This document shows, piece by piece, positions 1 through 64,000 of a stretch of DNA of 64,000 nt (positions are counted from its first letter, which is position 1; every line of letters starts with the position of its first letter). The stretch comes from Calothrix sp. PCC 7716. GTDB lineage: Bacteria > Cyanobacteriota > Cyanobacteriia > Cyanobacteriales > Nostocaceae. Under the pieces are notes generated by a model. The model made no database searches. It was not told the origin of the DNA and worked only from the letters and a program-made list of their open reading frames with translations. Location of the stretch: NCBI RefSeq assembly GCF_019977735.1, contig NZ_AP025018.1, positions 1,178,001 to 1,242,000 on the forward strand. The letters run 5' to 3'. The position numbers and the translations under genes are program-made.

Positions 1-45
1 GTTCAACTTTACAGAATTAAACCAGTAACAAGTATATTAAGGGAT

Positions 46-243
46 TTGAATGAACCACAAATGATGCTTATTGCAGCATTATTGGCAATCCTTTTAACTG
101 GTTTAATTTTGACGCTTAATTGGCGCCGTCAAAACTTAATTAAGTTGTTTTCTATTATCGGTGGTGTAAATATCGCTTATGTATTTGGGCTACTTGTTTA
201 TGGGTTTTTAGTTAGTGGTGGCTTTATTATTGCCGATTATTAA
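46..243 (+). CDS. Small two-helix membrane protein, unknown function
   Basis: A 65-residue protein starting at TTG 46; an in-frame ATG at 61 is the alternative start. Residues 6-24 and about 37-58 are strongly hydrophobic and are separated by a basic loop (NWRRQN), which suggests two membrane helices in a hairpin. I do not recognise a family. It stands alone upstream of CRISPR array 1 on the opposite strand to the cas genes. A possible weak hairpin (CCCCA ... TGGGG) follows the stop near 258-285. Confidence 0.45.
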   Translation: MNEPQMMLIAALLAILLTGLILTLNWRRQNLIKLFSIIGGVNIAYVFGLLVYGFLVSGGFIIADY

Positions 244-299
244 TTAACCGTATAAGGCTACACCCCAATTTGCAACTCTGGGGTTAGCTATGGCAGTTC

Positions 300-760
300 A
301 TGCTTAACGCCTTACGGCATCTAAGGTTACAGCACCTATCTTTTCTACACAAAAATCTGCTAAAGAATACTGCTCAACGCCTTACGGCATCTAAGGTTAC
401 AGCACACATATACAACTATTCAATGACAGTTACCCGGAAATCTGCTCAACGCCTTACGGCATCTAAGGTTACAGCACAGCAATACGACGGAGTAGAGTTG
501 AACTTGTTGGACTGCTCAACGCCTTACGGCATCTAAGGTTACAGCACGTCAGTATTAGCTTGTGATGCTGTGTAAAATACACCTGCTCAACGCCTTACGG
601 CATCTAAGGTTACAGCACAAAAGTGTCGTTGTTAATTTCGTCTGTTTGTTTGGTCTGCTCAACGCCTTACGGCATCTAAGGTTACAGCACTACTTTACCA
701 GGTCTTAGGCGTTGGAAAAAAAACCTGCTCAACGCCTTACGGCATCTAAGGTTACAGCAC
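300..760 (-). CRISPR. CRISPR array 1 (7 repeats, 6 spacers)
   Basis: Seven 36-nt repeats start at 300, 370, 442, 512, 583, 655 and 725, with spacers of 34-36 nt. On the plus strand the repeat begins CTGCTCAACGCC and ends GGTTACAGCAC. The leftmost copy is degenerate (TGCTTAACG, preceded by A rather than C), so the leader is on the right and the array is read on the minus strand, like the cas genes. Read on the minus strand the repeat ends GGCGTTGAGCAG, which would give the crRNA 5' handle. The array lies directly downstream of cas2, separated only by its leader. Confidence 0.97.
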
Positions 761-1011
761 GGCGCCTTCCAAAATCCTTATATGGCGCAGTTCCCTAGAC
801 GATTTTACAAGCACCTGGTGCAAAAAGCTATTACAGCATTTGGTTATGTGATAAAACAGAAAAATTCAACTTCTCTAATTCACTATTGGTAAGGCTTTCA
901 GCATTTTGCAAGCACCTCTAAAGAGTTAAAGAGGCAGTCAGCTATTCTGCTACAAGTCTTCTGGGTAAAAAGGTGTCTGTTTTGGTTTCACACTCAGAGG
1001 TGCTTGTAATT
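761..1011 (-). promoter_or_regulatory. Leader of CRISPR array 1, three-box type
   Basis: About 250 nt between array 1 and the cas2 stop. Three copies of one box are seen: AGAGGTGCTTGT at 996-1007, GCAAGCACCTCT at 908-919 in inverted orientation, and ACAAGCACC at 807-815. The last lies exactly 46 nt from the first repeat. The outer box and its flank (TGAGTGTGAAA on the minus strand) are shared with the array 2 leader, and the whole three-box layout recurs at array 3. It is probably the array promoter plus the leader anchor used during spacer acquisition; that role is inferred. Confidence 0.75.
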
Positions 1012-1305
1012 TTAGACGATTAAAAAAGGTTCGTCTCGATTTTGCCATATTCCAGGGCGGTTATATTTAGGAATATCTTCGACACAGCGATTGCTTAGAC
1101 GAATAAATAGGATGTTGTCCTCGCTAGCTAATATTGTTTCTAATTCCCAGCGTAACTTTTCGCGCGTGCGTTGACTTAACCAGCAGCGAAATATTGAGTA
1201 TTGAACTCTTTGCCCGTATCCTTCTATGAGTTTATAAGCTTTACGCCATCGTTTTTGACAGCGAATGTCGTAACAAATGATGTAGCAATTTTTTAGTTCT
1301 GCCAT
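1012..1305 (-). CDS. cas2: CRISPR-associated endoribonuclease/integration protein Cas2
   Basis: A 97-residue Cas2, the usual length. It starts MAELKNCYIICYDIRC, which contains the typical first beta strand and the D of the Cas2 fold, followed by YGQRVQYSIFRCWL. Cas2 forms the Cas1-Cas2 integrase that inserts new spacers at the leader end of arrays. It lies 17 bp downstream of the cas4-cas1 fusion on the same strand, so the two are probably co-transcribed. Its stop codon is only about 5 bp from the first leader box of array 1, so cas2 runs almost directly into an array leader. Confidence 0.96.
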   Translation of the reverse strand: MAELKNCYIICYDIRCQKRWRKAYKLIEGYGQRVQYSIFRCWLSQRTREKLRWELETILASEDNILFIRLSNRCVEDIPKYNRPGIWQNRDEPFLIV

Positions 1306-1322
1306 AGTTGTTTAAAATTGAT

Positions 1323-2987
1323 TTATCTAACAATTAACTGTGCAAATAACCCGCCTTCACCAGACCACTCTTTTTCTAATAACCTCACCTCTAGTTCTAA
1401 AAGTCTTCGGTATGTCAGTGAATATTCTGTGACAGGGTGTTTCCAAGTTTCTTGTTTACGCCGTTCGTACATGTCTACAAATTTACGTTTACCTGCTTCA
1501 CTCAACCAAACTCGGTTTCCGCGCGCTTCAAAGTCTTCTTTTACATCCCATTGACCACGATTTATTGATGCGATGATCGGCATGTCAACGAGTGGGACGC
1601 GAAAAATCTCCATCAAATCTAATGCTAATGGCGGCGCCTGAGTACGAGGTTGGTGATAAAGTCCTAATGCTGGTTCTAAACCAACTGTTAAAATAGCATT
1701 CATCACATCTTTAAGTAGCAATGAATACCCAAATCCCAACATTGTATTGAAGCGGTCTTTGGGTGGGCGCCGATTGCGTCCATCGAATTGTAGTTCATTG
1801 GCGACATTAGGTAAAATTAAACTTGGTAAGGCGCCAAAATATAAAGCAGCGAGTTTACCTTCCATTCCGAGTAAAGAGGCAATTGATTTTGCTGAAGGAA
1901 CTTGTTTAAGCAAGATTTGCATTTGCTTAATAGCTGATTGTGATGTCTCTGAGACTGCTTTACCTCGTGTCCCACGCATCAAAAATTTACGTTGTCCTTG
2001 CCCACGACAAATTACTAATCTTCGTGCAAGTTCTAAACAAGTTTCTGAATTACTTAGCGCTGCATATTGGCGCACTCGTCGCTGAATACTACCTTGACGA
2101 ATATCGAAACTACCAAGATAACGCCCACTACCAGAAATAAAATGCACTCCAATACCATGTTCTGCACAGAAATATAATGCTTGAGTAGAAATTTGTGAAA
2201 AGCTGTGTAGTACTAATTGCCCTATTTGTTGTGCTGGTATTTTTTCTTCTGGTTGACCACGACGGGCAATTTTAATTTGTTCTCCAGTTCTTCCAACTGC
2301 TGTACCTGGTTCAAGTACGTGTATAATTTGTCGCGTATCGTCTTCTGGAAAAAGTCTTATTGGTTGCCACTCACGGTCATGTACTAAACGCGCTTCTTCA
2401 GGTAAACATACAGGCGCCAATGAACATCTTGCACAAAGCCGTTCGTTATCTGCTACGGGTGGTCTGTGTGTAGATTGTTGCAGTTTACGAGCTTCCTGTA
2501 TTGCGTCACGTACCGCTTGGCGCCCAGTATCATCTAAAGGAACATGTATCAAAACATTATCAGCATGGTAGCGAATACGACCTTCTTTAATTGGAAGACC
2601 TAATGCTGATTCAAGTAAACAAGCATAAGCGAGAATCTGCAACTTATCACTTTCCCAAGCTTGGGGTTGCTTTTTGTCATCCCGATGGCAACGTCCACGT
2701 TTATGTTCATAAGGAATAGTTTCTCCGTCACGAGTTCGCAGTGCATCAACACGTCCACGTAAACCTAACTCTTCACTAACAAGAAATAACTCCTCCCATT
2801 CTTCATCTTCCTTTTTCTCAAGTTCCGCATGTAAACGGCGCCCAGCAAAGACTGCTGCATCTTGTGTATAAAGTTCCTCAACTTCTTCAAGGTAAAAAAG
2901 ACGAGGACAATACGCAAGTGCGTGAAGCGAAGACACACGGATAGTTTCGAGTTTGACATTAAACTCAAGGTGTTCAATAGTTTGCAT
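1323..2987 (-). CDS. cas4-cas1: Cas4-Cas1 fusion, spacer acquisition nuclease-integrase
   Basis: A 554-residue fusion. Residues 1-200 are Cas4: first iron-sulphur cysteine C27, RecB-like nuclease residues D81, E94 and K96 (YEHKRG), Q117, and the C-terminal cysteines C185, C188 and C194. Residues about 210-554 are Cas1, with catalytic candidates E376 (LLGMEGKLAALY), H445 (GLYHQPRTQ) and D457/E460 (LALDLMEIFR). Cas4 trims prespacers and selects PAM, and Cas1 integrates them. Natural Cas4-Cas1 fusions are known in several type I lineages. It is downstream of array 2 and just upstream of cas2. Both halves look intact. Confidence 0.97.
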   Translation of the reverse strand: MQTIEHLEFNVKLETIRVSSLHALAYCPRLFYLEEVEELYTQDAAVFAGRRLHAELEKKEDEEWEELFLVSEELGLRGRVDALRTRDGETIPYEHKRGRCHRDDKKQPQAWESDKLQILAYACLLESALGLPIKEGRIRYHADNVLIHVPLDDTGRQAVRDAIQEARKLQQSTHRPPVADNERLCARCSLAPVCLPEEARLVHDREWQPIRLFPEDDTRQIIHVLEPGTAVGRTGEQIKIARRGQPEEKIPAQQIGQLVLHSFSQISTQALYFCAEHGIGVHFISGSGRYLGSFDIRQGSIQRRVRQYAALSNSETCLELARRLVICRGQGQRKFLMRGTRGKAVSETSQSAIKQMQILLKQVPSAKSIASLLGMEGKLAALYFGALPSLILPNVANELQFDGRNRRPPKDRFNTMLGFGYSLLLKDVMNAILTVGLEPALGLYHQPRTQAPPLALDLMEIFRVPLVDMPIIASINRGQWDVKEDFEARGNRVWLSEAGKRKFVDMYERRKQETWKHPVTEYSLTYRRLLELEVRLLEKEWSGEGGLFAQLIVR

Positions 2988-3022
2988 AAATGCCTTTAGG
3001 GTAATTTTGATTTTTTGGTTTT

Positions 3023-3777
3023 GGTAAAGGCGCCTTACGACATCTGAGGTTACAGCAACATCTAAATTAATACGTTGCCTAGAAGTAAAAGAATGCTCAA
3101 CGCCCTGCTACATCTAAGGTTAAAGCACCATCACGTTTCTTAGTGGCACCGTAACCGATAGTATGCTCAACGCTTTACAACATCTAAGGTTAAAACACTT
3201 GCAAGATAAAGATAACTCCATTCACGTTTTCGATGCTCAACGCCTTGCGATATCTGATGTAAAAACATCTAGACAGGTGCCCAAAGATACTATCTTCATA
3301 CTTGAATACTCAACGCCTTGCGACATCTGAGGTTAAAGCACGTAGTCCTAAGTCCTAATCAGTCCCTTGCGAACTGGTACGGATGCTCAACGCCTTGCGA
3401 CATCTAAGGTTAAAGCACTTTTGTCTATTTTTCAAAGCTTCGAGTACAGATTCCATGCTCAACGCCTTGCGACATCCGAGGTTAAAGCACAATAGCTGTT
3501 TGAGGCGCCTCCCATTGAATACCACATGCTCAACGCCTTGCGACATCCTAGGTTAAAGCACCGCCTATACCACCGCTACCAGCTATTAAGTAGTAAGTAT
3601 GCTCAACGCCTTGCGACATCCGAGGTTAAAGCACAGTTTTGTTACTAGTCTTATGAACTGGAGGTATCCAATGCTCAACGCCTTGCGACATCCGAGGTTA
3701 AAGCACTCGGCAAAGTAAAAATCGCCGTCACCAGGAATATCATGCTCAACGCCTTGCGACATCTGAGGTTAAAGCAC
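3023..3777 (-). CRISPR. CRISPR array 2 (11 repeats, 10 spacers), decaying at its distal end
   Basis: Repeats of 36 nt start at 3023, 3093, 3163, 3233, 3306, 3383, 3455, 3526, 3599, 3671 and 3742. The plus-strand consensus begins ATGCTCAACGCCTTGCG and ends GGTTAAAGCAC. The four leftmost copies carry many changes and the first has lost most of its start, while the right-hand copies are nearly uniform. The leader-distal end is therefore at the left and the array is read on the minus strand. Most repeats differ at one or two internal positions (CATCTGAGG, CATCCGAGG, CATCTAAGG), more than in array 1. It separates the effector genes from cas4-cas1 and cas2. Confidence 0.96.
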
Positions 3778-3935
3778 TTTCTAGCAAGCCTTTCAGTTAT
3801 TTGCAAGCAGCTTTAAGCCTTTGAAAACTGCTGCTAGGTCTGTTGCTACAAACCTTCTAAGCGAAAAAGTTACTTTCTTTGATTTCACACTCAGAGGTGC
3901 TTGCAATTTTCGACATGCAGGTAGTTTTAAATTAA
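3778..3935 (-). promoter_or_regulatory. Leader of CRISPR array 2, shortened
   Basis: This 158-nt region between array 2 and the cas5 stop contains AGAGGTGCTTGC at 3893-3904 with the same flank as array 1 (TTTCACACTCAG), and an inverted, altered copy GCAAGCAGCTTT at 3803-3814. Alignment with the array 1 leader (both share AAGSCTTTCAG beside the second box) shows that the repeat-proximal part with the third box is missing. The second box here lies only 25 nt from the first repeat. Confidence 0.65.
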
Positions 3936-4664
3936 TTAACTTGAACCAATTCCACTTTTAGGTAATTGTATCCAGGAGTTACTAGGAGGTTGCAAACAAA
4001 AAGAACTCGGTGTAAACACTTCTATTTGGGTTTTGCTATTGTCTGCTCGGTCAATCCAAACTGTTAGTCTACAATATCCGCGTTCGGCAGAACGGTTTCC
4101 TTGCTCTAATGGAGAATACCAACGTGCCATAAGAGGACTGTCAATAGGTTCAATTGAATCAAACAAAAAGTTGTTATCCCCAGCAAATGGTAGTCCATAT
4201 CGAGGTTCGTCTAATTCGCCGTTGAGTCCTTGGAGAATGCGCTCACACAACCATTTTTCTGCTCGCATACCAATTACCAAGTTTAAGCCAACTAAAACTT
4301 GCCGTTTTACTGGTGCTATCCAGTACTTGGAGCCATGAGTTTTTTCTGCAAGTTCTTTACCAGATGCACCAACAGGATATTGATGTAATTGTTGGTCTAA
4401 TACGGCTGTTTCTGGTTGAGAAACTTGAGCTATGGCAATCTCAATTTCAGGCAAATCATCCCTTATCAATGTCACTGGATTTGCTAACTCAATTCGCTGT
4501 TCGATTCCTGCAATATTAAGCAACAATCCGTATACAGTAGATGGGGAAGGTATGGGTGTGGTTGAGCGAGAGGCGCCAGATTGAAAAGGTCTGAATGACG
4601 CAAACGGAGCTTTAAGGTGAAAAAATTGCTCACCCAAAGTGTTATTATTATAATTTTTCATCAT
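3936..4664 (-). CDS. cas5: Cascade subunit Cas5 (DevS-like)
   Basis: A 242-residue Cas5 of the MYXAN/DevS type. The N terminus shows the Cas5 RAMP fold: FFHLKAPFASFRPFQSG, then the PSPSTVYGLLLNIAG helix typical of Cas5 proteins. Cas5 binds the 5' handle of the crRNA in Cascade. The ATG overlaps the cas7 stop by 4 bp (4661-4664), so the two are translationally coupled. It is the last effector gene before array 2. No catalytic histidine pair is evident, consistent with cas6 being present separately. Confidence 0.9.
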   Translation of the reverse strand: MMKNYNNNTLGEQFFHLKAPFASFRPFQSGASRSTTPIPSPSTVYGLLLNIAGIEQRIELANPVTLIRDDLPEIEIAIAQVSQPETAVLDQQLHQYPVGASGKELAEKTHGSKYWIAPVKRQVLVGLNLVIGMRAEKWLCERILQGLNGELDEPRYGLPFAGDNNFLFDSIEPIDSPLMARWYSPLEQGNRSAERGYCRLTVWIDRADNSKTQIEVFTPSSFCLQPPSNSWIQLPKSGIGSS

Positions 4665-5581
4665 TTATTGCTTGGTAAAAACTCTATTGCCAGAGCATCA
4701 AACAACTTTTCGGGATTAGTGTATAAATGCGCTCCCGCTTCTTTTAATCTAGTTAATTCGGCATTTTCCATATCACGGACGATTTCGCCACCTACCCAGA
4801 ATTCGTTTGCAGGTAAATCACAATTTTCATCCTCAGCTTTTCCCAAACGGTTTAGTTCTAAAAAACCTCCCATATCATCAAAACCATATGTATTATAACC
4901 AGCTACTAGCTTAGGGGTAAGTCTTGCAACTACAGAACGGGGTGCGAATTCGTAATAAGCACGAGCATGACCACCAGCTACTTTATTTAGTTGGGCAATG
5001 GCTTGGAGTAATGCTTTTACCCATTCGGGATGTTCTAAACAATCACGTTGTGATAATGCAAAGGGATACTGAAATGCTGTATAGGTGACTTCTCGATGTA
5101 GTAATGCAGAAGTACTGGCATTACTCCAAAAAGTTTTTTCATTGTTTTTAGTTTTCTGATTTAGTGGAGATTGATGAAATACTGCATCATATTTATATGG
5201 ACTTAATGCTACTGCCATATTACAACGAAAAATGCTATCACGCTTTGGTGGTAAAGGTTTATTTTTCTTTACATCTTCAGTTTTAGCGACTAAGAAACCG
5301 AATAGAAAATCATCTGCGTATTTATTAGCGTTGGGAAATTCTTTAAATTCTACAGCTAATTGATCAGCATCATAAACTCTAGAGCGGTTATGAGGTAGTC
5401 CCATCAAAATCAATGTTTCTCGCACAGCATTACGCATGGACTCTGGGCTGACAACAGTATATTTTTGTCCATTTTTAGAAATTTTTTGCAAAACTGTGCG
5501 GTTTTCTTCAGATTCTCCACGATAATTACTAGAAGGAGCGGGGTAAGTTAGAACTGTGGCAAACAAATTAAGGTTTTTCAT
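4661..5581 (-). CDS. cas7: Cascade backbone Cas7 (Cst2/DevR family)
   Basis: A 306-residue protein that starts MKNLNLFATVLTYPAPSSNYRG and contains SPESMRNAVRETL, the pattern of the Cst2/DevR Cas7 family seen in I-B and MYXAN systems. Several copies form the helical Cascade backbone along the crRNA. The stretch HREVTYTAFQYPFAL and the GGHARAYYEFAPRS region also match family expectation. It follows cas8 by about 55 bp and overlaps cas5. No frameshift or truncation is seen. Confidence 0.93.
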   Translation of the reverse strand: MKNLNLFATVLTYPAPSSNYRGESEENRTVLQKISKNGQKYTVVSPESMRNAVRETLILMGLPHNRSRVYDADQLAVEFKEFPNANKYADDFLFGFLVAKTEDVKKNKPLPPKRDSIFRCNMAVALSPYKYDAVFHQSPLNQKTKNNEKTFWSNASTSALLHREVTYTAFQYPFALSQRDCLEHPEWVKALLQAIAQLNKVAGGHARAYYEFAPRSVVARLTPKLVAGYNTYGFDDMGGFLELNRLGKAEDENCDLPANEFWVGGEIVRDMENAELTRLKEAGAHLYTNPEKLFDALAIEFLPSNK

Positions 5582-5636
5582 TCGTATATCCAGTAATATT
5601 TGATACGCCTATTGGCAATCCAAGGTAAATAAATTA

Positions 5637-7307
5637 TTAAGCAGCATCAACTTCAGAAGGTTGATTATCTTCTTTTTTGACGAGTGGAAATTGGCTAGAA
5701 AGAGCTAAAAGCGTCACTGCACGTACATCATCAGTTTGGTTAAATAATATCTCAGTAAAGCTGACAAATTCATCTTGTTTTACAAAAGGATAAAGAACTG
5801 AGACGAAGTAATCAATAAAAACTTTACCTTCTGTCCGAGAGCGAACGGCAAGAAAAGCTTCGTTCGCAATTTTATATTTTTTTTCATCAGCTTCTTTTTG
5901 GGGGATAGGTTTTCCATCCTGAGAGTAAGTCTTTTTCTCCTTATCCCATTTCATTCTATATTTGCTTTCAAGTTTACCTATGACGTAACCCTGGCAAACA
6001 TGATAAATTATTTGAGCATAATCGCGAATGTCTTTTTTCATTTTAACTCCTATTTCTTGTTCAAATAAATTACGAGCATCATGGCTAAAAGTAGAGTCTT
6101 GCAACCAAGTTCGAGGAATGCGGCTTAGAACTGCATCAAAATCAGTCCAAGGCTTAATTTTTCGAGCATTACTATCAAATTCTTCATCTGGCTGTTGCCG
6201 CAGAAGATTAATTAATAGCTGCTTACGAAACCACGGGCACCAGTATGATTTTTTAATTACCTCATATTTATCAACTTGTTGCTTAACTGGTTCTAGAGTA
6301 CTATTTGAACGTATTTTGATATTATTACCGATTTTTTCTGCATGGATAAGTTCGACACCTAAGATCATCCGCCGCAATTGCTGGTCTCCTGTTTCACGCT
6401 CAATCCGGTCACGTAGTAACAGCAACAGATCAAGGGCGCCTTCTTCCGGTAAATCAATCACTGCTTCACGAGGTAAATAACCCCACTTCTTTACATCTCG
6501 CTCTTTTAATACTTGGGGAAATACGCGGCAAAAATTCTTCAAGTTTGCTACATCAGGAATTGCCAAAGCATAACCAGCTAATTCACGTTTGCCATCTTTA
6601 TCTAAAACAGCAGGACAATAAACTTGTGCAGCAAATGCCCAAAAGTGCAGTAGAAACTGATAGCGCACTTTATCTTTGACAGGTATATTTTCCGCATTTG
6701 CAGCCATCGCACCCAGGTAATAATTACCTGACTGTCCAGTAATCTTGTCTGGGTGTTGCAGTTCTTCCCAGATATCTTGTACATCTTGTGAATAAGAAGT
6801 TCCATTTACTCGATGATTAAAAGAGTTACGAGTTGCAGGTACACCTCTAACTATACTCCAAAGCATATCTCGCCAAAGTTTTATCCACAGTCCGCTTTCC
6901 GAACTATCATTGGATTTATCCCAGTTAGAAAGAAATGCACCTTGGGGAATTGTTACGGTATAGAAGTATTTCAAAACTCGCTTAGTTTTGGTTTTATCCT
7001 TTTTATCTGGTACTTCAACTTCCTCCATGCGGTCATATTTTTTGATTTTCGTTTCCGTTGAGCGTTCTTGAGTGAATGCTTGATAAGTTAGGTCAAAGAG
7101 TGCCTGTAAGCCTTGTAAATTTAGCTTTAAGATTACGCCAAACTCATTTAAACTCTTTAATTCTATAATTGCTCCCTCACGTTCTTTAAACCAAGGTTGG
7201 GTATCGCGTAAATATTGCACCATTAAAACCAAACCTGCCAACCCTGCACGATGTTGAGCAGATGGTAATTCTGCCAGTTGATAGTTTAGTTCTAGCTCTA
7301 CTTCCAT
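5637..7307 (-). CDS. cas8: Cascade large subunit Cas8 (Csx13/DevT-like, MYXAN subtype)
   Basis: A 556-residue protein when started at ATG 7307 (MEVELELNYQLAELPSAQHR), which has GGAG just upstream. An upstream in-frame extension to 7391 lies wholly inside cas3 and is unlikely. The beginning (LAELPSAQHRAGLAGLV) is characteristic of the MYXAN/Csx13 Cas8. The large subunit recognises the PAM and recruits Cas3. It overlaps the end of cas3 by 10 bp, indicating coupled translation. Subtype assignment comes from family memory plus gene order. Confidence 0.85.
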   Translation of the reverse strand: MEVELELNYQLAELPSAQHRAGLAGLVLMVQYLRDTQPWFKEREGAIIELKSLNEFGVILKLNLQGLQALFDLTYQAFTQERSTETKIKKYDRMEEVEVPDKKDKTKTKRVLKYFYTVTIPQGAFLSNWDKSNDSSESGLWIKLWRDMLWSIVRGVPATRNSFNHRVNGTSYSQDVQDIWEELQHPDKITGQSGNYYLGAMAANAENIPVKDKVRYQFLLHFWAFAAQVYCPAVLDKDGKRELAGYALAIPDVANLKNFCRVFPQVLKERDVKKWGYLPREAVIDLPEEGALDLLLLLRDRIERETGDQQLRRMILGVELIHAEKIGNNIKIRSNSTLEPVKQQVDKYEVIKKSYWCPWFRKQLLINLLRQQPDEEFDSNARKIKPWTDFDAVLSRIPRTWLQDSTFSHDARNLFEQEIGVKMKKDIRDYAQIIYHVCQGYVIGKLESKYRMKWDKEKKTYSQDGKPIPQKEADEKKYKIANEAFLAVRSRTEGKVFIDYFVSVLYPFVKQDEFVSFTEILFNQTDDVRAVTLLALSSQFPLVKKEDNQPSEVDAA

Positions 7308-9601
7308 TCTCCAAACCCCCTTCTGGAGCAATATAAATTTGCATCTGCAATAGCCAAATAACGAGGTAATTTTTCTGGACGACCCTCCCATTGCCAGTGA
7401 GCTAAACGCTGAGGTATGGGTAAAACATAACCGTTATAGGGTTTTTGCTGCTCAATTAGTTTTCCAACTACTTCTAAATCACTGCTGAGTATTGCGTCCA
7501 CCGAGTAATCATCTGTATCTCTAAAGCTGTGAGAAGTCGCCCAATAACCACCTTCTAAAAAATAACAGTTCCCATCAGCGTACCTTTCTGCTGGAGAATA
7601 ATTTTCTAATGCTTTTGCTAGTTGTGCTTGGCTAATTTTTTCTCCTTGTATATGCTCAATAAAATTTTTTGCTGCTACAATCTCATCTTTGGGATAAGGT
7701 CTAATATTTGGTGGTTGGTAGACTAATATTTTTGAACGAAATACATTACCACGAGAAAGATGACGATTAGAACGTCCAAATCGCTGTACTAGCGAGGAAA
7801 CTGGCGCCAGTTCAGTAATAAGAACATCTGCATCTAAATCTAAGGAGATTTCACATACTTGTGTCGTTAAAGCAAGTGCTGGTTTTCGTTCCCCTATTTC
7901 ATAAGCAAATGCGTCAATAGTTTCTTGGTGGCGTTCTTGTCTATTTTTGAGTGTAAATCTGCTATGATAAGTTAGAACATCAGTATTTAATTCAAATTCT
8001 AATCCTGCCCCATTTTCGCGTCTTCCCGCAATTTGACGACACCTATCAACAGTATTTACAACCCAGAGTACACGATATTTATCATCTCGATAAGCTACTT
8101 TTGCATAATTATAAGCAGTTTCAAAATCAACAAATTGTATATCATATCTTGGATGTTCTTCTATTTTGCTTAATTCTTCATCCTTAGCAGCCGGAAATAC
8201 TTTCAATCCAGCATTTTTCAATTCTTCTTGCCGTGTTTTACTTAAGGTTGCTGTCATACACAGTACTGGAATATCAAAATTTTTAAGAAAGCTGATAAGG
8301 TTATCAAACATATCACGCGAAAAGCTATGAACCTCATCAATAACCAGTACAGAATCAGCCAAAACTGTTAGTAGACATATTCCAGTATAACCGTGGGTTA
8401 GAAAACAGAGAAATTGGTCTACAGTAGCAGAAAAGAATCGCTTACCCCAAAAACCTAAAGCAAACAAACGCTCATCAGTTGTAAAATCCTTACCATCGGT
8501 TGAGTCTGAAGGGTTTTTGAGCATTTCCTGTAGTTCATAAATAGCTGTTCCTGTTACTAAACTGGCATCAGTTTCTGGCGCCCAAGAAACATAATCCTTA
8601 AAACCTTCTGTAGCAGTACCGCGAGTCGGATAAAGGAATATAACATGGCCAACTTTGTTACGACTTAACGCAGCTTGATGCCATTTATAACCAAAAATTG
8701 TTTTTCCGCTACCGCAAGCACTTAGTAAGAGACATCTATCTCCTTGCTCTAGAGCTTTTTTCTGGAATTCTTTTAACTTAAACTTTTTACCAGATTTTTC
8801 GGCTATTTGAGCATAACGAGGTTGTAGAATTTTGGTTTCTAATTCCTCTGGAGTAATTGCAGGTGCGTGCAATGTCTCATCAACCCATTGTTCAAGTTGT
8901 TTATTTTCACGAAACATTGCTGAAGCAACGGAATCAGAAGCCATTAATCCAGCTTTAACTGCTAGTAATAACGAGCGACGCTCATAATTATCTAGAATGT
9001 CTAAACCAAAATCTTCTCCTGCATCGTTTGCATCTAAATAAACTTGATTCCACAAAGAATCATTTTCTGACCATTCTTCAGGTAGTTCATCAGGTAAATC
9101 CTCAAGTTCAGCAATCTTTGCTATTTGTTGCAAAATATTGGTTACTTCTGGATGACGTAAAAAAAGCTTTACTTGTTTAATAACTGTTCGAGGTTTACCC
9201 CACTCTTTATAGCTTGCCTTCATATGATGGCTAAGTACAGCACCAGTAATTACTTCCAAATCCAAATCTAATTTGCTGGATGCTAGCCAAGCTCTTACAT
9301 TTGGCAAGTGTAAAATTAAAGCGCTCAACCACTCATGACGCAACGTTTGCTGTTTGAGTTTTTTCTTCACTGCTGCATCAAACTCATCATTTGCCTTGCC
9401 TATATCATGAAATAGCGCAGCAATCATCAAGTGAAGCAAAAATCGCTTGGCATCTTGAATACCAAAAAAACGACACCAATTTAGTAATATTCTACCTTTG
9501 AATATTGATAAAGCTGCATTTTTAGTATCTGTCAAATGCTGCTCAATAGTTAATATTTTGCCGTCTTCTCTTGGACTCTTAGCCCAAAGTTGTTTCCACA
9601 T
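7298..9601 (-). CDS. cas3: CRISPR nuclease-helicase Cas3
   Basis: A 767-residue protein from ATG 9601 (MWKQLWAKSPRE); the open frame extends to 9652 but overlaps cas6 heavily. The N-terminal HD nuclease shows H22, the HD pair H65-D66 (ALFHDIGKAND), H89 (RHEW) and H125-H126 (LSHHMK). The helicase part has Walker A (SACGSGKTIFGY), the DEVH box (VLVIDEVHSF), MTATLS, and motif VI (QRFGRSNR). Cas3 is recruited by target-bound Cascade and unwinds and degrades DNA. Its start overlaps the end of cas6 and its end overlaps cas8, so it sits in one operon. Confidence 0.97.
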   Translation of the reverse strand: MWKQLWAKSPREDGKILTIEQHLTDTKNAALSIFKGRILLNWCRFFGIQDAKRFLLHLMIAALFHDIGKANDEFDAAVKKKLKQQTLRHEWLSALILHLPNVRAWLASSKLDLDLEVITGAVLSHHMKASYKEWGKPRTVIKQVKLFLRHPEVTNILQQIAKIAELEDLPDELPEEWSENDSLWNQVYLDANDAGEDFGLDILDNYERRSLLLAVKAGLMASDSVASAMFRENKQLEQWVDETLHAPAITPEELETKILQPRYAQIAEKSGKKFKLKEFQKKALEQGDRCLLLSACGSGKTIFGYKWHQAALSRNKVGHVIFLYPTRGTATEGFKDYVSWAPETDASLVTGTAIYELQEMLKNPSDSTDGKDFTTDERLFALGFWGKRFFSATVDQFLCFLTHGYTGICLLTVLADSVLVIDEVHSFSRDMFDNLISFLKNFDIPVLCMTATLSKTRQEELKNAGLKVFPAAKDEELSKIEEHPRYDIQFVDFETAYNYAKVAYRDDKYRVLWVVNTVDRCRQIAGRRENGAGLEFELNTDVLTYHSRFTLKNRQERHQETIDAFAYEIGERKPALALTTQVCEISLDLDADVLITELAPVSSLVQRFGRSNRHLSRGNVFRSKILVYQPPNIRPYPKDEIVAAKNFIEHIQGEKISQAQLAKALENYSPAERYADGNCYFLEGGYWATSHSFRDTDDYSVDAILSSDLEVVGKLIEQQKPYNGYVLPIPQRLAHWQWEGRPEKLPRYLAIADANLYCSRRGFGEWK

Positions 9602-10232
9602 TCGTATTACCTCTAAAGTCTTGTTTAATTGGAATATTAGAGAAAAATACACCGCAGCCTAAACGACGTTTTCCCCCTAAACCATGTATTTGTAGTTTTA
9701 TAGAATCATCTGGATTTAAATCAGAAACAACAACGCTAAAACCGACGATAGTGTATTTTTGAATTTTGAGAGTCAGTCTTTTCGGTTCACCCTTATCATT
9801 TGCAGGAATGCCAATATTAGCGCTAATCTCTAATGCTTTTAATTGACGTTCTGCCGCGAGCAAAAATTGTTCTGGTTCTTTATAACCCTTGATTGTCACC
9901 AATCTCGCTCTGAGTGTATCTACAGGTTTTAAAGTTTGAAGCTCTGGATTACCTAGCTGAATCGTACATTCTCCAATTGTTAACTTTTCTCCAGCAAGTG
10001 AATAAACATGAGCGATTGCCTCAACAGGTAGTCGCAAATACAACTTAGACTTTTTAGTAAGCTTGATTTTACCTTGTTTATCGGGAATACCAGTAATGGT
10101 GTTAATTGAAAATTCTTTTAGCTCATGGAGAATTGGAAATTTATTAGAAATTCCTGCCAAAAGACGATGATTATGGTCTGCATGTAACTCTGTACCGTAA
10201 ACCGGAAATGATAAATCGATGAAGTTACTCAT
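9579..10232 (-). CDS. cas6: crRNA-processing endoribonuclease Cas6 (MYXAN/Cmx6-like)
   Basis: A 217-residue Cas6-like protein from ATG 10232 (MSNFIDLSFPVYG). The C-terminal glycine-rich loop is GLGGKRRLGCGVFF, the hallmark of Cas6 RAMP proteins. An H-rich stretch near the N terminus (HADHNHRL) may supply the catalytic histidine. It would cleave the transcripts of all three arrays, whose repeats are similar. It is the first gene of the effector operon and overlaps cas3 by 23 bp. The subtype name is recalled, not searched. Confidence 0.88.
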   Translation of the reverse strand: MSNFIDLSFPVYGTELHADHNHRLLAGISNKFPILHELKEFSINTITGIPDKQGKIKLTKKSKLYLRLPVEAIAHVYSLAGEKLTIGECTIQLGNPELQTLKPVDTLRARLVTIKGYKEPEQFLLAAERQLKALEISANIGIPANDKGEPKRLTLKIQKYTIVGFSVVVSDLNPDDSIKLQIHGLGGKRRLGCGVFFSNIPIKQDFRGNTNVETTLG

Positions 10233-10557
10233 AGCGATAGGAAAGTAGAAGTGGTCGATTATCAGAAATACCAATGATTTCAGAGATGTTTTAATTAATT
10301 GCGAGCTGATCGTGGATGTCTCAAGTGCGACAACTAATAATCAACTCACCTTGTTCACGTAAGTAATTAGCTGAGGTAGGTATCATAAATTAAATACCCC
10401 AGATAACAACTTGAGAAGGCGCCTAACTCTATTGTGATTTTCTGAAGCTCTTTATTGCTGCTCAGAGTTGTTACACGAACACTCTGGAACTGCTTCAACC
10501 CCGTTTTTATTTTTTGGATTCTGTGAAATCATAGTGTTCAGACTTTATTTATATTCT

Positions 10558-10585
10558 TCGGCTACGACAAAAGCCGATTTTTTTT
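10558..10585 (+). terminator. Rho-independent terminator-like hairpin
   Basis: Stem TCGGCT at 10558-10563 pairs with AGCCGA at 10572-10577 around an 8-nt loop, followed by eight T. It would end plus-strand transcription, yet no plus-strand gene lies upstream. Either it ends an unrecognised small RNA or it insulates the divergent region. Confidence 0.55.
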
Positions 10586-10666
10586 ACTTTACCACGAAAG
10601 TTCTAGATAAACTTACTAACATTCAATCAATGTTAATCTAAAAAAACCTGTCACTCATATCAAGCT

Positions 10667-10769
10667 GAAGGAACGCCAATCTGGCATCAGAGGTAGCAAC
10701 AGGCTTAAAACTTGTTCTAGAATAACTGACCAATTGCTCAACGCCTGAACGCGGTAAACGCTGTACAGT
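10667..10769 (-). repeat. Two degenerate CRISPR-like repeats flanking a 31-nt spacer-like segment
   Basis: The copy at 10734-10769 keeps TGCTCAACGCC, which on the minus strand is GGCGTTGAGCA, the part that forms the crRNA 5' handle. The copy at about 10667-10702 keeps AACGCC, GCATCAGAGGT and AGCAACA, matching the internal and 5' parts of the array 2 repeat with one gap. The segment between them is about 31 nt, close to the 34-36 nt of normal spacers. The order on the minus strand is handle-bearing repeat, spacer-like segment, second repeat. It may be an array relic or a crRNA-like regulatory RNA. Confidence 0.45.
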
Positions 10770-10809
10770 CGAATCAAAGGCAACTGCTGTTTATATCGAA
10801 ATCTTACCA

Positions 10810-11796
10810 TCATAATTTACATCCTTGGGGCAAATCGTAATTATTCCTCATCCCCTCAATTTCTTGCCGCACTAACTCTGCTAACTTCGGTGGACTTAAA
10901 ACCTTTGCTCCCCTTCCATACCACATAACCCACCGCTTTAAATCATTAATCCCCCGTACATGCATTTTCAACGTTATGGAACTATCAGCATGTGTCTCAA
11001 TTTCTTGGGTATAATGCCAGCGTCTTTCTTTGATATAGGGTGCAGTTTTTGCATCAAACCAAATTTCCACATCTAGTAACTCATCTCCAACTTCGTGTTG
11101 GAATACGTTACCGATATACTCCTTGGCATTAAATCTTGGGTCTGGTATGAAGTGTTCAGGTAGCAGTTCTAATTTTTTGATTCTGTCAACCCGAAACCAG
11201 CGAAATTGCTGACGGTTATGGCAATAGCCTATTAAATATAGATTTGTCGCACGATAAACATGAAGCAAATAAGGGTCTAGCTTACGCTCAGAGATTGCAT
11301 CACGGCTAGCTGTGTAATATGTCATCAGTACAACTTGATGTTGACTGCAAGCATCTTCGAGTTTGTGCCAAATATCTGGGTCTAACTCACTCTCCGCACC
11401 ACCGCCAAATATAATATGTTCCTCAGCTAGCTGTCGCACATTAACCCAGGTTGTTTCTGGTAGTCGTTCGCTTAACCGGGCAATTGCACTTTTAAGTTGC
11501 ATCGCATAAGGAGAACCAGTATAGGTTTCCAGCATTTTTGCACCAACAGTAAGGGCAAATAATTCACCTTGGGTTAAAGGAACACTAGGTAGGCGCCATT
11601 CCGGTTCGATGTAATGGTGTCCCAATTTTGGCGTATATTCGAGGGGAGCATGAAAACGATCTCGCAAAAAAGCTAAGTCACTGCGAATTGTTCTTTCACT
11701 GATTTCCAGTGCTTTTGCTAAACTAGCAGTTGTTGGTCGTCTGGTAGTTCGGATTAATTTATCAATTTCTAACAAACGTTCAAGATGCCGAGACAT
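10810..11796 (-). CDS. WYL-domain transcriptional regulator
   Basis: A 328-residue protein: N-terminal winged helix-turn-helix (about residues 1-60, LAKALEISERTIRSDLAFLRD), then a WYL domain around residues 140-225 (MTYYTASR ... LYLIGYCHNR ... RWFRVDRIKKLEL), and a C-terminal WCX-like extension. WYL regulators commonly control defence genes, and one represses a CRISPR locus in Synechocystis. Its position upstream of cas6 and beside the array 3 leader fits a role here. A GCAAGCACCTCTG box lies about 135 bp upstream of its start, the same box found in all three leaders, making it a plausible operator. That link is inferred. Confidence 0.9.
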   Translation of the reverse strand: MSRHLERLLEIDKLIRTTRRPTTASLAKALEISERTIRSDLAFLRDRFHAPLEYTPKLGHHYIEPEWRLPSVPLTQGELFALTVGAKMLETYTGSPYAMQLKSAIARLSERLPETTWVNVRQLAEEHIIFGGGAESELDPDIWHKLEDACSQHQVVLMTYYTASRDAISERKLDPYLLHVYRATNLYLIGYCHNRQQFRWFRVDRIKKLELLPEHFIPDPRFNAKEYIGNVFQHEVGDELLDVEIWFDAKTAPYIKERRWHYTQEIETHADSSITLKMHVRGINDLKRWVMWYGRGAKVLSPPKLAELVRQEIEGMRNNYDLPQGCKL

Positions 11797-12190
11797 AGTA
11801 CCTATACCCTGATTGATATAGCTATCCTAAAAGAGATACCCGGCAAAAATGCTTCCGTCTAAAAAAGTTTTTAGAAATATATATTTGGTAATTATCTGTA
11901 CATATTTGTTTAGATTGTGTATTTCAGACTGCAAGCACCTCTGTTTGTAAAGCCCTATTAATAAACAAAAGTAGTCACAAGCCTTATCTGATGAGCGCTT
12001 TACCTAGAAAAAATAACTGATGGGTGCTTGCAAAATTGCTATAGTACTTATACTGTAAGCTTTGTAGCAATTGTCAAATTATTGTAAAAAAGTCGTTTCA
12101 GCGATTTTTTTGTTTGGGGTTGTATCGTTACCAGTGGTGCTTGTAAAATTGCTGAGGGAAGCACTCAGGGTAAAGATTTTCAAGCCCGCT
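11797..12190 (+). promoter_or_regulatory. WYL promoter region and three-box leader of CRISPR array 3
   Basis: No gene is seen. The boxes are GCAAGCACCTCTG at 11931-11943, GGGTGCTTGC at 12022-12031 in inverted orientation, and GGTGCTTGT at 12136-12144. The last is exactly 46 nt from the first repeat, as in array 1. The 46-nt segments also resemble each other (AGGGAA and AAAGATTTTCAAG versus AAGGATTTTGGAAG). The left part also contains the minus-strand promoter of the WYL gene. Confidence 0.75.
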
Positions 12191-13370
12191 GTGTTTAACC
12201 TCTGACTACCGTAAGGTGTTGATCACTTGAAATTGAAGAAACCCCCAATGAAAAAGAAGATTGTGTTTAACCTCTGACTACCGTAAGGTGTTGATCACAT
12301 GTTCTGGAACGAATGCTTCGCAACCTGTTACGGGTGTTTAACCTCTGACTACCGTAAGGTGTTGATCACGAAGCACTATTACTATTTTTGGGTTTAATTG
12401 ATAGATGTGTTTAACCTCTGACTACCGTAAGGTGTTGATCACTCGAATACTCTGGGGTCGAGTGGCGCCACTTGTTGTAGTGTTTAACCTCTGACTACCG
12501 TAAGGTGTTGATCACAATAGTTTTTATGTCAAAGTTATCTCACGACAAAAAAGTGTTTAACCTCTGACTACCGTAAGGTGTTGATCACATTCAAAAGTAC
12601 TAAAGTCAAAGTTAAGTAAATCCGTGTTTAACCTCTGACTACCGTAAGGTGTTGATCACGATTCCAGCTTAATAAATCAATTAAAGTTTGCTCATGTGTT
12701 TAACCTCTGACTACCGTAAGGTGTTGATCACACTTGATTCTAATAAACTACCCAACGCATTACTGTGGTGTTTAACCTCTGACTACCGTAAGGTGTTGAT
12801 CACAATGCAACTACCTCTACCGCACATCTGAATAAGGTTAGGTGTTTAACCTCTGACTACCGTAAGGTGTTGATCACTTTGGTAACATGTGATAGCTCCT
12901 ATCTAGTCAATCGTGTTTAACCTCTGACTACCGTAAGGTGTTGATCACCTTCTGCTTTTGGTCGGTCACTATAGTATCTTTCAGGTGTTTAACCTCTGAC
13001 TACCGTAAGGTGTTGATCACTATCCAAGCCTGAAGATTCTCTAGAGGTTTGGATAGTGTTTAACCTCTGACTACCGTAAGGTGTTGATCACCGTAATATC
13101 TTGCCGTTGTTGCTTCTGTATCGTTCGTGTTTAACCTCTAATTACCGTTAGGTGTTGATCACGCATCCTCCACATATTTTGCTGTTGGTATTTCTGTGGT
13201 GTTTAACCTCTGATTACCGTAAGGTATTGATCATCAACACAATCTATTAAGGACGGTGACTGGTGTTTAACCTTTGATTACCATTAGGTGTTGACCACAC
13301 AAAGTAGTGAATATCTCACGCTGGTTTTTTTGCAATGTCTAACCTTTGATTACCGTAAGGTATTGACCAC
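12191..13370 (+). CRISPR. CRISPR array 3 (17 repeats, 16 spacers)
   Basis: Thirty-six-nt repeats begin at 12191, 12263, 12334, 12407, 12480, 12553, 12624, 12696, 12768, 12842, 12913, 12985, 13056, 13127, 13199, 13263 and 13335. They start GTGTTTAACCTCTGAC and end AAGGTGTTGATCAC. The first 13 are identical and the last four carry substitutions, so the leader is on the left and the array is read on the plus strand. Spacers are about 35-38 nt except the short one before 13263 (28 nt). The repeat aligns with the minus-strand repeats of arrays 1 and 2 (GTG-T--TAACCT, GTAAGG-GTTGA-CA), so the same Cas6 and Cascade may use it. Confidence 0.98.
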
Positions 13371-13513
13371 AGACGTAATTGTGCGTGCTTAGGTTATAGA
13401 TATTATGATTACGGCGCCTATAATTGAGATTGAAAATGCGCCCAAGGGAGCGTTCACGCCAATAAACTCCAATTTAAGTCATAATATAAACAATCGTCAT
13501 AATTCTAAGTTCT

Positions 13514-13750
13514 ATGGATGTTACTAAAACGATTGATGCTCAAGTAACGTTGCCAATAGATTTGTATCAGGCGATTGCCCAACAAGCGCAGGCACATGGG
13601 CATTCGGTAAGTAACGAGATCGTAGCATTGCTGGTTCCAATACTGGGGCAAAATTCTCTTGAATTGGCTAAAGAGTTTGCAGATTGGGAAGCAGCAAGTG
13701 ATGAAGATTGGCTAAATATCGAACAAACACTGCTATCTGAGGAGAAGTAG
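13514..13750 (+). CDS. Antitoxin of a PemK/MazF-type pair
   Basis: A 78-residue protein starting MDVTKTIDAQVTLPIDLYQAIAQQAQ, which fits a short ribbon-helix-helix DNA-binding N terminus. It is followed by an acidic C-terminal tail (DWEAASDEDWLNIEQTLLSEEK) of the kind that wraps a toxin. It ends directly before the toxin start (stop at 13750, toxin ATG at 13751), typical of an antitoxin-toxin operon. It would neutralise the toxin and repress its own promoter. The pair adjoins CRISPR array 3. Confidence 0.8.
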   Translation: MDVTKTIDAQVTLPIDLYQAIAQQAQAHGHSVSNEIVALLVPILGQNSLELAKEFADWEAASDEDWLNIEQTLLSEEK

Positions 13751-14098
13751 ATGGCAAGGGGAGATGTTCTTTTGGTTAGTTTGCCTGATTCTGATAAACG
13801 AGAGGAAAAAGGCAACCGTCCAGCGATTGCAGTGCAAACTGATGTAGCTAATTCTCCGATGTTAATGATTATTCCGGTTACATCTTCTCTAGGGGCATTG
13901 CGGTTTCCTTTTGTAGTAAGGATTGAGCCATCGGAAGAAAATGGCTTGACTTTACCCTCGGTTGCAATGGTATTCCAAATGCGGGCAATTGACAGAAAGC
14001 GTATTATTCAGAAAATTGGTGAGTTAGAGCCGCAATATTTAACACAAATTGATGCAGAAATTTGGCGAATGTTAAAGCCGCTAGAAATCGAAGACTAA
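13751..14098 (+). CDS. PemK/MazF family endoribonuclease toxin
   Basis: A 115-residue protein with the MazF/PemK fold signature: GDVLLVSLPDSDKREEKGNRPAIAVQ at the start and MLMIIPVTSS in the middle strand, followed by LPSVAMVFQMRAIDRKRIIQKIGEL. These toxins cut mRNA at short sequences. The R of GNRPA and the T of PVTSS correspond to active-site positions in the family. It follows its antitoxin without a gap. It looks intact. Confidence 0.9.
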   Translation: MARGDVLLVSLPDSDKREEKGNRPAIAVQTDVANSPMLMIIPVTSSLGALRFPFVVRIEPSEENGLTLPSVAMVFQMRAIDRKRIIQKIGELEPQYLTQIDAEIWRMLKPLEIED

Positions 14099-14432
14099 TT
14101 ACTCGTACTCCATACGATTAATTTTAGTATGTGGGAGACTTGCACTTCTACGTATAAATCAGTAACTTAAAATAAATACATTATTTATGTTACTCAATAT
14201 TTTAGTTCACTTTAATGAACTTTAGCTATTAGCCTATGGGTTTTAACCCTAGGCGGGTATGAGCGTAGTTATAAAGTAAGTAATTAATATTACATGTGAA
14301 AATGCAGGTGCAAGATATATGCTAATGGAATTTATGTTGGGTTCCGTTCCTCCACCCAACCTACAAACTGACCTGAATATGAAACAGGCAGGGATGCCTG
14401 TTCCACAAGATTACAAGATAGTTACATGCATT
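14099..14432. other. Intergenic stretch with dispersed repeats
   Basis: No ORF is supported. It contains a CACCCAACCTAC element near 14353 and a copy of the dispersed palindrome GGCAGGGATGCC followed by TTCCACAAGAT at 14387-14411. That repeat recurs at 57.98, 59.6, 61.2 and 63.5 kb. Confidence 0.6.
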
Positions 14433-17400
14433 TTATGATGCCGCCAGTTGTTTTTTCCTAGTCTTTTTAACTTTGCGCTTGCCTGAAAAGTCGTATATTA
14501 GTCCCATTAATGCGGGTACTACTGTGGGTGTGAGTATTGTTGAGAATAATAGTCCTCCTGTTAAGACTATGCCTAGTCCTTGATATAGTTCGGCACCTTG
14601 TCCAGGTACAACAGCAAGCGGTAACATTCCTAGTACGCTGGTAATGGCTGACATAAAAATTGCACGCAGTCGGTCTTTTGTGGCTTGGTATGTTGCTTTG
14701 TCGTAGTCCATGCCTTCTTCTAATAGTTGCAGCGCGCGTTCTACTATTAATATAGATGTGTTTACAACTACTCCTGTCAAGATTATAAATCCTAGTGCGG
14801 TAATCATATCTAGTGGAACTGTTACGCCAGGAATGCTGTTTGCGATAACTAAACTTAGTAAGGCGCCGCTCATTCCCATTGGTACGGTTGCCATAATGAC
14901 TACTGGGTATAAGAAAGAACGATATAAGGCTACAAGCAAGAGGTAGATAATAAATATTGATAGAACAAAGGCTGTGGCTAGTTGTGTAACTGTTTCACCC
15001 AGTCGATCTGCAGAACCTGAAAGTTCAATTCTATACCCTGCTGGTAATTTAGCTTGAATCGGCGCCAATATATCTTGTTGAGTACGTTGGACTATGCTAC
15101 CTAGCGGAGCATCAGACTCAAGTGTAACTGTGAGAGTTATTGAACGTTCTAAGTCTACGTGGTTAATTACATCTGGTCCTACTGTTTCTTTAACTTCAGC
15201 GACATCACTCAGCTGAACTTGTCCACGACTGGTATATAAAGGTAGTTGTCGCAGTTGTTCGGGTGTTTGCACAAATAAGTCTTTGAGTTCAACCGAGACA
15301 TCGAGTTCTTCTTTACCGTCGATAAATTCTGATGCTAAACGTCCTCCTAGTGCTGCTTCTACCATTGAACCAACTTCTGCTTCTGCTATTCCTACTTCGG
15401 CAAGTCGTTCGCGGTTGGGGATTACTTGCAGTTCTGCGGCGCCACCGACATAATTAGAACGAACGTTTCGTACACCAGGTAAGGGACGCAGTTTCCCCAT
15501 GATATCGCGTTCGTATTCACTCAATTGATTTAAATCGGCGCCGACTATATCTATTTCAAATTCTTTACCTGGGTCACGAAATATAGAAATACGGTTTGGC
15601 ACCATGAACCGATAACCAGCAAAATTATTACTAGCTTTCCTCATTCTTTCTATCATCATTGCCAAACCGTTAGAAGTGGCAAACTCCGGTTTGAGTATTG
15701 CCGCTATACCACGTATTGCACCCGGACGGTCTACATACATTACCCTTTCTACTTCGGGTTGCTTTCTCAAGTACGCGCGCACGGGTTCCGATTGACGAAT
15801 TGCTTCGGGTATACTTGTACCGGGCATTGGTTCTGCACGCCATAGTACTAAGTTACGATTACCTTCAGGCAAATAATCAGCAGGTGGTAGTAAGAAGATA
15901 CTTGCTACCATTAAACCTATGGGAATCGATAATATAAATAGTCGGCGCCCAAGTCTACCATTTCCAGTTGACCAACCAACTGTAACCATAAGAATATTTT
16001 CTAACTTGGTTTGAAAAACTCTAAAAATAGCAGAAGTGTTTGCGACCGACCGAACAAACCAGTTGCCACCTCTATATTTACCTCCTTCCAAAACCTGTAA
16101 TGCTTCATTTTGGTTGAGGAATAAGCCAGATAACATTGGCACAAGCGTAACTGCCGCTAGCATCGAAAGCAATGAAGCAGCAGTAATTACAATTGCCATA
16201 TCCGTAAAAAGCTGGGCAATTTCTCCTTGTACTAATACTAAAGGGGCAAACACTGCAACATTAGTTAAAGTTGCTCCGAATACTCCTCCCGCAACTTCCT
16301 TCGTCCCATCGATAGTTGCACGAACAGGGTTTTTGCCTTGCTGCATATGGGTAAAAACATTTTCTACCACCACTATTGCATTATCTACAACCATCCCCGA
16401 TGTAAAACCCAACGCTGCTAAACTAATAATATTTAGAGTGCGTCCCAACATCGCCATTGCAATAAACACAGTTATCATCGTTGTCGGAATAGTTAAAGCA
16501 ATAACTGCAACAGTTCGCATCGAACCCAAAAACAGTAATAATACTATCACCGCAAGCAAAGAACCACTCATTAAGTTCTCTTGTACCAGCGTGACCGACT
16601 GATTAATATATTCACTCTCATCATAATTATAGATAAACTTGATTCCCTCACCCGCGCGGTCGAATTGAGCTTCTAATTCTGTAATTGCCGCACGTACACC
16701 TTTTGCTACATCTGGAACATTGGCGCCAATCCGGCGAATAATACCAATTGCCACAGTAGGATTATCATTAAATAACAGCGCACTATCTTGGGGTTTGCGT
16801 CCCATTTGTATTTGAGCAACATCACGTAAATATACCGTTCCAGAAGCATCGCGTCGCAGCACAAAACCTTCAATTTCTTCCATATCTTGCGACCTGCTCA
16901 CCGTGCGAACTCTGTATTCACGACGACCCAAAATTAATGGACCACCCCGGATATCACGGTTATTTTCCCTTAATACCCTTACAACATCACCAATAGCTAA
17001 ATTTCTTTCAGCCAAAGCTTTAGGGTCAACACGCACTTCCACTTCACGCTGCTGTCCACCTACAACCAAAAATTGCCCAGTCCCTTCCACACGCCGTAAC
17101 CGAGGTATAATAACTTCCTCAGCTAAATCACGATTACGATTAGGGTCACTTTTAAATCCGGGTTTTGGCGCCATAGGTATCCACATCATCGGAGAACTGG
17201 TACCGCTAACAATTTCAACAGCAGACTCACCAGCTTCTTCCGGTAAACGTTCAACTTGCTGTAAGCGATTTAATACATCTACTAAACGCTCATCAACATC
17301 ACTACCCCAAGTAAATTCTAAATTGATAGTGCTACGACCTGAGCGGGAAGTACTGCTAATTTCCTGCACACCCAACACTTCCTCCATCCGTTCTTCAATA

Positions 17401-17597
17401 GGACGGGTAATTAAATCTTCAACTTCCGTAGGTCCGGCGCCGGGATAAGTGGTACTAATAGTAATCTCTGGTCTATCACCACCAGGTTGAAGTTCTAAAG
17501 GTAAATTTAATAAAGATAATATTCCGAATACAGCGAGAAGGCAGAATAAAACAAATGTGCCATGTCGCCAACGAACAGCAGTTTCTATTATTTTCAT
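14433..17597 (-). CDS. RND efflux transporter permease (AcrB/HAE1-like)
   Basis: A 1054-residue inner-membrane pump started at ATG 17597 (MKIIETAVRWRHGTF); the open frame extends to 17630 without support. The architecture is the duplicated RND plan: one membrane helix near residue 15-35, a periplasmic loop, six helices around residues 330-530, then the same again. The family motif GATLTNVAVFAPLV and the FTSGMVVDNAIVVVENV segment (intramembrane D) are present. It would export hydrophobic compounds by proton antiport. It lies downstream of the membrane fusion protein gene, separated by 137 bp of repeat-rich DNA. No outer-membrane TolC gene is nearby. Confidence 0.95.
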   Translation of the reverse strand: MKIIETAVRWRHGTFVLFCLLAVFGILSLLNLPLELQPGGDRPEITISTTYPGAGPTEVEDLITRPIEERMEEVLGVQEISSTSRSGRSTINLEFTWGSDVDERLVDVLNRLQQVERLPEEAGESAVEIVSGTSSPMMWIPMAPKPGFKSDPNRNRDLAEEVIIPRLRRVEGTGQFLVVGGQQREVEVRVDPKALAERNLAIGDVVRVLRENNRDIRGGPLILGRREYRVRTVSRSQDMEEIEGFVLRRDASGTVYLRDVAQIQMGRKPQDSALLFNDNPTVAIGIIRRIGANVPDVAKGVRAAITELEAQFDRAGEGIKFIYNYDESEYINQSVTLVQENLMSGSLLAVIVLLLFLGSMRTVAVIALTIPTTMITVFIAMAMLGRTLNIISLAALGFTSGMVVDNAIVVVENVFTHMQQGKNPVRATIDGTKEVAGGVFGATLTNVAVFAPLVLVQGEIAQLFTDMAIVITAASLLSMLAAVTLVPMLSGLFLNQNEALQVLEGGKYRGGNWFVRSVANTSAIFRVFQTKLENILMVTVGWSTGNGRLGRRLFILSIPIGLMVASIFLLPPADYLPEGNRNLVLWRAEPMPGTSIPEAIRQSEPVRAYLRKQPEVERVMYVDRPGAIRGIAAILKPEFATSNGLAMMIERMRKASNNFAGYRFMVPNRISIFRDPGKEFEIDIVGADLNQLSEYERDIMGKLRPLPGVRNVRSNYVGGAAELQVIPNRERLAEVGIAEAEVGSMVEAALGGRLASEFIDGKEELDVSVELKDLFVQTPEQLRQLPLYTSRGQVQLSDVAEVKETVGPDVINHVDLERSITLTVTLESDAPLGSIVQRTQQDILAPIQAKLPAGYRIELSGSADRLGETVTQLATAFVLSIFIIYLLLVALYRSFLYPVVIMATVPMGMSGALLSLVIANSIPGVTVPLDMITALGFIILTGVVVNTSILIVERALQLLEEGMDYDKATYQATKDRLRAIFMSAITSVLGMLPLAVVPGQGAELYQGLGIVLTGGLLFSTILTPTVVPALMGLIYDFSGKRKVKKTRKKQLAAS

Positions 17598-17619
17598 GAT
17601 TATTTTATAGTTAAGTTTG

Positions 17620-17732
17620 ATCCCCCCCAACCCCCCCTTAATAAGGGGGGGCTAAGAATGCTCTTTTTTACGTTTAATAAGGTACTAAAATCTCCTCTTG
17701 TTCCCCCCTTATTAAGGGGGGTTAGGGGGGAT
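17620..17732. repeat. Inverted pair of C/G-rich dispersed repeats
   Basis: Two copies of a unit containing CCCCCCTTAATAAGGGGGG lie in opposite orientation at 17620-17652 and 17702-17732, between the efflux permease and its fusion protein. Each copy is itself palindromic, and together they could form a large hairpin in the operon transcript. A related family (CCCCTTCC-n7-GGAAGGGG) is seen at 20403. Confidence 0.75.
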
Positions 17733-17734
17733 TT

Positions 17735-19081
17735 TTAATTCGATACTTCACGAATAACGGCGCCATCGGTTAACATATCCCCACCACGAGAAACAATTTC
17801 TTGACCTGCACGTAATGCTGGATGATAAATAGCAACCTTCTCACCCATATCAGCAACCATCTGCACTTCTTGCTGCTTCGCTCTACCTTCCGCGACAGTA
17901 TATACAAACCACTTATCTTGACGCTTAGTCAACACATCACGCGACACAACAAAACTAGGTTGATTTGTAGCTGACTGTAAAGTACCTGTAACAGCCATTC
18001 CAGAAACCAAACCTTTGGGTATGTTATTTAACTGTACTCGAACTCTTTGCCGACGTGAGGCGCCATCAGCACTTGGCACAACACCTGTAATAGTGGCATT
18101 ACCTTTCCAGTTAGGCAAAGCGCGCGCTGTTAACGTAACCCGTGTCCCAGCATTAATACGTCCCGTTAACTCTTCAGGTAACTCTAAAAACACATCAAGC
18201 CTATCACCAGCTACAAGACTGGCAATTTCTCCACCAGTTTGTACTAAATCTCCAACACTAACTTTCCGCTCTTGAACAATACCAGTAGAATTAGAAGTAA
18301 TTTGAGTGCGTTGCAAAGCTAACTTCGCTTGGTTAACAGCAGCAGCAGCGGCGCCAACTAAAGCGCGCTGTGCCTCCATTTCTTCGCGCGTTGCACCTGC
18401 TTTCGCTTCCTTTAAAGTTGCTTCCGCAGCAAGCCGTTCACCATGTGCATCATCAACTCCGGCTCTCGCTTCAACTAACAACCGTTGAGAAATGGCACCT
18501 TCTCTAACTAAATTACTATTACGCTGCAAATTATCGCGCGCTTCTTGTTCCCGCGCCAAAGCTGAACGCACTGCTGCAGTACGCTGGGCAATAATTTCTG
18601 GACGAGTACCGACTTCCAAACGTGCCATATTACTACGCTGCTGTGCCAACTGTGCCAAAGCTTGTGAAAGTGCTAACTGTTGGTCGGCATCATCGAGTAC
18701 AGCAATAGTCATCCCAGGAGTCACTCTATCACCTGGTTGCACCATAATTTGCTTTAATATTCCACCAGTTTGCGCGCGGATAGTAGCTTGTTGCGTTGCT
18801 TCTACTTGTCCTAATAACTGGTAACTACGTATACCTTGCCCAGTAGTTAATGTAGTGGTTTCTACTGGACGTGGAGGTGGAGTTTGCGGCGCCTGTGCGG
18901 TTGCAGGTTGTGATGTTTTTCCTGGTGTTAGTACTCGCCAACCAATAACAAAGGTGCCGAGTACAAGTCCAGCAAGCAACACTCCGAGCCAAGGTTTTCG
19001 AGTCGGTTTTTCATCACTTATATCTTCATCTTCAACAATAGCTTGCGTATCTGTAACAATCTCAGATTCCCTTGTACTCAT
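17735..19081 (-). CDS. RND efflux membrane fusion protein (HlyD/AcrA-like)
   Basis: A 448-residue periplasmic adaptor. ATG 19081 is chosen because AAGGAGG lies just upstream; the frame opens further to 19180. Residues about 30-48 form a membrane anchor (PWLGVLLAGLVLGTFVIGW), followed by a proline-rich linker, a lipoyl half-motif (QATIRAQTGGILKQIMVQPGDRV), a long alpha-hairpin rich in A/Q/R/E, and beta-barrel regions (GDLVQTGGEIASLVAGDRLDVFLELPE). It would link the RND pump to an outer-membrane channel. It is first in the two-gene operon. Confidence 0.94.
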   Translation of the reverse strand: MSTRESEIVTDTQAIVEDEDISDEKPTRKPWLGVLLAGLVLGTFVIGWRVLTPGKTSQPATAQAPQTPPPRPVETTTLTTGQGIRSYQLLGQVEATQQATIRAQTGGILKQIMVQPGDRVTPGMTIAVLDDADQQLALSQALAQLAQQRSNMARLEVGTRPEIIAQRTAAVRSALAREQEARDNLQRNSNLVREGAISQRLLVEARAGVDDAHGERLAAEATLKEAKAGATREEMEAQRALVGAAAAAVNQAKLALQRTQITSNSTGIVQERKVSVGDLVQTGGEIASLVAGDRLDVFLELPEELTGRINAGTRVTLTARALPNWKGNATITGVVPSADGASRRQRVRVQLNNIPKGLVSGMAVTGTLQSATNQPSFVVSRDVLTKRQDKWFVYTVAEGRAKQQEVQMVADMGEKVAIYHPALRAGQEIVSRGGDMLTDGAVIREVSN

Positions 19082-19123
19082 TGGCGCATCCCTCCTTGAT
19101 AACGCAGTTAAACCGCAAACCTT

Positions 19124-19160
19124 AGAAACCAGGTTTCTTTTGCATAGAAACCTGGTTTCT
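19124..19160. repeat. Paired palindromes AGAAACC(A/T)GGTTTCT
   Basis: Two adjacent 15-nt palindromes, at 19124-19138 and 19146-19160, sit just upstream of the fusion-protein ribosome binding site. A related hairpin is at 40833-40864, so this is a dispersed family. Because it lies in the 5' leader it could affect mRNA structure. Confidence 0.7.
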
Positions 19161-19550
19161 CTAGTTTCGGCAAAATACATTAAATATGTATGAAAAGTTT
19201 ATGAAATATTTTTAATATTTTCTTTATACTTGATTTTGGATGAAGGAAGTTGGTGGGAATGGTGCCTATTGCTTTGTTTTTATATAGTATTGCTATATGA
19301 TTTGCATAAATTATACCTATGTAAAGACCGGATTAATACGGTCTCTACAGCGCACTCATTATGTTGAAAAACTCGAATCGATGCTTCAAGAAATCTATAA
19401 GGCGCCATAAATGTAACCAGTTCAAATTTATCTATATCCAGTAGCATCAGCAGGTTTAGCAACATCCTGCACTTCACAAATATAACACCGAAGTCCGAAT
19501 TATATTCTCTTGTAGATATAAATAAACATTATTTGGCAGGTTCAAATAAA
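19161..19550. other. Divergent promoter region with a degenerate palindrome
   Basis: This holds the upstream regions of the efflux operon and the methyltransferase gene. At 19321-19348 a degenerate GTAAAGACCGGATTAATACG palindrome ends in GTCTCTAC, related to the perfect one at 23457-23482. No credible ORF is seen. Confidence 0.5.
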
Positions 19551-20288
19551 ATGTCTGAAGATAAAGAATTTTATGATAATCCAGAAGTACTAAGATATTA
19601 CCTCGTACATCGTAGGCGCCCTGATAACCCTAACGATGCACTCGAACGTCCGATATTTCTAGAACTTGCAGGCAATTTAACAAATTTGGATATTATTGAT
19701 TTGGGATGTGGGGATGCTTCGTTTGGTTCTTACGCTTTACTTCAAGGTGCCCGTTCGTATGAAGGTGTTGAAGTCTCGTCATCTATGCTTGATATTGCGC
19801 GCCAAACTCTTGCAGGCACATCTGGGAAAGTTCGTCATGAAAGTATACAAACATGGCAGGCAAAAGCTGAACAAGTTGATTTAGTGTCATCACGGCTTGC
19901 GTTGCATTACATTGAAAATCTTAAACGTGTATTTCAAGAAATTTATCAAGCGCTTCGTCCTGGTGGACGGGTGATTATATCAGTAGAGCATCCTGTTATT
20001 ACATCGAATTTTGCGAGTTTAGCAGAAGGGCACCGTACTACGTGGTTGGTTGACAACTACTTTAATTCAGGTGCAAGAACACACATGTGGCTTGGCTCGG
20101 AAGTTACGAAGTACCACCATACTTTAGAAGAATATTTTGACCTGGTTACAGATACTGGTTTTGAGTTAACGCGCGTGCGAGAATCATGCCCTAAAAAAGA
20201 AAATTTTTTGAGCGAGACAGAATACGAACGGCGTTTGCGAATTCCACTATTCTTGTTTCTTGCTGCACGTAAGCCGAAGTCTCAGTGA
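19551..20288 (+). CDS. Class I SAM-dependent methyltransferase
   Basis: A 245-residue protein from ATG 19551 (MSEDKEFYDNPEVLRYY); a TTG at 19533 would add six residues. Motif I is DIIDLGCGDASFGSYAL, followed by the acidic EGVEVSSSMLDIARQTL and the post-motif YQALRPGGRVIISVEHPV. These define a Rossmann-fold SAM methyltransferase of the UbiE/MenG-like superfamily. The substrate is not evident. It stands alone, divergent from the efflux operon. Confidence 0.9.
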   Translation: MSEDKEFYDNPEVLRYYLVHRRRPDNPNDALERPIFLELAGNLTNLDIIDLGCGDASFGSYALLQGARSYEGVEVSSSMLDIARQTLAGTSGKVRHESIQTWQAKAEQVDLVSSRLALHYIENLKRVFQEIYQALRPGGRVIISVEHPVITSNFASLAEGHRTTWLVDNYFNSGARTHMWLGSEVTKYHHTLEEYFDLVTDTGFELTRVRESCPKKENFLSETEYERRLRIPLFLFLAARKPKSQ

Positions 20289-20402
20289 CTTGCATTAGAA
20301 AAAACCCAATGAAGTAACTACCTATCATCATATTTATAAGTAAATAATATGACTTCAGAACAACAATTTATATCATCTGTTTGAAAAGTCTATTCTATAG
20401 TT

Positions 20403-20425
20403 CCCCTTCCTTTGTACGGAAGGGG
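20403..20425. repeat. Palindromic intergenic repeat, possible bidirectional terminator
   Basis: CCCCTTCC at 20403-20410 pairs with GGAAGGGG at 20418-20425 around a 7-nt loop, between the converging methyltransferase and ABC transporter genes. It may end both transcripts. Similar CCCCTTCCCTTG sequences occur near 22662. Confidence 0.5.
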
Positions 20426-20468
20426 TTAGGGGTTAGGTTTCTAGTTAATTTTTTCAACCACCCCCCTA

Positions 20469-22304
20469 CTATTGATAACTGCTAGCTTGACGGGTAAACA
20501 TTAAATGGTACTGTCCCTCTAACCTCATTAATTCATCATGATTTCCCATTTCAATGATTTGACCATGTTCTAAAACTACTATTCGGTCAGCGAGTTTTGC
20601 TAAAGCAAGACGATGGCTAACTATTACCGCAATTCTCCCTTTTGCTAAAGTGCGGAAAATTTCATAAATTTCATTTTCAGTTTTTGGGTCTAAATTGGCT
20701 GTTGGTTCATCGAGTATAACTAATTCGGCGTGAGATAATCGCAGCAAAGCACGAGCAATAGATAAGCGTTGCCATTGTCCTCCTGATAAATCAACGCCAC
20801 CTTCAAGCTGTTTACCTAAAAGAGTTTCTAGACCATTTTCTAATTTGTCGATTACCTTTGTCATTCCCGTTTCATCTATTGCTTCGGCGATGGTAGCATG
20901 ATTTTCTATATCTGGAAGATAACCAAAGCCAATATTCTCTCGAACAGTGGTGGGAAAGCGAGCATAATCTTGCATAACGACAGCGATGCGTGAGCGCAGT
21001 TTTTCGATGCTAAAGTCTCTTAAGTCCTGATTATTCCAAATAATTTTACCTGCACTAGGGTCGTACAAGCGACATAATAATTTCGCTAAAGTTGTCTTTC
21101 CTGCTCCATTTTCACCCACTAGCACAATCATCTCATTTTGTTTGATTGTCAAATTAATGTCACGCAAAATTTGGCGTTCGCTGTTTGGATAGCTGAAAGA
21201 TAGGTTTTGTATTTGAATTCCTTGCTCAAGAAGTGAAGAATTGGGAATAGAGGGTAGAAAATTGTTTTGTGAAGATAAGCTTGGTTTTAGCTCTAATAGT
21301 TGGAAAATGGGGGTAGTGGCTAAAGAAACATCATATAATTCTCCACCACCGTAAATAAGGAACATTAAACTGCGCTGTACTTGTAAAATCACGCCGCTAT
21401 ATAAAGCTAAATCTCCGAGAGTATTTTTTTTAGCTAATACCCCAAAAACTATATATACGTAAGGTAAAGCGATACCCAAACCACTAAGTAATGACCAAGC
21501 GAAAATTTCTTGACTTCCGCGACGGCGAATTTTTTCCATCGCTTTAAACATAGTTTGAAAAAGTGCTTTCCACCGCTCTAACAGTAAACTTTGGAGATGA
21601 AACAAACGCAACTCTTTAGCGTAAGCTTCCCCACTTAGCATCATTTTGTATAAATTCATTTCACGCGCGATAGGAGCTTGGGTTTCTTCTGCTCTCCAAC
21701 TGAGTTTGCGATATTTCATATCCACATACAAAGCAGGAGTTGCACAACTAAATAAAATCAACGGCGCCCACCAAGTAAGGGAACCAGAAAGCAATACAGC
21801 AGGAATAAAAATAAAAAAGCCTTGCAATGTTTGAACTAGTCGAAAAGAAAGCTCTTTAAGTCGCGGAACCCCTTTTTCTGTTAGCTGAACTATGTTGAGT
21901 AAATCAGGTGATTCAAATAAAGCAATGTCCTGAAAATTGGCAATTTTATCTAGTACCTTCAGTTCAACAAAACCTTGGACTCTATCTGCCAAAGTAGCGA
22001 AGAAAAAACTCGTAATAGTTCCCACAGAATCACCAAATAAATTCAGCAGTAGTAAAATTGCTATGCTGTAAAGTAAAGAAGAGTGAGAAGTAACTAGATA
22101 TATCGGATTTTCTACTGTCTGCGTGCTTAGAATCTTAGTAATATCATCAATGATCAACTTGTTCAACCAAACAACAATACTTGGTATTGCTCCTGCAAAT
22201 AACGTCAAAATTGTCACATAACGTAGCTCCCGTGGAGCAGCCTGCATCACCATAACCACACTGCGATGAAATGCCTGGAAGGTCGTTGATTGTATGACTT
22301 TCAT
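20469..22304 (-). CDS. ABC exporter, fused permease and ATPase
   Basis: A 611-residue half-transporter. Residues about 1-330 carry hydrophobic helices of the exporter membrane domain. Residues about 370-600 are the ATPase: Walker A VGENGAGKTTLAKLLCRLYDP, signature LSGGQWQRLSIARALL, Walker B AELVILDEPTANLD and the H-loop VSHRLALAK. It resembles multidrug or lipid exporters and probably works as a homodimer; the substrate cannot be told. It stands alone on the minus strand. Confidence 0.94.
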   Translation of the reverse strand: MKVIQSTTFQAFHRSVVMVMQAAPRELRYVTILTLFAGAIPSIVVWLNKLIIDDITKILSTQTVENPIYLVTSHSSLLYSIAILLLLNLFGDSVGTITSFFFATLADRVQGFVELKVLDKIANFQDIALFESPDLLNIVQLTEKGVPRLKELSFRLVQTLQGFFIFIPAVLLSGSLTWWAPLILFSCATPALYVDMKYRKLSWRAEETQAPIAREMNLYKMMLSGEAYAKELRLFHLQSLLLERWKALFQTMFKAMEKIRRRGSQEIFAWSLLSGLGIALPYVYIVFGVLAKKNTLGDLALYSGVILQVQRSLMFLIYGGGELYDVSLATTPIFQLLELKPSLSSQNNFLPSIPNSSLLEQGIQIQNLSFSYPNSERQILRDINLTIKQNEMIVLVGENGAGKTTLAKLLCRLYDPSAGKIIWNNQDLRDFSIEKLRSRIAVVMQDYARFPTTVRENIGFGYLPDIENHATIAEAIDETGMTKVIDKLENGLETLLGKQLEGGVDLSGGQWQRLSIARALLRLSHAELVILDEPTANLDPKTENEIYEIFRTLAKGRIAVIVSHRLALAKLADRIVVLEHGQIIEMGNHDELMRLEGQYHLMFTRQASSYQ

Positions 22305-22879
22305 ATTACGTATTTTTTCGTAGAGAATAAAAGCACAAATGCATCATTAGCTTATGTGAAGGCACAAAAGCAACATGCCCAATATGGGCAATTATTTGTT
22401 GAAGTAGCTAATTACTCAGACTCCTTTATTTTGGGAATTATTTACCTGCTCAATCACGAAGACGGAAAAATTTTAGCCTCCACACTGTAGCACAATATTT
22501 CAAAATGTTACATCTAACTTATGGTGGTAGACTGATACAGTATTTTTCTGAGATAATTTAAACAATAGAACAGGTAAGCACTGCTCAGAGGTTGTGAAAA
22601 AAGTATATATAAAACCCCTCTCCGTGTCGGGGAAAGGCTTTAAAAATCAGATTTTGCCGTTCCCCTTCCCTTGTAGGACTGTCAACAATTCGAGAACAAG
22701 ATAAAGCTACGTGTCATTAATTTTGAGGCGTTGGTTAGCAACGGATACAACAGATGTAACGGATAAGTTATTGGTTACAAACAAAATCTATTCACTAAAA
22801 ATCAACCATCCGTTACATCCGTTTATCATCCGTTGCTGTTTCAAATAATTGGAATTGATAGTAGAGGACAAGGGAAATC
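22305..22879. other. Repeat-rich intergenic region
   Basis: No well supported gene. It contains GCAACGGATAC and GATGTAACGGAT at 22738-22765 and an inverted set (ATCCGTTACATCCGT) at 22806-22836, plus a CCCCTTCCCTTG element. The GTAACGGAT family recurs at 27165-27191 and 56322-56339. A 66-codon ORF at 22290 is not believable. Confidence 0.55.
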
Positions 22880-23387
22880 AACGGTTTAGGTAAAAGCCCA
22901 CTGCGAACGTTGTTTCTAGCAAATATCGTCATGTGGACAATTTGTATTTTCTTTACGATTCAAGCATCTATTGTACTATTGACGATTGGTTTATTTATTT
23001 ACTTATGTCTCGTTCCAATTGTTGAAGCAGCAGAACAGACTATCATTCAAACAGTAATACTTCCTGAACGTCAAGGTCGAGTATTTGGTTTTGCCCAAAG
23101 CATCGAGCAATCAGCATCTCCTCTCACAGCTTTTGCAATTGGTCCAATCGCGCAATTTGTATTCATTCCGTTTATTGACAACAGGTGCTGGTGTTGATAC
23201 TATCGGTACTTGGTTTGGAACTGGAACAGATAGAGGTATCGCACTGTTATTTACTTTTACCGGATTTATTGGATTAATCGTTACGCTAATGGCTATGCGG
23301 TCGCGTTCGTATAAAAAGTTATCAGCTTATCAAAACAAGGTTATGAAGACAGATGCTAAAATACGTGCGCTTGATAAGGTTAATTAA
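22880..23387 (+). pseudogene. C-terminal remnant of an MFS transporter with a frameshift
   Basis: The frame from about 22880 reads INGLGKSPLRTLFLANIVMW and continues to GPIAQFVFIPF near 23173, with at least three membrane helices and VILPERQGRVFGFAQSIEQ. The matching continuation TTGAGVDTIGTWFGTGTDRG is in another frame and runs to 23387. One extra base near 23173 (TTTATTGACAACAGG) explains the shift. The N-terminal half of the transporter is absent. It resembles MefA-like MFS proteins, recalled from family knowledge. It is a decaying gene, unless the shift is a sequencing error, and the missing N-terminal half argues against that. Confidence 0.8.
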
Positions 23388-23456
23388 CCCAATCGGGTGA
23401 ATACCGCTTTCTCAATCATTATTAAAATTGGAGCAATATCGTTTATAAAAACCGTG

Positions 23457-23482
23457 TAGAGACGCGATTAATCGCGTCTCTA
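23457..23482. repeat. Perfect 26-nt palindrome TAGAGACGCGATT/AATCGCGTCTCTA
   Basis: Each arm is 13 nt with no loop, 35 bp upstream of the DUF3267-like start. A degenerate relative lies at 19321-19348. It belongs to the dispersed intergenic palindromes and could also be read as a hairpin in the mRNA leader. Confidence 0.75.
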
Positions 23483-23517
23483 TATTCCGTATATTTTTTT
23501 ACAAATAATATTTGGTT

Positions 23518-24122
23518 ATGATTTACGCAAATAATAGTCAGCCAATTTACGTTTTTCGTCAAACTTCTGCGGTAATAACGAAATGGGTAATTCTTAGCCT
23601 TTTTCTATTTATATTTACTGTAGTAAATGTCGCAGGGTTTTATCAAGCGATACACAACCAGCCATTTATATTTGGTGTTGGAAGAAACGTTAATGAATGG
23701 TGGAAACTTTTTTTAGTGATTTTTGTTAATTTTCTAGTTATCCCTACTGCTACATTTATTGTTCATGAGTTAATTCATGGTGTAGCATTTACTGCTTATA
23801 CTGGTTCGCCACGTTACAGTGTAAGAGGTTGTTTGAAAAGTGTCTTTTTGTGTCATGCTGAACGCAGTGTAAAGCGAAGCTTTTCCCGCAGGGTAGCATC
23901 TCAGTATATGCTGAAACTCTAGATTCTAGCCTACGGCAAATGCTCCGCATTACGTTCCGCTACGCTCCACTCGCTTGGGACAATTTATACCTTGTTCGAC
24001 TTTTCAAACATCCTCTAACAATAAAATATTTTTTACCCTATTTCTACGTAACCTCTCTAGAAACACACTTTTCACGTAATGCATTTTTGCTAATTAAACT
24101 GGCGCTAGTTACAAGTTCCTGA
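23518..24122 (+). pseudogene. DUF3267-like putative zinc metalloprotease, interrupted by a MITE
   Basis: The N-terminal part (ATG 23518; TTG 23512 is weaker) has helices around residues 20-42 and 66-85 and the zinc-protease motif HELIHG in FIVHELIHGVAFTAYTG. After PRYSV the frame enters a 191-bp insertion and stops at 23922. Removing the insertion with one TAA restores the frame: AGT GTA ACA ATA AAA gives SVTIKYFLPYFYVTS, then HFSRNAFLLIKLALV. The gene then ends early at 24122, overlapping the converging GPP34 gene by 18 bp, so the 3' end is also lost. Confidence 0.85.
23825..24015. mobile_element. 191-bp MITE with 17-18 bp inverted ends
   Basis: The left end GAGGTTGTTTGAAAAGT (23825-23841) and the right end ACTTTTCAAACATCCTC (23999-24015) are inverted copies with one mismatch. 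Each side is flanked by TAA (23822-23824 and 24016-24018), a 3-bp target duplication. No transposase is encoded. GAG termini with a TNA-type target duplication recall the IS5 superfamily (IS1031/IS427 groups), which would supply the transposase in trans; that assignment is from memory. Reverting the insertion restores the host gene frame. Confidence 0.85.
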
Positions 24123-24800
24123 TGTGGTAGAGCATGAAGAAGATGCAGAAGAAGTAGCTATCGACGCAACAATTGCTGCTGTTGTTGCTGATTGAACACT
24201 TGAAATTGTAGCTGCAACTCCTCTAGAAATAATATTATCCTGTTGGATGAGCTTAATTTGTTGCTTTGCCTCTTTGCGTTCTGAAGGATCAAAAATAGAA
24301 TTAACTAGCTGACAAACACCAATTAGACTGATTAATGCAGCAGTACGTGAGGGAACGCTTTTTGCTTCTAAAACAGCAGTGCGTATGCGATTTATAATTG
24401 TTTGCTTATAGCTTGCATCTACTGTTGGATAGCGTAATGATTTAAATATCCATAAAAAGCGCTCTTCTTCGGCAGTCAGGATACCTTCATCGATTAATTG
24501 CGCTGACAATCTACCTCTAAGATTTTGCATTTGAGATTGTAGCCGTTTAACCCATTGTTGTGGATTTCTAAGATGAGAAGATTCTGCAATTATGCTCACA
24601 ACTTCGTCAAGAATATCATCGCCTGTGAATCTATCATCAATTAAAACTAATTTATTTTGCTCAAAAATTACTTTTCCCAACACAGCCAATTCTATTAATA
24701 ATGCACCTGGAAGCGTGTAAGACAATGCTGTTGAATCACAAACGATGTTTCCGTTGTCATTATATGCTAACAGTAATAATTCTTCCGCTAGTTTTAACAT
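24105..24800 (-). CDS. GPP34 (Golgi phosphoprotein 3) fold protein
   Basis: A 231-residue protein starting MLKLAEELLLLAYNDNGNIV and continuing YTLPGALLIELAVLGKVIFEQNKLVLID, the typical GPP34 N-terminal pattern. The eukaryotic family binds phosphoinositides; bacterial members have no firmly known role. The C-terminal 30 residues are rich in Ala, Ser and Thr and end in three cysteines, unlike the core fold. It converges on the broken DUF3267-like gene. Confidence 0.8.
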   Translation of the reverse strand: MLKLAEELLLLAYNDNGNIVCDSTALSYTLPGALLIELAVLGKVIFEQNKLVLIDDRFTGDDILDEVVSIIAESSHLRNPQQWVKRLQSQMQNLRGRLSAQLIDEGILTAEEERFLWIFKSLRYPTVDASYKQTIINRIRTAVLEAKSVPSRTAALISLIGVCQLVNSIFDPSERKEAKQQIKLIQQDNIISRGVAATISSVQSATTAAIVASIATSSASSSCSTTSGTCN

Positions 24801-25134
24801 ACGTACTTCCTAATTTCATTAAAAATATATTAATTAAAATTTTGAGATGCATTGGTGCGTGAAGCAGTTTAATTTTTCGTTACTTTGATTAATTGTAATA
24901 GCTTTCACGCACCCTACCAAACTAATTTATTGCCTCCATTAACGACATCACCCAATCAGGTGATATACAGCAAATTTCAGGTATATAGCGTTTCTCAGTT
25001 ACTTGAGGTACAGATTTGATTTATATATTTCTTGTGGAGTGGGCATCGCAAGCCCCGCCTCTATGTACTTCATCAGAACAGGCATTATTGACCCTCCCAG
25101 TATTTATCAGCCCAAAAAATTGTTCAACACGCTT
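24801..25134. other. Intergenic region without a gene
   Basis: AT-rich DNA. It includes CATCACCCAATCAGGTGAT at 24947-24965, a palindromic element with degenerate relatives near 23388 and 28131, and CGCAAGCCCCGCC near 25047. No ORF is supported. Confidence 0.5.
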
Positions 25135-25661
25135 TTATAAATAAATTTTATGAGTCTCAATGGCAATAATAAGCGCGATTAAACTTATGATTGAGAATAT
25201 CGCGCACGCGACATGAGAATATTCCCATTGGTTGCGTAAGTCTGTCCATTCTAATGGATGGGTTTGATTATCAAGCTGAGACCGATTTGCTGCAAATGAG
25301 AAAAAACCAGAACTAAAGCTGCTTAGTTTTTCATTTTCAAGCCAGAATTTATTTACTGAGTGTGTAAAAAGCCAGTATACCGCTTGCATACCGATAAGTC
25401 CAAGTAATGCCACGAGTGTCAGCCAGAATTTAGCACTTAAGTAAGGCGTAAAGAACAACAAAATAATCGTTGAAATTAAGCCACCAAACTCACCAATACC
25501 TCCGCCAATAGTAAACCCTGGATAATAGATAGGCTGCATAGCAAAGTATGCTTCTTTGTTAAGCCTCATTTTTCCTGGTAAATAAGAGCGCATGTGCAAT
25601 CTTCTAGAGCCATGCCAACAGAAACAAGCAGTGTAGTCAGAATCTGTAGAAAATACAACAT
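25135..25661 (-). pseudogene. Frameshifted DUF1772-like membrane protein
   Basis: The intended start is probably ATG 25661, because AGGAGG sits 7 nt upstream. That frame gives MLYFLQILTTLLVSVGMAL, a first membrane helix, and then stops. The family continuation AHAL is in a second frame and PGKMRLNKEAYFAMQPIYYPG in a third. The rest (helices near TIILLFFTPYL, LVALLGLIGMQAVYWLF and a last one) runs to 25135. Two small indels within about 40 bp therefore destroy the N terminus. An ORF that avoids them by starting at 25710 is artificial. It is last in an operon with a DUF6463-like gene, VOC and MarR. Confidence 0.7.
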
Positions 25662-25716
25662 GATTTACACCTCCTAACCAAATTAATCTACAACAATTTA
25701 CCTTTAACATAAGCGT

Positions 25717-26121
25717 TTATTCTGTAGGGTGGGCAGTGCCCACCTTACCGTCTTTTGTAAAAAATGTCGATTTTGAATAAGATGAAATAATCATTAAGAT
25801 TGATGGAGGAATTAACAGCCAAAAACCTGAAATTGGCATTAAAAAGGCGCCAAATGCTGAGGTTATCAGAAGATTGTAACCGATAAAAACTGGTAATTTA
25901 ACTTTGTTTGCTTGCGCCCAACAGCATAATTGACCCAAGCCAAAAATAAATGGGCTGACCATCAACATCCAAAATGCAGTACCTCGATCTAAATAAGGGT
26001 TTACGGCGTTGAATATGCCATTACGAACCACATCTGACCAAGGTTCAAAATAATCCCAAATATTACTGAGAGCATGAATTATACTGATTGCAATTAACGA
26101 GTATCCACTTACTTTAAGCAT
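25717..26121 (-). CDS. Small integral membrane protein (DUF6463-like)
   Basis: A 134-residue protein with four hydrophobic segments (about residues 5-20, 48-68, 76-97 and 99-115). It resembles the DUF6463 membrane family, judged from memory. The last ten residues (KVGTAHPTE) are encoded by the dispersed repeat GGTGGGCAGTGCCCACC at 25727-25743, so the natural C terminus has been replaced. It is third in the MarR-VOC operon. Confidence 0.65.
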   Translation of the reverse strand: MLKVSGYSLIAISIIHALSNIWDYFEPWSDVVRNGIFNAVNPYLDRGTAFWMLMVSPFIFGLGQLCCWAQANKVKLPVFIGYNLLITSAFGAFLMPISGFWLLIPPSILMIISSYSKSTFFTKDGKVGTAHPTE

Positions 26122-26181
26122 AATACACTCTCCTGATTATGGTTGTTTAATTTTTAAAAATTGGCGCCAAAATTAATGATA

Positions 26182-26565
26182 TTACGCGGTCATCCATTGA
26201 ACGAGTTGAATAATTACACCATTTGGGTCTTTGACCTGAAAATACCTCTCGCCCCAAGATTCTGTTTCAATTGGCGTTACAATTGTTACGCCTTCTGACA
26301 GTAATCGCTCATATTCGCCATCAATATTATCTACAACGAAGACAATTAGCAAACCATCTGCACTTCGACCGCGCATATGAATTGGTTTAAAACTCTTCAG
26401 CCCAGTTTGAAGGAAAATAAGATTGAAACCAGCGTCTTGTCTAGAAAGAGACACAAAACCATCGGCTGACATTTCCTCATTAAAACCAAAGTGCTGCTTG
26501 ACGAAATCAGCTGATGCTGTGACATCATTAACATTGAGTGAGATAGCAGAAGAAGTGATTCGCAT
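26182..26565 (-). CDS. VOC-family (glyoxalase/bleomycin-resistance-like) protein
   Basis: A 127-residue protein with the VOC beta-alpha-beta-beta-beta pattern: SLNVNDVTASADFVKQHFGF, then FVVDNIDGEYERLLSEGVTIV, and the C-terminal ERYFQVKDPNGVIIQLVQW. The DPNGVIIQLV end is typical and carries a metal or ligand position. It may bind or modify a small molecule sensed by the adjacent MarR regulator. It lies 39 bp downstream of that gene. Confidence 0.9.
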   Translation of the reverse strand: MRITSSAISLNVNDVTASADFVKQHFGFNEEMSADGFVSLSRQDAGFNLIFLQTGLKSFKPIHMRGRSADGLLIVFVVDNIDGEYERLLSEGVTIVTPIETESWGERYFQVKDPNGVIIQLVQWMTA

Positions 26566-26604
26566 TATAAACTCCTTTATTAGGATGGCGAATTATAAAG
26601 GTTG

Positions 26605-27069
26605 TTACTCTTCTAAAATTTTTGTGTTGTTGCGCTCAAGACTTTCTCTAAGCTGTTGCAGTACTCTAAGCGCTGTTTTTAAATCTTCTAACGAATGCAG
26701 AGCGCCAATTTGGTTTGCCCAACTTACTTGACATTGCTGTACATAATCTAGTGCTTGGCGCCCCTTTGCTGTTATGTTCATAAGTTTGGAACGGCGATGA
26801 TGGGGGTTTTCTGTATACGTAATGAAACCATCTTTTGCTAGCGCATCGGCAGTTTGCTGAACACTTTGTCGAGTTAGACCCATGATGCGAGCAACATAGG
26901 CAACGGAAGTAGGTTCATGTTCTACTACACCAAGCACTTGCCAACGGGCACTACTTAAACCAACAGGATAGCTTAATTCATTGCCCGCTTCCAGCAAAAT
27001 ACCATTTAGTCGAAAGACCTCAAGTATTAGCTCTGTAAAAGCTTCTCCATTAGAACTAGATTTATACAT
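26605..27069 (-). CDS. MarR-family transcriptional regulator
   Basis: A 154-residue protein from ATG 27069 (MYKSSSNGEAF); the frame extends to 27087 with a weaker start. The winged helix-turn-helix is seen in LSSARWQVLGVV, TSVAYVARIMGLTRQSVQQTADAL and the wing FITYTENPHHRRSKLMNIT. It probably represses its own operon (VOC, DUF6463-like, DUF1772-like) and responds to a small ligand. A palindrome upstream is a likely operator. Confidence 0.93.
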   Translation of the reverse strand: MYKSSSNGEAFTELILEVFRLNGILLEAGNELSYPVGLSSARWQVLGVVEHEPTSVAYVARIMGLTRQSVQQTADALAKDGFITYTENPHHRRSKLMNITAKGRQALDYVQQCQVSWANQIGALHSLEDLKTALRVLQQLRESLERNNTKILEE

Positions 27070-27070
27070 A

Positions 27071-27106
27071 TGACAGTAGCATACCAAATTGACAGTAGCC
27101 TGTCAA
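27071..27106. promoter_or_regulatory. Probable MarR operator
   Basis: The palindrome TTGACAGTAGCCTGTCAA occupies 27089-27106, and a direct copy of TGACAGTAGC lies 19 bp away at 27071-27080, against the MarR start codon. TTGACA could also act as a -35 box. Two half-sites in phase suggest autoregulation. Confidence 0.55.
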
Positions 27107-27164
27107 GTGTCTCTACTTTCAATTAAATTGTGGCTTCCTCACCCAGTGCGATGGATGGACTTTA

Positions 27165-27191
27165 GCAACGGATGTAACGGATGTAACGGAT
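27165..27191. repeat. GTAACGGAT tandem element
   Basis: GCAACGGAT followed by two GTAACGGAT units. The same element occurs near 22738, inverted at 22806, and at 56322-56339 where it encodes the last residues of LigA. Confidence 0.75.
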
Positions 27192-27320
27192 AGTTGATAT
27201 GTTTATGTTGTAGAATTGGCATCGTAACGCGAGCGCTCAAGCACAAGCTCTTGCCCATTCTGTATTCAAAGCTTTTCAACAATTGTGTAAAAATAAAAGA
27301 GTAGTTTTTTTATTAGTTCT

Positions 27321-27536
27321 ATGACAGTAGCAGAACTATTTCCAACTTTGAGAGAACTGCCTCGTGCAGACAAACTAAGAGTAATGCAATTTTTGGTTGC
27401 GGAACTGGCGAGGGAAGAGGAACCAACACTACAACCAGGAGCAACGTACTCAGTTTTGTCGCCTTTTAACTCTCACGAAGCTGCTCATAAACTTGCCCAA
27501 CTTTTAGAATCGGAGCAATCAAAACAAGATGCGTGA
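27321..27536 (+). CDS. Small protein upstream of a retropepsin-like gene
   Basis: A 71-residue protein, MTVAELFPTLRELPRADKLRVMQFL at the start, probably helical, with an acidic and glutamine-rich C terminus. I do not recognise a named domain; similar short proteins often precede enzymes or toxins in cyanobacteria. It overlaps the next gene by 8 bp (27529-27536), so translation is coupled. It could be a partner or antitoxin-like protein, which is inferred only from the arrangement. Confidence 0.7.
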   Translation: MTVAELFPTLRELPRADKLRVMQFLVAELAREEEPTLQPGATYSVLSPFNSHEAAHKLAQLLESEQSKQDA

Positions 27537-27954
27537 TGCTGGGCAATTTTATTTTACACAGGGGTATGATGCGTTTGGTGTTCCTGATGCCTTGCCTCTG
27601 TTACCGTTGTCTCTTGGATATCAAAATTCGATTGTAGAGGTATCAGCATTGCTGGATACAGGTGCCAGCGTCAACGTTTTGCCATATCGTGTTGGAGTTG
27701 AGCTTGGCGCGGTGTGGGAGGAACAGACAACCTCGGTTATATTAGCAGGAAATCTCGCTTCAGTTGAGGCAAAAGGGCTATTAGTTTCTGCTCAAATAAG
27801 TAATTTTGCTCCAGTCCAGTTGGTATTTGCCTGGAGTTTATCAAATGATGCGCCGTTACTGCTAGGTCGAATGAATTTTTTCCTCGCATTTGATGTGTGT
27901 TTTTACCGCTCACAATTATTATTTGAGGTAAGTCCAAAATCTAGGACATCTTGA
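27529..27954 (+). CDS. Retropepsin-like aspartic protease fold protein
   Basis: A 141-residue protein with the clan AA signature ALLDTGASVNVLP, in which DTG is the catalytic motif, and the later LLGRMNFF segment that matches the hydrophobic-hydrophobic-Gly element. Retropepsin-like domains work as dimers. The substrate is unknown. It is coupled by an 8-bp overlap to the small gene upstream. A second, unrelated-looking pair with a DTG protein lies at 57.3-57.9 kb. Confidence 0.82.
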   Translation: MRDAGQFYFTQGYDAFGVPDALPLLPLSLGYQNSIVEVSALLDTGASVNVLPYRVGVELGAVWEEQTTSVILAGNLASVEAKGLLVSAQISNFAPVQLVFAWSLSNDAPLLLGRMNFFLAFDVCFYRSQLLFEVSPKSRTS

Positions 27955-28406
27955 TTTACCTCCATGTATTAGAATAAAATATAATTATACATCAGTCTTA
28001 GGGCTGATATATACTTAATCTTAAATCTATATATACAGACGCTCCGGTTCCTCACGTCTCTATGTGTCTCTGTGGTCAAGTAATAAATTACTGCAAATGT
28101 GTTCAATTAAAAAATGTCCTCTGTGAATATCATCCAATAGGGTGATGTTGTCAACAAGATGAATAAATTAGTATAGTGATGACAAAATTTGCGAAAAAGT
28201 AACATTAATGTATTAATTTTAAAGAAATTACAAATAATATTGCGATTCCTATATACTTTTAATTGATTTTTTGTTGCTGTTTAACAAAAATTGACTCGAA
28301 TAGGGTGAACATTCACACAAATCAATTTTTTGCCAGAAAGGGTTGAACGCTCAGAGCATTAACAGTTTGCTTCGTATGCTCCAAGTCTTCACGGGATGTT
28401 GAGGTC
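27955..28406. other. Intergenic region upstream of the esterase gene
   Basis: AT-rich with no supported gene. It includes a TCTATGTGTCTCTGTGGT element near 28061, related to elements near 33780 and 61150, and ATCATCCAATAGGGTGATG near 28128. The segment 28330-28400 has a different composition and leads into the esterase gene. Confidence 0.5.
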
Positions 28407-29411
28407 ATGAAAAAAATAGTATTTATTATCACGGTCATTACAGTGATAATTGGAGTGCTTTTGATACAGATAGGAGGTAGCTTTGTTACTCAAAAGCCTG
28501 ATAAATCCATAGCACAAACAAACACTCTCGGCATCGGTGATCACAGTCGAGCATTGATGGTGAACGGTTTGAAACGTACATATTTAGTCCACGTTCCAAA
28601 ATCATACAACGGTAGCCAGCCTTATCCGGTCGTGCTAGTATTTCACGGCGGCGGCAGCAATGCCAAACAGGCGATTTCATCTTTCGGGCTTAACGAGACG
28701 GCAGATAAGGATAACTTTATCGCAGTTTATCCAAACGGCACGGGCTGGACAATTCAAGGTTATGAGGTGTTTGTTTGGAACGGCGGTCTTCGTCAACCGG
28801 GCGGTACTAGTTCAGATATTGCCAAAGTTGACGATGTGGGATTCACTAAAGCACTGTTGGACGATCTTGCCAAAGTAGTGAGGACTGATGAAAAACGCAT
28901 CTATGCAACTGGGCTATCAGGGGGAGGCATTATGGTGTATCGACTCGCTTCAGAATTGTCTGACCGTATCGCTGCTATTGCTCCAGTTGCCGCTGTGATG
29001 GGAACGGCTAAGATTCGTCCGCAGCGACCCGTATCGGTGATGCATTTTCACGGCACCGAAGACCAAGCTGTGCCGTTTAATGGCGGAAAAGGCAAACTGG
29101 ATACATCGGGAACGAATTTCTACTCGGTTGAATACTCAATTCAATCGTGGGTGAAGGCGAATGGGTGCAACAGGCACCCGACAATAGAGACCTTGCCGGA
29201 TAAGGTGGACGACGGGACTAAAGTCATCCGCAAATCTTATGACAACTGTAATATTGATTCCGAAGTCGTGTTGATTAAAATCGAGGGCGGCGGGCATACC
29301 TGGCCGGGACGCGAGTTTGAACCAGAGTTAGAGATACTGGGTAAATCAACGAAGGATATTTCGGCTAACGATTTGATGTGGGAGTTCTTCCAAAAACATC
29401 CGATGCAATAA
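28407..29411 (+). CDS. Secreted polyhydroxybutyrate-depolymerase-like esterase (LpqC type)
   Basis: A 334-residue alpha/beta hydrolase. Residues 4-24 are an uncleaved or lipoprotein-free signal anchor. The oxyanion region is VVLVFHGGGSNAKQA, the nucleophile elbow GLSGGGIMVYRLASEL, the acid is probably D in FHGTEDQAVPF, and the histidine is in GGGHTWPG. Members hydrolyse polyhydroxyalkanoates or feruloyl esters; the actual substrate is not certain. Several stretches are GC-richer than the neighbours (GGCGGCGGCAGC), so it may be acquired. It stands alone. Confidence 0.88.
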   Translation: MKKIVFIITVITVIIGVLLIQIGGSFVTQKPDKSIAQTNTLGIGDHSRALMVNGLKRTYLVHVPKSYNGSQPYPVVLVFHGGGSNAKQAISSFGLNETADKDNFIAVYPNGTGWTIQGYEVFVWNGGLRQPGGTSSDIAKVDDVGFTKALLDDLAKVVRTDEKRIYATGLSGGGIMVYRLASELSDRIAAIAPVAAVMGTAKIRPQRPVSVMHFHGTEDQAVPFNGGKGKLDTSGTNFYSVEYSIQSWVKANGCNRHPTIETLPDKVDDGTKVIRKSYDNCNIDSEVVLIKIEGGGHTWPGREFEPELEILGKSTKDISANDLMWEFFQKHPMQ

Positions 29412-29462
29412 AACACACCTACCTAGTATTGCACCGTCACCAACGCACATTAGATTCGATAT

Positions 29463-29490
29463 ATATTATACTACAAATGTAGTATAATAT
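29463..29490. promoter_or_regulatory. BlaI/MecI-like operator overlapping a -10 box
   Basis: Thirteen-bp inverted arms, 29463-29475 and 29478-29490, around a 2-nt centre contain TACTACA-AA-TGTAGTA. This matches the known BlaI/MecI operator pattern. TATAAT at 29483-29488 lies inside the right arm, so a bound repressor would block the promoter of the phosphotransferase gene that starts at 29515. Confidence 0.65.
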
Positions 29491-29514
29491 GAAAAAGGTG
29501 TGATAATCAAATAT

Positions 29515-30432
29515 ATGAGCGAAAATACAAAAACACAGCAAGAAGTACTTGAGTTAGCCCATAAACACGGTTTGAGGATACAACCAGATTCCCTACAATT
29601 CAATAAATCGGGGCTTGATTTTGAAGTCGTGTTGGCGACTTCTTGTGAAGGAGAACCCTGGATTTTACGTTTTCCAAGGCGGGAAGATGTTCTGTCATTG
29701 ATAGATAAGGAAAAACGCACGCTGGAGCTGATTGCTCCCCTTCTGACTGTGGAGGTGCCGCGATGGTTCGTTTCTACGGATGAACTTATTGCTTATAAAG
29801 CATTAAATGGTGTACCTGCTGGCACGATTGATTCCGAAGCAAAAGCCTATATTTGGGAAATTGACGAAACCAATGTGCCTAATCAATTTCATGAATCGCT
29901 GGCTAGGGGCTTGGTTTCTCTTCATCAAGTTAGTATCTCAAAAGCGCGTGCAGTTAGTCTTCCGGTTGAAACCATCGAGGACGTGCGCGCGGGGATGAAG
30001 CGGAGAATGGATACAGTAAAGTGCGAGTATACCATTGGTGAAAAGTTATGGAACCGCTGGCAAAATTGGCTCGAAAGTGATGCGCTTTGGCCGTCCGATA
30101 CGGCGTTAACTCATGGTGATTTACATGCTGGGCATATTTTTATTAATGCACAGGCACAGGTTATCGGCTTTATTGACTGGACTGAAGCAGCTGTCACTGA
30201 CCGAGCAATTGATTTTGTTGCCCACTACCACACGTTCGGTAAAGATGCTCTTGATAAATTGATCTTGGCATACGAATTAGCTGGTGGGCACGTTTGGCCA
30301 AAGATGGCAGAGCATGTAATTGAATTAACTGCTTCTTATCCAATCGCAATCGCAGAATTTGCGTTGAAGTCCGGCTTAGATGAATACAAGGAGATGGCTA
30401 GGCAGTCACTTTGCGTTTTAGATTCAGAGTAA
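29515..30432 (+). CDS. mph: Macrolide 2'-phosphotransferase-like kinase
   Basis: A 305-residue protein from ATG 29515; the frame opens at 29500 with GTG. It shows the aminoglycoside/macrolide kinase fold: PWILRFPRREDV carries the ATP-binding segment, THGDLHAGHIFINA the catalytic loop with HGD, and IGFIDWTEAAVTDRAID the DxD-type metal site. Overall it resembles Mph(B)/Mph(C) macrolide kinases rather than aminoglycoside enzymes. It would inactivate macrolides by phosphorylation. Promoter control by a BlaI-like repressor is suggested by the adjacent operator. Confidence 0.88.
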   Translation: MSENTKTQQEVLELAHKHGLRIQPDSLQFNKSGLDFEVVLATSCEGEPWILRFPRREDVLSLIDKEKRTLELIAPLLTVEVPRWFVSTDELIAYKALNGVPAGTIDSEAKAYIWEIDETNVPNQFHESLARGLVSLHQVSISKARAVSLPVETIEDVRAGMKRRMDTVKCEYTIGEKLWNRWQNWLESDALWPSDTALTHGDLHAGHIFINAQAQVIGFIDWTEAAVTDRAIDFVAHYHTFGKDALDKLILAYELAGGHVWPKMAEHVIELTASYPIAIAEFALKSGLDEYKEMARQSLCVLDSE

Positions 30433-30627
30433 TTTGCTATACTCACAATCATTTTAAATGAGCGTGGAAGCAACAAAATCTCTTGCTCAATTTGAAGGAG
30501 TAATTTCTAGGTTTCTATTAATTTTGACTTTGAACAAAAAATGTTTTTCACGTACTAATATCGTCAGCTACACTTGAATTATTTTTATTTATGCTATTTA
30601 GCACTAATTATTGGCATTAGACGAATA

Positions 30628-31458
30628 TTAGATTTCATACAAATTCATTACCAGGTATAAAAAAGGCGCCCAAATTAGGTGTCCAACATTCCGCAAAACT
30701 TCTCCGTAATCGTAAAATGCGTTTTGTTCAAAGAAAGATTCTTCATCGGGAGTCAACGCAAAACTCTTGTCAAGCACCAAACCAAAATCTGTCAAATATG
30801 TTCGTTCGCCATCAGTGAGAATGTTTTTAAAATGCGCGTCAAAGTGAATAATTCCTGATTTCCTCAAAAAGTCTATTGTTGCACATAGTTCATTTAAAGT
30901 TTTCTGAAATTGATTGGAATTTTCTTGTAACCATTTATCTAGAACATACGGTATATATTCTAGAAATATAACCAATTCATAGTTAGTGTTTGCTCTATCT
31001 AACACATAATTTTGAACGTTTGCATTATTTTCCCAGTGTGAGCTATCCACGTTATTTGCACGGCGCCCAAAAAAAGGAATAATTCGATAATGGTACATTA
31101 GTGGAAAATTCTCAATTCCTTCCTCTAATACCCAGTGAGTTGTTTTAATATGGGTAATAAGTTCACGCCATACTCCAAAACCAGTGGTAGCAATACCGTA
31201 ACTAAAAGATGTCGGCAGGTTATAGAAGTTTTTCGTAGAAAATAAATTATTATATTCAAGGTTTGTAACCGGAACACGTTTTACAAAGACTTTAGATTGC
31301 CCAAAAACTACAACCTGATTTTGACCCCAACCTGTAGTTGACTCATTTGACTCATTATTCTCCAACAGAGAACGCAGTTGTGTATTATCTAATTGAGCAA
31401 TTTGTGAACTAAGCGTAAAATACTTTTTCCTTCTAAGTTCCATATCATATTTATCCAT
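30628..31458 (-). CDS. Protein-kinase-like protein
   Basis: A 276-residue protein from ATG 31458, where GGAG lies upstream; the frame extends to 31548. Kinase features are VVVFGQSKVFVKRVPVT (lysine), the catalytic loop IIHFDAHFKNIL (HFD replacing HRD, N present) and TYLTDFGLVLD (DFG). An FLEYIPYVLDKWL hinge-like segment precedes the loop. The C-terminal lobe is short. It may be a serine/threonine kinase of an atypical family; the substrate is unknown. It stands at the edge of a group with nuclease-like genes. Confidence 0.8.
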   Translation of the reverse strand: MDKYDMELRRKKYFTLSSQIAQLDNTQLRSLLENNESNESTTGWGQNQVVVFGQSKVFVKRVPVTNLEYNNLFSTKNFYNLPTSFSYGIATTGFGVWRELITHIKTTHWVLEEGIENFPLMYHYRIIPFFGRRANNVDSSHWENNANVQNYVLDRANTNYELVIFLEYIPYVLDKWLQENSNQFQKTLNELCATIDFLRKSGIIHFDAHFKNILTDGERTYLTDFGLVLDKSFALTPDEESFFEQNAFYDYGEVLRNVGHLIWAPFLYLVMNLYEI

Positions 31459-31664
31459 TTTTCTTGCTCCAGATAAATTATGAGCCTGCACGTTGACAGA
31501 CTTAGTCAGTATAGCCTCATCCTTCGCTTGGTGTAGGCCAATATCCACTTACTTTAAGTGTAGCTATATTTACATTTACTTTTTGTAATTGCATAATGGC
31601 TAGTTTGGCGTTGGTGTTAGAGTGCATATAATAAGAACAGCTTTATGATTGAGTTATACAAATT

Positions 31665-32120
31665 ATGAGTCAAAACTGGGCGCCTGTTGAGGGTGTAGTT
31701 ACATCTGGATATCAAGTTGCTTCTGGAAAATCGCAAAATAGTCCTTACCCTAGAGGTACTTTAGAAATGCAGTTACCTTTTTTCAAGGATTTGGGACTTG
31801 ATATAAGCAACTACTATCTGGGTACTTTAAATATATCGATTAGCCCTAAAGAGTTTAAGCTAAATAAACCACAATACACGTTTAGAAATGTTAAGTGGTC
31901 GCCTGAACATGATACAGAAGACTTTTCTTTCTCACACTGTCAAGTTATCTTTAATGGTAGTAAATACGATGCGCTCATATACTACCCGCATCCAGAAACT
32001 AAAATCAATCACTTTCAAAACCCCTCTATTTTAGAAATTATCGCAGTTCCCATACCTGGCATTAAGTATGGAAACAGTGTAACTATCAAAATTAATACAT
32101 CAGAAGTAAGTATAATCTAG
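31665..32120 (+). CDS. Conserved-looking protein of unknown function
   Basis: A 151-residue protein with no recognised domain. It is rich in beta-forming residues and aromatic positions (YYLGTLNISISPKEF, YALIYYPHP-like segments). No signal peptide or membrane helix is seen. Its stop codon shares the CTAG at 32117-32120 with the stop of the converging CoiA-like gene, leaving no room for a terminator. Confidence 0.65.
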   Translation: MSQNWAPVEGVVTSGYQVASGKSQNSPYPRGTLEMQLPFFKDLGLDISNYYLGTLNISISPKEFKLNKPQYTFRNVKWSPEHDTEDFSFSHCQVIFNGSKYDALIYYPHPETKINHFQNPSILEIIAVPIPGIKYGNSVTIKINTSEVSII

Positions 32121-33064
32121 CGACTAACCAGCACTTTGATTTGGTCATTTTCTTCAGCTAATATATCTAACTCAATTTGATTAAGTTGTTTCGGTTGCAT
32201 TTGTTGCAAATCGTGCATTACTGTTTTGACGTTCTCACTACTAAATTTATAATACTCTGTTAAACTGCCAATTGGGTAATTTAAGCTTTGATAACGGTGC
32301 TTAAAATACTTTTCAATATTGCCGCGATTTTCCCATGTCCCCAGCACTTTTATATCAATAGTTTTATAATGTGCGACCAAATCTATCTCTACTTCTTTGA
32401 GACGCTTTTGAATTTGGCGCCCAGTCACACCAACTTTATAAAATACCTTTTTATCATCAGTCCGAATTTCCAAAAAATATAGTGTATTTGATAACACTCG
32501 TCTCAACTGCGCGCGGTATAATTGTAAATCAATAATTCGATGCGACAAATCAGAACTTTTTTTAAAAGTTGCATGTTCAACAGCTAACTCTAACTTCAAC
32601 AGCTTCTTAAATATTAAAGGTTCCTGCACCGAATTAAACAACGCTAAATCTAAGGCGCCAACAGGTATCTTACCCAAATCATTAAACTCATACCCAGCAG
32701 GCGCCATATAAACATTCTTAGTTAACAAACCTGACTTTAATAAACCAGGAGTAAGTAACTGAGGACTGACTAAATAATCTCTACAACCATACTCACTCCA
32801 CAATAACTTAAGTAACTTCAAATCCTTACCAGATAACTGAATATTAAAGCTATCATAAAAAGGTAAAACAGGAAACTCTTGATTAGCAACCGAACGACAA
32901 GTATCATGAGTATGGGCAAAATGATGTGAGTTCTTCTTACCCTTCTTAGCAGTCAAACCACCACCACAATAAGGACACCTCAACCGACTCTTACCGCTAC
33001 AAACATCCTCAACATATACCAAAACCCCAGAATTATCGACACCATAATTTAACCACACAATCAA
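32117..33064 (-). CDS. CoiA-like zinc-finger and GIY-YIG (T5orf172-type) fusion
   Basis: A 315-residue protein. Residues about 25-60 have LRCPYCGGGLTAKKG followed by HHFAHTHDTC, the CoiA-like metal-binding start. Residues about 195-290 look like a T5orf172/GIY-YIG nuclease: LYFLEIRTDDKKVFYKVGVT, GRQIQKRLKEVE, then GNIEKYFKHRYQ. The middle is a helical domain I do not recognise. CoiA proteins act in DNA uptake and GIY-YIG domains cut DNA. The combined function is inferred, and no competence genes are nearby. Confidence 0.75.
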   Translation of the reverse strand: MIVWLNYGVDNSGVLVYVEDVCSGKSRLRCPYCGGGLTAKKGKKNSHHFAHTHDTCRSVANQEFPVLPFYDSFNIQLSGKDLKLLKLLWSEYGCRDYLVSPQLLTPGLLKSGLLTKNVYMAPAGYEFNDLGKIPVGALDLALFNSVQEPLIFKKLLKLELAVEHATFKKSSDLSHRIIDLQLYRAQLRRVLSNTLYFLEIRTDDKKVFYKVGVTGRQIQKRLKEVEIDLVAHYKTIDIKVLGTWENRGNIEKYFKHRYQSLNYPIGSLTEYYKFSSENVKTVMHDLQQMQPKQLNQIELDILAEENDQIKVLVSR

Positions 33065-33159
33065 ATCTCTCCTTCTTTCTTTCTTTGTGTCCTTTATGCC
33101 TTTGTGGTTATTTATCCAACATCTTAATTTATACTAAAAGATATATATAGCCAAAAAAG

Positions 33160-33903
33160 ATGAAATTATTAGAACTAGAAACATTATTTAACATTAAACT
33201 AATTAGAGATAAAGAATTTTTTCGTGAATGGCAAGATGATTTACCAGGACTAAGCGAATCAGAAAAACAGCAGTTAGATAAAGTACAAGCTGGATATTTT
33301 AATCTACTTAGATACCCGCCTTTCTTAGAAAACATCGTGAAGATGGCAGTGTTAGACCCACTTTTATTTATCGGGGACTTTTACCTTTCGCCATACTGCG
33401 TCAAGTCCGAAAAATCCATTGAAATATCCGCTCTTGATGAAGATACTATAATCAAGGGAAGTTTGGATGTCCTCGTATTGAAAGACCAATTATGGTTAAT
33501 GGTGATTGAATCTAAACAAGCAGCTTTTTCTATAGAAGCAGGTTTAGCACAGATATTAGCTTATATGTTAGCAAATCCTTACCGAGATAAACCTACTTTT
33601 GGCATGATTACAACTGGAGGGAGTTTTGTATTTATAAAGCTAGTTTCAGGACAACAACCACAGTATGCGACCTCCAAGATTTTTGAACTTCGTAACCCCG
33701 ATAATGAATTATACGACGTTCTCAAAATTCTGAAGCGGTATTACTCACTTAATTATCTCAGAACCTCAAAAATAACTTTTCTCTGTGTTCTCTGTGTCTT
33801 TGTGGTAAAAATAAATACTTTTACTGCACAGGCAAGATGCCTGTGCTACAGTTTTATGTCTGTAGCTAGATTTATTTTTTTTAGAAAACAACTTTCGAGA
33901 TAG
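33160..33903 (+). CDS. Solitary HsdR_N-like PD-(D/E)XK nuclease
   Basis: A 247-residue ORF. The active site is IIKGSLDVLVLKDQLWLMVIE-SKQA, matching D-(E)xK of type I restriction R-subunit N-terminal domains; preceding ENIVKMAVLDPLL is also typical. No helicase, HsdM or HsdS gene is present, so it is a stand-alone domain common in cyanobacteria. The end (from about residue 205) is encoded by dispersed repeats (CTCTGTGTTCTCTGTGTCTT and a CACAGGCAAGATGCCTGTG palindrome), so the real C terminus is lost or replaced. Confidence 0.78.
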   Translation: MKLLELETLFNIKLIRDKEFFREWQDDLPGLSESEKQQLDKVQAGYFNLLRYPPFLENIVKMAVLDPLLFIGDFYLSPYCVKSEKSIEISALDEDTIIKGSLDVLVLKDQLWLMVIESKQAAFSIEAGLAQILAYMLANPYRDKPTFGMITTGGSFVFIKLVSGQQPQYATSKIFELRNPDNELYDVLKILKRYYSLNYLRTSKITFLCVLCVFVVKINTFTAQARCLCYSFMSVARFIFFRKQLSR

Positions 33904-33960
33904 ATGCCAAAAACGTAAAGATTTGTAAAGATAGTAGATAATGCCATCATCTCTACAGCC

Positions 33961-35304
33961 ATGACTTTTGACTACGACTTGTTTGTAATTGGTGCTGGTT
34001 CAGGAGGACTAGCAGCAGCCAAAGCAGCTGCAAGCTTCGGTGCCAGTGTTGGTATAGCAGAACACGAAGCTTTGGGCGGAACTTGTGTTAACCGTGGCTG
34101 CATTCCTAAAAAGCTAATTGTTTACGCCGCTGACTTTGCCCTGCAAAATCAAATGGCACACCAGTATGGATGGAGTCAATGCGATAATTATTTTGACTGG
34201 ACAAGGTTTACTAAATTAGTAGACAAACATCTCGATAATCTTAACGACTCGTTTTCAAAACAGCTACAAAAAGCAGGAGTAGATTTAATAAAGGGATATG
34301 CGACCTTTATTGATGACCACACCCTAGAAGTAGATAACCGTAAAATTACAGCTGATAAGATTTTAATCGCTGTTGGCGGGCGCCCCAACTTACCAGATAT
34401 TCCTGGCATTGAATTTGCCATCACATCGCGTGAAATGTTTCACCTGCCTTACTTACCCAAGCGGTTTGTAGTAATTGGTGGTGGTTACATTGGTATCGAA
34501 TTTGCCAGCATGATGAACGCTTTTGGGTGCAAAGTCACCGTTATTAACAATGACGAACTAATATTATCAGGATTTGATGATGATGTTCGCGCTCATATTC
34601 AACAAAGTTTAACAAAACGAGGGATTAGATTTTTTCACAATAGCACTGCCAAAGAAATTAAACTTTGTGAAGATGGCTTGCTTGTGAAAATTAAAGCTGA
34701 TAAGCAAGCGACAGTTGCCGCTGACACAATTTTAGTCGCCACGGGTCGCACGCCGAACATCGAAAAACTAGGCTTAGAAAAAGTTGGTATCGAGCTAGCT
34801 GAAAAAGGTACCATTAAAGTCAATGAGTACAATAACACCAACATTGAAAATATTTACGCAGTTGGTGATTGTTCGAGCAGCTTACAATTAACACCTGTTG
34901 CGAAGGCAGAAGGTGAAGCATTTGCTAAAACAGTATTTGGCAAAACACCAAAAACAGTAAATTACAACGAAGTACCAACTGCAGTGTTCTCTCGTCCCGA
35001 AGGTGCGAGCTATGGAATGACGGAACAACAAGCACGCTCCGAATTTGGTGATGATGTAGAATCTTTTAAAACCGAGTTCAAATCGTTACTATCGCAATTT
35101 GGTGGTAGCGACGAGAAAACGCTGATAAAGATTATAGTTAAAACTGAAAATCAGCAAGTTTTAGGCGCCCACATGGTAGGGGAACATGCAGCTGATATCA
35201 TTCAAAGCTTGGGTGTCGCCATTAGAAAGGGTATTACTAAACAAGACTTAGTTGAAAGTATTGGTATTCACCCCACAACAGCCGAGGAGTTGATGACCCT
35301 TTAA
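33961..35304 (+). CDS. Glutathione-reductase-like flavoprotein, first tandem copy
   Basis: A 447-residue pyridine nucleotide-disulphide oxidoreductase. FAD motif IGAGSGGLAAAKAAAS, redox disulphide CVNRGC (C42, C47), NAD(P) motif VVIGGGYIGIEF, and active-site HPTTAEE at the C terminus. In the nucleotide pocket it has INNDELILSGFDDD where the second copy has ITRGQKILKGFDED, so the basic residues for the NADPH phosphate are missing. It may prefer NADH or have another substrate. It lies 100 bp before the second copy. Confidence 0.9.
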   Translation: MTFDYDLFVIGAGSGGLAAAKAAASFGASVGIAEHEALGGTCVNRGCIPKKLIVYAADFALQNQMAHQYGWSQCDNYFDWTRFTKLVDKHLDNLNDSFSKQLQKAGVDLIKGYATFIDDHTLEVDNRKITADKILIAVGGRPNLPDIPGIEFAITSREMFHLPYLPKRFVVIGGGYIGIEFASMMNAFGCKVTVINNDELILSGFDDDVRAHIQQSLTKRGIRFFHNSTAKEIKLCEDGLLVKIKADKQATVAADTILVATGRTPNIEKLGLEKVGIELAEKGTIKVNEYNNTNIENIYAVGDCSSSLQLTPVAKAEGEAFAKTVFGKTPKTVNYNEVPTAVFSRPEGASYGMTEQQARSEFGDDVESFKTEFKSLLSQFGGSDEKTLIKIIVKTENQQVLGAHMVGEHAADIIQSLGVAIRKGITKQDLVESIGIHPTTAEELMTL

Positions 35305-35406
35305 TATATTGTTGTGACACAGGCATCCCTGCCTGTGCTTTCATTCTTTAATATATATATAGATAAAATTCGTTCTTATGTTTTGTGTAGTCCAGGAAAT
35401 TGTAAT

Positions 35407-36786
35407 ATGGCATACGATTATGATTTGTTCGTTATTGGCGCCGGTTCGGGTGGTTTAGCAGCTTCTAAGCGTGCAGCTAGCTATGGGGCAAAAGTGGCAA
35501 TAGCCGAAAATGACTTGGTTGGTGGTACATGTGTAATTCGCGGTTGTGTACCAAAAAAGTTGATGGTTTACGCTTCGCATTTTCCTGCGATATTTAAAGA
35601 AGCACAAGGTTATGGTTGGAAAGTTGGTGACACCTCGTTAGACTGGGAACACTTTATTACATCTATTGATAAAGAAGTTCGGCGCCTGTCACAATTACAT
35701 ATCAGCTTCTTAGAAAAAGCAGGAGTAGAATTAATTTCGGGTAAAGGCAAAATCTTAGACCCTCATACCGTTGAAGTTGGCGATAAGAAATACACTGCTG
35801 ATAAAATTCTAATCGCTGTAGGTGGGCGCCCTGTTAAACCAGACATGCCCGGTTTTGCTGAATACGGCATTACATCGAACGAAATATTCCACCTCAAGGA
35901 AAAACCTAAGCATATAGCAATTATCGGTGCTGGTTATATTGGCACTGAGTTTGCTTGTATTATGCGGGGTTTAGGATGTGAAGTCACACAAATCACACGT
36001 GGACAGAAAATTCTCAAAGGGTTTGACGAAGATGTTCGCGACAATATTGAAGCTGGGATGAAGAACCACGGTATTAATTTGATTCGCAACAACATTGTTA
36101 AACAGGTTGAGAAAAATGGCAATGGTTTGAAGTTAACTTTATCTGATGAAAATTTGGCGCCATTAAATGCCGATGTATTTTTAATTGCTGCAGGACGGGC
36201 ACCTAACGTTGAAAATTTAGGCTTAGAAAATGCTGGAGTTAACTTAATACAAGGTTCAATTGAGGGTCCCGGTTACAGCACAATGAACGCTATCGCCGTT
36301 AATGAATACAGCCAAACTTCCCAAGAAAACATCTACGCTGTAGGTGATGTTACGGATAGAATCAACCTAACTCCAGTTGCCATTGGTGAAGGACGTGCTT
36401 TTGCTGACAGTGAATTCGGTAATAACCGTCGTGTATTTAGTCACGAAGATGTCGCTACTGCCGTATTCTCCACACCCGAAGCGGCAACTGTAGGATTAAC
36501 CGAAGAACAAGCTAAGGGTAAATATGGAGATAACGTCAAAATCTTCAAAACTAGTTTCCGCCCCATGTACTACACCCTACCAGGCGCCGACGAACGCACA
36601 ATGATGAAGTTAATAGTCGATAGTAATACCGATAAAGTATTAGGCGCCCATATGGTAGGTGACGATGCTGCCGAAATAATCCAAGGTATAGCTATTGCAG
36701 TCAAAATGGGCGCCACCAAAAAAGACTTCGACGCGACCGTTGGTATTCACCCATCAGCCGCCGAAGAATTTGTCACAATGAGATAA
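35407..36786 (+). CDS. gor: Glutathione reductase
   Basis: A 459-residue enzyme from ATG 35407; upstream sequence in frame to 35314 includes a dispersed repeat. FAD motif IGAGSGGLAASKRAAS, redox disulphide CVIRGC (C42, C47), NADPH pocket IIGAGYIGTEFAC followed by ITRGQKILKGFDED, and HPSAAEEFVT with the catalytic His-Glu. CVIRGC and the pocket arginine followed by lysine agree with cyanobacterial glutathione reductases. It reduces glutathione disulphide using NADPH. It is downstream of a divergent paralogue. Confidence 0.94.
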   Translation: MAYDYDLFVIGAGSGGLAASKRAASYGAKVAIAENDLVGGTCVIRGCVPKKLMVYASHFPAIFKEAQGYGWKVGDTSLDWEHFITSIDKEVRRLSQLHISFLEKAGVELISGKGKILDPHTVEVGDKKYTADKILIAVGGRPVKPDMPGFAEYGITSNEIFHLKEKPKHIAIIGAGYIGTEFACIMRGLGCEVTQITRGQKILKGFDEDVRDNIEAGMKNHGINLIRNNIVKQVEKNGNGLKLTLSDENLAPLNADVFLIAAGRAPNVENLGLENAGVNLIQGSIEGPGYSTMNAIAVNEYSQTSQENIYAVGDVTDRINLTPVAIGEGRAFADSEFGNNRRVFSHEDVATAVFSTPEAATVGLTEEQAKGKYGDNVKIFKTSFRPMYYTLPGADERTMMKLIVDSNTDKVLGAHMVGDDAAEIIQGIAIAVKMGATKKDFDATVGIHPSAAEEFVTMR

Positions 36787-36819
36787 TTTGTATGGTGGGT
36801 ATTGCCCACCATTGCCGTT

Positions 36820-37455
36820 ATGCAATATATCTACCTGCATGGGTTTGCATCTAGTCCAAATTCAGCTAAAGCGCGCGATATTCAGTCATATCTTGCGAAT
36901 TTACATGTAAATATCAAAATACCTGATTTAAATAATGGAGATTTTTCGCACTTAACTATTACACGTCAACTCAAACAAGTAGAGAAAGAATTTCCTAGAG
37001 ACTCTACACCTGTAACGCTTATTGGCTCAAGTTTAGGAGGTTTAACCGCAGCCTTTTTAGCCGAAAATCATATTTCTGTACAGCGTTTAATTTTACTCGC
37101 ACCTGCTTTTGGCTTTTTATCGCACTGGACACATGCACTTGGTGAAGAAAAGCTTCAACGCTGGCGCCAAGACCAATATATAATGGTTTACCATTATGGC
37201 GAAACGCGCTCGTTACCTTTACATTATGATTTCATTACAGATGCGGCACTGTATCTTGAAGATAAACTACGGCGTCCTATACCGACTTTGATATTGCATG
37301 GTATTAATGACGAAGTTATCCCCATTCAAGCTAGCCGAGACTTTGCACAACAACGTCATACAGTTGAACTAGTTGAACTAAATACCGACCACGCAATGTA
37401 TGATGTAATCGATAATATCAAAGAAGAAATTTCACGCTTTTGTCGATTGCAGTAA
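36820..37455 (+). CDS. YqiA/UPF0227-like alpha/beta hydrolase
   Basis: A 211-residue protein from ATG 36820 (MQYIYLHGFASSPNS); an upstream TTG at 36802 falls in the dispersed GGTGGGTATTGCCCACC repeat and is unlikely. The YLHGFxSSP start, nucleophile elbow IGSSLGGLTAAFLAE, HGINDEVIPIQAS (acid) and TDHAMYD (histidine) fit the YqiA/YcfP esterase family. The substrate is unknown. It precedes hisC by 60 bp. Confidence 0.88.
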   Translation: MQYIYLHGFASSPNSAKARDIQSYLANLHVNIKIPDLNNGDFSHLTITRQLKQVEKEFPRDSTPVTLIGSSLGGLTAAFLAENHISVQRLILLAPAFGFLSHWTHALGEEKLQRWRQDQYIMVYHYGETRSLPLHYDFITDAALYLEDKLRRPIPTLILHGINDEVIPIQASRDFAQQRHTVELVELNTDHAMYDVIDNIKEEISRFCRLQ

Positions 37456-37515
37456 GGGTGGGTTTACAGATATCCTAAAACGATGCTTATTATTTCGTGA
37501 ACTCACCTTTACTCT

Positions 37516-38664
37516 ATGCTTCCTTATATTCGTCAAGACCTCGCGCAATTCAGTGCTTACAAACCACATCCTGGAAGTAACAGCTTTGAACCAGTTGCAA
37601 CTGTGTTCGATAGACTTGATACCAATGAAAGTCCTTACGATTTGCCAGTAGAGTTAAAACAAAAACTCGCTTGGACTTATGAACAAGTCATTGAAACAAA
37701 TCGTTACCCAGATGGAGGGCACGAAGAACTGAAGCGGGCAATTGCCGAATATGTTAATGAAACTGCCACGGCGCCATTTATTACAGCATCTAATATATCT
37801 GTTGGAAATGGTTCAGATGAATTGATACGTTCACTGTTAATTGCTAGCTGTGTTGGTGGTAACGGCTCAATATTAGTGGCAAATCCAACGTTTTCGATGT
37901 ATGGTATTTTGGCGCAAACGTTGGGAATTAATGTTGTCACCGTCGGTAGAAATAAAGAAACTTTTGAAATTGATTTAGATGCGTCTACCGCTGCGCTCCA
38001 GAGTCAGCAAAATCCACCAATTCGGGCTATTTTTGTCGTTCACCCTAATTCTCCCACTGCAAACGCATTAAGTGAAAACGAATTATCTTGGATTAAAAGT
38101 ATATCGCCCAATATCTTAATAGTTATTGACGAAGCTTATTTTGAGTTTAGTCAGAATACCTTAGTGTCGGAATTAGACTCACACCCTAACTGGGTAGTGA
38201 TGCGGACGTTTTCTAAAGCTTTTCGACTTGCTGCGATGCGTGTGGGATATTGTATTGCCCATCCGGAATTGATATCCGTTCTCGAAAAAGTGCGTTTACC
38301 TTATAATCTTCCTAGTTTCTCTATCGCGGCTGCACTACTTGCAATTCAAAATCGAGACTTACTACTTAATACAATACCTGAAACGATTAGCGAGCGAAAA
38401 AAATTACAAGCTGGTTTAACACAACTTACGCAACTGAAAGTGTGGGATAGCGCTGCGAATTTTATTTATTTACAGCCAAAAATAAGCACTACAGTCCAAA
38501 TGGATGATTTATTAACGAGTTTAACTGAGCAATTGCTTCTGCGGGGCACTCTAGTACGTCACACGGGGGGGGGTTTACGAATTACTATTGGAACTCAAAA
38601 AGAAAATGCTCATACTTTGATGAGGATGAAAACCGTTTTAGATGAATTTGAAGTCGAAATTTAG
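37516..38664 (+). CDS. hisC: Histidinol-phosphate aminotransferase
   Basis: A 382-residue PLP-dependent aminotransferase. Key segments are [11 protein letters not shown] (substrate loop), [38 protein letters not shown], and the PLP lysine in [17 protein letters not shown]. These match HisC, which makes L-histidinol phosphate in histidine synthesis. A homologous paralogue acting on another amino acid cannot be excluded. The C-terminal arginine region includes a run of nine G bases at 38575-38583. Confidence 0.9.
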
Positions 38665-38713
38665 GTAAGTCTTTAGAATTATTTATTGTTTTATGGCTTT
38701 ATATTAAATAATC

Positions 38714-39232
38714 TTAATAATCGTATTTATCTTCTATATCATTAGCAGAATGACGCACGTTTGCTACTGTCTGTGGTAATACGCCCACTAATAGTGCAAA
38801 TGCTTCATCTGGTAATTGAGATACCATCTCTGATGGAAAATATTGTTCAAATTGGTCGAGAATCTTTATTACTCGTTTAGAAGCTAATGAAGACTCTGTA
38901 ATTTGCCTAATTAGTCGAATCCACTGGCGCCTAATTAGATAAGCTTTTTGGCGTTCTTCATGGGTTTCAGGGGTTAATAAAGAAAGATTACCAATCGCTA
39001 AGGCACCTAGACAATCGCGGTCATAGTCACCACCAACAGCGGCGCCAGGTCCGGCAAATTCGGCGTGATAACGTTTGAACAATATTAAACCATTCCGTCT
39101 TTTGCTATTCACCGTCAAAACCTTTCCACTGTGTAACATCGTCAGAATGTCCGAGCCATAAAATTGCTCACATCCGTCTGGTGTCACAAGATATTCGAGA
39201 AAACTGGTGTCTGGATAATAAGTTAATACCAT
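38714..39232 (-). CDS. Unknown cyanobacterial protein with a possible helix-turn-helix end
   Basis: A 172-residue protein that I do not recognise. It starts MVLTYYPDTSFLEYLV. The C-terminal segment LPDEAFALLVGVLPQTVANVRHSA looks like a helix-turn-helix of the Crp/LuxR type, but no effector domain is identified. The middle contains many Arg and Lys. It stands alone, convergent with hisC. Confidence 0.55.
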   Translation of the reverse strand: MVLTYYPDTSFLEYLVTPDGCEQFYGSDILTMLHSGKVLTVNSKRRNGLILFKRYHAEFAGPGAAVGGDYDRDCLGALAIGNLSLLTPETHEERQKAYLIRRQWIRLIRQITESSLASKRVIKILDQFEQYFPSEMVSQLPDEAFALLVGVLPQTVANVRHSANDIEDKYDY

Positions 39233-40102
39233 AGCAGCCTGATAGCTTTATTTTTGGCTATCGATGTTTTTTAATGTTTTTTAATCGATAAAGAGCGTGA
39301 ACTTTTATTGCAACTCAAAGCTATGTACATGAAGCCGAGTTTTTATTATTATCAATATTTTCCTTATTTATTCAAGTCGAATCAGAATTAATCAAAGTTT
39401 TTCAACAATTGAGTAATCTTATTCTATGAGATTTGATTACTTTTGTCTTGATACATAAGGGTTTTTCCTTAAAGTTTTTATAAAGTTGAATATCTAGATT
39501 ACAAAGTTACTGTGAGAAATTTAAAATTTTTTTCACGTAATTTTACTGATGACAACATGGATATTTGATGGAATCAAGTCCTACTTTACTATTTAGTTAT
39601 AAATTACGTCTCCTTTCAGAAGGATACGACACTAGAGTCAGGGTAGATTTTCAACAGAACCAAGACTGATTTTCAACGGTAATAAATTAAATGCCTCTTC
39701 ATGGGAATTGGGCAATTGTGTAAAGTAAAGATAAAGCATATCAATATAAATAAAAACTTTTATACTTGGACATGCTCAAATTATCGTATCAACTGTAACT
39801 AGCAATTTCAACGAAACATGAGTATTACATGACACCACACCTATCTTGATAATTTTTACGTTGTTTTCAACGCTCTCTACGACCTTAGATAGATAAGTAT
39901 GTGCTATCCAACCCCTGATGACGTACTAAATTAATCATACTTAACAATATTTTATTCTTGCTCAGACATAATACTGACTTTTAAGTAAAAATATATATCT
40001 ACATATATATCTACATATATCTATAGATGAGGTGTAATATCTTCCGTCCATACAAATTTTATATTTATTTAATATTTATTTAATATTTGTCGTATGACTA
40101 TG
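39233..40102. other. AT-rich intergenic region, 870 bp
   Basis: No supported ORF on either strand. It contains TCGATGTTTTTTAATG and TCGATAAAG near 39261-39290, and short tandem ATATCTACAT repeats at 39990-40022. It is unusually long for this window and could hold an unrecognised RNA or regulatory region; nothing decisive is seen. Confidence 0.5.
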
Positions 40103-40657
40103 CTAACTCAAGCGCTTATGCAACAGAATTTGCGGCGCTCGTTTGAAGAAGAATAGATTCCAGCCTGTTTCGACTTTATGTACGCGATATCCAAGCTTAA
40201 AGTAAAGTTGCCGTGCAGTATGGTTAGTTTCCAAGACATGGAGATATATATCTTGAAACCCCCATGAGCGAGCAAGCTTTTCGCAATTTGCAAGCAAACT
40301 AGAACCAACGCCTTGCCGACGGTAATTTGGATGCACCGCCAAATTCGATAGATAAACAAAGCTTTTACTTGGATGTCCCCAAGTATCATTGTAACGCACA
40401 CCTAATTCGACGGTTCCAGCCTTGGTATTGTTGGTATTTGCCATATCAACTGCCACTAAACAAAGCTGATGTGGTGCAGGTGATGCTAAACGGTGTCTTA
40501 AATCTTCGTAAATACCCAAGCGTAACAGGGGCAAAGTCCATCCCCAAAAGCCACTGGGTGAATGAAAACTCTCAGTAATGATTTGAGCAACATCATTCAA
40601 ATCGTCTGCATATGCGGCGCGTACTTGGAAATGGCGCCCCCAAGAGTCAGCATTCAT
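40103..40657 (-). CDS. GNAT-family N-acetyltransferase
   Basis: A 184-residue protein from ATG 40657 (MNADSWGRHFQV); a TTG at 40705 would extend it. The acetyl-CoA motif is NLAVHPNYRRQGVGSSLLANCEKLA, followed by YLHVLETNHTARQLYFKLGYRVH, the usual GNAT end. The substrate is unknown. It stands alone. Confidence 0.9.
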   Translation of the reverse strand: MNADSWGRHFQVRAAYADDLNDVAQIITESFHSPSGFWGWTLPLLRLGIYEDLRHRLASPAPHQLCLVAVDMANTNNTKAGTVELGVRYNDTWGHPSKSFVYLSNLAVHPNYRRQGVGSSLLANCEKLARSWGFQDIYLHVLETNHTARQLYFKLGYRVHKVETGWNLFFFKRAPQILLHKRLS

Positions 40658-40832
40658 AGAGGTATCGGGTCGTTTGTGAGATGAGTCTGAAAACCAGGGT
40701 ATCAAAGTTAGTTAGGTGATGATTTTACAAAACTGGCAAGGAGCATCAACTGTTGACGAGGCAAACAATAATTATAACCAGGCACGAATTATATTGTTTG
40801 CCCCTCCTCACAATATTACGTCAAAATAAGCC

Positions 40833-40864
40833 ACAAACCTGGTTTTCCAAGAAACCAGGTTTGT
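40833..40864. repeat. ACAAACCTGGTTT hairpin
   Basis: Arms 40833-40845 and 40852-40864 pair perfectly around a 6-nt loop. It belongs with the AGAAACC(A/T)GGTTTCT palindromes at 19124-19160. Confidence 0.7.
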
Positions 40865-41364
40865 TTAATTGCCCTGCATCGCGCTCTTTTGTTGCTAAAT
40901 TGGTAAAGACTACTGTCTAATAATATACTTTGCTGCTTCCGCAATAATTGTAATATTTTTTACTTAGAGATGTCTAGATAAATAAAATTAGTGGGTAAAT
41001 GTTAGTCTTGAGGCTATAGCGGGAAAACTTAATATGCGGGATACAGCTAGATGTCAGACGAATAGTCTTCACTGCTGTACGTTCGCTTCAACTTTTTTTA
41101 TGTGGAGGTAAATTAATTGGCAAGCGTTATATATCATAGGGGTAACACAGGTTCTGAGCTATACACGTGTACGCCGCTACGAGTCGATAACTACGACGGG
41201 TTTCTGGGGTAAATTAACGTGAACACGTGCTTTCTTCAAATGCAGCTATATATATATATTGACGAATTAGTTGTTTCAGTCTGCGATACCCTCAACTTCT
41301 TTAAGTCCCATGACTTGAGTAGTAAGTTCATTATCCAAATACCCTTGCTCCAGGAAAGCGGTGC
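40865..41364. other. Region upstream of the cyclase gene
   Basis: No gene is supported. It should contain the promoter of the hybrid cyclase. The only repetitive feature seen is an AT tandem near 41251. Confidence 0.45.
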
Positions 41365-44300
41365 ATGAAATCTCAAGTAAACAGTAAGCCAAAAATTTTA
41401 GTCGTCGATGACGAACCCGATAATCTTGACTTGCTTTATCGCACCTTCTATCGCGAATACAAGGTGATAAAAGCAAATTCAGGGCCTGACGCGCTCGAAT
41501 TATTGGCTATTGAAGGAGATGTATCAGTTATCATCTCTGACCAACGAATGCCAATGATGAGCGGGACAGAATTTTTAAGTCTGACAGCTACACAATATCC
41601 CGATATTATTCGGATTATTTTAACTGGCTATACCGATGTCGAAGACTTGGTAGAGGCTATTAATGCTGGTAAAGTATTTAAATATGTTACGAAACCGTGG
41701 GAAGCCGAAGAGTTAAAGGCAGTTGTACGTCAAGCTTTAGACACCCATAATGTTCTCAAAGCTCGCACACGCGAATTAACGCGAACGCTGCGTCAAGAGT
41801 CGCTACTTAATACGGTTACAAATACAATTCGCAGTGCCCTAGATTATCGGCAAATTTTACAAACAATTGTCGATACTGTTGGTCACATGTTGGAAGTTGA
41901 CGTTTGTTTATTGCGTCCTTTTTTAAATGGACAGCTAGCAGACGAAAGCTTTATCTACCAAAAGGCGCCTTTTAACGCTGACCATCCGAACGAGGATAAA
42001 AATATATTTCTGTTACGTGAGACTGTTTGGGAAACTCGTGAGGTGCAAGTCATTAATGACGTAAACAGCGATGAGCGTATCCAAAGTCAAACAACTACTT
42101 CAAGCCGTGCGGAGGCATTTACTGTCTCAAATATTAGTTCCAGCTTAGTAGTACCATTAATTCTCCGACAAGAATTAATGGCTGTTTTAGCTTTACATCA
42201 ATGCGGCGAAAGTCGTATGTGGAGCGAAGATGAAGTCAAATTAGTAGTAATGGTGGCAGACCAAGCGGCTTTGGCACTATCACAAGCTTATGCCTACGAA
42301 CAAGTACGAGCATTAGCTAAAAGAGAAGCATTAATTAATACAATTACTAGTGCGATTCGTTCTAGCCTTAACCAACAAGATATTTTTGCTGCTATTACTC
42401 AACAACTCGGACAAGCTTTACAAGTCAATGGCTGTGTATTGTCGCTGTGGACTGAGGAAGATGAGTATGTTCAGTGTGTAGGTTTATACGAAAGCAACGA
42501 AGTAAATTCAGATGACACTATACAAAACGATGTATCATTATATGAACTACCTCAATCTTCGGCGCCAATAAAAGAAAACCCGATATTACAACACATGTTA
42601 CGAACGCTCGAACCAGTTGTAATAACAGATATGAATAATTGCCCACCTGAATTAAGCGGGTTTGAATTGCCTTTACGGGGTCGTTCGCGTTCGCTGATAG
42701 TTGTACCATTGCTGGCAGATGGAAAAAGTATCGGCAGCATAACGCTACGAGAAGACAACAGAGCGCGCAAATGGCTGCCGAGTGAAATTGAACTGGCATC
42801 TAGTGTAGCAGCACAAGCTGCCATTGCAGTACAACAGTCACGTTTATATCAAAAGACACGCGAACAAGCCGAACGGTTATTAGAATTAGATAAACAAAAA
42901 ACAGAATTTTTCCAAAATATCTCACACGAGTTTCGGACACCCATTACATTGATTCAAGGTCCCCTCGAATCAGCTGTTGCTGGTAAAGAAGGATTATCTT
43001 ATGCTCAAAGTACTATTGCTCTACGTAATTCGCGTCGCTTATTACGATTAGTTAACCAACTACTCGATTTACAGCGTCTTGATGCAGGTAGGATGCAACC
43101 GACTTTTCGCAAATGCGACTTGGTTGAATTTACCAGTCAAATCGTTGAGTCTTTCCGTACTTACTGCGAAAAAAAGGGATTGCAGCTAATTAGCAACTTA
43201 GTTCAATGTCCATCAGTGTATTTAGATATGGAGAAATTCGACAAGGTGCTTTATAACCTGCTGTCGAATGCCATGAAGTTTACACCGCATGGTGGTATTA
43301 TCTCAGTTTCACTTGTTTCAAATAAACAAAATTGCATTTTACAAGTTAGGGATACTGGTATCGGAATTGTCACAGAACAACTTCCACACTTATTTGAACG
43401 CTTCCGTCAAGCTGAAGGTTCAGAAAATCGTTCTTATGAAGGTAGCGGTTTAGGTTTAGCTTTGGTTAAAGAATTAGTGGAACTTCACGGTGGTGAGGTG
43501 ACAGTTAACTCTGTTTATGGAGAGGGTACAACTTTTACTATTTCTTTACTCGCTGGAACCGAGCATTTACCTGCTGACTGTATTGTTGATGTACCTGCCG
43601 AGTTAAACATTAACCGTGCTTCGGTGGAACTTGCAGACTTAGAACTTATCGATGTTGACGAAACTCCAACTGGCGCCTATGATTTTTCTGAAGCTACTGA
43701 AATTCCTTCAACAGGACATACAATTCTTGTAGTTGACGATAATCCTGATTTACGTGGTTATGTTTCAGGTATTCTTCGAGCGAATGGGTATACAGTACAT
43801 ACCGCACGTAACGGTCAAGAAGGTTTTAAAAATGCTCAAAAAATTCAACCTAGCCTAATTGTCACCGATTTAATGATGCCTTTGGTGACAGGGTTAGAAA
43901 TGATAGGTATGATTCGCGCTGATTCTAAGTTAAAAGGAACACCAGTAATACTTTTAACAGCGAAAATCGACGAAGAAACTCGTATTGCGGGTACTGAATT
44001 AGGCGCCGATGCGTATTTAGCAAAACCTTTTAATGACCGTGAGTTACTTGCAGAAGTGCGAAATCTCGTAGCATTGAAAGAAAACGAGCGTCGGGTTCTA
44101 GAGCTAAATACGTATTTAACAGAATCTGTATTGCAAAGATTTTTGCCCCCAGCACTGGTGCAAAAAGCCGCAGCAGGTGATTTAGTTCTAGATTTACGTC
44201 CTGAACCAAGATTAATTACGGTGCTGTTTAGCGACATAGTTGGATTTACGCAGTTGTCTAATACACTCAGGTCACGCAAAGTTGCGGAATTGCTCAACGA

Positions 44301-44796
44301 GTATCTCGAAGCAATGACGCGAGCCGTGTTTGATAATGGGGGTACCGTCGATAAATTTATGGGAGATGCAATTTTAGCCTTATTTGGGGCGCCTGAAGAA
44401 TTGACGCCCAACGAACAAGTACGACGGTCAATAAACACCGCAAGAGCAATGTTACGTTCTCTTGACAAATTGAACGAACGTTGGCGCCAGCAGGGAATAT
44501 TTGATACCGATGGGCGAAGCGAAGTTCAATTTAGGTGTGGTATCCATCAAGGAACTGCTGTAGTCGGGATGTTTGGAAGTTCCGAACGTGCAGACTATAC
44601 AGCAATTGGACCTTCGGTTAATATTGCCGCGCGGTTACAACAAGCCGCAAAGCCAGGTACAATACTTGCCTCAGCAGCAGTAGCAGATTATTTACAGGAC
44701 GAAGAAATAATTAAAGGTAGTTCATTAGAGTTAAAAGGAGTTGATGAGACAGTTTTAACTTTTGTTGTGACACCAGAAGTCGTAGCAAATCGCTAG
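41365..44796 (+). CDS. cyaC: CyaC-type multidomain adenylate cyclase with histidine kinase
   Basis: An 1143-residue cytoplasmic protein. Domains in order: receiver 1 (about residues 8-125, D59 in SDQRMPM), two GAF domains (about 155-295 and 335-480), histidine kinase dimerisation domain (NISHEFRTPITL near 525), HATPase (SNAMKFTP, VRDTGIGI, GSGLGLALVK), receiver 2 (about 795-910, VTDLMMPLV), and a class III cyclase domain (about 950-1135: VLFSDIVGFT, GTVDKFMGDAILALFG, YTAIGPSVNIAARLQ). The metal aspartates are in FSD and MGD. The layout matches Anabaena CyaC, so phosphorelay to receiver 2 probably sets cAMP synthesis. It is transcribed before the TonB-like gene. Confidence 0.93.
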   Translation: MKSQVNSKPKILVVDDEPDNLDLLYRTFYREYKVIKANSGPDALELLAIEGDVSVIISDQRMPMMSGTEFLSLTATQYPDIIRIILTGYTDVEDLVEAINAGKVFKYVTKPWEAEELKAVVRQALDTHNVLKARTRELTRTLRQESLLNTVTNTIRSALDYRQILQTIVDTVGHMLEVDVCLLRPFLNGQLADESFIYQKAPFNADHPNEDKNIFLLRETVWETREVQVINDVNSDERIQSQTTTSSRAEAFTVSNISSSLVVPLILRQELMAVLALHQCGESRMWSEDEVKLVVMVADQAALALSQAYAYEQVRALAKREALINTITSAIRSSLNQQDIFAAITQQLGQALQVNGCVLSLWTEEDEYVQCVGLYESNEVNSDDTIQNDVSLYELPQSSAPIKENPILQHMLRTLEPVVITDMNNCPPELSGFELPLRGRSRSLIVVPLLADGKSIGSITLREDNRARKWLPSEIELASSVAAQAAIAVQQSRLYQKTREQAERLLELDKQKTEFFQNISHEFRTPITLIQGPLESAVAGKEGLSYAQSTIALRNSRRLLRLVNQLLDLQRLDAGRMQPTFRKCDLVEFTSQIVESFRTYCEKKGLQLISNLVQCPSVYLDMEKFDKVLYNLLSNAMKFTPHGGIISVSLVSNKQNCILQVRDTGIGIVTEQLPHLFERFRQAEGSENRSYEGSGLGLALVKELVELHGGEVTVNSVYGEGTTFTISLLAGTEHLPADCIVDVPAELNINRASVELADLELIDVDETPTGAYDFSEATEIPSTGHTILVVDDNPDLRGYVSGILRANGYTVHTARNGQEGFKNAQKIQPSLIVTDLMMPLVTGLEMIGMIRADSKLKGTPVILLTAKIDEETRIAGTELGADAYLAKPFNDRELLAEVRNLVALKENERRVLELNTYLTESVLQRFLPPALVQKAAAGDLVLDLRPEPRLITVLFSDIVGFTQLSNTLRSRKVAELLNEYLEAMTRAVFDNGGTVDKFMGDAILALFGAPEELTPNEQVRRSINTARAMLRSLDKLNERWRQQGIFDTDGRSEVQFRCGIHQGTAVVGMFGSSERADYTAIGPSVNIAARLQQAAKPGTILASAAVADYLQDEEIIKGSSLELKGVDETVLTFVVTPEVVANR

Positions 44797-44845
44797 AATG
44801 GCAAATGGTTATTATCAATATTAGTTAAAATCTTTATTTTATATA

Positions 44846-46416
44846 ATGCCAGAATCGGTAGCCGATAAAACCCCAATGCCAATCACAATTCGTAGGCGCC
44901 ACATTGACCCACCAGGTTTGTGGATAGTCATTGTGATTGGTTCTGTCGTGTTACACTCACTAGTACTTTGGTTAATGTTTACATCCAAATTAAATATAGT
45001 GGGTCGTAGGTCAAATGCAGCGACACCAATTAAGATAGTAGAGGTTGTGCCCACAATTAAAGCCAAAGCGAAACCTAGAGTAATCGCGCAAAAACCAAAA
45101 GTACAACCCAAACTACAATCAAAACCGATTCAAGTTAAACCTGAAATTAAAACTCAACCAGTTCCTGCTCAACCACCTCAAAACCGAACATCTCAACCTG
45201 GTACAATTGCATTTACCGACAGGCTACCCGTCAAAAAGCCTGTTAACAAATCACCATTAGCTCAAAAACAGCGTTCTCTACCATCCATCAAACCAAAATT
45301 AGAGCCAAAAGTCGCAATAATACCCAAAAAACCTGTCAATACAGAGCCTAAAAAACCAAATATTGCAGAACAAAGGCGCCTGCAAAGACTTGCAGAACAA
45401 CAACGTTTACAAAGACTTGCAGAACAACAGCGTCTACAAGAACTCGCACAACAAAGGCGCTTTGATCAACTTGTTCAACAACAACGTCAACAAGAACTCG
45501 CAGAACAACGACGCTTTGATCAACTTCTCCAACAACAACGTACTCAAGAGCTAGCAGAACAACGGCGCCTACAAAAACTTGCCGTCAACAAGAACTCGCA
45601 GAACAACGACGCTTTGATCAACTTCTCCAACAACAACGTACTCAAGAGCTAGCAGAACAACGGCGCCTACAAAAACTTGCCCAACAACAACGTCAACAAG
45701 AACTCGCAGAACAACGACGCTTTGATCAACTTCTCCAACAACAACGTACTCAAGAACTTGCAGAACAACAGCGTCTACAAAAACTTGCCCAACAACAGCG
45801 TCAACAACAAATTGACGCACAACGGCGAACAGAAGATGTTGTAAGAAATCAGGCAAAACTACCTGTAAATACTGCACCTGTAGAAATATCTGGAAATCCA
45901 GATACACCATTTTCTAGACCCACACAAAAACCGACACCAACCGAAGCACCAGCGACCACAATAGCAGATAGTACTTCTGTTCAAGGAGGATTTATACTGG
46001 CAAACTTGTTGCCTGTAGATGAAGAAGCACAAAAGGGACTTAACGCAGGAACTACAAGACTTGTAGTAAACCCTAAACTTCAAGAAACAACAAATACTCC
46101 GAAAAAATTACCCGTACTTAACGAACAAGACAAAAAACTGGTAACACAACCGATAAAATGTGGTGTTCTGTTATCTATCGATGCCAGTGGTAATATTTTT
46201 AGTCCTAGAGAAGGTTTTCCAGGTATTAAAGCGTCGAGCGATGTACCTGGAACCGGAGACTTGTGTCAAAGATATGTAGACGAGTACTTCAAACTGAACA
46301 AGGAAAATATCAGAATTTCACCAGGTAGAGATATTGATGGGATTCCCTCAGCCGGTCAATTGTTTAGACACATTACAATACAACCAGCGGCGCCGGAAAA
46401 TAAAAATCCTAGTTAA
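44846..46416 (+). pseudogene. TonB-like protein with glutamine/arginine repeats, frameshifted
   Basis: Starting at 44846 the protein has an RRR cluster, a membrane helix (LWIVIVIGSVVLHSLVLWLMF), a proline/lysine-rich linker and repeats such as RRLQRLAEQQ and RRFDQLLQQQ. At about 45584 one repeat lacks the ten bases CAACAACAAC found in the others, and the frame stops at 45652. A second frame is open from 45592 to 46416 and supplies the missing repeats and a C-terminal domain (CGVLLSIDASGNIFSP, LCQRYVDEYF). The parent gene would encode about 526 residues. It may be a pseudogene, a slipped allele or an assembly error. Confidence 0.8.
45488..45800 (+). repeat. Coding tandem repeats of about 98-108 bp
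   Basis: Three near-identical copies of the unit with CAAGAACTCGCAGAAC and TTTGATCAACTTCTCC follow one another at about 45488, 45585 and 45690. Copy two is short by ten bases at its start, creating the frameshift described for the TonB-like gene. Repeat length and near-identity make slippage or copy-number change likely. Confidence 0.8.
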
Positions 46417-46477
46417 ATACTTGCTTTTTACTCGACGTCATGTTATATTTTGAAAGTTGAATAAAATTCACAAACCT

Positions 46478-46548
46478 GCGGGTGTAGTTTAGTGGTAAAA
46501 CCTTAGCCTTCCAAGCTAATGATAGGGGTTCGATTCCCCTCACCCGCT
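46478..46548 (+). tRNA. trnG: tRNA-Gly, anticodon UCC
   Basis: A 71-nt cloverleaf. The acceptor stem is GCGGGTG at 46478-46484 paired with CACCCGC at 46541-46547. The anticodon loop is CTTCCAA with anticodon TCC, and the T arm is AGGGGTTCGATTCCCCT. CCA is not encoded. No copy of its 3' end was seen downstream, so there is no sign of an integration event. Confidence 0.95.
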
Positions 46549-46669
46549 TCATGAGAACTAAAGTTAAGTTATTCGTTGAGATTTATTTGCATAGCAGAAT
46601 GACACGAGGCTCAAATTTCGTTAGTATTTGGGAAAGGTCATTTTAATTGATATTGAAACATTTTTAAAC

Positions 46670-46993
46670 ATGAAACCCTTATCATCCAGCGTACCAGCTA
46701 TAACAGTCAAGATTTCCATTGAGTCAAGTTTGAATGGCGAACCCAATGGTCAGTTAAGTCAGAATACGATGTTGCTGCTTCAATGTTTAAATTCTCTTAA
46801 CACACTTTCAGCAACTACTCCAGAAGGTTTGAAAGAAGCATCTGAAGCGTTAGAAAGTATGGTTAAATATTATATACAACTTGCGGATGATATGCAGCAA
46901 ACCAGTTTGCCCCCCCAAAAAAAGTTAGAAGTAATCAAGGGAAACATATTGCCAAGCGTTGTCAACCCGCCTCTAATTATGGATTTTGAATAG
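46670..46993 (+). CDS. Unknown small protein before the SQDCDL gene
   Basis: A 107-residue protein if started at ATG 46670; the frame opens at TTG 46628. The C-terminal half is helical (LLLQCLNSLNTLSATTPEGLKEASEALESMV). No domain is recognised. It lies 8 bp upstream of the next gene, so the two are probably one operon. Confidence 0.55.
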   Translation: MKPLSSSVPAITVKISIESSLNGEPNGQLSQNTMLLLQCLNSLNTLSATTPEGLKEASEALESMVKYYIQLADDMQQTSLPPQKKLEVIKGNILPSVVNPPLIMDFE

Positions 46994-47001
46994 CTTTTAC
47001 T

Positions 47002-47592
47002 ATGCCCGAAAATTTAATTTATAGAGCATCCGATGAAAAAGAGGCTCTTAGACAAGGGGAAATTTTAACTGGAGTGGTACAATTTAAACCTATTCCAGAA
47101 CTAAATTCTACTCTTGAAAATATAAATTTTGAACCGATAGTCCACTTGTATGCAATCATTGTAAGTCAAGATTGCGATTTAGATTGGGATTATTCTGCTA
47201 GACAAAATCAAGACAAACCGCATAAATTGTTAAATTCTATATTATTTTGTCAACTTTATACGGCTCAAAATATTCGTACTGATAAAACACTTCAAATAAA
47301 TTCAAAAGAGTGGGGTTTAGTTCAATCAAACCGTAATCAACAATACCATTTTTTTGAGAAAATTCCTTCTGAATGTGAATTTAATCAAGAAGGTTTACCA
47401 GAATTAACAGCCGATTTCAAAAGAGTTTTTGCGATTGATGCAGAATTTTTATACCATCAAATTAATAATAAAATTGCTTGCCGACGTACAGTTCTTAAAA
47501 GTCCATATTTAGAAGATTTTTCGCATCGTTATCGTAACTATCATGGACGTATAGCACTTCCGGCACAACATGAAAGCGAAAAGGAAGCATAA
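47002..47592 (+). CDS. Unknown protein with a VSQDCDLDWDY motif
   Basis: A 196-residue soluble protein. It starts MPENLIYRASDEKEALRQGEILTGV and contains IIVSQDCDLDWDY, a motif conserved in a family I cannot name. FCQLYTAQNIR and RTVLKSPYLEDFSHRYRNYHGRIALP are also suggestive of a conserved fold. No membrane or signal segment is seen. It pairs with the small upstream gene. Confidence 0.6.
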   Translation: MPENLIYRASDEKEALRQGEILTGVVQFKPIPELNSTLENINFEPIVHLYAIIVSQDCDLDWDYSARQNQDKPHKLLNSILFCQLYTAQNIRTDKTLQINSKEWGLVQSNRNQQYHFFEKIPSECEFNQEGLPELTADFKRVFAIDAEFLYHQINNKIACRRTVLKSPYLEDFSHRYRNYHGRIALPAQHESEKEA

Positions 47593-47659
47593 AAAACTGC
47601 ATGCCAATCTGTCCTCAGATGTGCCACAATCCATTAAAATTAATCACGTAGAATAGTTG

Positions 47660-48910
47660 TTATAACCATTTAGTGACTTCAGGCGCCGTTTGATTGAGTA
47701 ATTTACCTTGAGAAATAACATACCGTGGTTTGCTCCTCTTCCGTATTGCATCATAATAGCTATCGGTATCGAGTACAATTAGCGATGCGGGTTTGCCTAC
47801 CTCAATACCATATATATCTTCGACGTGTAATGTTTTAGCGCCGTTTGTTGTCACCATTTCATAACAAGCGTTAATTTCAGGTATTCCGGTCATTTGACAT
47901 ACGTGAACACCCATATGGGCAACATCGAGCATATTACCTGTACCTAAGCTGTACCAAGGGTCTTGGATACAGTCGTGTCCAAAGCTGACATTTAAGCCGT
48001 TTTGCCAAAGTTCTTTAACGCGCGTAACACCCCGACGTTTAGGATAAGTATCAGCACGTCCTTGTAAAGTGATGTTGATGAGTGGATTAGCAATGAAGTT
48101 AATTTGTGCGCGTTGCAAAAATCCCATTAATTTAAATGCGTAGGCATTATTATATGAGCCGAAAGCAGTTGTATGACTTGCTGTAACTCGGTTTCCGGTT
48201 CCTGTACGTATGGCACAAGCTGCTACTACTTCGAGAAACCGTGACTGTTCGTCGTCTACTTCGTCACAATGAATATCTATTAAACGGTCGTATTGTTCTG
48301 CTAATTCAAAGATTCGCTCAACTGATTTTACACCCCAATCACGGGTAAGTTCGTAATGTGGTATTCCACCCACTACATCGGCGCCCATTTGTAAAGCTTT
48401 TTCTAGTAGCGCTTCATTTTGAGGATGAGAATAAATACCATCTTGAGGAAATGCTACTACTTGCACTGTTATCCAATCTTTGACAGTATCGCGCGCTTCG
48501 AGTAAACCTTGTAGTGCAATTAAAGAAGGTTCACTAACATCAGCGTGTGTCCGCACAAACAAAATTCCATATTCAGCTTGTTGCTTTAGAGTCTCTATAG
48601 CACGTGCTTTAATATCTTCTAACGATAAATTTTGTTTGCGCTCACTCCAAATTTGAATACCTTCAAATAGTGTACCGCTTTGGTTCCAGCGAGGTGTACC
48701 AGCAGTTAACGCCGAGTCTAAATGAATATGTGACTCAACAAAAGGTGGCGAAACCAACTTACCATCTATATTAAGTTCCATCGACGCATCGCCATTAATA
48801 GCTTCGGCAATCTCTACAATCAAACCGTCTAGTATACCAATATCAACACTCGAACTATCCGGCGCCGTTACCAGTTTAGCTTGACGCAGCAGCAAATCAT
48901 AACTAGTCAT
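47660..48910 (-). CDS. codA: Cytosine deaminase-like amidohydrolase
   Basis: A 416-residue enzyme of the CodA type. Metal and active-site segments are VESHIHLDSAL (HxH), GGIPHYE, DIHCDEVDD (His and Glu), TASHTTAFG, and SFGHDCIQDPWYSLGTGNML (catalytic Asp). The end of the protein also matches E. coli CodA (AHMGVHVCQMTGIPEIN). It would deaminate cytosine or related isoguanine-type bases. It stands alone. Confidence 0.9.
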   Translation of the reverse strand: MTSYDLLLRQAKLVTAPDSSSVDIGILDGLIVEIAEAINGDASMELNIDGKLVSPPFVESHIHLDSALTAGTPRWNQSGTLFEGIQIWSERKQNLSLEDIKARAIETLKQQAEYGILFVRTHADVSEPSLIALQGLLEARDTVKDWITVQVVAFPQDGIYSHPQNEALLEKALQMGADVVGGIPHYELTRDWGVKSVERIFELAEQYDRLIDIHCDEVDDEQSRFLEVVAACAIRTGTGNRVTASHTTAFGSYNNAYAFKLMGFLQRAQINFIANPLINITLQGRADTYPKRRGVTRVKELWQNGLNVSFGHDCIQDPWYSLGTGNMLDVAHMGVHVCQMTGIPEINACYEMVTTNGAKTLHVEDIYGIEVGKPASLIVLDTDSYYDAIRKRSKPRYVISQGKLLNQTAPEVTKWL

Positions 48911-49004
48911 TACTCATATCCCCCTGAAAATAATAATACCATTTGACAACAAAGTTACCATAGTGTGAATTATTGCTGTAAATTTGGGAACAATTAACTA
49001 GGGG

Positions 49005-51512
49005 ATGCAAATCTTATACAACTTCGTGCGTAAAGATGATTCAGAAACTCTTTATGCAAATCGCCAACCGTTTTATTACTTAATAATTAATTTATGCGTT
49101 AATCTGACTACGTTATATTACTTAGCTAAATTGTTGCCACTCATGAACCACCATAAGAATGAAAACTCGAATCAAACTTTCAAATTACAAAAGCCAGGAG
49201 TTATGGTACTTCAATGGCTATTCAAATTTGTAAATAAAAGTAATCACTTGGGCATTCAAAAAAAAATTTTGTTTGGGTATATTATTGCATTATTAATAGT
49301 GATGTTTGGTAGTTTATTACCTATTATAATTGCTGATTCTTTTCAAGCGCAGGCCAATGAATATCGTATTCGAGTGCGACGTGAGCGTAAACTGTTAGGT
49401 GATTTACGTGCGGATACACTAAGCTTATTAACTATAACAAGTTTCCCATCCTCACTTCAAAAACCTAAAAATTTTCAACAGGCAAAGGCAACAGCACTGA
49501 CGCGAATCACACAAAGTAAACAATTATTTACAAAGTTAAATCAGAAATCTCATAAATCATCAAATCAAATTTTTAAACATTTATTTGCAAAATATAAAGA
49601 AAATTACTTAGATTATCTTCAAGAGTTAGAGAATCTTTTAAATAAAACTGAAAATAGATTATTAGAAAGACAGATGTTTCGAGTTAAAGAGTCATTTTCT
49701 AATTTATATAGTAGTAATGATACAGAAGAAACACAAGAATTTGTACATCAACTAGGAAGTGTAATTGAAATAACCGAGAAACAAGAAGAAATAGCTGAAG
49801 AAGACTTAAGTCGCGCGCAATTAATCAGAATAATCATAATTATTATTGGTATTAATATTACAATTGTGCTGTCATATTTATTTATACGCTATCTAAGTTA
49901 TACAATTACAAGTCCAATCACAAACATTATTAAAGTTACTAAGCAAGCAAGTAATCAAGCTAAAACTAAATCTAATTTTGACTGCAAACTTTTTGTTACT
50001 AAAGATGTTAGTCAAGATAATGATATATCACAACTTGCTAATTGTATCAATGAACTATTAAATCAATTTCAAACAGTTGTTGAAGAGCAAAAAAAGACAG
50101 AAGCAAGTTTAGATGGAGCAAATCAAGCTAAAAGTAAATTTTTGGCTTCGATGAGTCATGAATTAAGGACACCCCTCAATGGTATTCTTGGTTATGCCCA
50201 AATTTTAGCAAATTCTCAAAACTTAACAGAAGAACAAAAACATGGAATTAAAACTATATATGAATGTGGATTTCATTTGCTGAATTTAATCAATGACATA
50301 TTAGATTTATCTAAAATGGAAGCGCGCAAAATGGAGCTACAACTTGTAGATATTCATTTACCTTCGTTTCTTCAAGGAGTTGTAGAAATTTGTCGAATTA
50401 AAGCTGAACAGAAAGGTATTGATTTTGTTTATGAGTCACCAAACAACTTACCAGCAGGAATTAGTATAGACAAAAAAAGATTACGACAGGTATTAATAAA
50501 TTTACTTACTAACGCTATTAAATTTACTGATACAGGGTGCGTAAAACTACAAGTTAAGTTTGCTGAGAGTAAACCTAATTATGTAAAACTTAACTTTGCT
50601 GTTGTGGATACGGGCGTTGGAATGAACACCAACCAAATAAAAATGATATTTTCTCCTTTTGAGCAAGTAGTCAATAATGATAGACCCAACGAAGGGAATG
50701 GTTTAGGGTTGACGATAAGTCAAAAAATAGTAGAAATGATGGGCAGTAATATTCAAGTCAAAAGTCAAGTGGGAGTTGGGACTTTATTTGAATTTGAGCT
50801 TGAATCCCGATTAGCTGAAGACTGGACAGAAAGTAGTACTATCACTAGTCGGGGTAAAATCATTGGTTATTCAGACCTAGAGAAAAAGATATTAATCGTT
50901 GATGATTCTTGGGAAAACCGTTCATTATTTATTAGTTTACTCGAACCGCTTGGTTTTGCAGTTATCGAAGCTAGTAATGGTAAGGAGGGAATAGATAGAG
51001 CAAAGCAACATCATCCTGACATGATTATTTCTGACATTACTATGCCTATTATGAATGGGTGGGAAATGCTTGCTAAAATGCGTCAATCTGAACTTTTTCA
51101 AGATACTGTCATCATTATTGCATCACCAAATGTGTATGAAATTAACCGTCAAAAAACTATTGATGCAGGCGCCGATGGGTTTTTAACTCGACCTGTACAA
51201 CCAGAAGAACTATATAACATGTTAACCAAACATCTTAAAATTAATTGGACTTATGCGGCGCCTCCTGTTGAATCATCGAGTGAAGCTGTAACAGTATTTA
51301 CCAGCGCAATGGTAATACCGCCAGTTTCAGATTTAACATTGTTACTTGAATACGCTCGCAAAGGGCAAATCAAAGGCATAAAACAAGAATTGGAAAAAAT
51401 TGCCAGAATGGATGAGAAATATCACATCTTTGTAAGGCAGCTGAATAAGTATGCGAAGAATCTTAACATCCAAAAAATCAGAAACTTTATACAAGAGTAT
51501 ATACGAAATTAA
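49005..51512 (+). CDS. Membrane hybrid histidine kinase
   Basis: A hybrid sensor. Position 49005 is the earliest start; ATG 49143 (MNHHKNENSNQ) would give about 789 residues and is equally likely. From the 835-residue frame: helix at about 88-108 (ILFGYIIALLIVMFGSLL), a periplasmic helical sensor, second helix at about 270-293, HAMP-like linker, HisKA (MSHELRTPLNGILG near 381), HATPase (NLLTNAIKFT, VVDTGVGM, GNGLGLTIS), then receiver (IISDITMPIMNG). The C-terminal segment is probably a small helical domain without HPt His. It precedes another REC-kinase gene by 50 bp. Confidence 0.9.
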   Translation: MQILYNFVRKDDSETLYANRQPFYYLIINLCVNLTTLYYLAKLLPLMNHHKNENSNQTFKLQKPGVMVLQWLFKFVNKSNHLGIQKKILFGYIIALLIVMFGSLLPIIIADSFQAQANEYRIRVRRERKLLGDLRADTLSLLTITSFPSSLQKPKNFQQAKATALTRITQSKQLFTKLNQKSHKSSNQIFKHLFAKYKENYLDYLQELENLLNKTENRLLERQMFRVKESFSNLYSSNDTEETQEFVHQLGSVIEITEKQEEIAEEDLSRAQLIRIIIIIIGINITIVLSYLFIRYLSYTITSPITNIIKVTKQASNQAKTKSNFDCKLFVTKDVSQDNDISQLANCINELLNQFQTVVEEQKKTEASLDGANQAKSKFLASMSHELRTPLNGILGYAQILANSQNLTEEQKHGIKTIYECGFHLLNLINDILDLSKMEARKMELQLVDIHLPSFLQGVVEICRIKAEQKGIDFVYESPNNLPAGISIDKKRLRQVLINLLTNAIKFTDTGCVKLQVKFAESKPNYVKLNFAVVDTGVGMNTNQIKMIFSPFEQVVNNDRPNEGNGLGLTISQKIVEMMGSNIQVKSQVGVGTLFEFELESRLAEDWTESSTITSRGKIIGYSDLEKKILIVDDSWENRSLFISLLEPLGFAVIEASNGKEGIDRAKQHHPDMIISDITMPIMNGWEMLAKMRQSELFQDTVIIIASPNVYEINRQKTIDAGADGFLTRPVQPEELYNMLTKHLKINWTYAAPPVESSSEAVTVFTSAMVIPPVSDLTLLLEYARKGQIKGIKQELEKIARMDEKYHIFVRQLNKYAKNLNIQKIRNFIQEYIRN

Positions 51513-51562
51513 AAAAAATGAGTTAAATTATTATTATATATAAATATTGATACATCAAAACA

Positions 51563-52936
51563 ATGCAAAACTATAATTCAGAACAAAGTCCAAATATTAG
51601 ACCAGTAGAAACTATTTTAGTAATTGATGATAGTCCAACCAACTTAGAAGTTTTATATACAACATTATCAGATGCTGGATATGAAGTATTAGTGGAAATG
51701 GATGGTTATTCGGGTATCGAGCAAGCACAAAATAACCCACCAGATTTAATATTGCTCGATATTATGATGCCAAAAATTAACGGTTATGAGGCTTGTCGCA
51801 AACTGCAATCAAACCCAATCACCAAAGATATCCCTATCATCTTTATGACAGCTTTATCTGACACCGTCGAAAAAGTCAAAGGTTTTCAAATGGGAGCAGT
51901 TGACTATATAACTAAACCATTTCAGCAAGAAGAAGTAATCGCGCGTATTAATGTGCAATTAAAGCTACGACGTTTAAATTTAGAGTTAGACCACCAAAAA
52001 CAGAAATTAGAGGAACGAGTAGTAGAAAGAACTGCTGAACTATCGGAAGCGTTAGAAGAACTTCAACAAACCCAGTTACAACTAGTACAAACCGAGAAAA
52101 TATCGTCATTAGGACAAATGGTTGCAGGGGTTGCTCATGAAGTCAACAATCCAATTGGTTTTATTTCAACTAACTTATATCATGCTAACCAATACGTAAA
52201 CGATTTAATAAATCTACTTAAACTGTATCGAGAAAAGTTTCCTGAACCAGGTGATGAAATTGAAGAAATAATTGAGTCAGTAGATTTAGACCATATTTCT
52301 GAAGACTTACCAAAATTAATTTCATCAATGAAATTAGGAAGTGACAGAATTCGCGGTATTATGCAGTCAATGCGTACCTACTCTCGTGCAGACGGGAAAG
52401 ACAAAAAAGCTGTAGACATCCACGAAGGTATCGAAACTACATTAATGATACTTCAGCACCGTCTTAAACCACAACCTAAGCGCCCAGCTATTCACGTTGT
52501 TAAAGAATACGGGAATTTACCTTTAATTGAATGTTACCCAGGACAACTTAACCAAGTGTTTATGAATTTAATCGCTAACGCTATCGATGCTATCGACGAA
52601 AGTGTTCCAGATAGAGACTGGGAGGGTGATAAAGGTAGACATTTAACTCCTGACAATGTAATGTTAGTTCCCTTAATCTGTATATGTACCACTGCTGATA
52701 AAGAAAACGTCACAATTCAAATTGGAGACAACGGCAAAGGCATGGATTTATCAATACGTGACCAAATATTCCAAGCTTTTTATACCACAAAACCCGAAGG
52801 TAAAGGTACTGGTTTAGGTCTTTCAATTAGTTATCAAATCATTACCGAAAAACATGGTGGCACCCTTGAATGTATTTCCTCACCTGGTAAAGGTACAGAG
52901 TTTATTATTCAACTTCCTTTTTATACTAAAAAGTAA
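51563..52936 (+). CDS. Receiver-histidine kinase
   Basis: A 457-residue soluble protein: N-terminal receiver (about residues 17-135, phospho-acceptor in LILLDIMMPK), a coiled-coil linker (VVERTAELSEALEELQQTQLQL), and a HWE/HisKA-like kinase with VAGVAHEVNNPIGF, MNLIANAIDAI, IGDNGKGMD and GTGLGLSIS. It may be phosphorylated by the hybrid kinase just upstream. Output partner genes are not in the window. It stops in front of a dispersed repeat. Confidence 0.92.
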   Translation: MQNYNSEQSPNIRPVETILVIDDSPTNLEVLYTTLSDAGYEVLVEMDGYSGIEQAQNNPPDLILLDIMMPKINGYEACRKLQSNPITKDIPIIFMTALSDTVEKVKGFQMGAVDYITKPFQQEEVIARINVQLKLRRLNLELDHQKQKLEERVVERTAELSEALEELQQTQLQLVQTEKISSLGQMVAGVAHEVNNPIGFISTNLYHANQYVNDLINLLKLYREKFPEPGDEIEEIIESVDLDHISEDLPKLISSMKLGSDRIRGIMQSMRTYSRADGKDKKAVDIHEGIETTLMILQHRLKPQPKRPAIHVVKEYGNLPLIECYPGQLNQVFMNLIANAIDAIDESVPDRDWEGDKGRHLTPDNVMLVPLICICTTADKENVTIQIGDNGKGMDLSIRDQIFQAFYTTKPEGKGTGLGLSISYQIITEKHGGTLECISSPGKGTEFIIQLPFYTKK

Positions 52937-52957
52937 GGTGGGCAGTGCCCACCCTAC
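52935..52957. repeat. GGTGGGCAGTGCCCACC palindrome
   Basis: The stop codon of the receiver-kinase gene abuts the palindrome AAGGTGGGCAGTGCCCACC. Other copies are at 25724-25748, 36791-36813 and 56352-56377, most of them touching a gene end. Confidence 0.8.
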
Positions 52958-53171
52958 TACACTGCCTGCCCACCCTATACTGTCTACCCTTAGTGAAAGA
53001 TTAATCTCCTTTACTTTGATTTGCATAAGTTTTGCTTGCCTAGAAATAGTTACATATAACCGCATCAATTAATCAAAACACTTGCGTAAAAGTTAGATAA
53101 ATTTTACGCACGGGAAGTTGTGATTTCCTCAGTGGCAAAGTTAAAATAGACACAAAAACGAGGCTTTGATT

Positions 53172-54230
53172 ATGAGCAGCATAGAAGTTGTTTTCAGTTT
53201 TGATACTACAGGCAGCATGTATCCTTGCTTAACACAAGTTCGACGAAGAATAAAAGAAACCGTGACTCGGTTAATGAATGAACTTCCGTTAATTAAGATT
53301 GGTATTATTGCACATGGTGACTATTGTGATGCAGGTTCGACGTATGTTACCAAGCATTTTAATTTATCAAGTCATATCGATGCAATTTGTAATTTTGTTC
53401 AAAACGTTGAACCAACGGGTGGTGGTGATGCACCTGAATGTTATGAATTAGTGTTACACGAAGCGCAATCTTTCAACTGGTCAGAGTCTGCTTCAAAATC
53501 TTTAGTATTAATTGGTGATGATATTCCTCATGCACCTGCACACAACCCACAAAAGTTAAATTGGCGCCAAGAAAGTAAGAAATTAGCAGACAAGGGTGTT
53601 ACAGTTTATGGGGTACAAGCTTTAAATCGTAGTCACGCAACACCATTTTATAAAGAATTAGCCGAACAATCGGGTGGTTTTCACGTTAATCTTGACCAAT
53701 TTTCATACATCACTGACTTATTTTTAGCAGTTTGTTATCAGCAGTCCTCAAATGAACAACTTCAAGCATATGAACAAGAAGTTGTAGCACAAGGTCGAAT
53801 GAGTCGCGGTTTGAATCGCATTTTTAACTCGATGATGAATCGTGAAGAAACTACGATCTTCCAAGCTGCTGATTTACGCGCGGTTTCTCCAGGTAGATTT
53901 CAGGTTTTAGATATTGACAATAATTCTTCGATTAAAGGATTTGTTTTAGAAAACGGTTTAAATTTCAAAGTCGGACGCGGTTTTTACGAGTTTACGAAAA
54001 CAGAAACTATCCAAGGATATAAAGAAATTGTTTTGATGGAGAGAACAACAGGAGACTTATTCGAGGGACAAGCAGCGCGCGAAATGCTGGGTTTACCAGA
54101 AGGTGAGACAGCACGTATAAAACCGAACAATCTAGAAAAGTACATGGTTTTTGTTCAAAGTACCTCTGCAAATCGTAAGTTAATCGGTGGTACAAAATTC
54201 CTCTACGAAGTAGAAGACTGGCATCGCTGA
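53172..54230 (+). CDS. von Willebrand factor A domain protein
   Basis: A 352-residue protein from ATG 53172 (MSSIEVVFSFDTTGSM); TTG 53166 would add two residues. The MIDAS metal site is DTTGS, with T in GGGDAPE and D in LIGDDIPHAP. The C-terminal half has no recognised fold. vWA proteins often scaffold or chelate complexes. It stands alone between the kinase gene and ligA. Confidence 0.88.
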   Translation: MSSIEVVFSFDTTGSMYPCLTQVRRRIKETVTRLMNELPLIKIGIIAHGDYCDAGSTYVTKHFNLSSHIDAICNFVQNVEPTGGGDAPECYELVLHEAQSFNWSESASKSLVLIGDDIPHAPAHNPQKLNWRQESKKLADKGVTVYGVQALNRSHATPFYKELAEQSGGFHVNLDQFSYITDLFLAVCYQQSSNEQLQAYEQEVVAQGRMSRGLNRIFNSMMNREETTIFQAADLRAVSPGRFQVLDIDNNSSIKGFVLENGLNFKVGRGFYEFTKTETIQGYKEIVLMERTTGDLFEGQAAREMLGLPEGETARIKPNNLEKYMVFVQSTSANRKLIGGTKFLYEVEDWHR

Positions 54231-54235
54231 CATAA

Positions 54236-57150
<2,915 letters not shown>

Positions 57151-57259
57151 AAATAGAGTTTCATTTTTACAAAGTTCGTCGTTCGTCATTTTAAAAATCA
57201 TACTACCCGCTGTCAACAAATTAAGATACAATTATAGAGATAATATAAAAATTGCTCAT

Positions 57260-57577
57260 ATGACACAGTTATCTCAAAAACGACGCTCGCGTATCTTGCC
57301 ACCAAAGCCAATGTCAGATGATGAAAGAGCTAGGCGCCAACTTAAAAGCGATGAACTAGCTATGCGCTGTAATGTAATCTTCGAGCGCTTGCGTCCACAG
57401 TTAGTAGAAACACATTACAACTGGCATATTGCCATTGACCCTGATAGCGAACAATATATAATTGACCCAAGTTTAAAAGGAATAACAGAAAAAATTGTAG
57501 AAGCATATGGTTATAGTGATGAGCCAAAGCTAACAATCTTTCGGTTAAACGATACGGGTTGCTGTGGGAAAATATGA
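57260..57577 (+). CDS. Unknown small protein before a retropepsin-like gene
   Basis: A 105-residue protein with a basic start (MTQLSQKRRSRILPPKP) and an acidic helical middle. No domain is recognised and it does not resemble the partner at 27.3 kb. Its stop overlaps the next start in ATGA (57574-57577), indicating coupled translation. Confidence 0.65.
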   Translation: MTQLSQKRRSRILPPKPMSDDERARRQLKSDELAMRCNVIFERLRPQLVETHYNWHIAIDPDSEQYIIDPSLKGITEKIVEAYGYSDEPKLTIFRLNDTGCCGKI

Positions 57578-57948
57578 TAGAAGGGCGGTTCACTGATGAC
57601 AAAGAATTAATTTTTGATATAGAGCTTGTTGCGACCAATGGTGAAAAATTCAAGATTGAAGCTTTATTAGATACTGGTTTTACAGATGGGTGGTTAGCAA
57701 TTAATACCCAAGATTTGGAAGCTTTAGGGTGGTCACTATTAACCTCACAGATTCAATTACAGACAGCACAAGGAAAAGCAAGGTTCAACATATACGAGGG
57801 TAAAATTATTATTGATTCCGTAGAAGTTATTATTCCAGTACATGTAGGTGATGACCTCCCTGATACTATCCTAGGTTCGTTTTGGTTAGATATTATCCAG
57901 TTGATTATAAATAAACAGAATGGCATATTCACACTTGAGATTTTGTAA
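57574..57948 (+). CDS. Retropepsin-like aspartic protease fold protein, second pair
   Basis: A 124-residue protein from ATG 57574; TTG 57559 is the upstream alternative. The clan AA signature is ALLDTGFTDGWLAI, and DDLPDTILGSFWLDII resembles the second conserved segment. No second DTG is present, so it would be expected to dimerise. It is coupled to the small basic gene by a 4-bp overlap. Confidence 0.8.
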   Translation: MIEGRFTDDKELIFDIELVATNGEKFKIEALLDTGFTDGWLAINTQDLEALGWSLLTSQIQLQTAQGKARFNIYEGKIIIDSVEVIIPVHVGDDLPDTILGSFWLDIIQLIINKQNGIFTLEIL

Positions 57949-57974
57949 AAAAATTATTGCACAAAGCCCCTGAT

Positions 57975-58010
57975 AATGAAACGGGCAGGGATGCCCATTC
58001 CACAAGATGT
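57975..58010. repeat. GGGCAGGGATGCCC element with TTCCACAAGATG tail
   Basis: A copy of the dispersed palindrome seen at 14387 and 63511. Its tail TTCCACAAGATG is the unit that is amplified at 63529-63648. Confidence 0.75.
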
Positions 58011-58096
58011 TTTATTAGATTTTTACAAGTCTATTATATTTTATGATGCTTTCTAAGCTTATAGAATATATTATGCAGTAGTTTGATGCGATATCT

Positions 58097-59584
58097 ATGA
58101 ATATATTAAATCTTCTCAACGGCGCCCCTTCTGATATAGCGCTAACTTCAAACGAACGTCCAGCTGTTATTTATAAGCAACTACGAGAGAATGTACTTGA
58201 GCTTGCAGAACAGTTAAATAGCTTTGGTTTAGGACGTGGAGACAGAGTTGCCATTGCTATTTCTAATAGCCCGGAGATGATAACTGTATTTTTAGCTACT
58301 ACGATTGCAGCTACTGCTTGTCCGTTGAATCCCAAGTATAAACAGGAAGAGTTTGCTTTTTATTACGAAGATACTCAAGCCAAGGCGTTAATTATTTTAC
58401 CAGATGGTAACAATAATGCGCTTGCTGCTTGTAACGAAGCAATGAAAGTAATAACGGTAAAAACTAGAGAGTCAGGCGCCTTATATTTTGAATTACAAAC
58501 AGCACACCAACCGCGAGAAGTTGAGCAAGCAACAGAAAATGACATTGCAATGATTCTTCATACTAGTGGTACAACTAGTCGCCCCAAACGAGTACCTATT
58601 CGGCATCGTAATTTAATTGCCTCAGCTACTAATTTTGTCAATGCTTATTCGTTGACAAAGAATGACAAAACGCTTTTAGTTATGCCGTTATTCCATATTC
58701 ATGGTTTGGTCGGTTGTATGCTATCAACTTTTGCATCTGGAGGTACAGTAATTTGTCCCCCTGGTTTTAATGCTTTAGAATTTTGGAAACTTGTAGAAAC
58801 GTTTAAACCAACTTGGTATTCTGCGGCGCCAACGATGCATCAAATGGTATTAGCACGAGCTAGCCGTAATTCAGAAATTATTCAGGCAAACCAATTTAGA
58901 TTTATTCGTTCGAGTAGCGCACCTTTACCACCAGTAATATTAGAACAAATCGAAGCTACATTACACGCTCCCGTTGTCCAATCATATAGCATGACCGAAG
59001 CGGCACACTTAATGACAACTAATCCTTTGCCACCCAAAACGCGCAAACCTGGAAGTGTCGGTTATGGTTTTGGTGTAGACGTGGGTATTATGGACGATAA
59101 TGGAAATCTTTTACCTACAGGTAGTTTAGGAGAAGTAGTAGTAAAAGGCGCCAATGTTATAGATGGTTACGAAAATAATCCTCAAGCCAACGCAACAGCT
59201 TTCGTTAACGGTTGGTTTAGAACTGGAGACCAAGGTTTTTTAGACGAAGATGGATATTTATCTTTAACAGGACGCTTAAAAGAATTAATTAATAGAGGTG
59301 GCGAAAAAATATCACCCTTAGAAGTTGATGATGTACTACTACGACATCCTGCTGTTAGCGAAGCACTTGCCTTTGCCGTACCACACAAAACCCTAGGCGA
59401 AGATATCCACGCAGCAGTAGTATTAAAAAGCCCAGTAGACGAAAAACAACTACACTCACATTGTTCACAAATGCTAGCAGAATTCAAAGTGCCAGCAAAA
59501 TTTCATATCCTAGAAGAACTACCGCGTGGCGCCACAGGTAAACTACAAAGACTCAACATGTCCAAACTACTAAAATTACAATAA
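58097..59584 (+). CDS. AMP-dependent acyl-CoA synthetase, oxalate-CoA ligase-like
   Basis: A 495-residue ANL-family enzyme. The AMP-binding P-loop is LHTSGTTSRPKRVPI, A5 motif QSYSMTEAAH, A7 NGWFRTGDQG, A8 GRLKELINRGGEKISPLEV, and A10 lysine in PRGATGKLQR. It most resembles AAE3/Pcs60 oxalyl-CoA synthetases, from memory; a fatty or aromatic acid substrate cannot be excluded. It activates a carboxylic acid with ATP and CoA. It stands alone. Confidence 0.88.
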   Translation: MNILNLLNGAPSDIALTSNERPAVIYKQLRENVLELAEQLNSFGLGRGDRVAIAISNSPEMITVFLATTIAATACPLNPKYKQEEFAFYYEDTQAKALIILPDGNNNALAACNEAMKVITVKTRESGALYFELQTAHQPREVEQATENDIAMILHTSGTTSRPKRVPIRHRNLIASATNFVNAYSLTKNDKTLLVMPLFHIHGLVGCMLSTFASGGTVICPPGFNALEFWKLVETFKPTWYSAAPTMHQMVLARASRNSEIIQANQFRFIRSSSAPLPPVILEQIEATLHAPVVQSYSMTEAAHLMTTNPLPPKTRKPGSVGYGFGVDVGIMDDNGNLLPTGSLGEVVVKGANVIDGYENNPQANATAFVNGWFRTGDQGFLDEDGYLSLTGRLKELINRGGEKISPLEVDDVLLRHPAVSEALAFAVPHKTLGEDIHAAVVLKSPVDEKQLHSHCSQMLAEFKVPAKFHILEELPRGATGKLQRLNMSKLLKLQ

Positions 59585-59593
59585 TCTCTTTTC

Positions 59594-59624
59594 TTGTGGA
59601 GCAGGCATCCCTGCCTGCCACTAT
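59594..59624. repeat. GGCAGGGATGCC repeat, inverse orientation
   Basis: CTTGTGGAGCAGGCATCCC followed by TGCCTGCCAC. It lies just after the acyl-CoA synthetase stop and belongs to the same family as 57975 and 61193. Confidence 0.7.
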
Positions 59625-59669
59625 AATAATTTCTTTTTTTAAGACCGATAGGTAACATTCGCATCGGCA

Positions 59670-59856
59670 CTATAAATTTTGCTTGACCCAAAGTGCAACT
59701 TGAGTGCGGTCTCGCAATCCTAAACGAGCAAGAATTTGACTAACATAGTTTTTTACAGTCCCTTCGGTTAAATATAATTTTTGGGCAATTTCACGATTAT
59801 TATTGCCCTTACCAATCAACATTAGTATTTCTAGTTCTCGAAAGTTCTGATTATAG
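59670..59856 (-). pseudogene. C-terminal LuxR/NarL-type helix-turn-helix remnant
   Basis: Read on the minus strand it gives NFRELEILMLIGKGNNNREI, AQKLYLTEGTVKNYVSQILA and RLGLRDRTQVALWVKQNL, then a stop at 59670. This is the DNA-binding end of a response regulator (LxxREIA...VKxYVsxILxRLGLRdRTQ). There is a stop just upstream, no start codon and no receiver domain. It is therefore a fragment of a lost regulator. Confidence 0.75.
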
Positions 59857-59969
59857 ACTTAGATTCAATTAGAGATAAATTCATAATTGGTATATTTGTA
59901 TAAGCTGTGATTAGTATCTCCGTTATCAAATTTATAATAATATTGGTTCGACACCTCAACTTAAAAATA

Positions 59970-60003
59970 TGACTAAAGTAATAAATTTACGTGACTTTAG
60001 TCA
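59970..60003. promoter_or_regulatory. Palindrome TGACTAAAGT-n14-ACTTTAGTCA
   Basis: Ten-bp perfect arms at 59970-59979 and 59994-60003, 54 bp upstream of the small secreted-peptide ORF. The size and spacing suit a two-turn regulator site, but no regulator is known. It could also be an RNA hairpin. Confidence 0.4.
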
Positions 60004-60056
60004 AAGCAATTTAGGTGAGACTTTGGTTACTCTACTTTTAACACTGGTGTGTGGAC

Positions 60057-60188
60057 ATGAAGAGGAATCAAAATAAAATGCGCTTATCTCTGGTTTTGGC
60101 AATGGTGGTGTCAATTACTGCTGGTATTGGCACTTCGATAAAGGCAAACGCACAAACGATTATAAATTTGTATAGTAGGCACCATTGA
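60057..60188 (+). CDS. Truncated secreted peptide with signal peptide
   Basis: A 43-residue ORF from ATG 60057; a second ATG is at 60078. It has a basic start and a hydrophobic core (LSLVLAMVVSITAGIGTSI), then ANAQ, a typical signal-peptidase site, and only about ten more residues. It is either a small secreted peptide or the cut-off front of a larger protein. The short mature part favours truncation. Confidence 0.45.
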   Translation: MKRNQNKMRLSLVLAMVVSITAGIGTSIKANAQTIINLYSRHH

Positions 60189-60201
60189 TGGACTACTAAA
60201 A

Positions 60202-60630
60202 TTAAATATTAACTTTAAACAAATCATCAATTTGTTGTTTAATAGTCTGGTGTACCTCCATCTCGATAGCTTGACGAAAAAATTTTGTCAATATTTCTTG
60301 TTCTAAAGGGATATTTAATTCTTTAAATTCGTTTTTTATCCGGAATAAACAGATTGCTAGAAAACATGCTGTCGAGCGCACATCAATTCTTTGGTCTTGG
60401 GTAAATGACAAAAGCTTATTAACGAATACCTGTATATCGTAATACTTCATCTGATATAATATCCTAAGTATATTGATAACTTGGTAGTCTGTAAGATTCG
60501 TGTCATCTATTATTACCCACAAATAATCATAAATATCCTTACCTAATTTAATAATTTGTTTAGCAACGTCATCGGGCAACTTTTTACTATGAAGTCTTTT
60601 AATTAGTTTTTGAAAGTTTTTGTTATCCAT
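60202..60630 (-). CDS. Unknown helical protein
   Basis: A 142-residue, highly helical and charged protein. It contains repeated helix pairs and may form a HEAT-like fold, for example in ILRILYQMKYYDIQVFVNKLL. No catalytic motif, signal peptide or membrane segment is seen. No function is assigned. Confidence 0.55.
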   Translation of the reverse strand: MDNKNFQKLIKRLHSKKLPDDVAKQIIKLGKDIYDYLWVIIDDTNLTDYQVINILRILYQMKYYDIQVFVNKLLSFTQDQRIDVRSTACFLAICLFRIKNEFKELNIPLEQEILTKFFRQAIEMEVHQTIKQQIDDLFKVNI

Positions 60631-60724
60631 AATTTGTTAACCTAATTCTAAAACGTCTTGTACTTATATGCCCTGATTTTAGTGCTTGATTAAATCCGTT
60701 TACCAGGTAAAGTATCCTTTCATG

Positions 60725-61084
60725 CTAAGAACCTCCTTCAATATACAGAACAGGCAAATCCATTTCTTGCCCAATTCTAGTTCTATTTTCTCTATCAATT
60801 TTTAACTGAGATGCAAGATATCCAGGTATTTGGAACTTGATAATGGTTAAAGATTGTGGAGATGTTTCAAGAGTGAATCTGTTTTGACGTTTATATTCCG
60901 TATTATATCTAGATATTGACTCAAACGCAAAATACCTGGCAGTGGGGTATTCTTCCGCGAAAAAAACAGGAGCTTTTCTAAAGCCTTGCTCTACTATTTT
61001 CTTCGCACGGCTTGATGATGTACCATGATAAAGTATCTCAGTCTCATTTCTGCTAATACCAAAAATTTCCTTATTATTACAATA
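60725..61084 (-). pseudogene. ADP-ribosyltransferase-like ORF without a normal start
   Basis: The minus-strand frame is open from a stop at about 61085 to TAG at 60725 and reads, in part, ETEILYHGTSSSRAKKIVEQ, GFRKAPVFFAEEYPTARYFA and later DLPVLYIEGGS. YHGTSSSRAKKIVEQGF followed by FFAEEYPTARYF resembles the start of PARP/ART-like folds (YHGT ... I ... GF ... vyfa ... A ... Y). There is no ATG, GTG or TTG near its beginning, so it is either 5'-truncated or starts in an unusual way. It is easy to miss because standard start-based calling skips it. Confidence 0.5.
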
Positions 61085-61265
61085 CTATAATAATATATCA
61101 GTTCAAAGTTACTCGAATCAAATAATAATTTTTTATAAAAATCTGACCTCTGTGTACTCTGTGTCTCTGTGGTAAAAAAGAAATTATTGTAAGGGCAGTT
61201 CGGGATGCCTGCTCCACAAGAGCTAAAGAAGAAATAAAATTGTGATATCTACACAGAGGTATTCT
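61085..61265. other. Short intergenic region with dispersed repeats
   Basis: It contains ACCTCTGTGTACTCTGTGTC and a GGCAGTTCGGGATGCC element (61195-61210) followed by TGCTCCACAAGAG. These stand before panE. Confidence 0.55.
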
Positions 61266-62228
61266 ATGAAAATTTGTATAGTCGGTGCCGGCGCCATTGG
61301 TGGATACTTAGGAGCAAAGTTAGCATTATCAGGAGAAGAAGTAACGCTAATAGCTAGAGGCGCCCATTTAAACGCGATTCAAACAAACGGCTTAAAATTA
61401 ATTACCGACACTACAACTCATATATCTAACATTGCAGCTACAGATAATATTAGTACTTTAGAACCTCAAGATATAGTAATATTAGCAATGAAAGCTCAAA
61501 GTTTGCCACCGATAGCTGCGAGTTTACCGACTTTATATCATTCCCAGACAATGGTAGTTCCAGCACAAAATGGTGTTCCTTGGTGGTATTTCCGTAAGTG
61601 TGGAACTAAATATGAAGGAGCAAAAATTACATTAGTTGACCCCGATGGTACGGTAGAAGCAAATATTGGTGTAGAGCGTACTATTGGATGTGTAGTTTAT
61701 CCTGCCGCAGAAATTGCCGAACCAGGAGTTATTCTACATATTGAAGGAGAGCGTTTTAGTATTGGTGAAATAGATGGCGCCAAAACTGAACGAATTCAAA
61801 CTTTGGCGAATGTACTTAAAAAAGCTGGTTTAAAGGCGCCTATACGCAATCAAATTCGTACCGATTTATGGGTAAAGTTATGGGGAAACGTTGCATTTAA
61901 TCCAATAAGCGCACTCACACGCACTACTTTAGATAAAATTTGTCAATATCCTTTAACCAGAGAACTCGCTTTGTCTATCATGACCGAAACGCAAACCATC
62001 GCCCAAAAACTTGGAATTGATTTTGGTATTACAATAGAACAACGAATTGCTGGCGCCGAAAAAGTTGGCGCCCATAAAACTTCAATGCTACAAGATATCG
62101 AAGCGAAACGACCGACTGAAGTTGATGCTATTGTTGGCGCTGTTGCCGAATTAGGCAAATTAACAGATACCCCAACTCCACATATTGATACCGTATACGC
62201 ATTAGTTAAGTTACTCGAACAAGCTTGA
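61266..62228 (+). CDS. panE: 2-dehydropantoate 2-reductase
   Basis: A 320-residue protein from ATG 61266. The NADPH fold is MKICIVGAGAIGGYLGAKLA. Other family segments are QNGVPWWYF, the catalytic-lysine region RTDLWVKLWGNVAFNPISAL, and the C-terminal SMLQDIEAKRPTEVDAIVGAV with the conserved Asp-Glu region. It makes pantoate for coenzyme A, though PanE paralogues often act on other substrates. Its stop overlaps the next start (TGATG), so the genes are coupled. Confidence 0.9.
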   Translation: MKICIVGAGAIGGYLGAKLALSGEEVTLIARGAHLNAIQTNGLKLITDTTTHISNIAATDNISTLEPQDIVILAMKAQSLPPIAASLPTLYHSQTMVVPAQNGVPWWYFRKCGTKYEGAKITLVDPDGTVEANIGVERTIGCVVYPAAEIAEPGVILHIEGERFSIGEIDGAKTERIQTLANVLKKAGLKAPIRNQIRTDLWVKLWGNVAFNPISALTRTTLDKICQYPLTRELALSIMTETQTIAQKLGIDFGITIEQRIAGAEKVGAHKTSMLQDIEAKRPTEVDAIVGAVAELGKLTDTPTPHIDTVYALVKLLEQA

Positions 62229-63439
62229 TGCAAATGAATGCCGCATTAGAAGAAGCACAAGACCCAAGCACTACCGCAGAACGTCTACAGCAGTTAGCAA
62301 TGAGCAAAGACAAAAAAGTTTGTGCTGCTGTTGCCCAAAACCCTAATACGGCGCCGGAAACTTTATATGAATTATTTACTAATTATCCAGTTGAAGTACT
62401 AAATAATAGTATTCTTGACTTTTTATTACTTGAGAATCCAAATTATTTATACGAATTATATACTATTTATCCTCTCGCTTTTAGTTTCCATGACTTACCT
62501 TTATTTTACATTGAATGGGCAGTCAATCATGAATTAGAACATGTAAGGCTTGCTGTATTAGATAACAAAAGTATTCCAATTAAATACCTAGAAAAATTTA
62601 TCGATGATGATAGTGTTAAAGTACGATGCAAATTAACACAGAGTTTACATGTCCCTGAAGAGTTAATAATTCGTCTTACTCAAGATAAATCAGAAGAGGT
62701 ACGTTTACATCTTACTAAATATCGTCGTGAATCTTCAATAATTACAAAAATATTGGCTGACGATATTAGCACTGAAGTTAGAGCAGCTATTGCTAGAAAC
62801 TGGGTAACAGAGGCACCTGTGCTTGAAAAGTTAGCGAAAGATAAGGTGTTGAGTGTCCGTATAAGAGTTGCTGCAAATAGAACGACTCCTAAGTATATTT
62901 TAGAACTACTGGCAAAAGATGAAAGCTCTGATGTTCGTTACGAAGTTGCAAACAATGATAGTACAGCAACTGAAATTTTAGAACAGCTTGCTAAAGAAGA
63001 TAAAGTTAAAATTCGTGCGGCTGTAGCCAAAAATAATAGTACGTCTAAAGCTACCTTAGAGTTTTTAGCAAAAAATTGTTACCATATTAGTATCCGTCGC
63101 TTATTAGCACAAAGTTCTAAATTATCTAGTGATGCTTTAGGGTATTTAGCAAAAGATACACATGATGAAATTAGAGTTCTTGTTGCGAGTAATATTAATA
63201 TAAGTATAAATATTTTAAAGCAGTTGTCAGAAGATAAAGCGGGTAGAGTTAGACTTGCAGTAGCTCAAAATACAAAAACGCCTATCAATTGTTTACAAAA
63301 GCTAATGCATGACCAACACGAAGAAGTTAGAATTGCTGTAATAAATAATTTTTCTACACCTGTGAATTTTATTAAGTCATTAACTAAAGATGGTAATAAA
63401 AAGATTAGTGTTCTTGCAAAAAATAAAATTAATAATTAG
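62228..63439 (+). CDS. Leucine-rich-variant (LRV) repeat protein
   Basis: A 403-residue protein with repeated units that each read like an LRV/HEAT helix pair, such as VRLAVAQNTKTPINCLQKLMHD, VRVAVANNDSTATEILEQLAKE and VRIRVAANRTTPKYILELLAKD. LRV repeats pair with an N-terminal iron-sulphur cluster in some proteins, but a CxxxCxxC cluster is not present here. It probably serves as a protein-binding scaffold. It is coupled to panE. Confidence 0.88.
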   Translation: MQMNAALEEAQDPSTTAERLQQLAMSKDKKVCAAVAQNPNTAPETLYELFTNYPVEVLNNSILDFLLLENPNYLYELYTIYPLAFSFHDLPLFYIEWAVNHELEHVRLAVLDNKSIPIKYLEKFIDDDSVKVRCKLTQSLHVPEELIIRLTQDKSEEVRLHLTKYRRESSIITKILADDISTEVRAAIARNWVTEAPVLEKLAKDKVLSVRIRVAANRTTPKYILELLAKDESSDVRYEVANNDSTATEILEQLAKEDKVKIRAAVAKNNSTSKATLEFLAKNCYHISIRRLLAQSSKLSSDALGYLAKDTHDEIRVLVASNINISINILKQLSEDKAGRVRLAVAQNTKTPINCLQKLMHDQHEEVRIAVINNFSTPVNFIKSLTKDGNKKISVLAKNKINN

Positions 63440-63510
63440 TTGTTATTTATATTTTACATTTATATGTAAAAATTGCATGTATTAGTTATAATTAAAATAA
63501 AGTATATAAT

Positions 63511-63648
63511 GACGGGCAGGGATGCCCGTTCCACAAGATGTTTCACAAGATGTTCCACAAGATGTTTCACAAGATGTTCCACAAGATGTTCCACAAGATG
63601 TTCCACAAGATGTTCCACAAGATGTTCCACAAGATGTTTAACAAGATG
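63511..63648. repeat. 12-bp tandem array derived from a dispersed palindrome
   Basis: The palindrome GGGCAGGGATGCCC at 63514-63527 is followed by ten units of TTCCACAAGATG (63529-63648); the second and fourth are TTTCACAAGATG and the tenth TTTAACAAGATG. The first unit is the normal tail of the dispersed element, as at 57.98 kb, so it has been amplified. An 86-codon ORF across it is meaningless. Confidence 0.9.
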
Positions 63649-63672
63649 GATAATTAAGTTTTTGGAAGTTCC

Positions 63673-64000
63673 TTATTGTTTGTTAGCGCAACCAGTTTTA
63701 ACTGTATTGCCAGAAATCAAAGTTGCTGTATAAGGATATTTTGTGTCGGACATGCTATCGCTACAAGAACCATTTACTTTAGTGAGAATGAGAATATGAT
63801 TCGGTTTAGTACCAAAACGATAAACTCTAACAACATCTAAAGGTCTTCCTTCTGCTGCAGTCGGCGCCACATAACGGAATTTTTGATTAGTGATATTATC
63901 TCTTAAAGAATTATATACGATACCTTTTTGGCTAATGTCTACACCCCAGAAAGGTTCTGTACCAACAACACGAAAACTTTCAACTTTAGATGGTTGTTTA
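63673..64000 (-). CDS. Secreted or lipoprotein-like COG3650-type protein, partial
   Basis: The gene runs off the right edge. The 108 visible residues include VVGTEPFWGVDISQKGIVY, typical of a COG3650/META-associated family, and end in TLISGNTVKTGCANKQ. Cysteines at CSDSM and GC may pair. The N terminus with any signal is outside the window. It is transcribed toward the tandem repeat. Confidence 0.7.
   Translation of the reverse strand, partial: KQPSKVESFRVVGTEPFWGVDISQKGIVYNSLRDNITNQKFRYVAPTAAEGRPLDVVRVYRFGTKPNHILILTKVNGSCSDSMSDTKYPYTATLISGNTVKTGCANKQ

Follow-up and report, generated by a model that had tools for sequence, protein, structure and literature searches.

Three-box leaders of CRISPR arrays at a cyanobacterial type I-B (MYXAN) locus

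The locus and its leader boxes

The stretch of DNA analysed, here called the window, is 64 kb of the 12.4-Mb genome of Calothrix sp. PCC 7716. It contains one of the two type I-B loci of this genome, with three CRISPR arrays. The locus was assigned to type I-B (MYXAN) by Cmx8, Cmx6, Cas7 DevR, Cas5 DevS and a MYXAN Cas1 fused to Cas4, the Cas5 match lying 1 bit below its curated cut-off.

300..760, minus strand: CRISPR array 1, 7 repeats GTGCTGTAACCTTAGATGCCGTAAGGCGTTGAGCAG, the leader-proximal 6 identical
761..1011, minus strand: leader of array 1
1012..1305, minus strand: cas2 (NCBIfam TIGR01573)
1323..2987, minus strand: cas4-cas1 fusion, MYXAN Cas1 (NCBIfam TIGR03983 and TIGR00372)
3018..3777, minus strand: array 2, 11 repeats in 9 different forms
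3778..3935, minus strand: leader of array 2, truncated, inner module absent
3936..10274, minus strand: effector operon, made up of the next five genes
3936-4664, minus strand: cas5
4661-5581, minus strand: cas7
5637-7391, minus strand: cmx8/cas8
7298-9652, minus strand: cas3
9579-10274, minus strand: cas6
10810..11796, minus strand: WYL-domain protein (PADLOC WYL), adjoining the leader of array 3
12191..13370, plus strand: array 3, 17 repeats GTGTTTAACCTCTGACTACCGTAAGGTGTTGATCAC, the first 13 identical and the last 4 degenerate

The cas4-cas1 fusion at 1323..2987 is the gene whose relatives bear a leader of the kind found at arrays 1 and 3. These two leaders carry three boxes each, denoted A1 (outer), A2 (middle) and A3 (inner).

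769..780, minus strand: second, proximal element B of array 1, TAAGGATTT, a form of TAAGGGTTTCAG, at -20 from the repeat
802..815, minus strand: inner box A3 of array 1, GGTGCTTGTAAAAT
807-815, minus strand: GGTGCTTGT part of the same A3, 46 nt (761-806) from the first repeat
903..919, minus strand: middle box A2 of array 1, AGAGGTGCTTGCAAAAT, box part 908-919
996..1007, plus strand: outer box A1 of array 1, inverted relative to A2 and A3, ACAAGCACCTCT in leader direction
3803-3811: relic middle box of array 2, now 26 nt from the repeat
3893-3904: outer box in the leader of array 2
11931..11942, minus strand: outer box A1 of array 3, inverted, GCAAGCACCTCT on the plus strand
12023..12036, plus strand: middle box A2 of array 3, GGTGCTTGCAAAAT, 9-mer part 12023-12031
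12136..12149, plus strand: inner box A3 of array 3, GGTGCTTGTAAAAT, 9-mer part 12136-12144

A preliminary description of this DNA had reported the boxes of arrays 1 and 3, and their coordinates, order and orientation all check, as does the innermost gap of 46 nt in both arrays, which in array 3 (12145-12190) runs from the first 9 letters of A3 to the first repeat. Its other gap figures agree with our start-to-start distances, namely 90 bp (array 1) and 91 bp (array 3) between A1 and A2, and 101 and 113 bp between A2 and A3. The A1 box of array 1 lies 4 nt from the end of cas2. The earlier view that this leader belongs to arrays 1 and 3 stands insofar as only these have the full trio, but it missed the leader of array 2 with its outer and relic middle boxes. 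Likewise, its claim of higher conservation in the leader than in the repeat is true of the boxes, which are near perfect between the two arrays, but not of whole leaders, which are 37% identical (ungapped, over 200 nt) against 23/36 matching repeat positions.

The pattern [AG]CAAGCACC occurs 7 times in the window, always in the leaders of the three type I-B (MYXAN) arrays. Genome-wide, the 9-mer by itself shows no enrichment (111 occurrences, against 118 for the pattern read backwards), and a genome-wide regulon defined by the 9-mer was rejected on this count. The 14-mer GGTGCTTGYAAAAT was counted 8 times over the 12.4 Mb and its control 0 times; seven of the 8 fall in the leaders of the two type I-B loci.

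Box positions and spacing in the leaders of relatives

MYXAN-like cas1 was sought in 388 genomes sampled from a larger group and found in 64. Loci were taken from 59 relatives, together with the second locus of the Calothrix genome; G342 was added later, G010, G271 and G318 were omitted, and further sampling used the best 80 of 212 relatives. Arrays were called from 3 repeats upwards. The 136 arrays found yielded 100 unique leaders with a length of 200 nt or more, reduced to 96 by dropping those with N runs or unset array starts. These 96 leaders represent 82 loci near related cas4-cas1 genes.

Of the 96 leaders, 66 carry the inner box GGTGCTTG with no more than 1 mismatch, and 0-1 carry any of four control 8-mers over the same interval; CTTG stands exactly at the inner-box place in 71. 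The end of the inner-box 8-mer lies 47 nt from the repeat in 60 of the 66 leaders, 49 nt in 4, 46 nt in 1 and 50 nt in 1. A constant distance in homologues had been named beforehand as the test, and 60/66 at a single distance favours constraint. Such a fixed distance is partly trivial, since new spacers enter solely at the junction, and the argument therefore needs a length that stays constant while the sequence between box and repeat diverges; both were found across the 96 leaders. The junction itself is conserved, leaders ending in CGCT or CGCC in 36/60, and element B shows positional enrichment at about -20 among leaders. The full trio was found, within 1 mismatch per box, in 35 of 96 leaders, and the outer-middle distance is 90, 91 or 92 bp in all 39 leaders having both boxes at that threshold. 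The boxes recur in homologous leaders, though not in every one: 15/96 lack both the inner box and a CTTG in its position, and L105, L149, L163 and L190, all in this group, nevertheless have uniform proximal repeats, at least L190 showing no recognisable trio yet 17 repeats, the first six identical. Among the 15 are some relics and some segments from the interior of split arrays.

The plan is the same with Cmx8 and Cmx1 effectors. As a control, 47 flanks (both sides) of 25 arrays near other Cas1 types, counted as other-type collectively rather than typed singly, yielded 1 inner, 0 middle and 0 outer boxes. The trio travels with the cas4-cas1-cas2 module and not with the WYL gene or effector type, and it is a conserved fixed-distance leader motif specific to one adaptation module. 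Three leaders from Planctomycetota fit the plan loosely, the fitting match having been picked among several weak ones, with the inner box at 49, 0-2 mismatches per box, outer-middle distances of 91, 92 and 91 and middle-inner distances of 100, 90 and 120.

Spacing between the middle and inner boxes, measured in 58 leaders, clusters near 101, 112 and 122 bp: 100-103 bp (25 leaders), 110-114 (19) and 121-124 (11), with 80, 90 and 95 bp once each. Scanning periods of 6-30 bp gave a best value of 10.4-10.5 bp, which is one turn of DNA (R 0.82; 0 of 2000 uniform nulls), a null that overstates the significance because the leaders are related. A single spacing is off-phase (1/58, 95 bp in L124); it was kept in the count, and its middle box may be a false match. 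We also scanned all sequence fetched to that point, most of it fetched for cas1, for exact box pairs 96-126 bp apart with a repeat downstream. The 42 pairs lie at 99-103 (27), 111-114 (10) and 121-122 bp (5), and none at 104-110 or 115-120 bp. A blind genome search for box pairs, regardless of cas1 or arrays, returned 30 loci, its pattern also matching tandem coding repeats and its reversed control giving 49 matches; the 16 loci with a repeat-like end downstream are spaced at 100-103 (11) or 111-113 bp (5), and the remaining pairs are scattered over 102-126. On a Cas4-Cas1 tree the spacing class changes at least 14 times, a count from a quick tree with 26 open branches, of which the starred branches force just 1-3 changes per class. 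Together, these data demonstrate that the middle-inner spacing changes almost only by whole helical turns.

Repeats and spacers were examined behind these leaders. The last 200 nt of the array 1 leader are 91% and 94% identical to the leaders of two relatives, and none of the 6 spacers of array 1 is shared with the 15 and 18 spacers of those relatives, indicating that spacers turn over behind conserved leaders. Array 2 is a natural deletion in which the inner module is lost and the repeats are uneven: seven leader-proximal repeats differ by 0-2 nt and the remaining repeats by more. In two relatives the arrays that occupy this position have intact leaders and start with 24 and 12 identical repeats. 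Across 94 arrays, which include loci fetched for their boxes, the first four repeats are identical in 65/68 arrays with the inner box versus 3/7 with more than 3 mismatches (Fisher p 0.0009), the latter being few and including fragments. An inner box with 2-3 mismatches is found in 19 of the 94, 17 of which have uniform proximal repeats; strictly, the box need not match exactly.

The leader plan is also kept in arrays without adaptation genes nearby, and it is retained in three genomes that gave no Cas1 match, on arrays linked to transposons. Two close copies of these transposon-linked arrays differ in spacers.

Candidate readers of the boxes

The preliminary description had offered two readings, an anchor for integration and a regulator site. 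The former is favoured by the link to the adaptation module, the inner-box distance, the whole-turn steps, the spacer turnover and the deletion in array 2. We consider that the three boxes are probably docking, or bending, sites for the type I-B MYXAN Cas4-Cas1/Cas2 integration complex. The inner box would stand at a fixed reach from the leader-repeat junction, beside the conserved element at about -20, where integration would be aimed. The middle and outer boxes, 90-92 bp from each other, would act as a rigid pair in inverted orientation. Between the middle and the inner box the DNA would be looped or wrapped, so that its length could vary only by whole turns and the sites stay on the same helix face. 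The boxes may be read by the integration complex itself, possibly with a single HU-family protein or another bender, and DNA bending is presumably involved. The Calothrix genome has one HU/IHF-family protein (PF00216 search), as do 19 of the 21 genomes searched, Calothrix included, the others having two; because there is one such gene, we conclude that the host has no pair of IHF alpha and beta.

Regulation was the main alternative. Boxes serving as operators of a host transcription factor at the array promoter, with phasing due to operator looping and the fixed repeat distance as a by-product, is a reading that we hold to be unlikely, although such a host regulator may act on the leader promoter. 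Looping regulators likewise yield 10.5-bp phasing, and the plan is kept on Cas1-less transposon-linked arrays and on arrays without nearby adaptation genes, where transcription is still needed. The array promoter is located in the leader, according to PMC10212523. Against the operator reading, no regulon was seen in the genome, with 7/8 exact 14-mers in type I-B leaders; box-to-junction length is held despite sequence divergence; inspection of the leaders by eye showed no consistent -10 box; and the conserved junction (CGCT/CGCC) and the -20 element suit integration better than transcription. That the neighbouring WYL protein reads the boxes, the regulator named in the earlier reading, is very improbable. 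Its start codon is 134 nt from the outer box of array 3, and in type I-D the WYL protein Sll7009 acts as a negative regulator, as stated in PMC10212523. The boxes, however, persist where the WYL gene is absent: the inner box is in 23/29 leaders, the middle in 22/29 and the full trio in 10/29 at loci without WYL (29 leaders of 23 loci where cas6 is flanked by 2.5 kb or more on each side and a cut-off of E 1e-10 gave no WYL match), against 27/46, 33/46 and 16/46 at loci with a WYL match, co-occurrence being judged from the cas6 flanks. In addition, the WYL gene is about 10 kb from array 1, and the region upstream of the cas operon (10275-10809) contains no exact box. The WYL operator was rejected on the co-occurrence.

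A function of the elements as RNA structure in the leader transcript is scarcely credible. In three positions the second motif can be read as a loose palindrome, TGAAACCCTTA-N5-TAAGGGTTTCAG, but its arms do not covary (paired fraction 0.37, 0.33 and 0.37, against 0.38, 0.37 and 0.36 with arms swapped among leaders), in a test that was not clean, since one of six shifted controls (shift -9) exceeded its null at p 0.001. Hairpins formed by this motif in RNA were rejected for lack of covariation at the proposed centres, with that one shifted control positive; a different RNA pairing may exist near the middle box. We give almost no credence to functionless boxes shared through recent duplication of the leader. 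Arrays and leaders can duplicate together within a genome, but 37% leader identity stands against near-perfect boxes, and the plan is found again at diverged loci and, in a loose form, in a second phylum. Mimicry of the repeat, in which by eye the box resembles the repeat ends and the second motif resembles TAAGGCGTTGAGC of the repeat, was not adopted because the box is identical with repeats ending GAGCAC or GATCAC.

Returning to integration, a broader proposal is possible, and we put it forward tentatively, as somewhat less than an even chance: the trio would be a portable integration address, an IHF-free three-point scaffold on which the leader wraps a symmetric Cas4-Cas1/Cas2, the inverted outer pair being a rigid clamp, the inner box a ruler, and the loop evolving only by whole helical turns. 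Since the leader would bear the address, it could serve arrays of two effectors, arrays distant from cas genes, and type I-B transposons of the Tn7-like kind; the latter, lacking adaptation genes and residing in Cas1-less genomes, would therefore load guides via an adaptation machine borrowed in other hosts. Guide acquisition by such transposons becomes testable, given the shared address in Cas1-less genomes and the differing spacers. The spacing classes amount to a natural experiment, with boxes one turn apart across many lineages and several class changes on the Cas1 tree, and give direct, cheap predictions for half-turn versus full-turn insertions.

Comparison with known leaders

The leaders bear on how Cas1-Cas2 finds the correct junction in hosts lacking IHF, a question that concerns many type I systems. 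In Escherichia coli the type I-E leader has an IHF site and an upstream anchoring motif, the motif standing at a set reach and a second element lying between motif and junction. The leaders described here likewise have a motif upstream whose distance to the first repeat is set, and a second element in between; we take the inner-box distance to be similar to that of the type I-E motif, and the motif sequences to be unrelated. As in IHF-dependent leaders of the type I-E kind, the phase of the upstream motif is kept in type I-B MYXAN leaders. Calothrix differs from the type I-E case in lacking the IHF pair, and the leaders have two extra boxes that lie up to about 260 bp away, of which the outermost is inverted. 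Santiago-Frangos 2021 reportedly described phased leader motifs for types I-C, I-E, I-F and II-C, an IHF-dependent set, with motif phase to the repeat said to matter for adaptation; the present family differs in being type I-B and IHF-less, with spacing classes that occur naturally and are separated by one turn. An anchoring site with IHF bending is described for leaders in PMC10212523 and PMC9456107.

For the type I-F Cas1-2/3 integrase, PMC12259127 describes leader motifs including inverted repeats, a leader folded on the integrase and a need for IHF. The MYXAN leaders share motifs that include inverted ones and, on the model proposed here, the folding on the integrase, and unlike type I-F, with its Cas2-Cas3 fusion, the MYXAN locus has a Cas4-Cas1 fusion and separate Cas2 and Cas3. 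Among titles and first lines, with Kieper 2019 and Santiago-Frangos 2021 beyond reach, we found no study of cyanobacterial type I-B MYXAN leaders; one of the papers listed, PMC11237760, is on myxobacterial CRISPR systems.

Kieper 2019 is said to describe leader motifs I-III of type I-D in Synechocystis. According to PMC10212523, this leader is about 200 bp long, its motifs I-III raise spacer uptake and the host has no IHF homologue. Our comparison with type I-D is one of box occurrence in the 47 other-Cas1 control flanks, where the boxes are nearly absent (1/0/0). Like the Synechocystis type I-D leader, the leader described here is cyanobacterial, is similar in length, has three motifs and lies in a host with no IHF pair.

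The three leaders and their counterparts in relatives

The window opens with a CRISPR-Cas locus arranged as follows.

First 13.4 kb, minus strand: type I-B (MYXAN) CRISPR-Cas locus with cas6, cas3, cmx8, cas7, cas5, a cas4-cas1 fusion and cas2
Same locus: WYL protein gene and three arrays
300-760: array 1, beyond cas2
3018-3777: array 2, between cas4-cas1 and cas5
12191-13370: array 3, beyond the WYL gene

Scanning the 64 kb for [AG]CAAGCACC gave seven occurrences, every one inside the leaders of the three arrays. The preliminary description held that arrays 1 and 3 share a three-box leader; this is correct and more general than stated. An inverted outer box, a middle box and an inner box are present at both, and the inner box ends 46 nt before the first repeat (47 when counted, as below, from the end of its 8-mer). 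Array 2, absent from that description, retains an outer box and, 26 nt from its repeat, a remnant of the middle box, without an inner box; array and leader together occupy 3018-3935, and the leader is short of roughly 120 nt, inner box included. The start-to-start spacing of middle and inner boxes differs within the locus, 101 bp at array 1 and 113 bp at array 3. The genome also carries a second cas4-cas1 copy, 83% identical and with a Cmx1-type effector, whose two leaders both carry this trio; one leader has a single mismatch in the outer and a single mismatch in the inner box.

This second locus lies ~1.95 Mb from the first, close to an ORF (16956-18530 of the fetched locus) that by eye appears TnpB-like. 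Nine Cas1 (PF01867) matches, some partial, are present in the 12.4-Mb genome, indicating that several adaptation modules coexist there. In the window, a small ORF past array 3 (13751-14098) has weak MazF/ChpB-type matches (E 8e-6, below the curated cut-off), and tandem repeats at 45363-45827 (periods 27, 54 and 108 nt) and 63528-63648 (12 nt) are perhaps repetitive coding sequence.

Among the best 80 of 212 relatives by Cas4-Cas1, the nearest named ones are Calothrix NIES-4105 and PCC 7103 (95%). From cas4-cas1 relatives we collected 136 arrays, giving 100 unique leaders and, after cleaning, 96 from 82 loci. With at most one mismatch, the inner box was found in 66 of the 96, the middle box in 72, the outer box in 43 and the full trio in 35. 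Outer and middle boxes are 90-92 bp apart in all 39 leaders having both, and a looser outer motif, CAWGSAYC, lies 90-92 from the middle box in 52/72. The sequence between the elements holds little information, so that lengths are conserved and letters are not. The expectation that homologous leaders keep the inner box at a set distance was borne out for the distance (47 nt in 60 of 66) but not for the box itself: 15/96 leaders lack the inner box and have no CTTG in the corresponding position. Relics and fragments of split arrays account for some of these, but L105, L149, L163 and L190 head arrays with uniform proximal repeats, and in the L190 leader the trio is not recognisable; the inner box is thus usual, not universal. 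A second conserved element, TAAGGGTTT, occurs at -20 with at most two mismatches in 52/96 leaders and, more weakly, at two places flanking the middle box. Its arms showed no covariation at the proposed centres, while one of six shifted controls did covary.

Helical spacing of the middle and inner boxes

In 58 leaders the middle-inner spacing falls at 100-103 (25), 110-114 (19) or 121-124 bp (11), with 80, 90 and 95 once each. When periods of 6 to 30 bp are scanned, the maximum is at 10.4-10.5 (R 0.82), a height reached in 0/2000 uniform nulls, which ignore kinship. Exact box pairs with a downstream repeat, 42 in all collected sequence (mostly fetched for cas1), are spaced 99-103, 111-114 or 121-122, with none in between. 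A search of 388 genomes for GGTGCTTG-N(88-118)-GGTGCTTG, chosen to be blind to cas1, returned 30 loci; spacing was 100-103 (11) or 111-113 (5) in the 16 with a repeat-like end downstream and scattered in the remainder. Two related transposon-linked leaders have spacings of 90 and 91. At least 14 changes of spacing class are needed on a tree of 61 Cas4-Cas1 proteins built by a quick method, the starred branches alone forcing one to three per class. Together, these spacings are clear natural evidence for helical phasing of the boxes.

Boxes across genomes, transposons and phyla

The 14-mer GGTGCTTGYAAAAT, searched in 388 genomes from this order, occurs 119 times, in 76 of them; the reversed pattern occurs 13 times (our own count). 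Thirty-three of the 119 places are no more than 13 kb from a MYXAN-like cas1, a density of roughly 19 per Mb against 0.04 per Mb elsewhere, locus and genome sizes being assumed. From the 86 other places we fetched 19 loci. In six (L251, L252, L254, L263, L268, L269) a type I-B array has its inner box at 47 and its middle box at 148-149, and cas fragments are close to L251, L254 and L268; two (L256, L257) are transposon-linked arrays, one (L255) has a box pair and a single repeat at a contig end, and in ten no array was seen.

A TnsD/TniQ gene adjoins cas5, cas7 and cas8 in L256 (genome G337) and L257/L310 (G328), which are likely transposons whose transposase genes are not in view; their boxes stand at 229/138/47 and 228/137/47. 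L300 (G073), from the pair search, has a full Tn7-like set: TnsA, a Mu-type transposase, a TniB-like AAA protein and TniQ, together with cas6, cas8, cas7 and cas5; its boxes are at 149 and 47, with no outer box within one mismatch. At L301, a TnsD/TniQ-like gene is accompanied by a leader and one repeat. A PF01867 search of G073, G328 and G337 (completeness 99%, 91% and 100%) found no Cas1. L256 and L257 have a terminal repeat in common and spacers (4 and 2) that all differ, and one change is common to both leader-proximal repeats of L256, indicating that the arrays changed, though no Cas1 is detected in the genomes that now carry them. There are two possible explanations: updating in trans while the arrays resided in other hosts, or retention of the leader for its part in transcription.

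Among the Planctomycetota, three loci comprise both a leader and an array (L196, L198, L199; Cas1 50-52% identical). Here the inner box stands at 49, the middle at 149, 139 and 169 and the outer at 240, 231 and 260, giving outer-middle spacings of 91, 92 and 91 and middle-inner spacings of 100, 90 and 120. Since these boxes have 0-2 mismatches each and were selected among several weak matches, an extension of the leader plan to this phylum is only suggestive.

Spacer acquisition and the reader of the boxes

Two relatives have a leader 91% and 94% identical, over 200 nt, to that of array 1, and none of the 6 array 1 spacers recurs among their 15 and 18; spacer memory turns over while the leader persists. 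Array 2, its inner module gone, has nine forms among 11 repeats and looks like a fossil, whereas same-position arrays with intact leaders in two Calothrix-like relatives start with 24 and 12 identical repeats. Among 94 arrays with six or more repeats, repeats 1-4 are identical in 65/68 with the box, 17/19 with two or three mismatches and 3/7 with more, this last group being small and partly fragments. At L303 (9253-9540), cas4-cas1 and cas2 remnants adjoin an array whose leader is intact and of whose 12 repeats 11 are identical; its adaptation genes were perhaps lost recently.

The leader plan is identical with Cmx8 and Cmx1 effectors and goes with the adaptation module. Where no WYL gene was matched and 2.5 kb or more of sequence was available on each side of cas6 (23 loci), the inner box is present in 23/29 leaders, the middle box in 22/29 and the trio in 10/29. 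Flanks of other-type arrays (47 flanks of 25 arrays, both sides included, so that about half are leaders) contained one inner, no middle and no outer box. That the boxes serve the spacer-integration complex as docking or bending sites is the best-supported reading and probably the right one; that a host transcription factor reads them, the main rival, appears unlikely. The source genome encodes one HU/IHF-family protein, as do 18/20 relatives, and hence no IHF pair; the leader plan on which the integration complex would act is an IHF-less form of known leader motifs.
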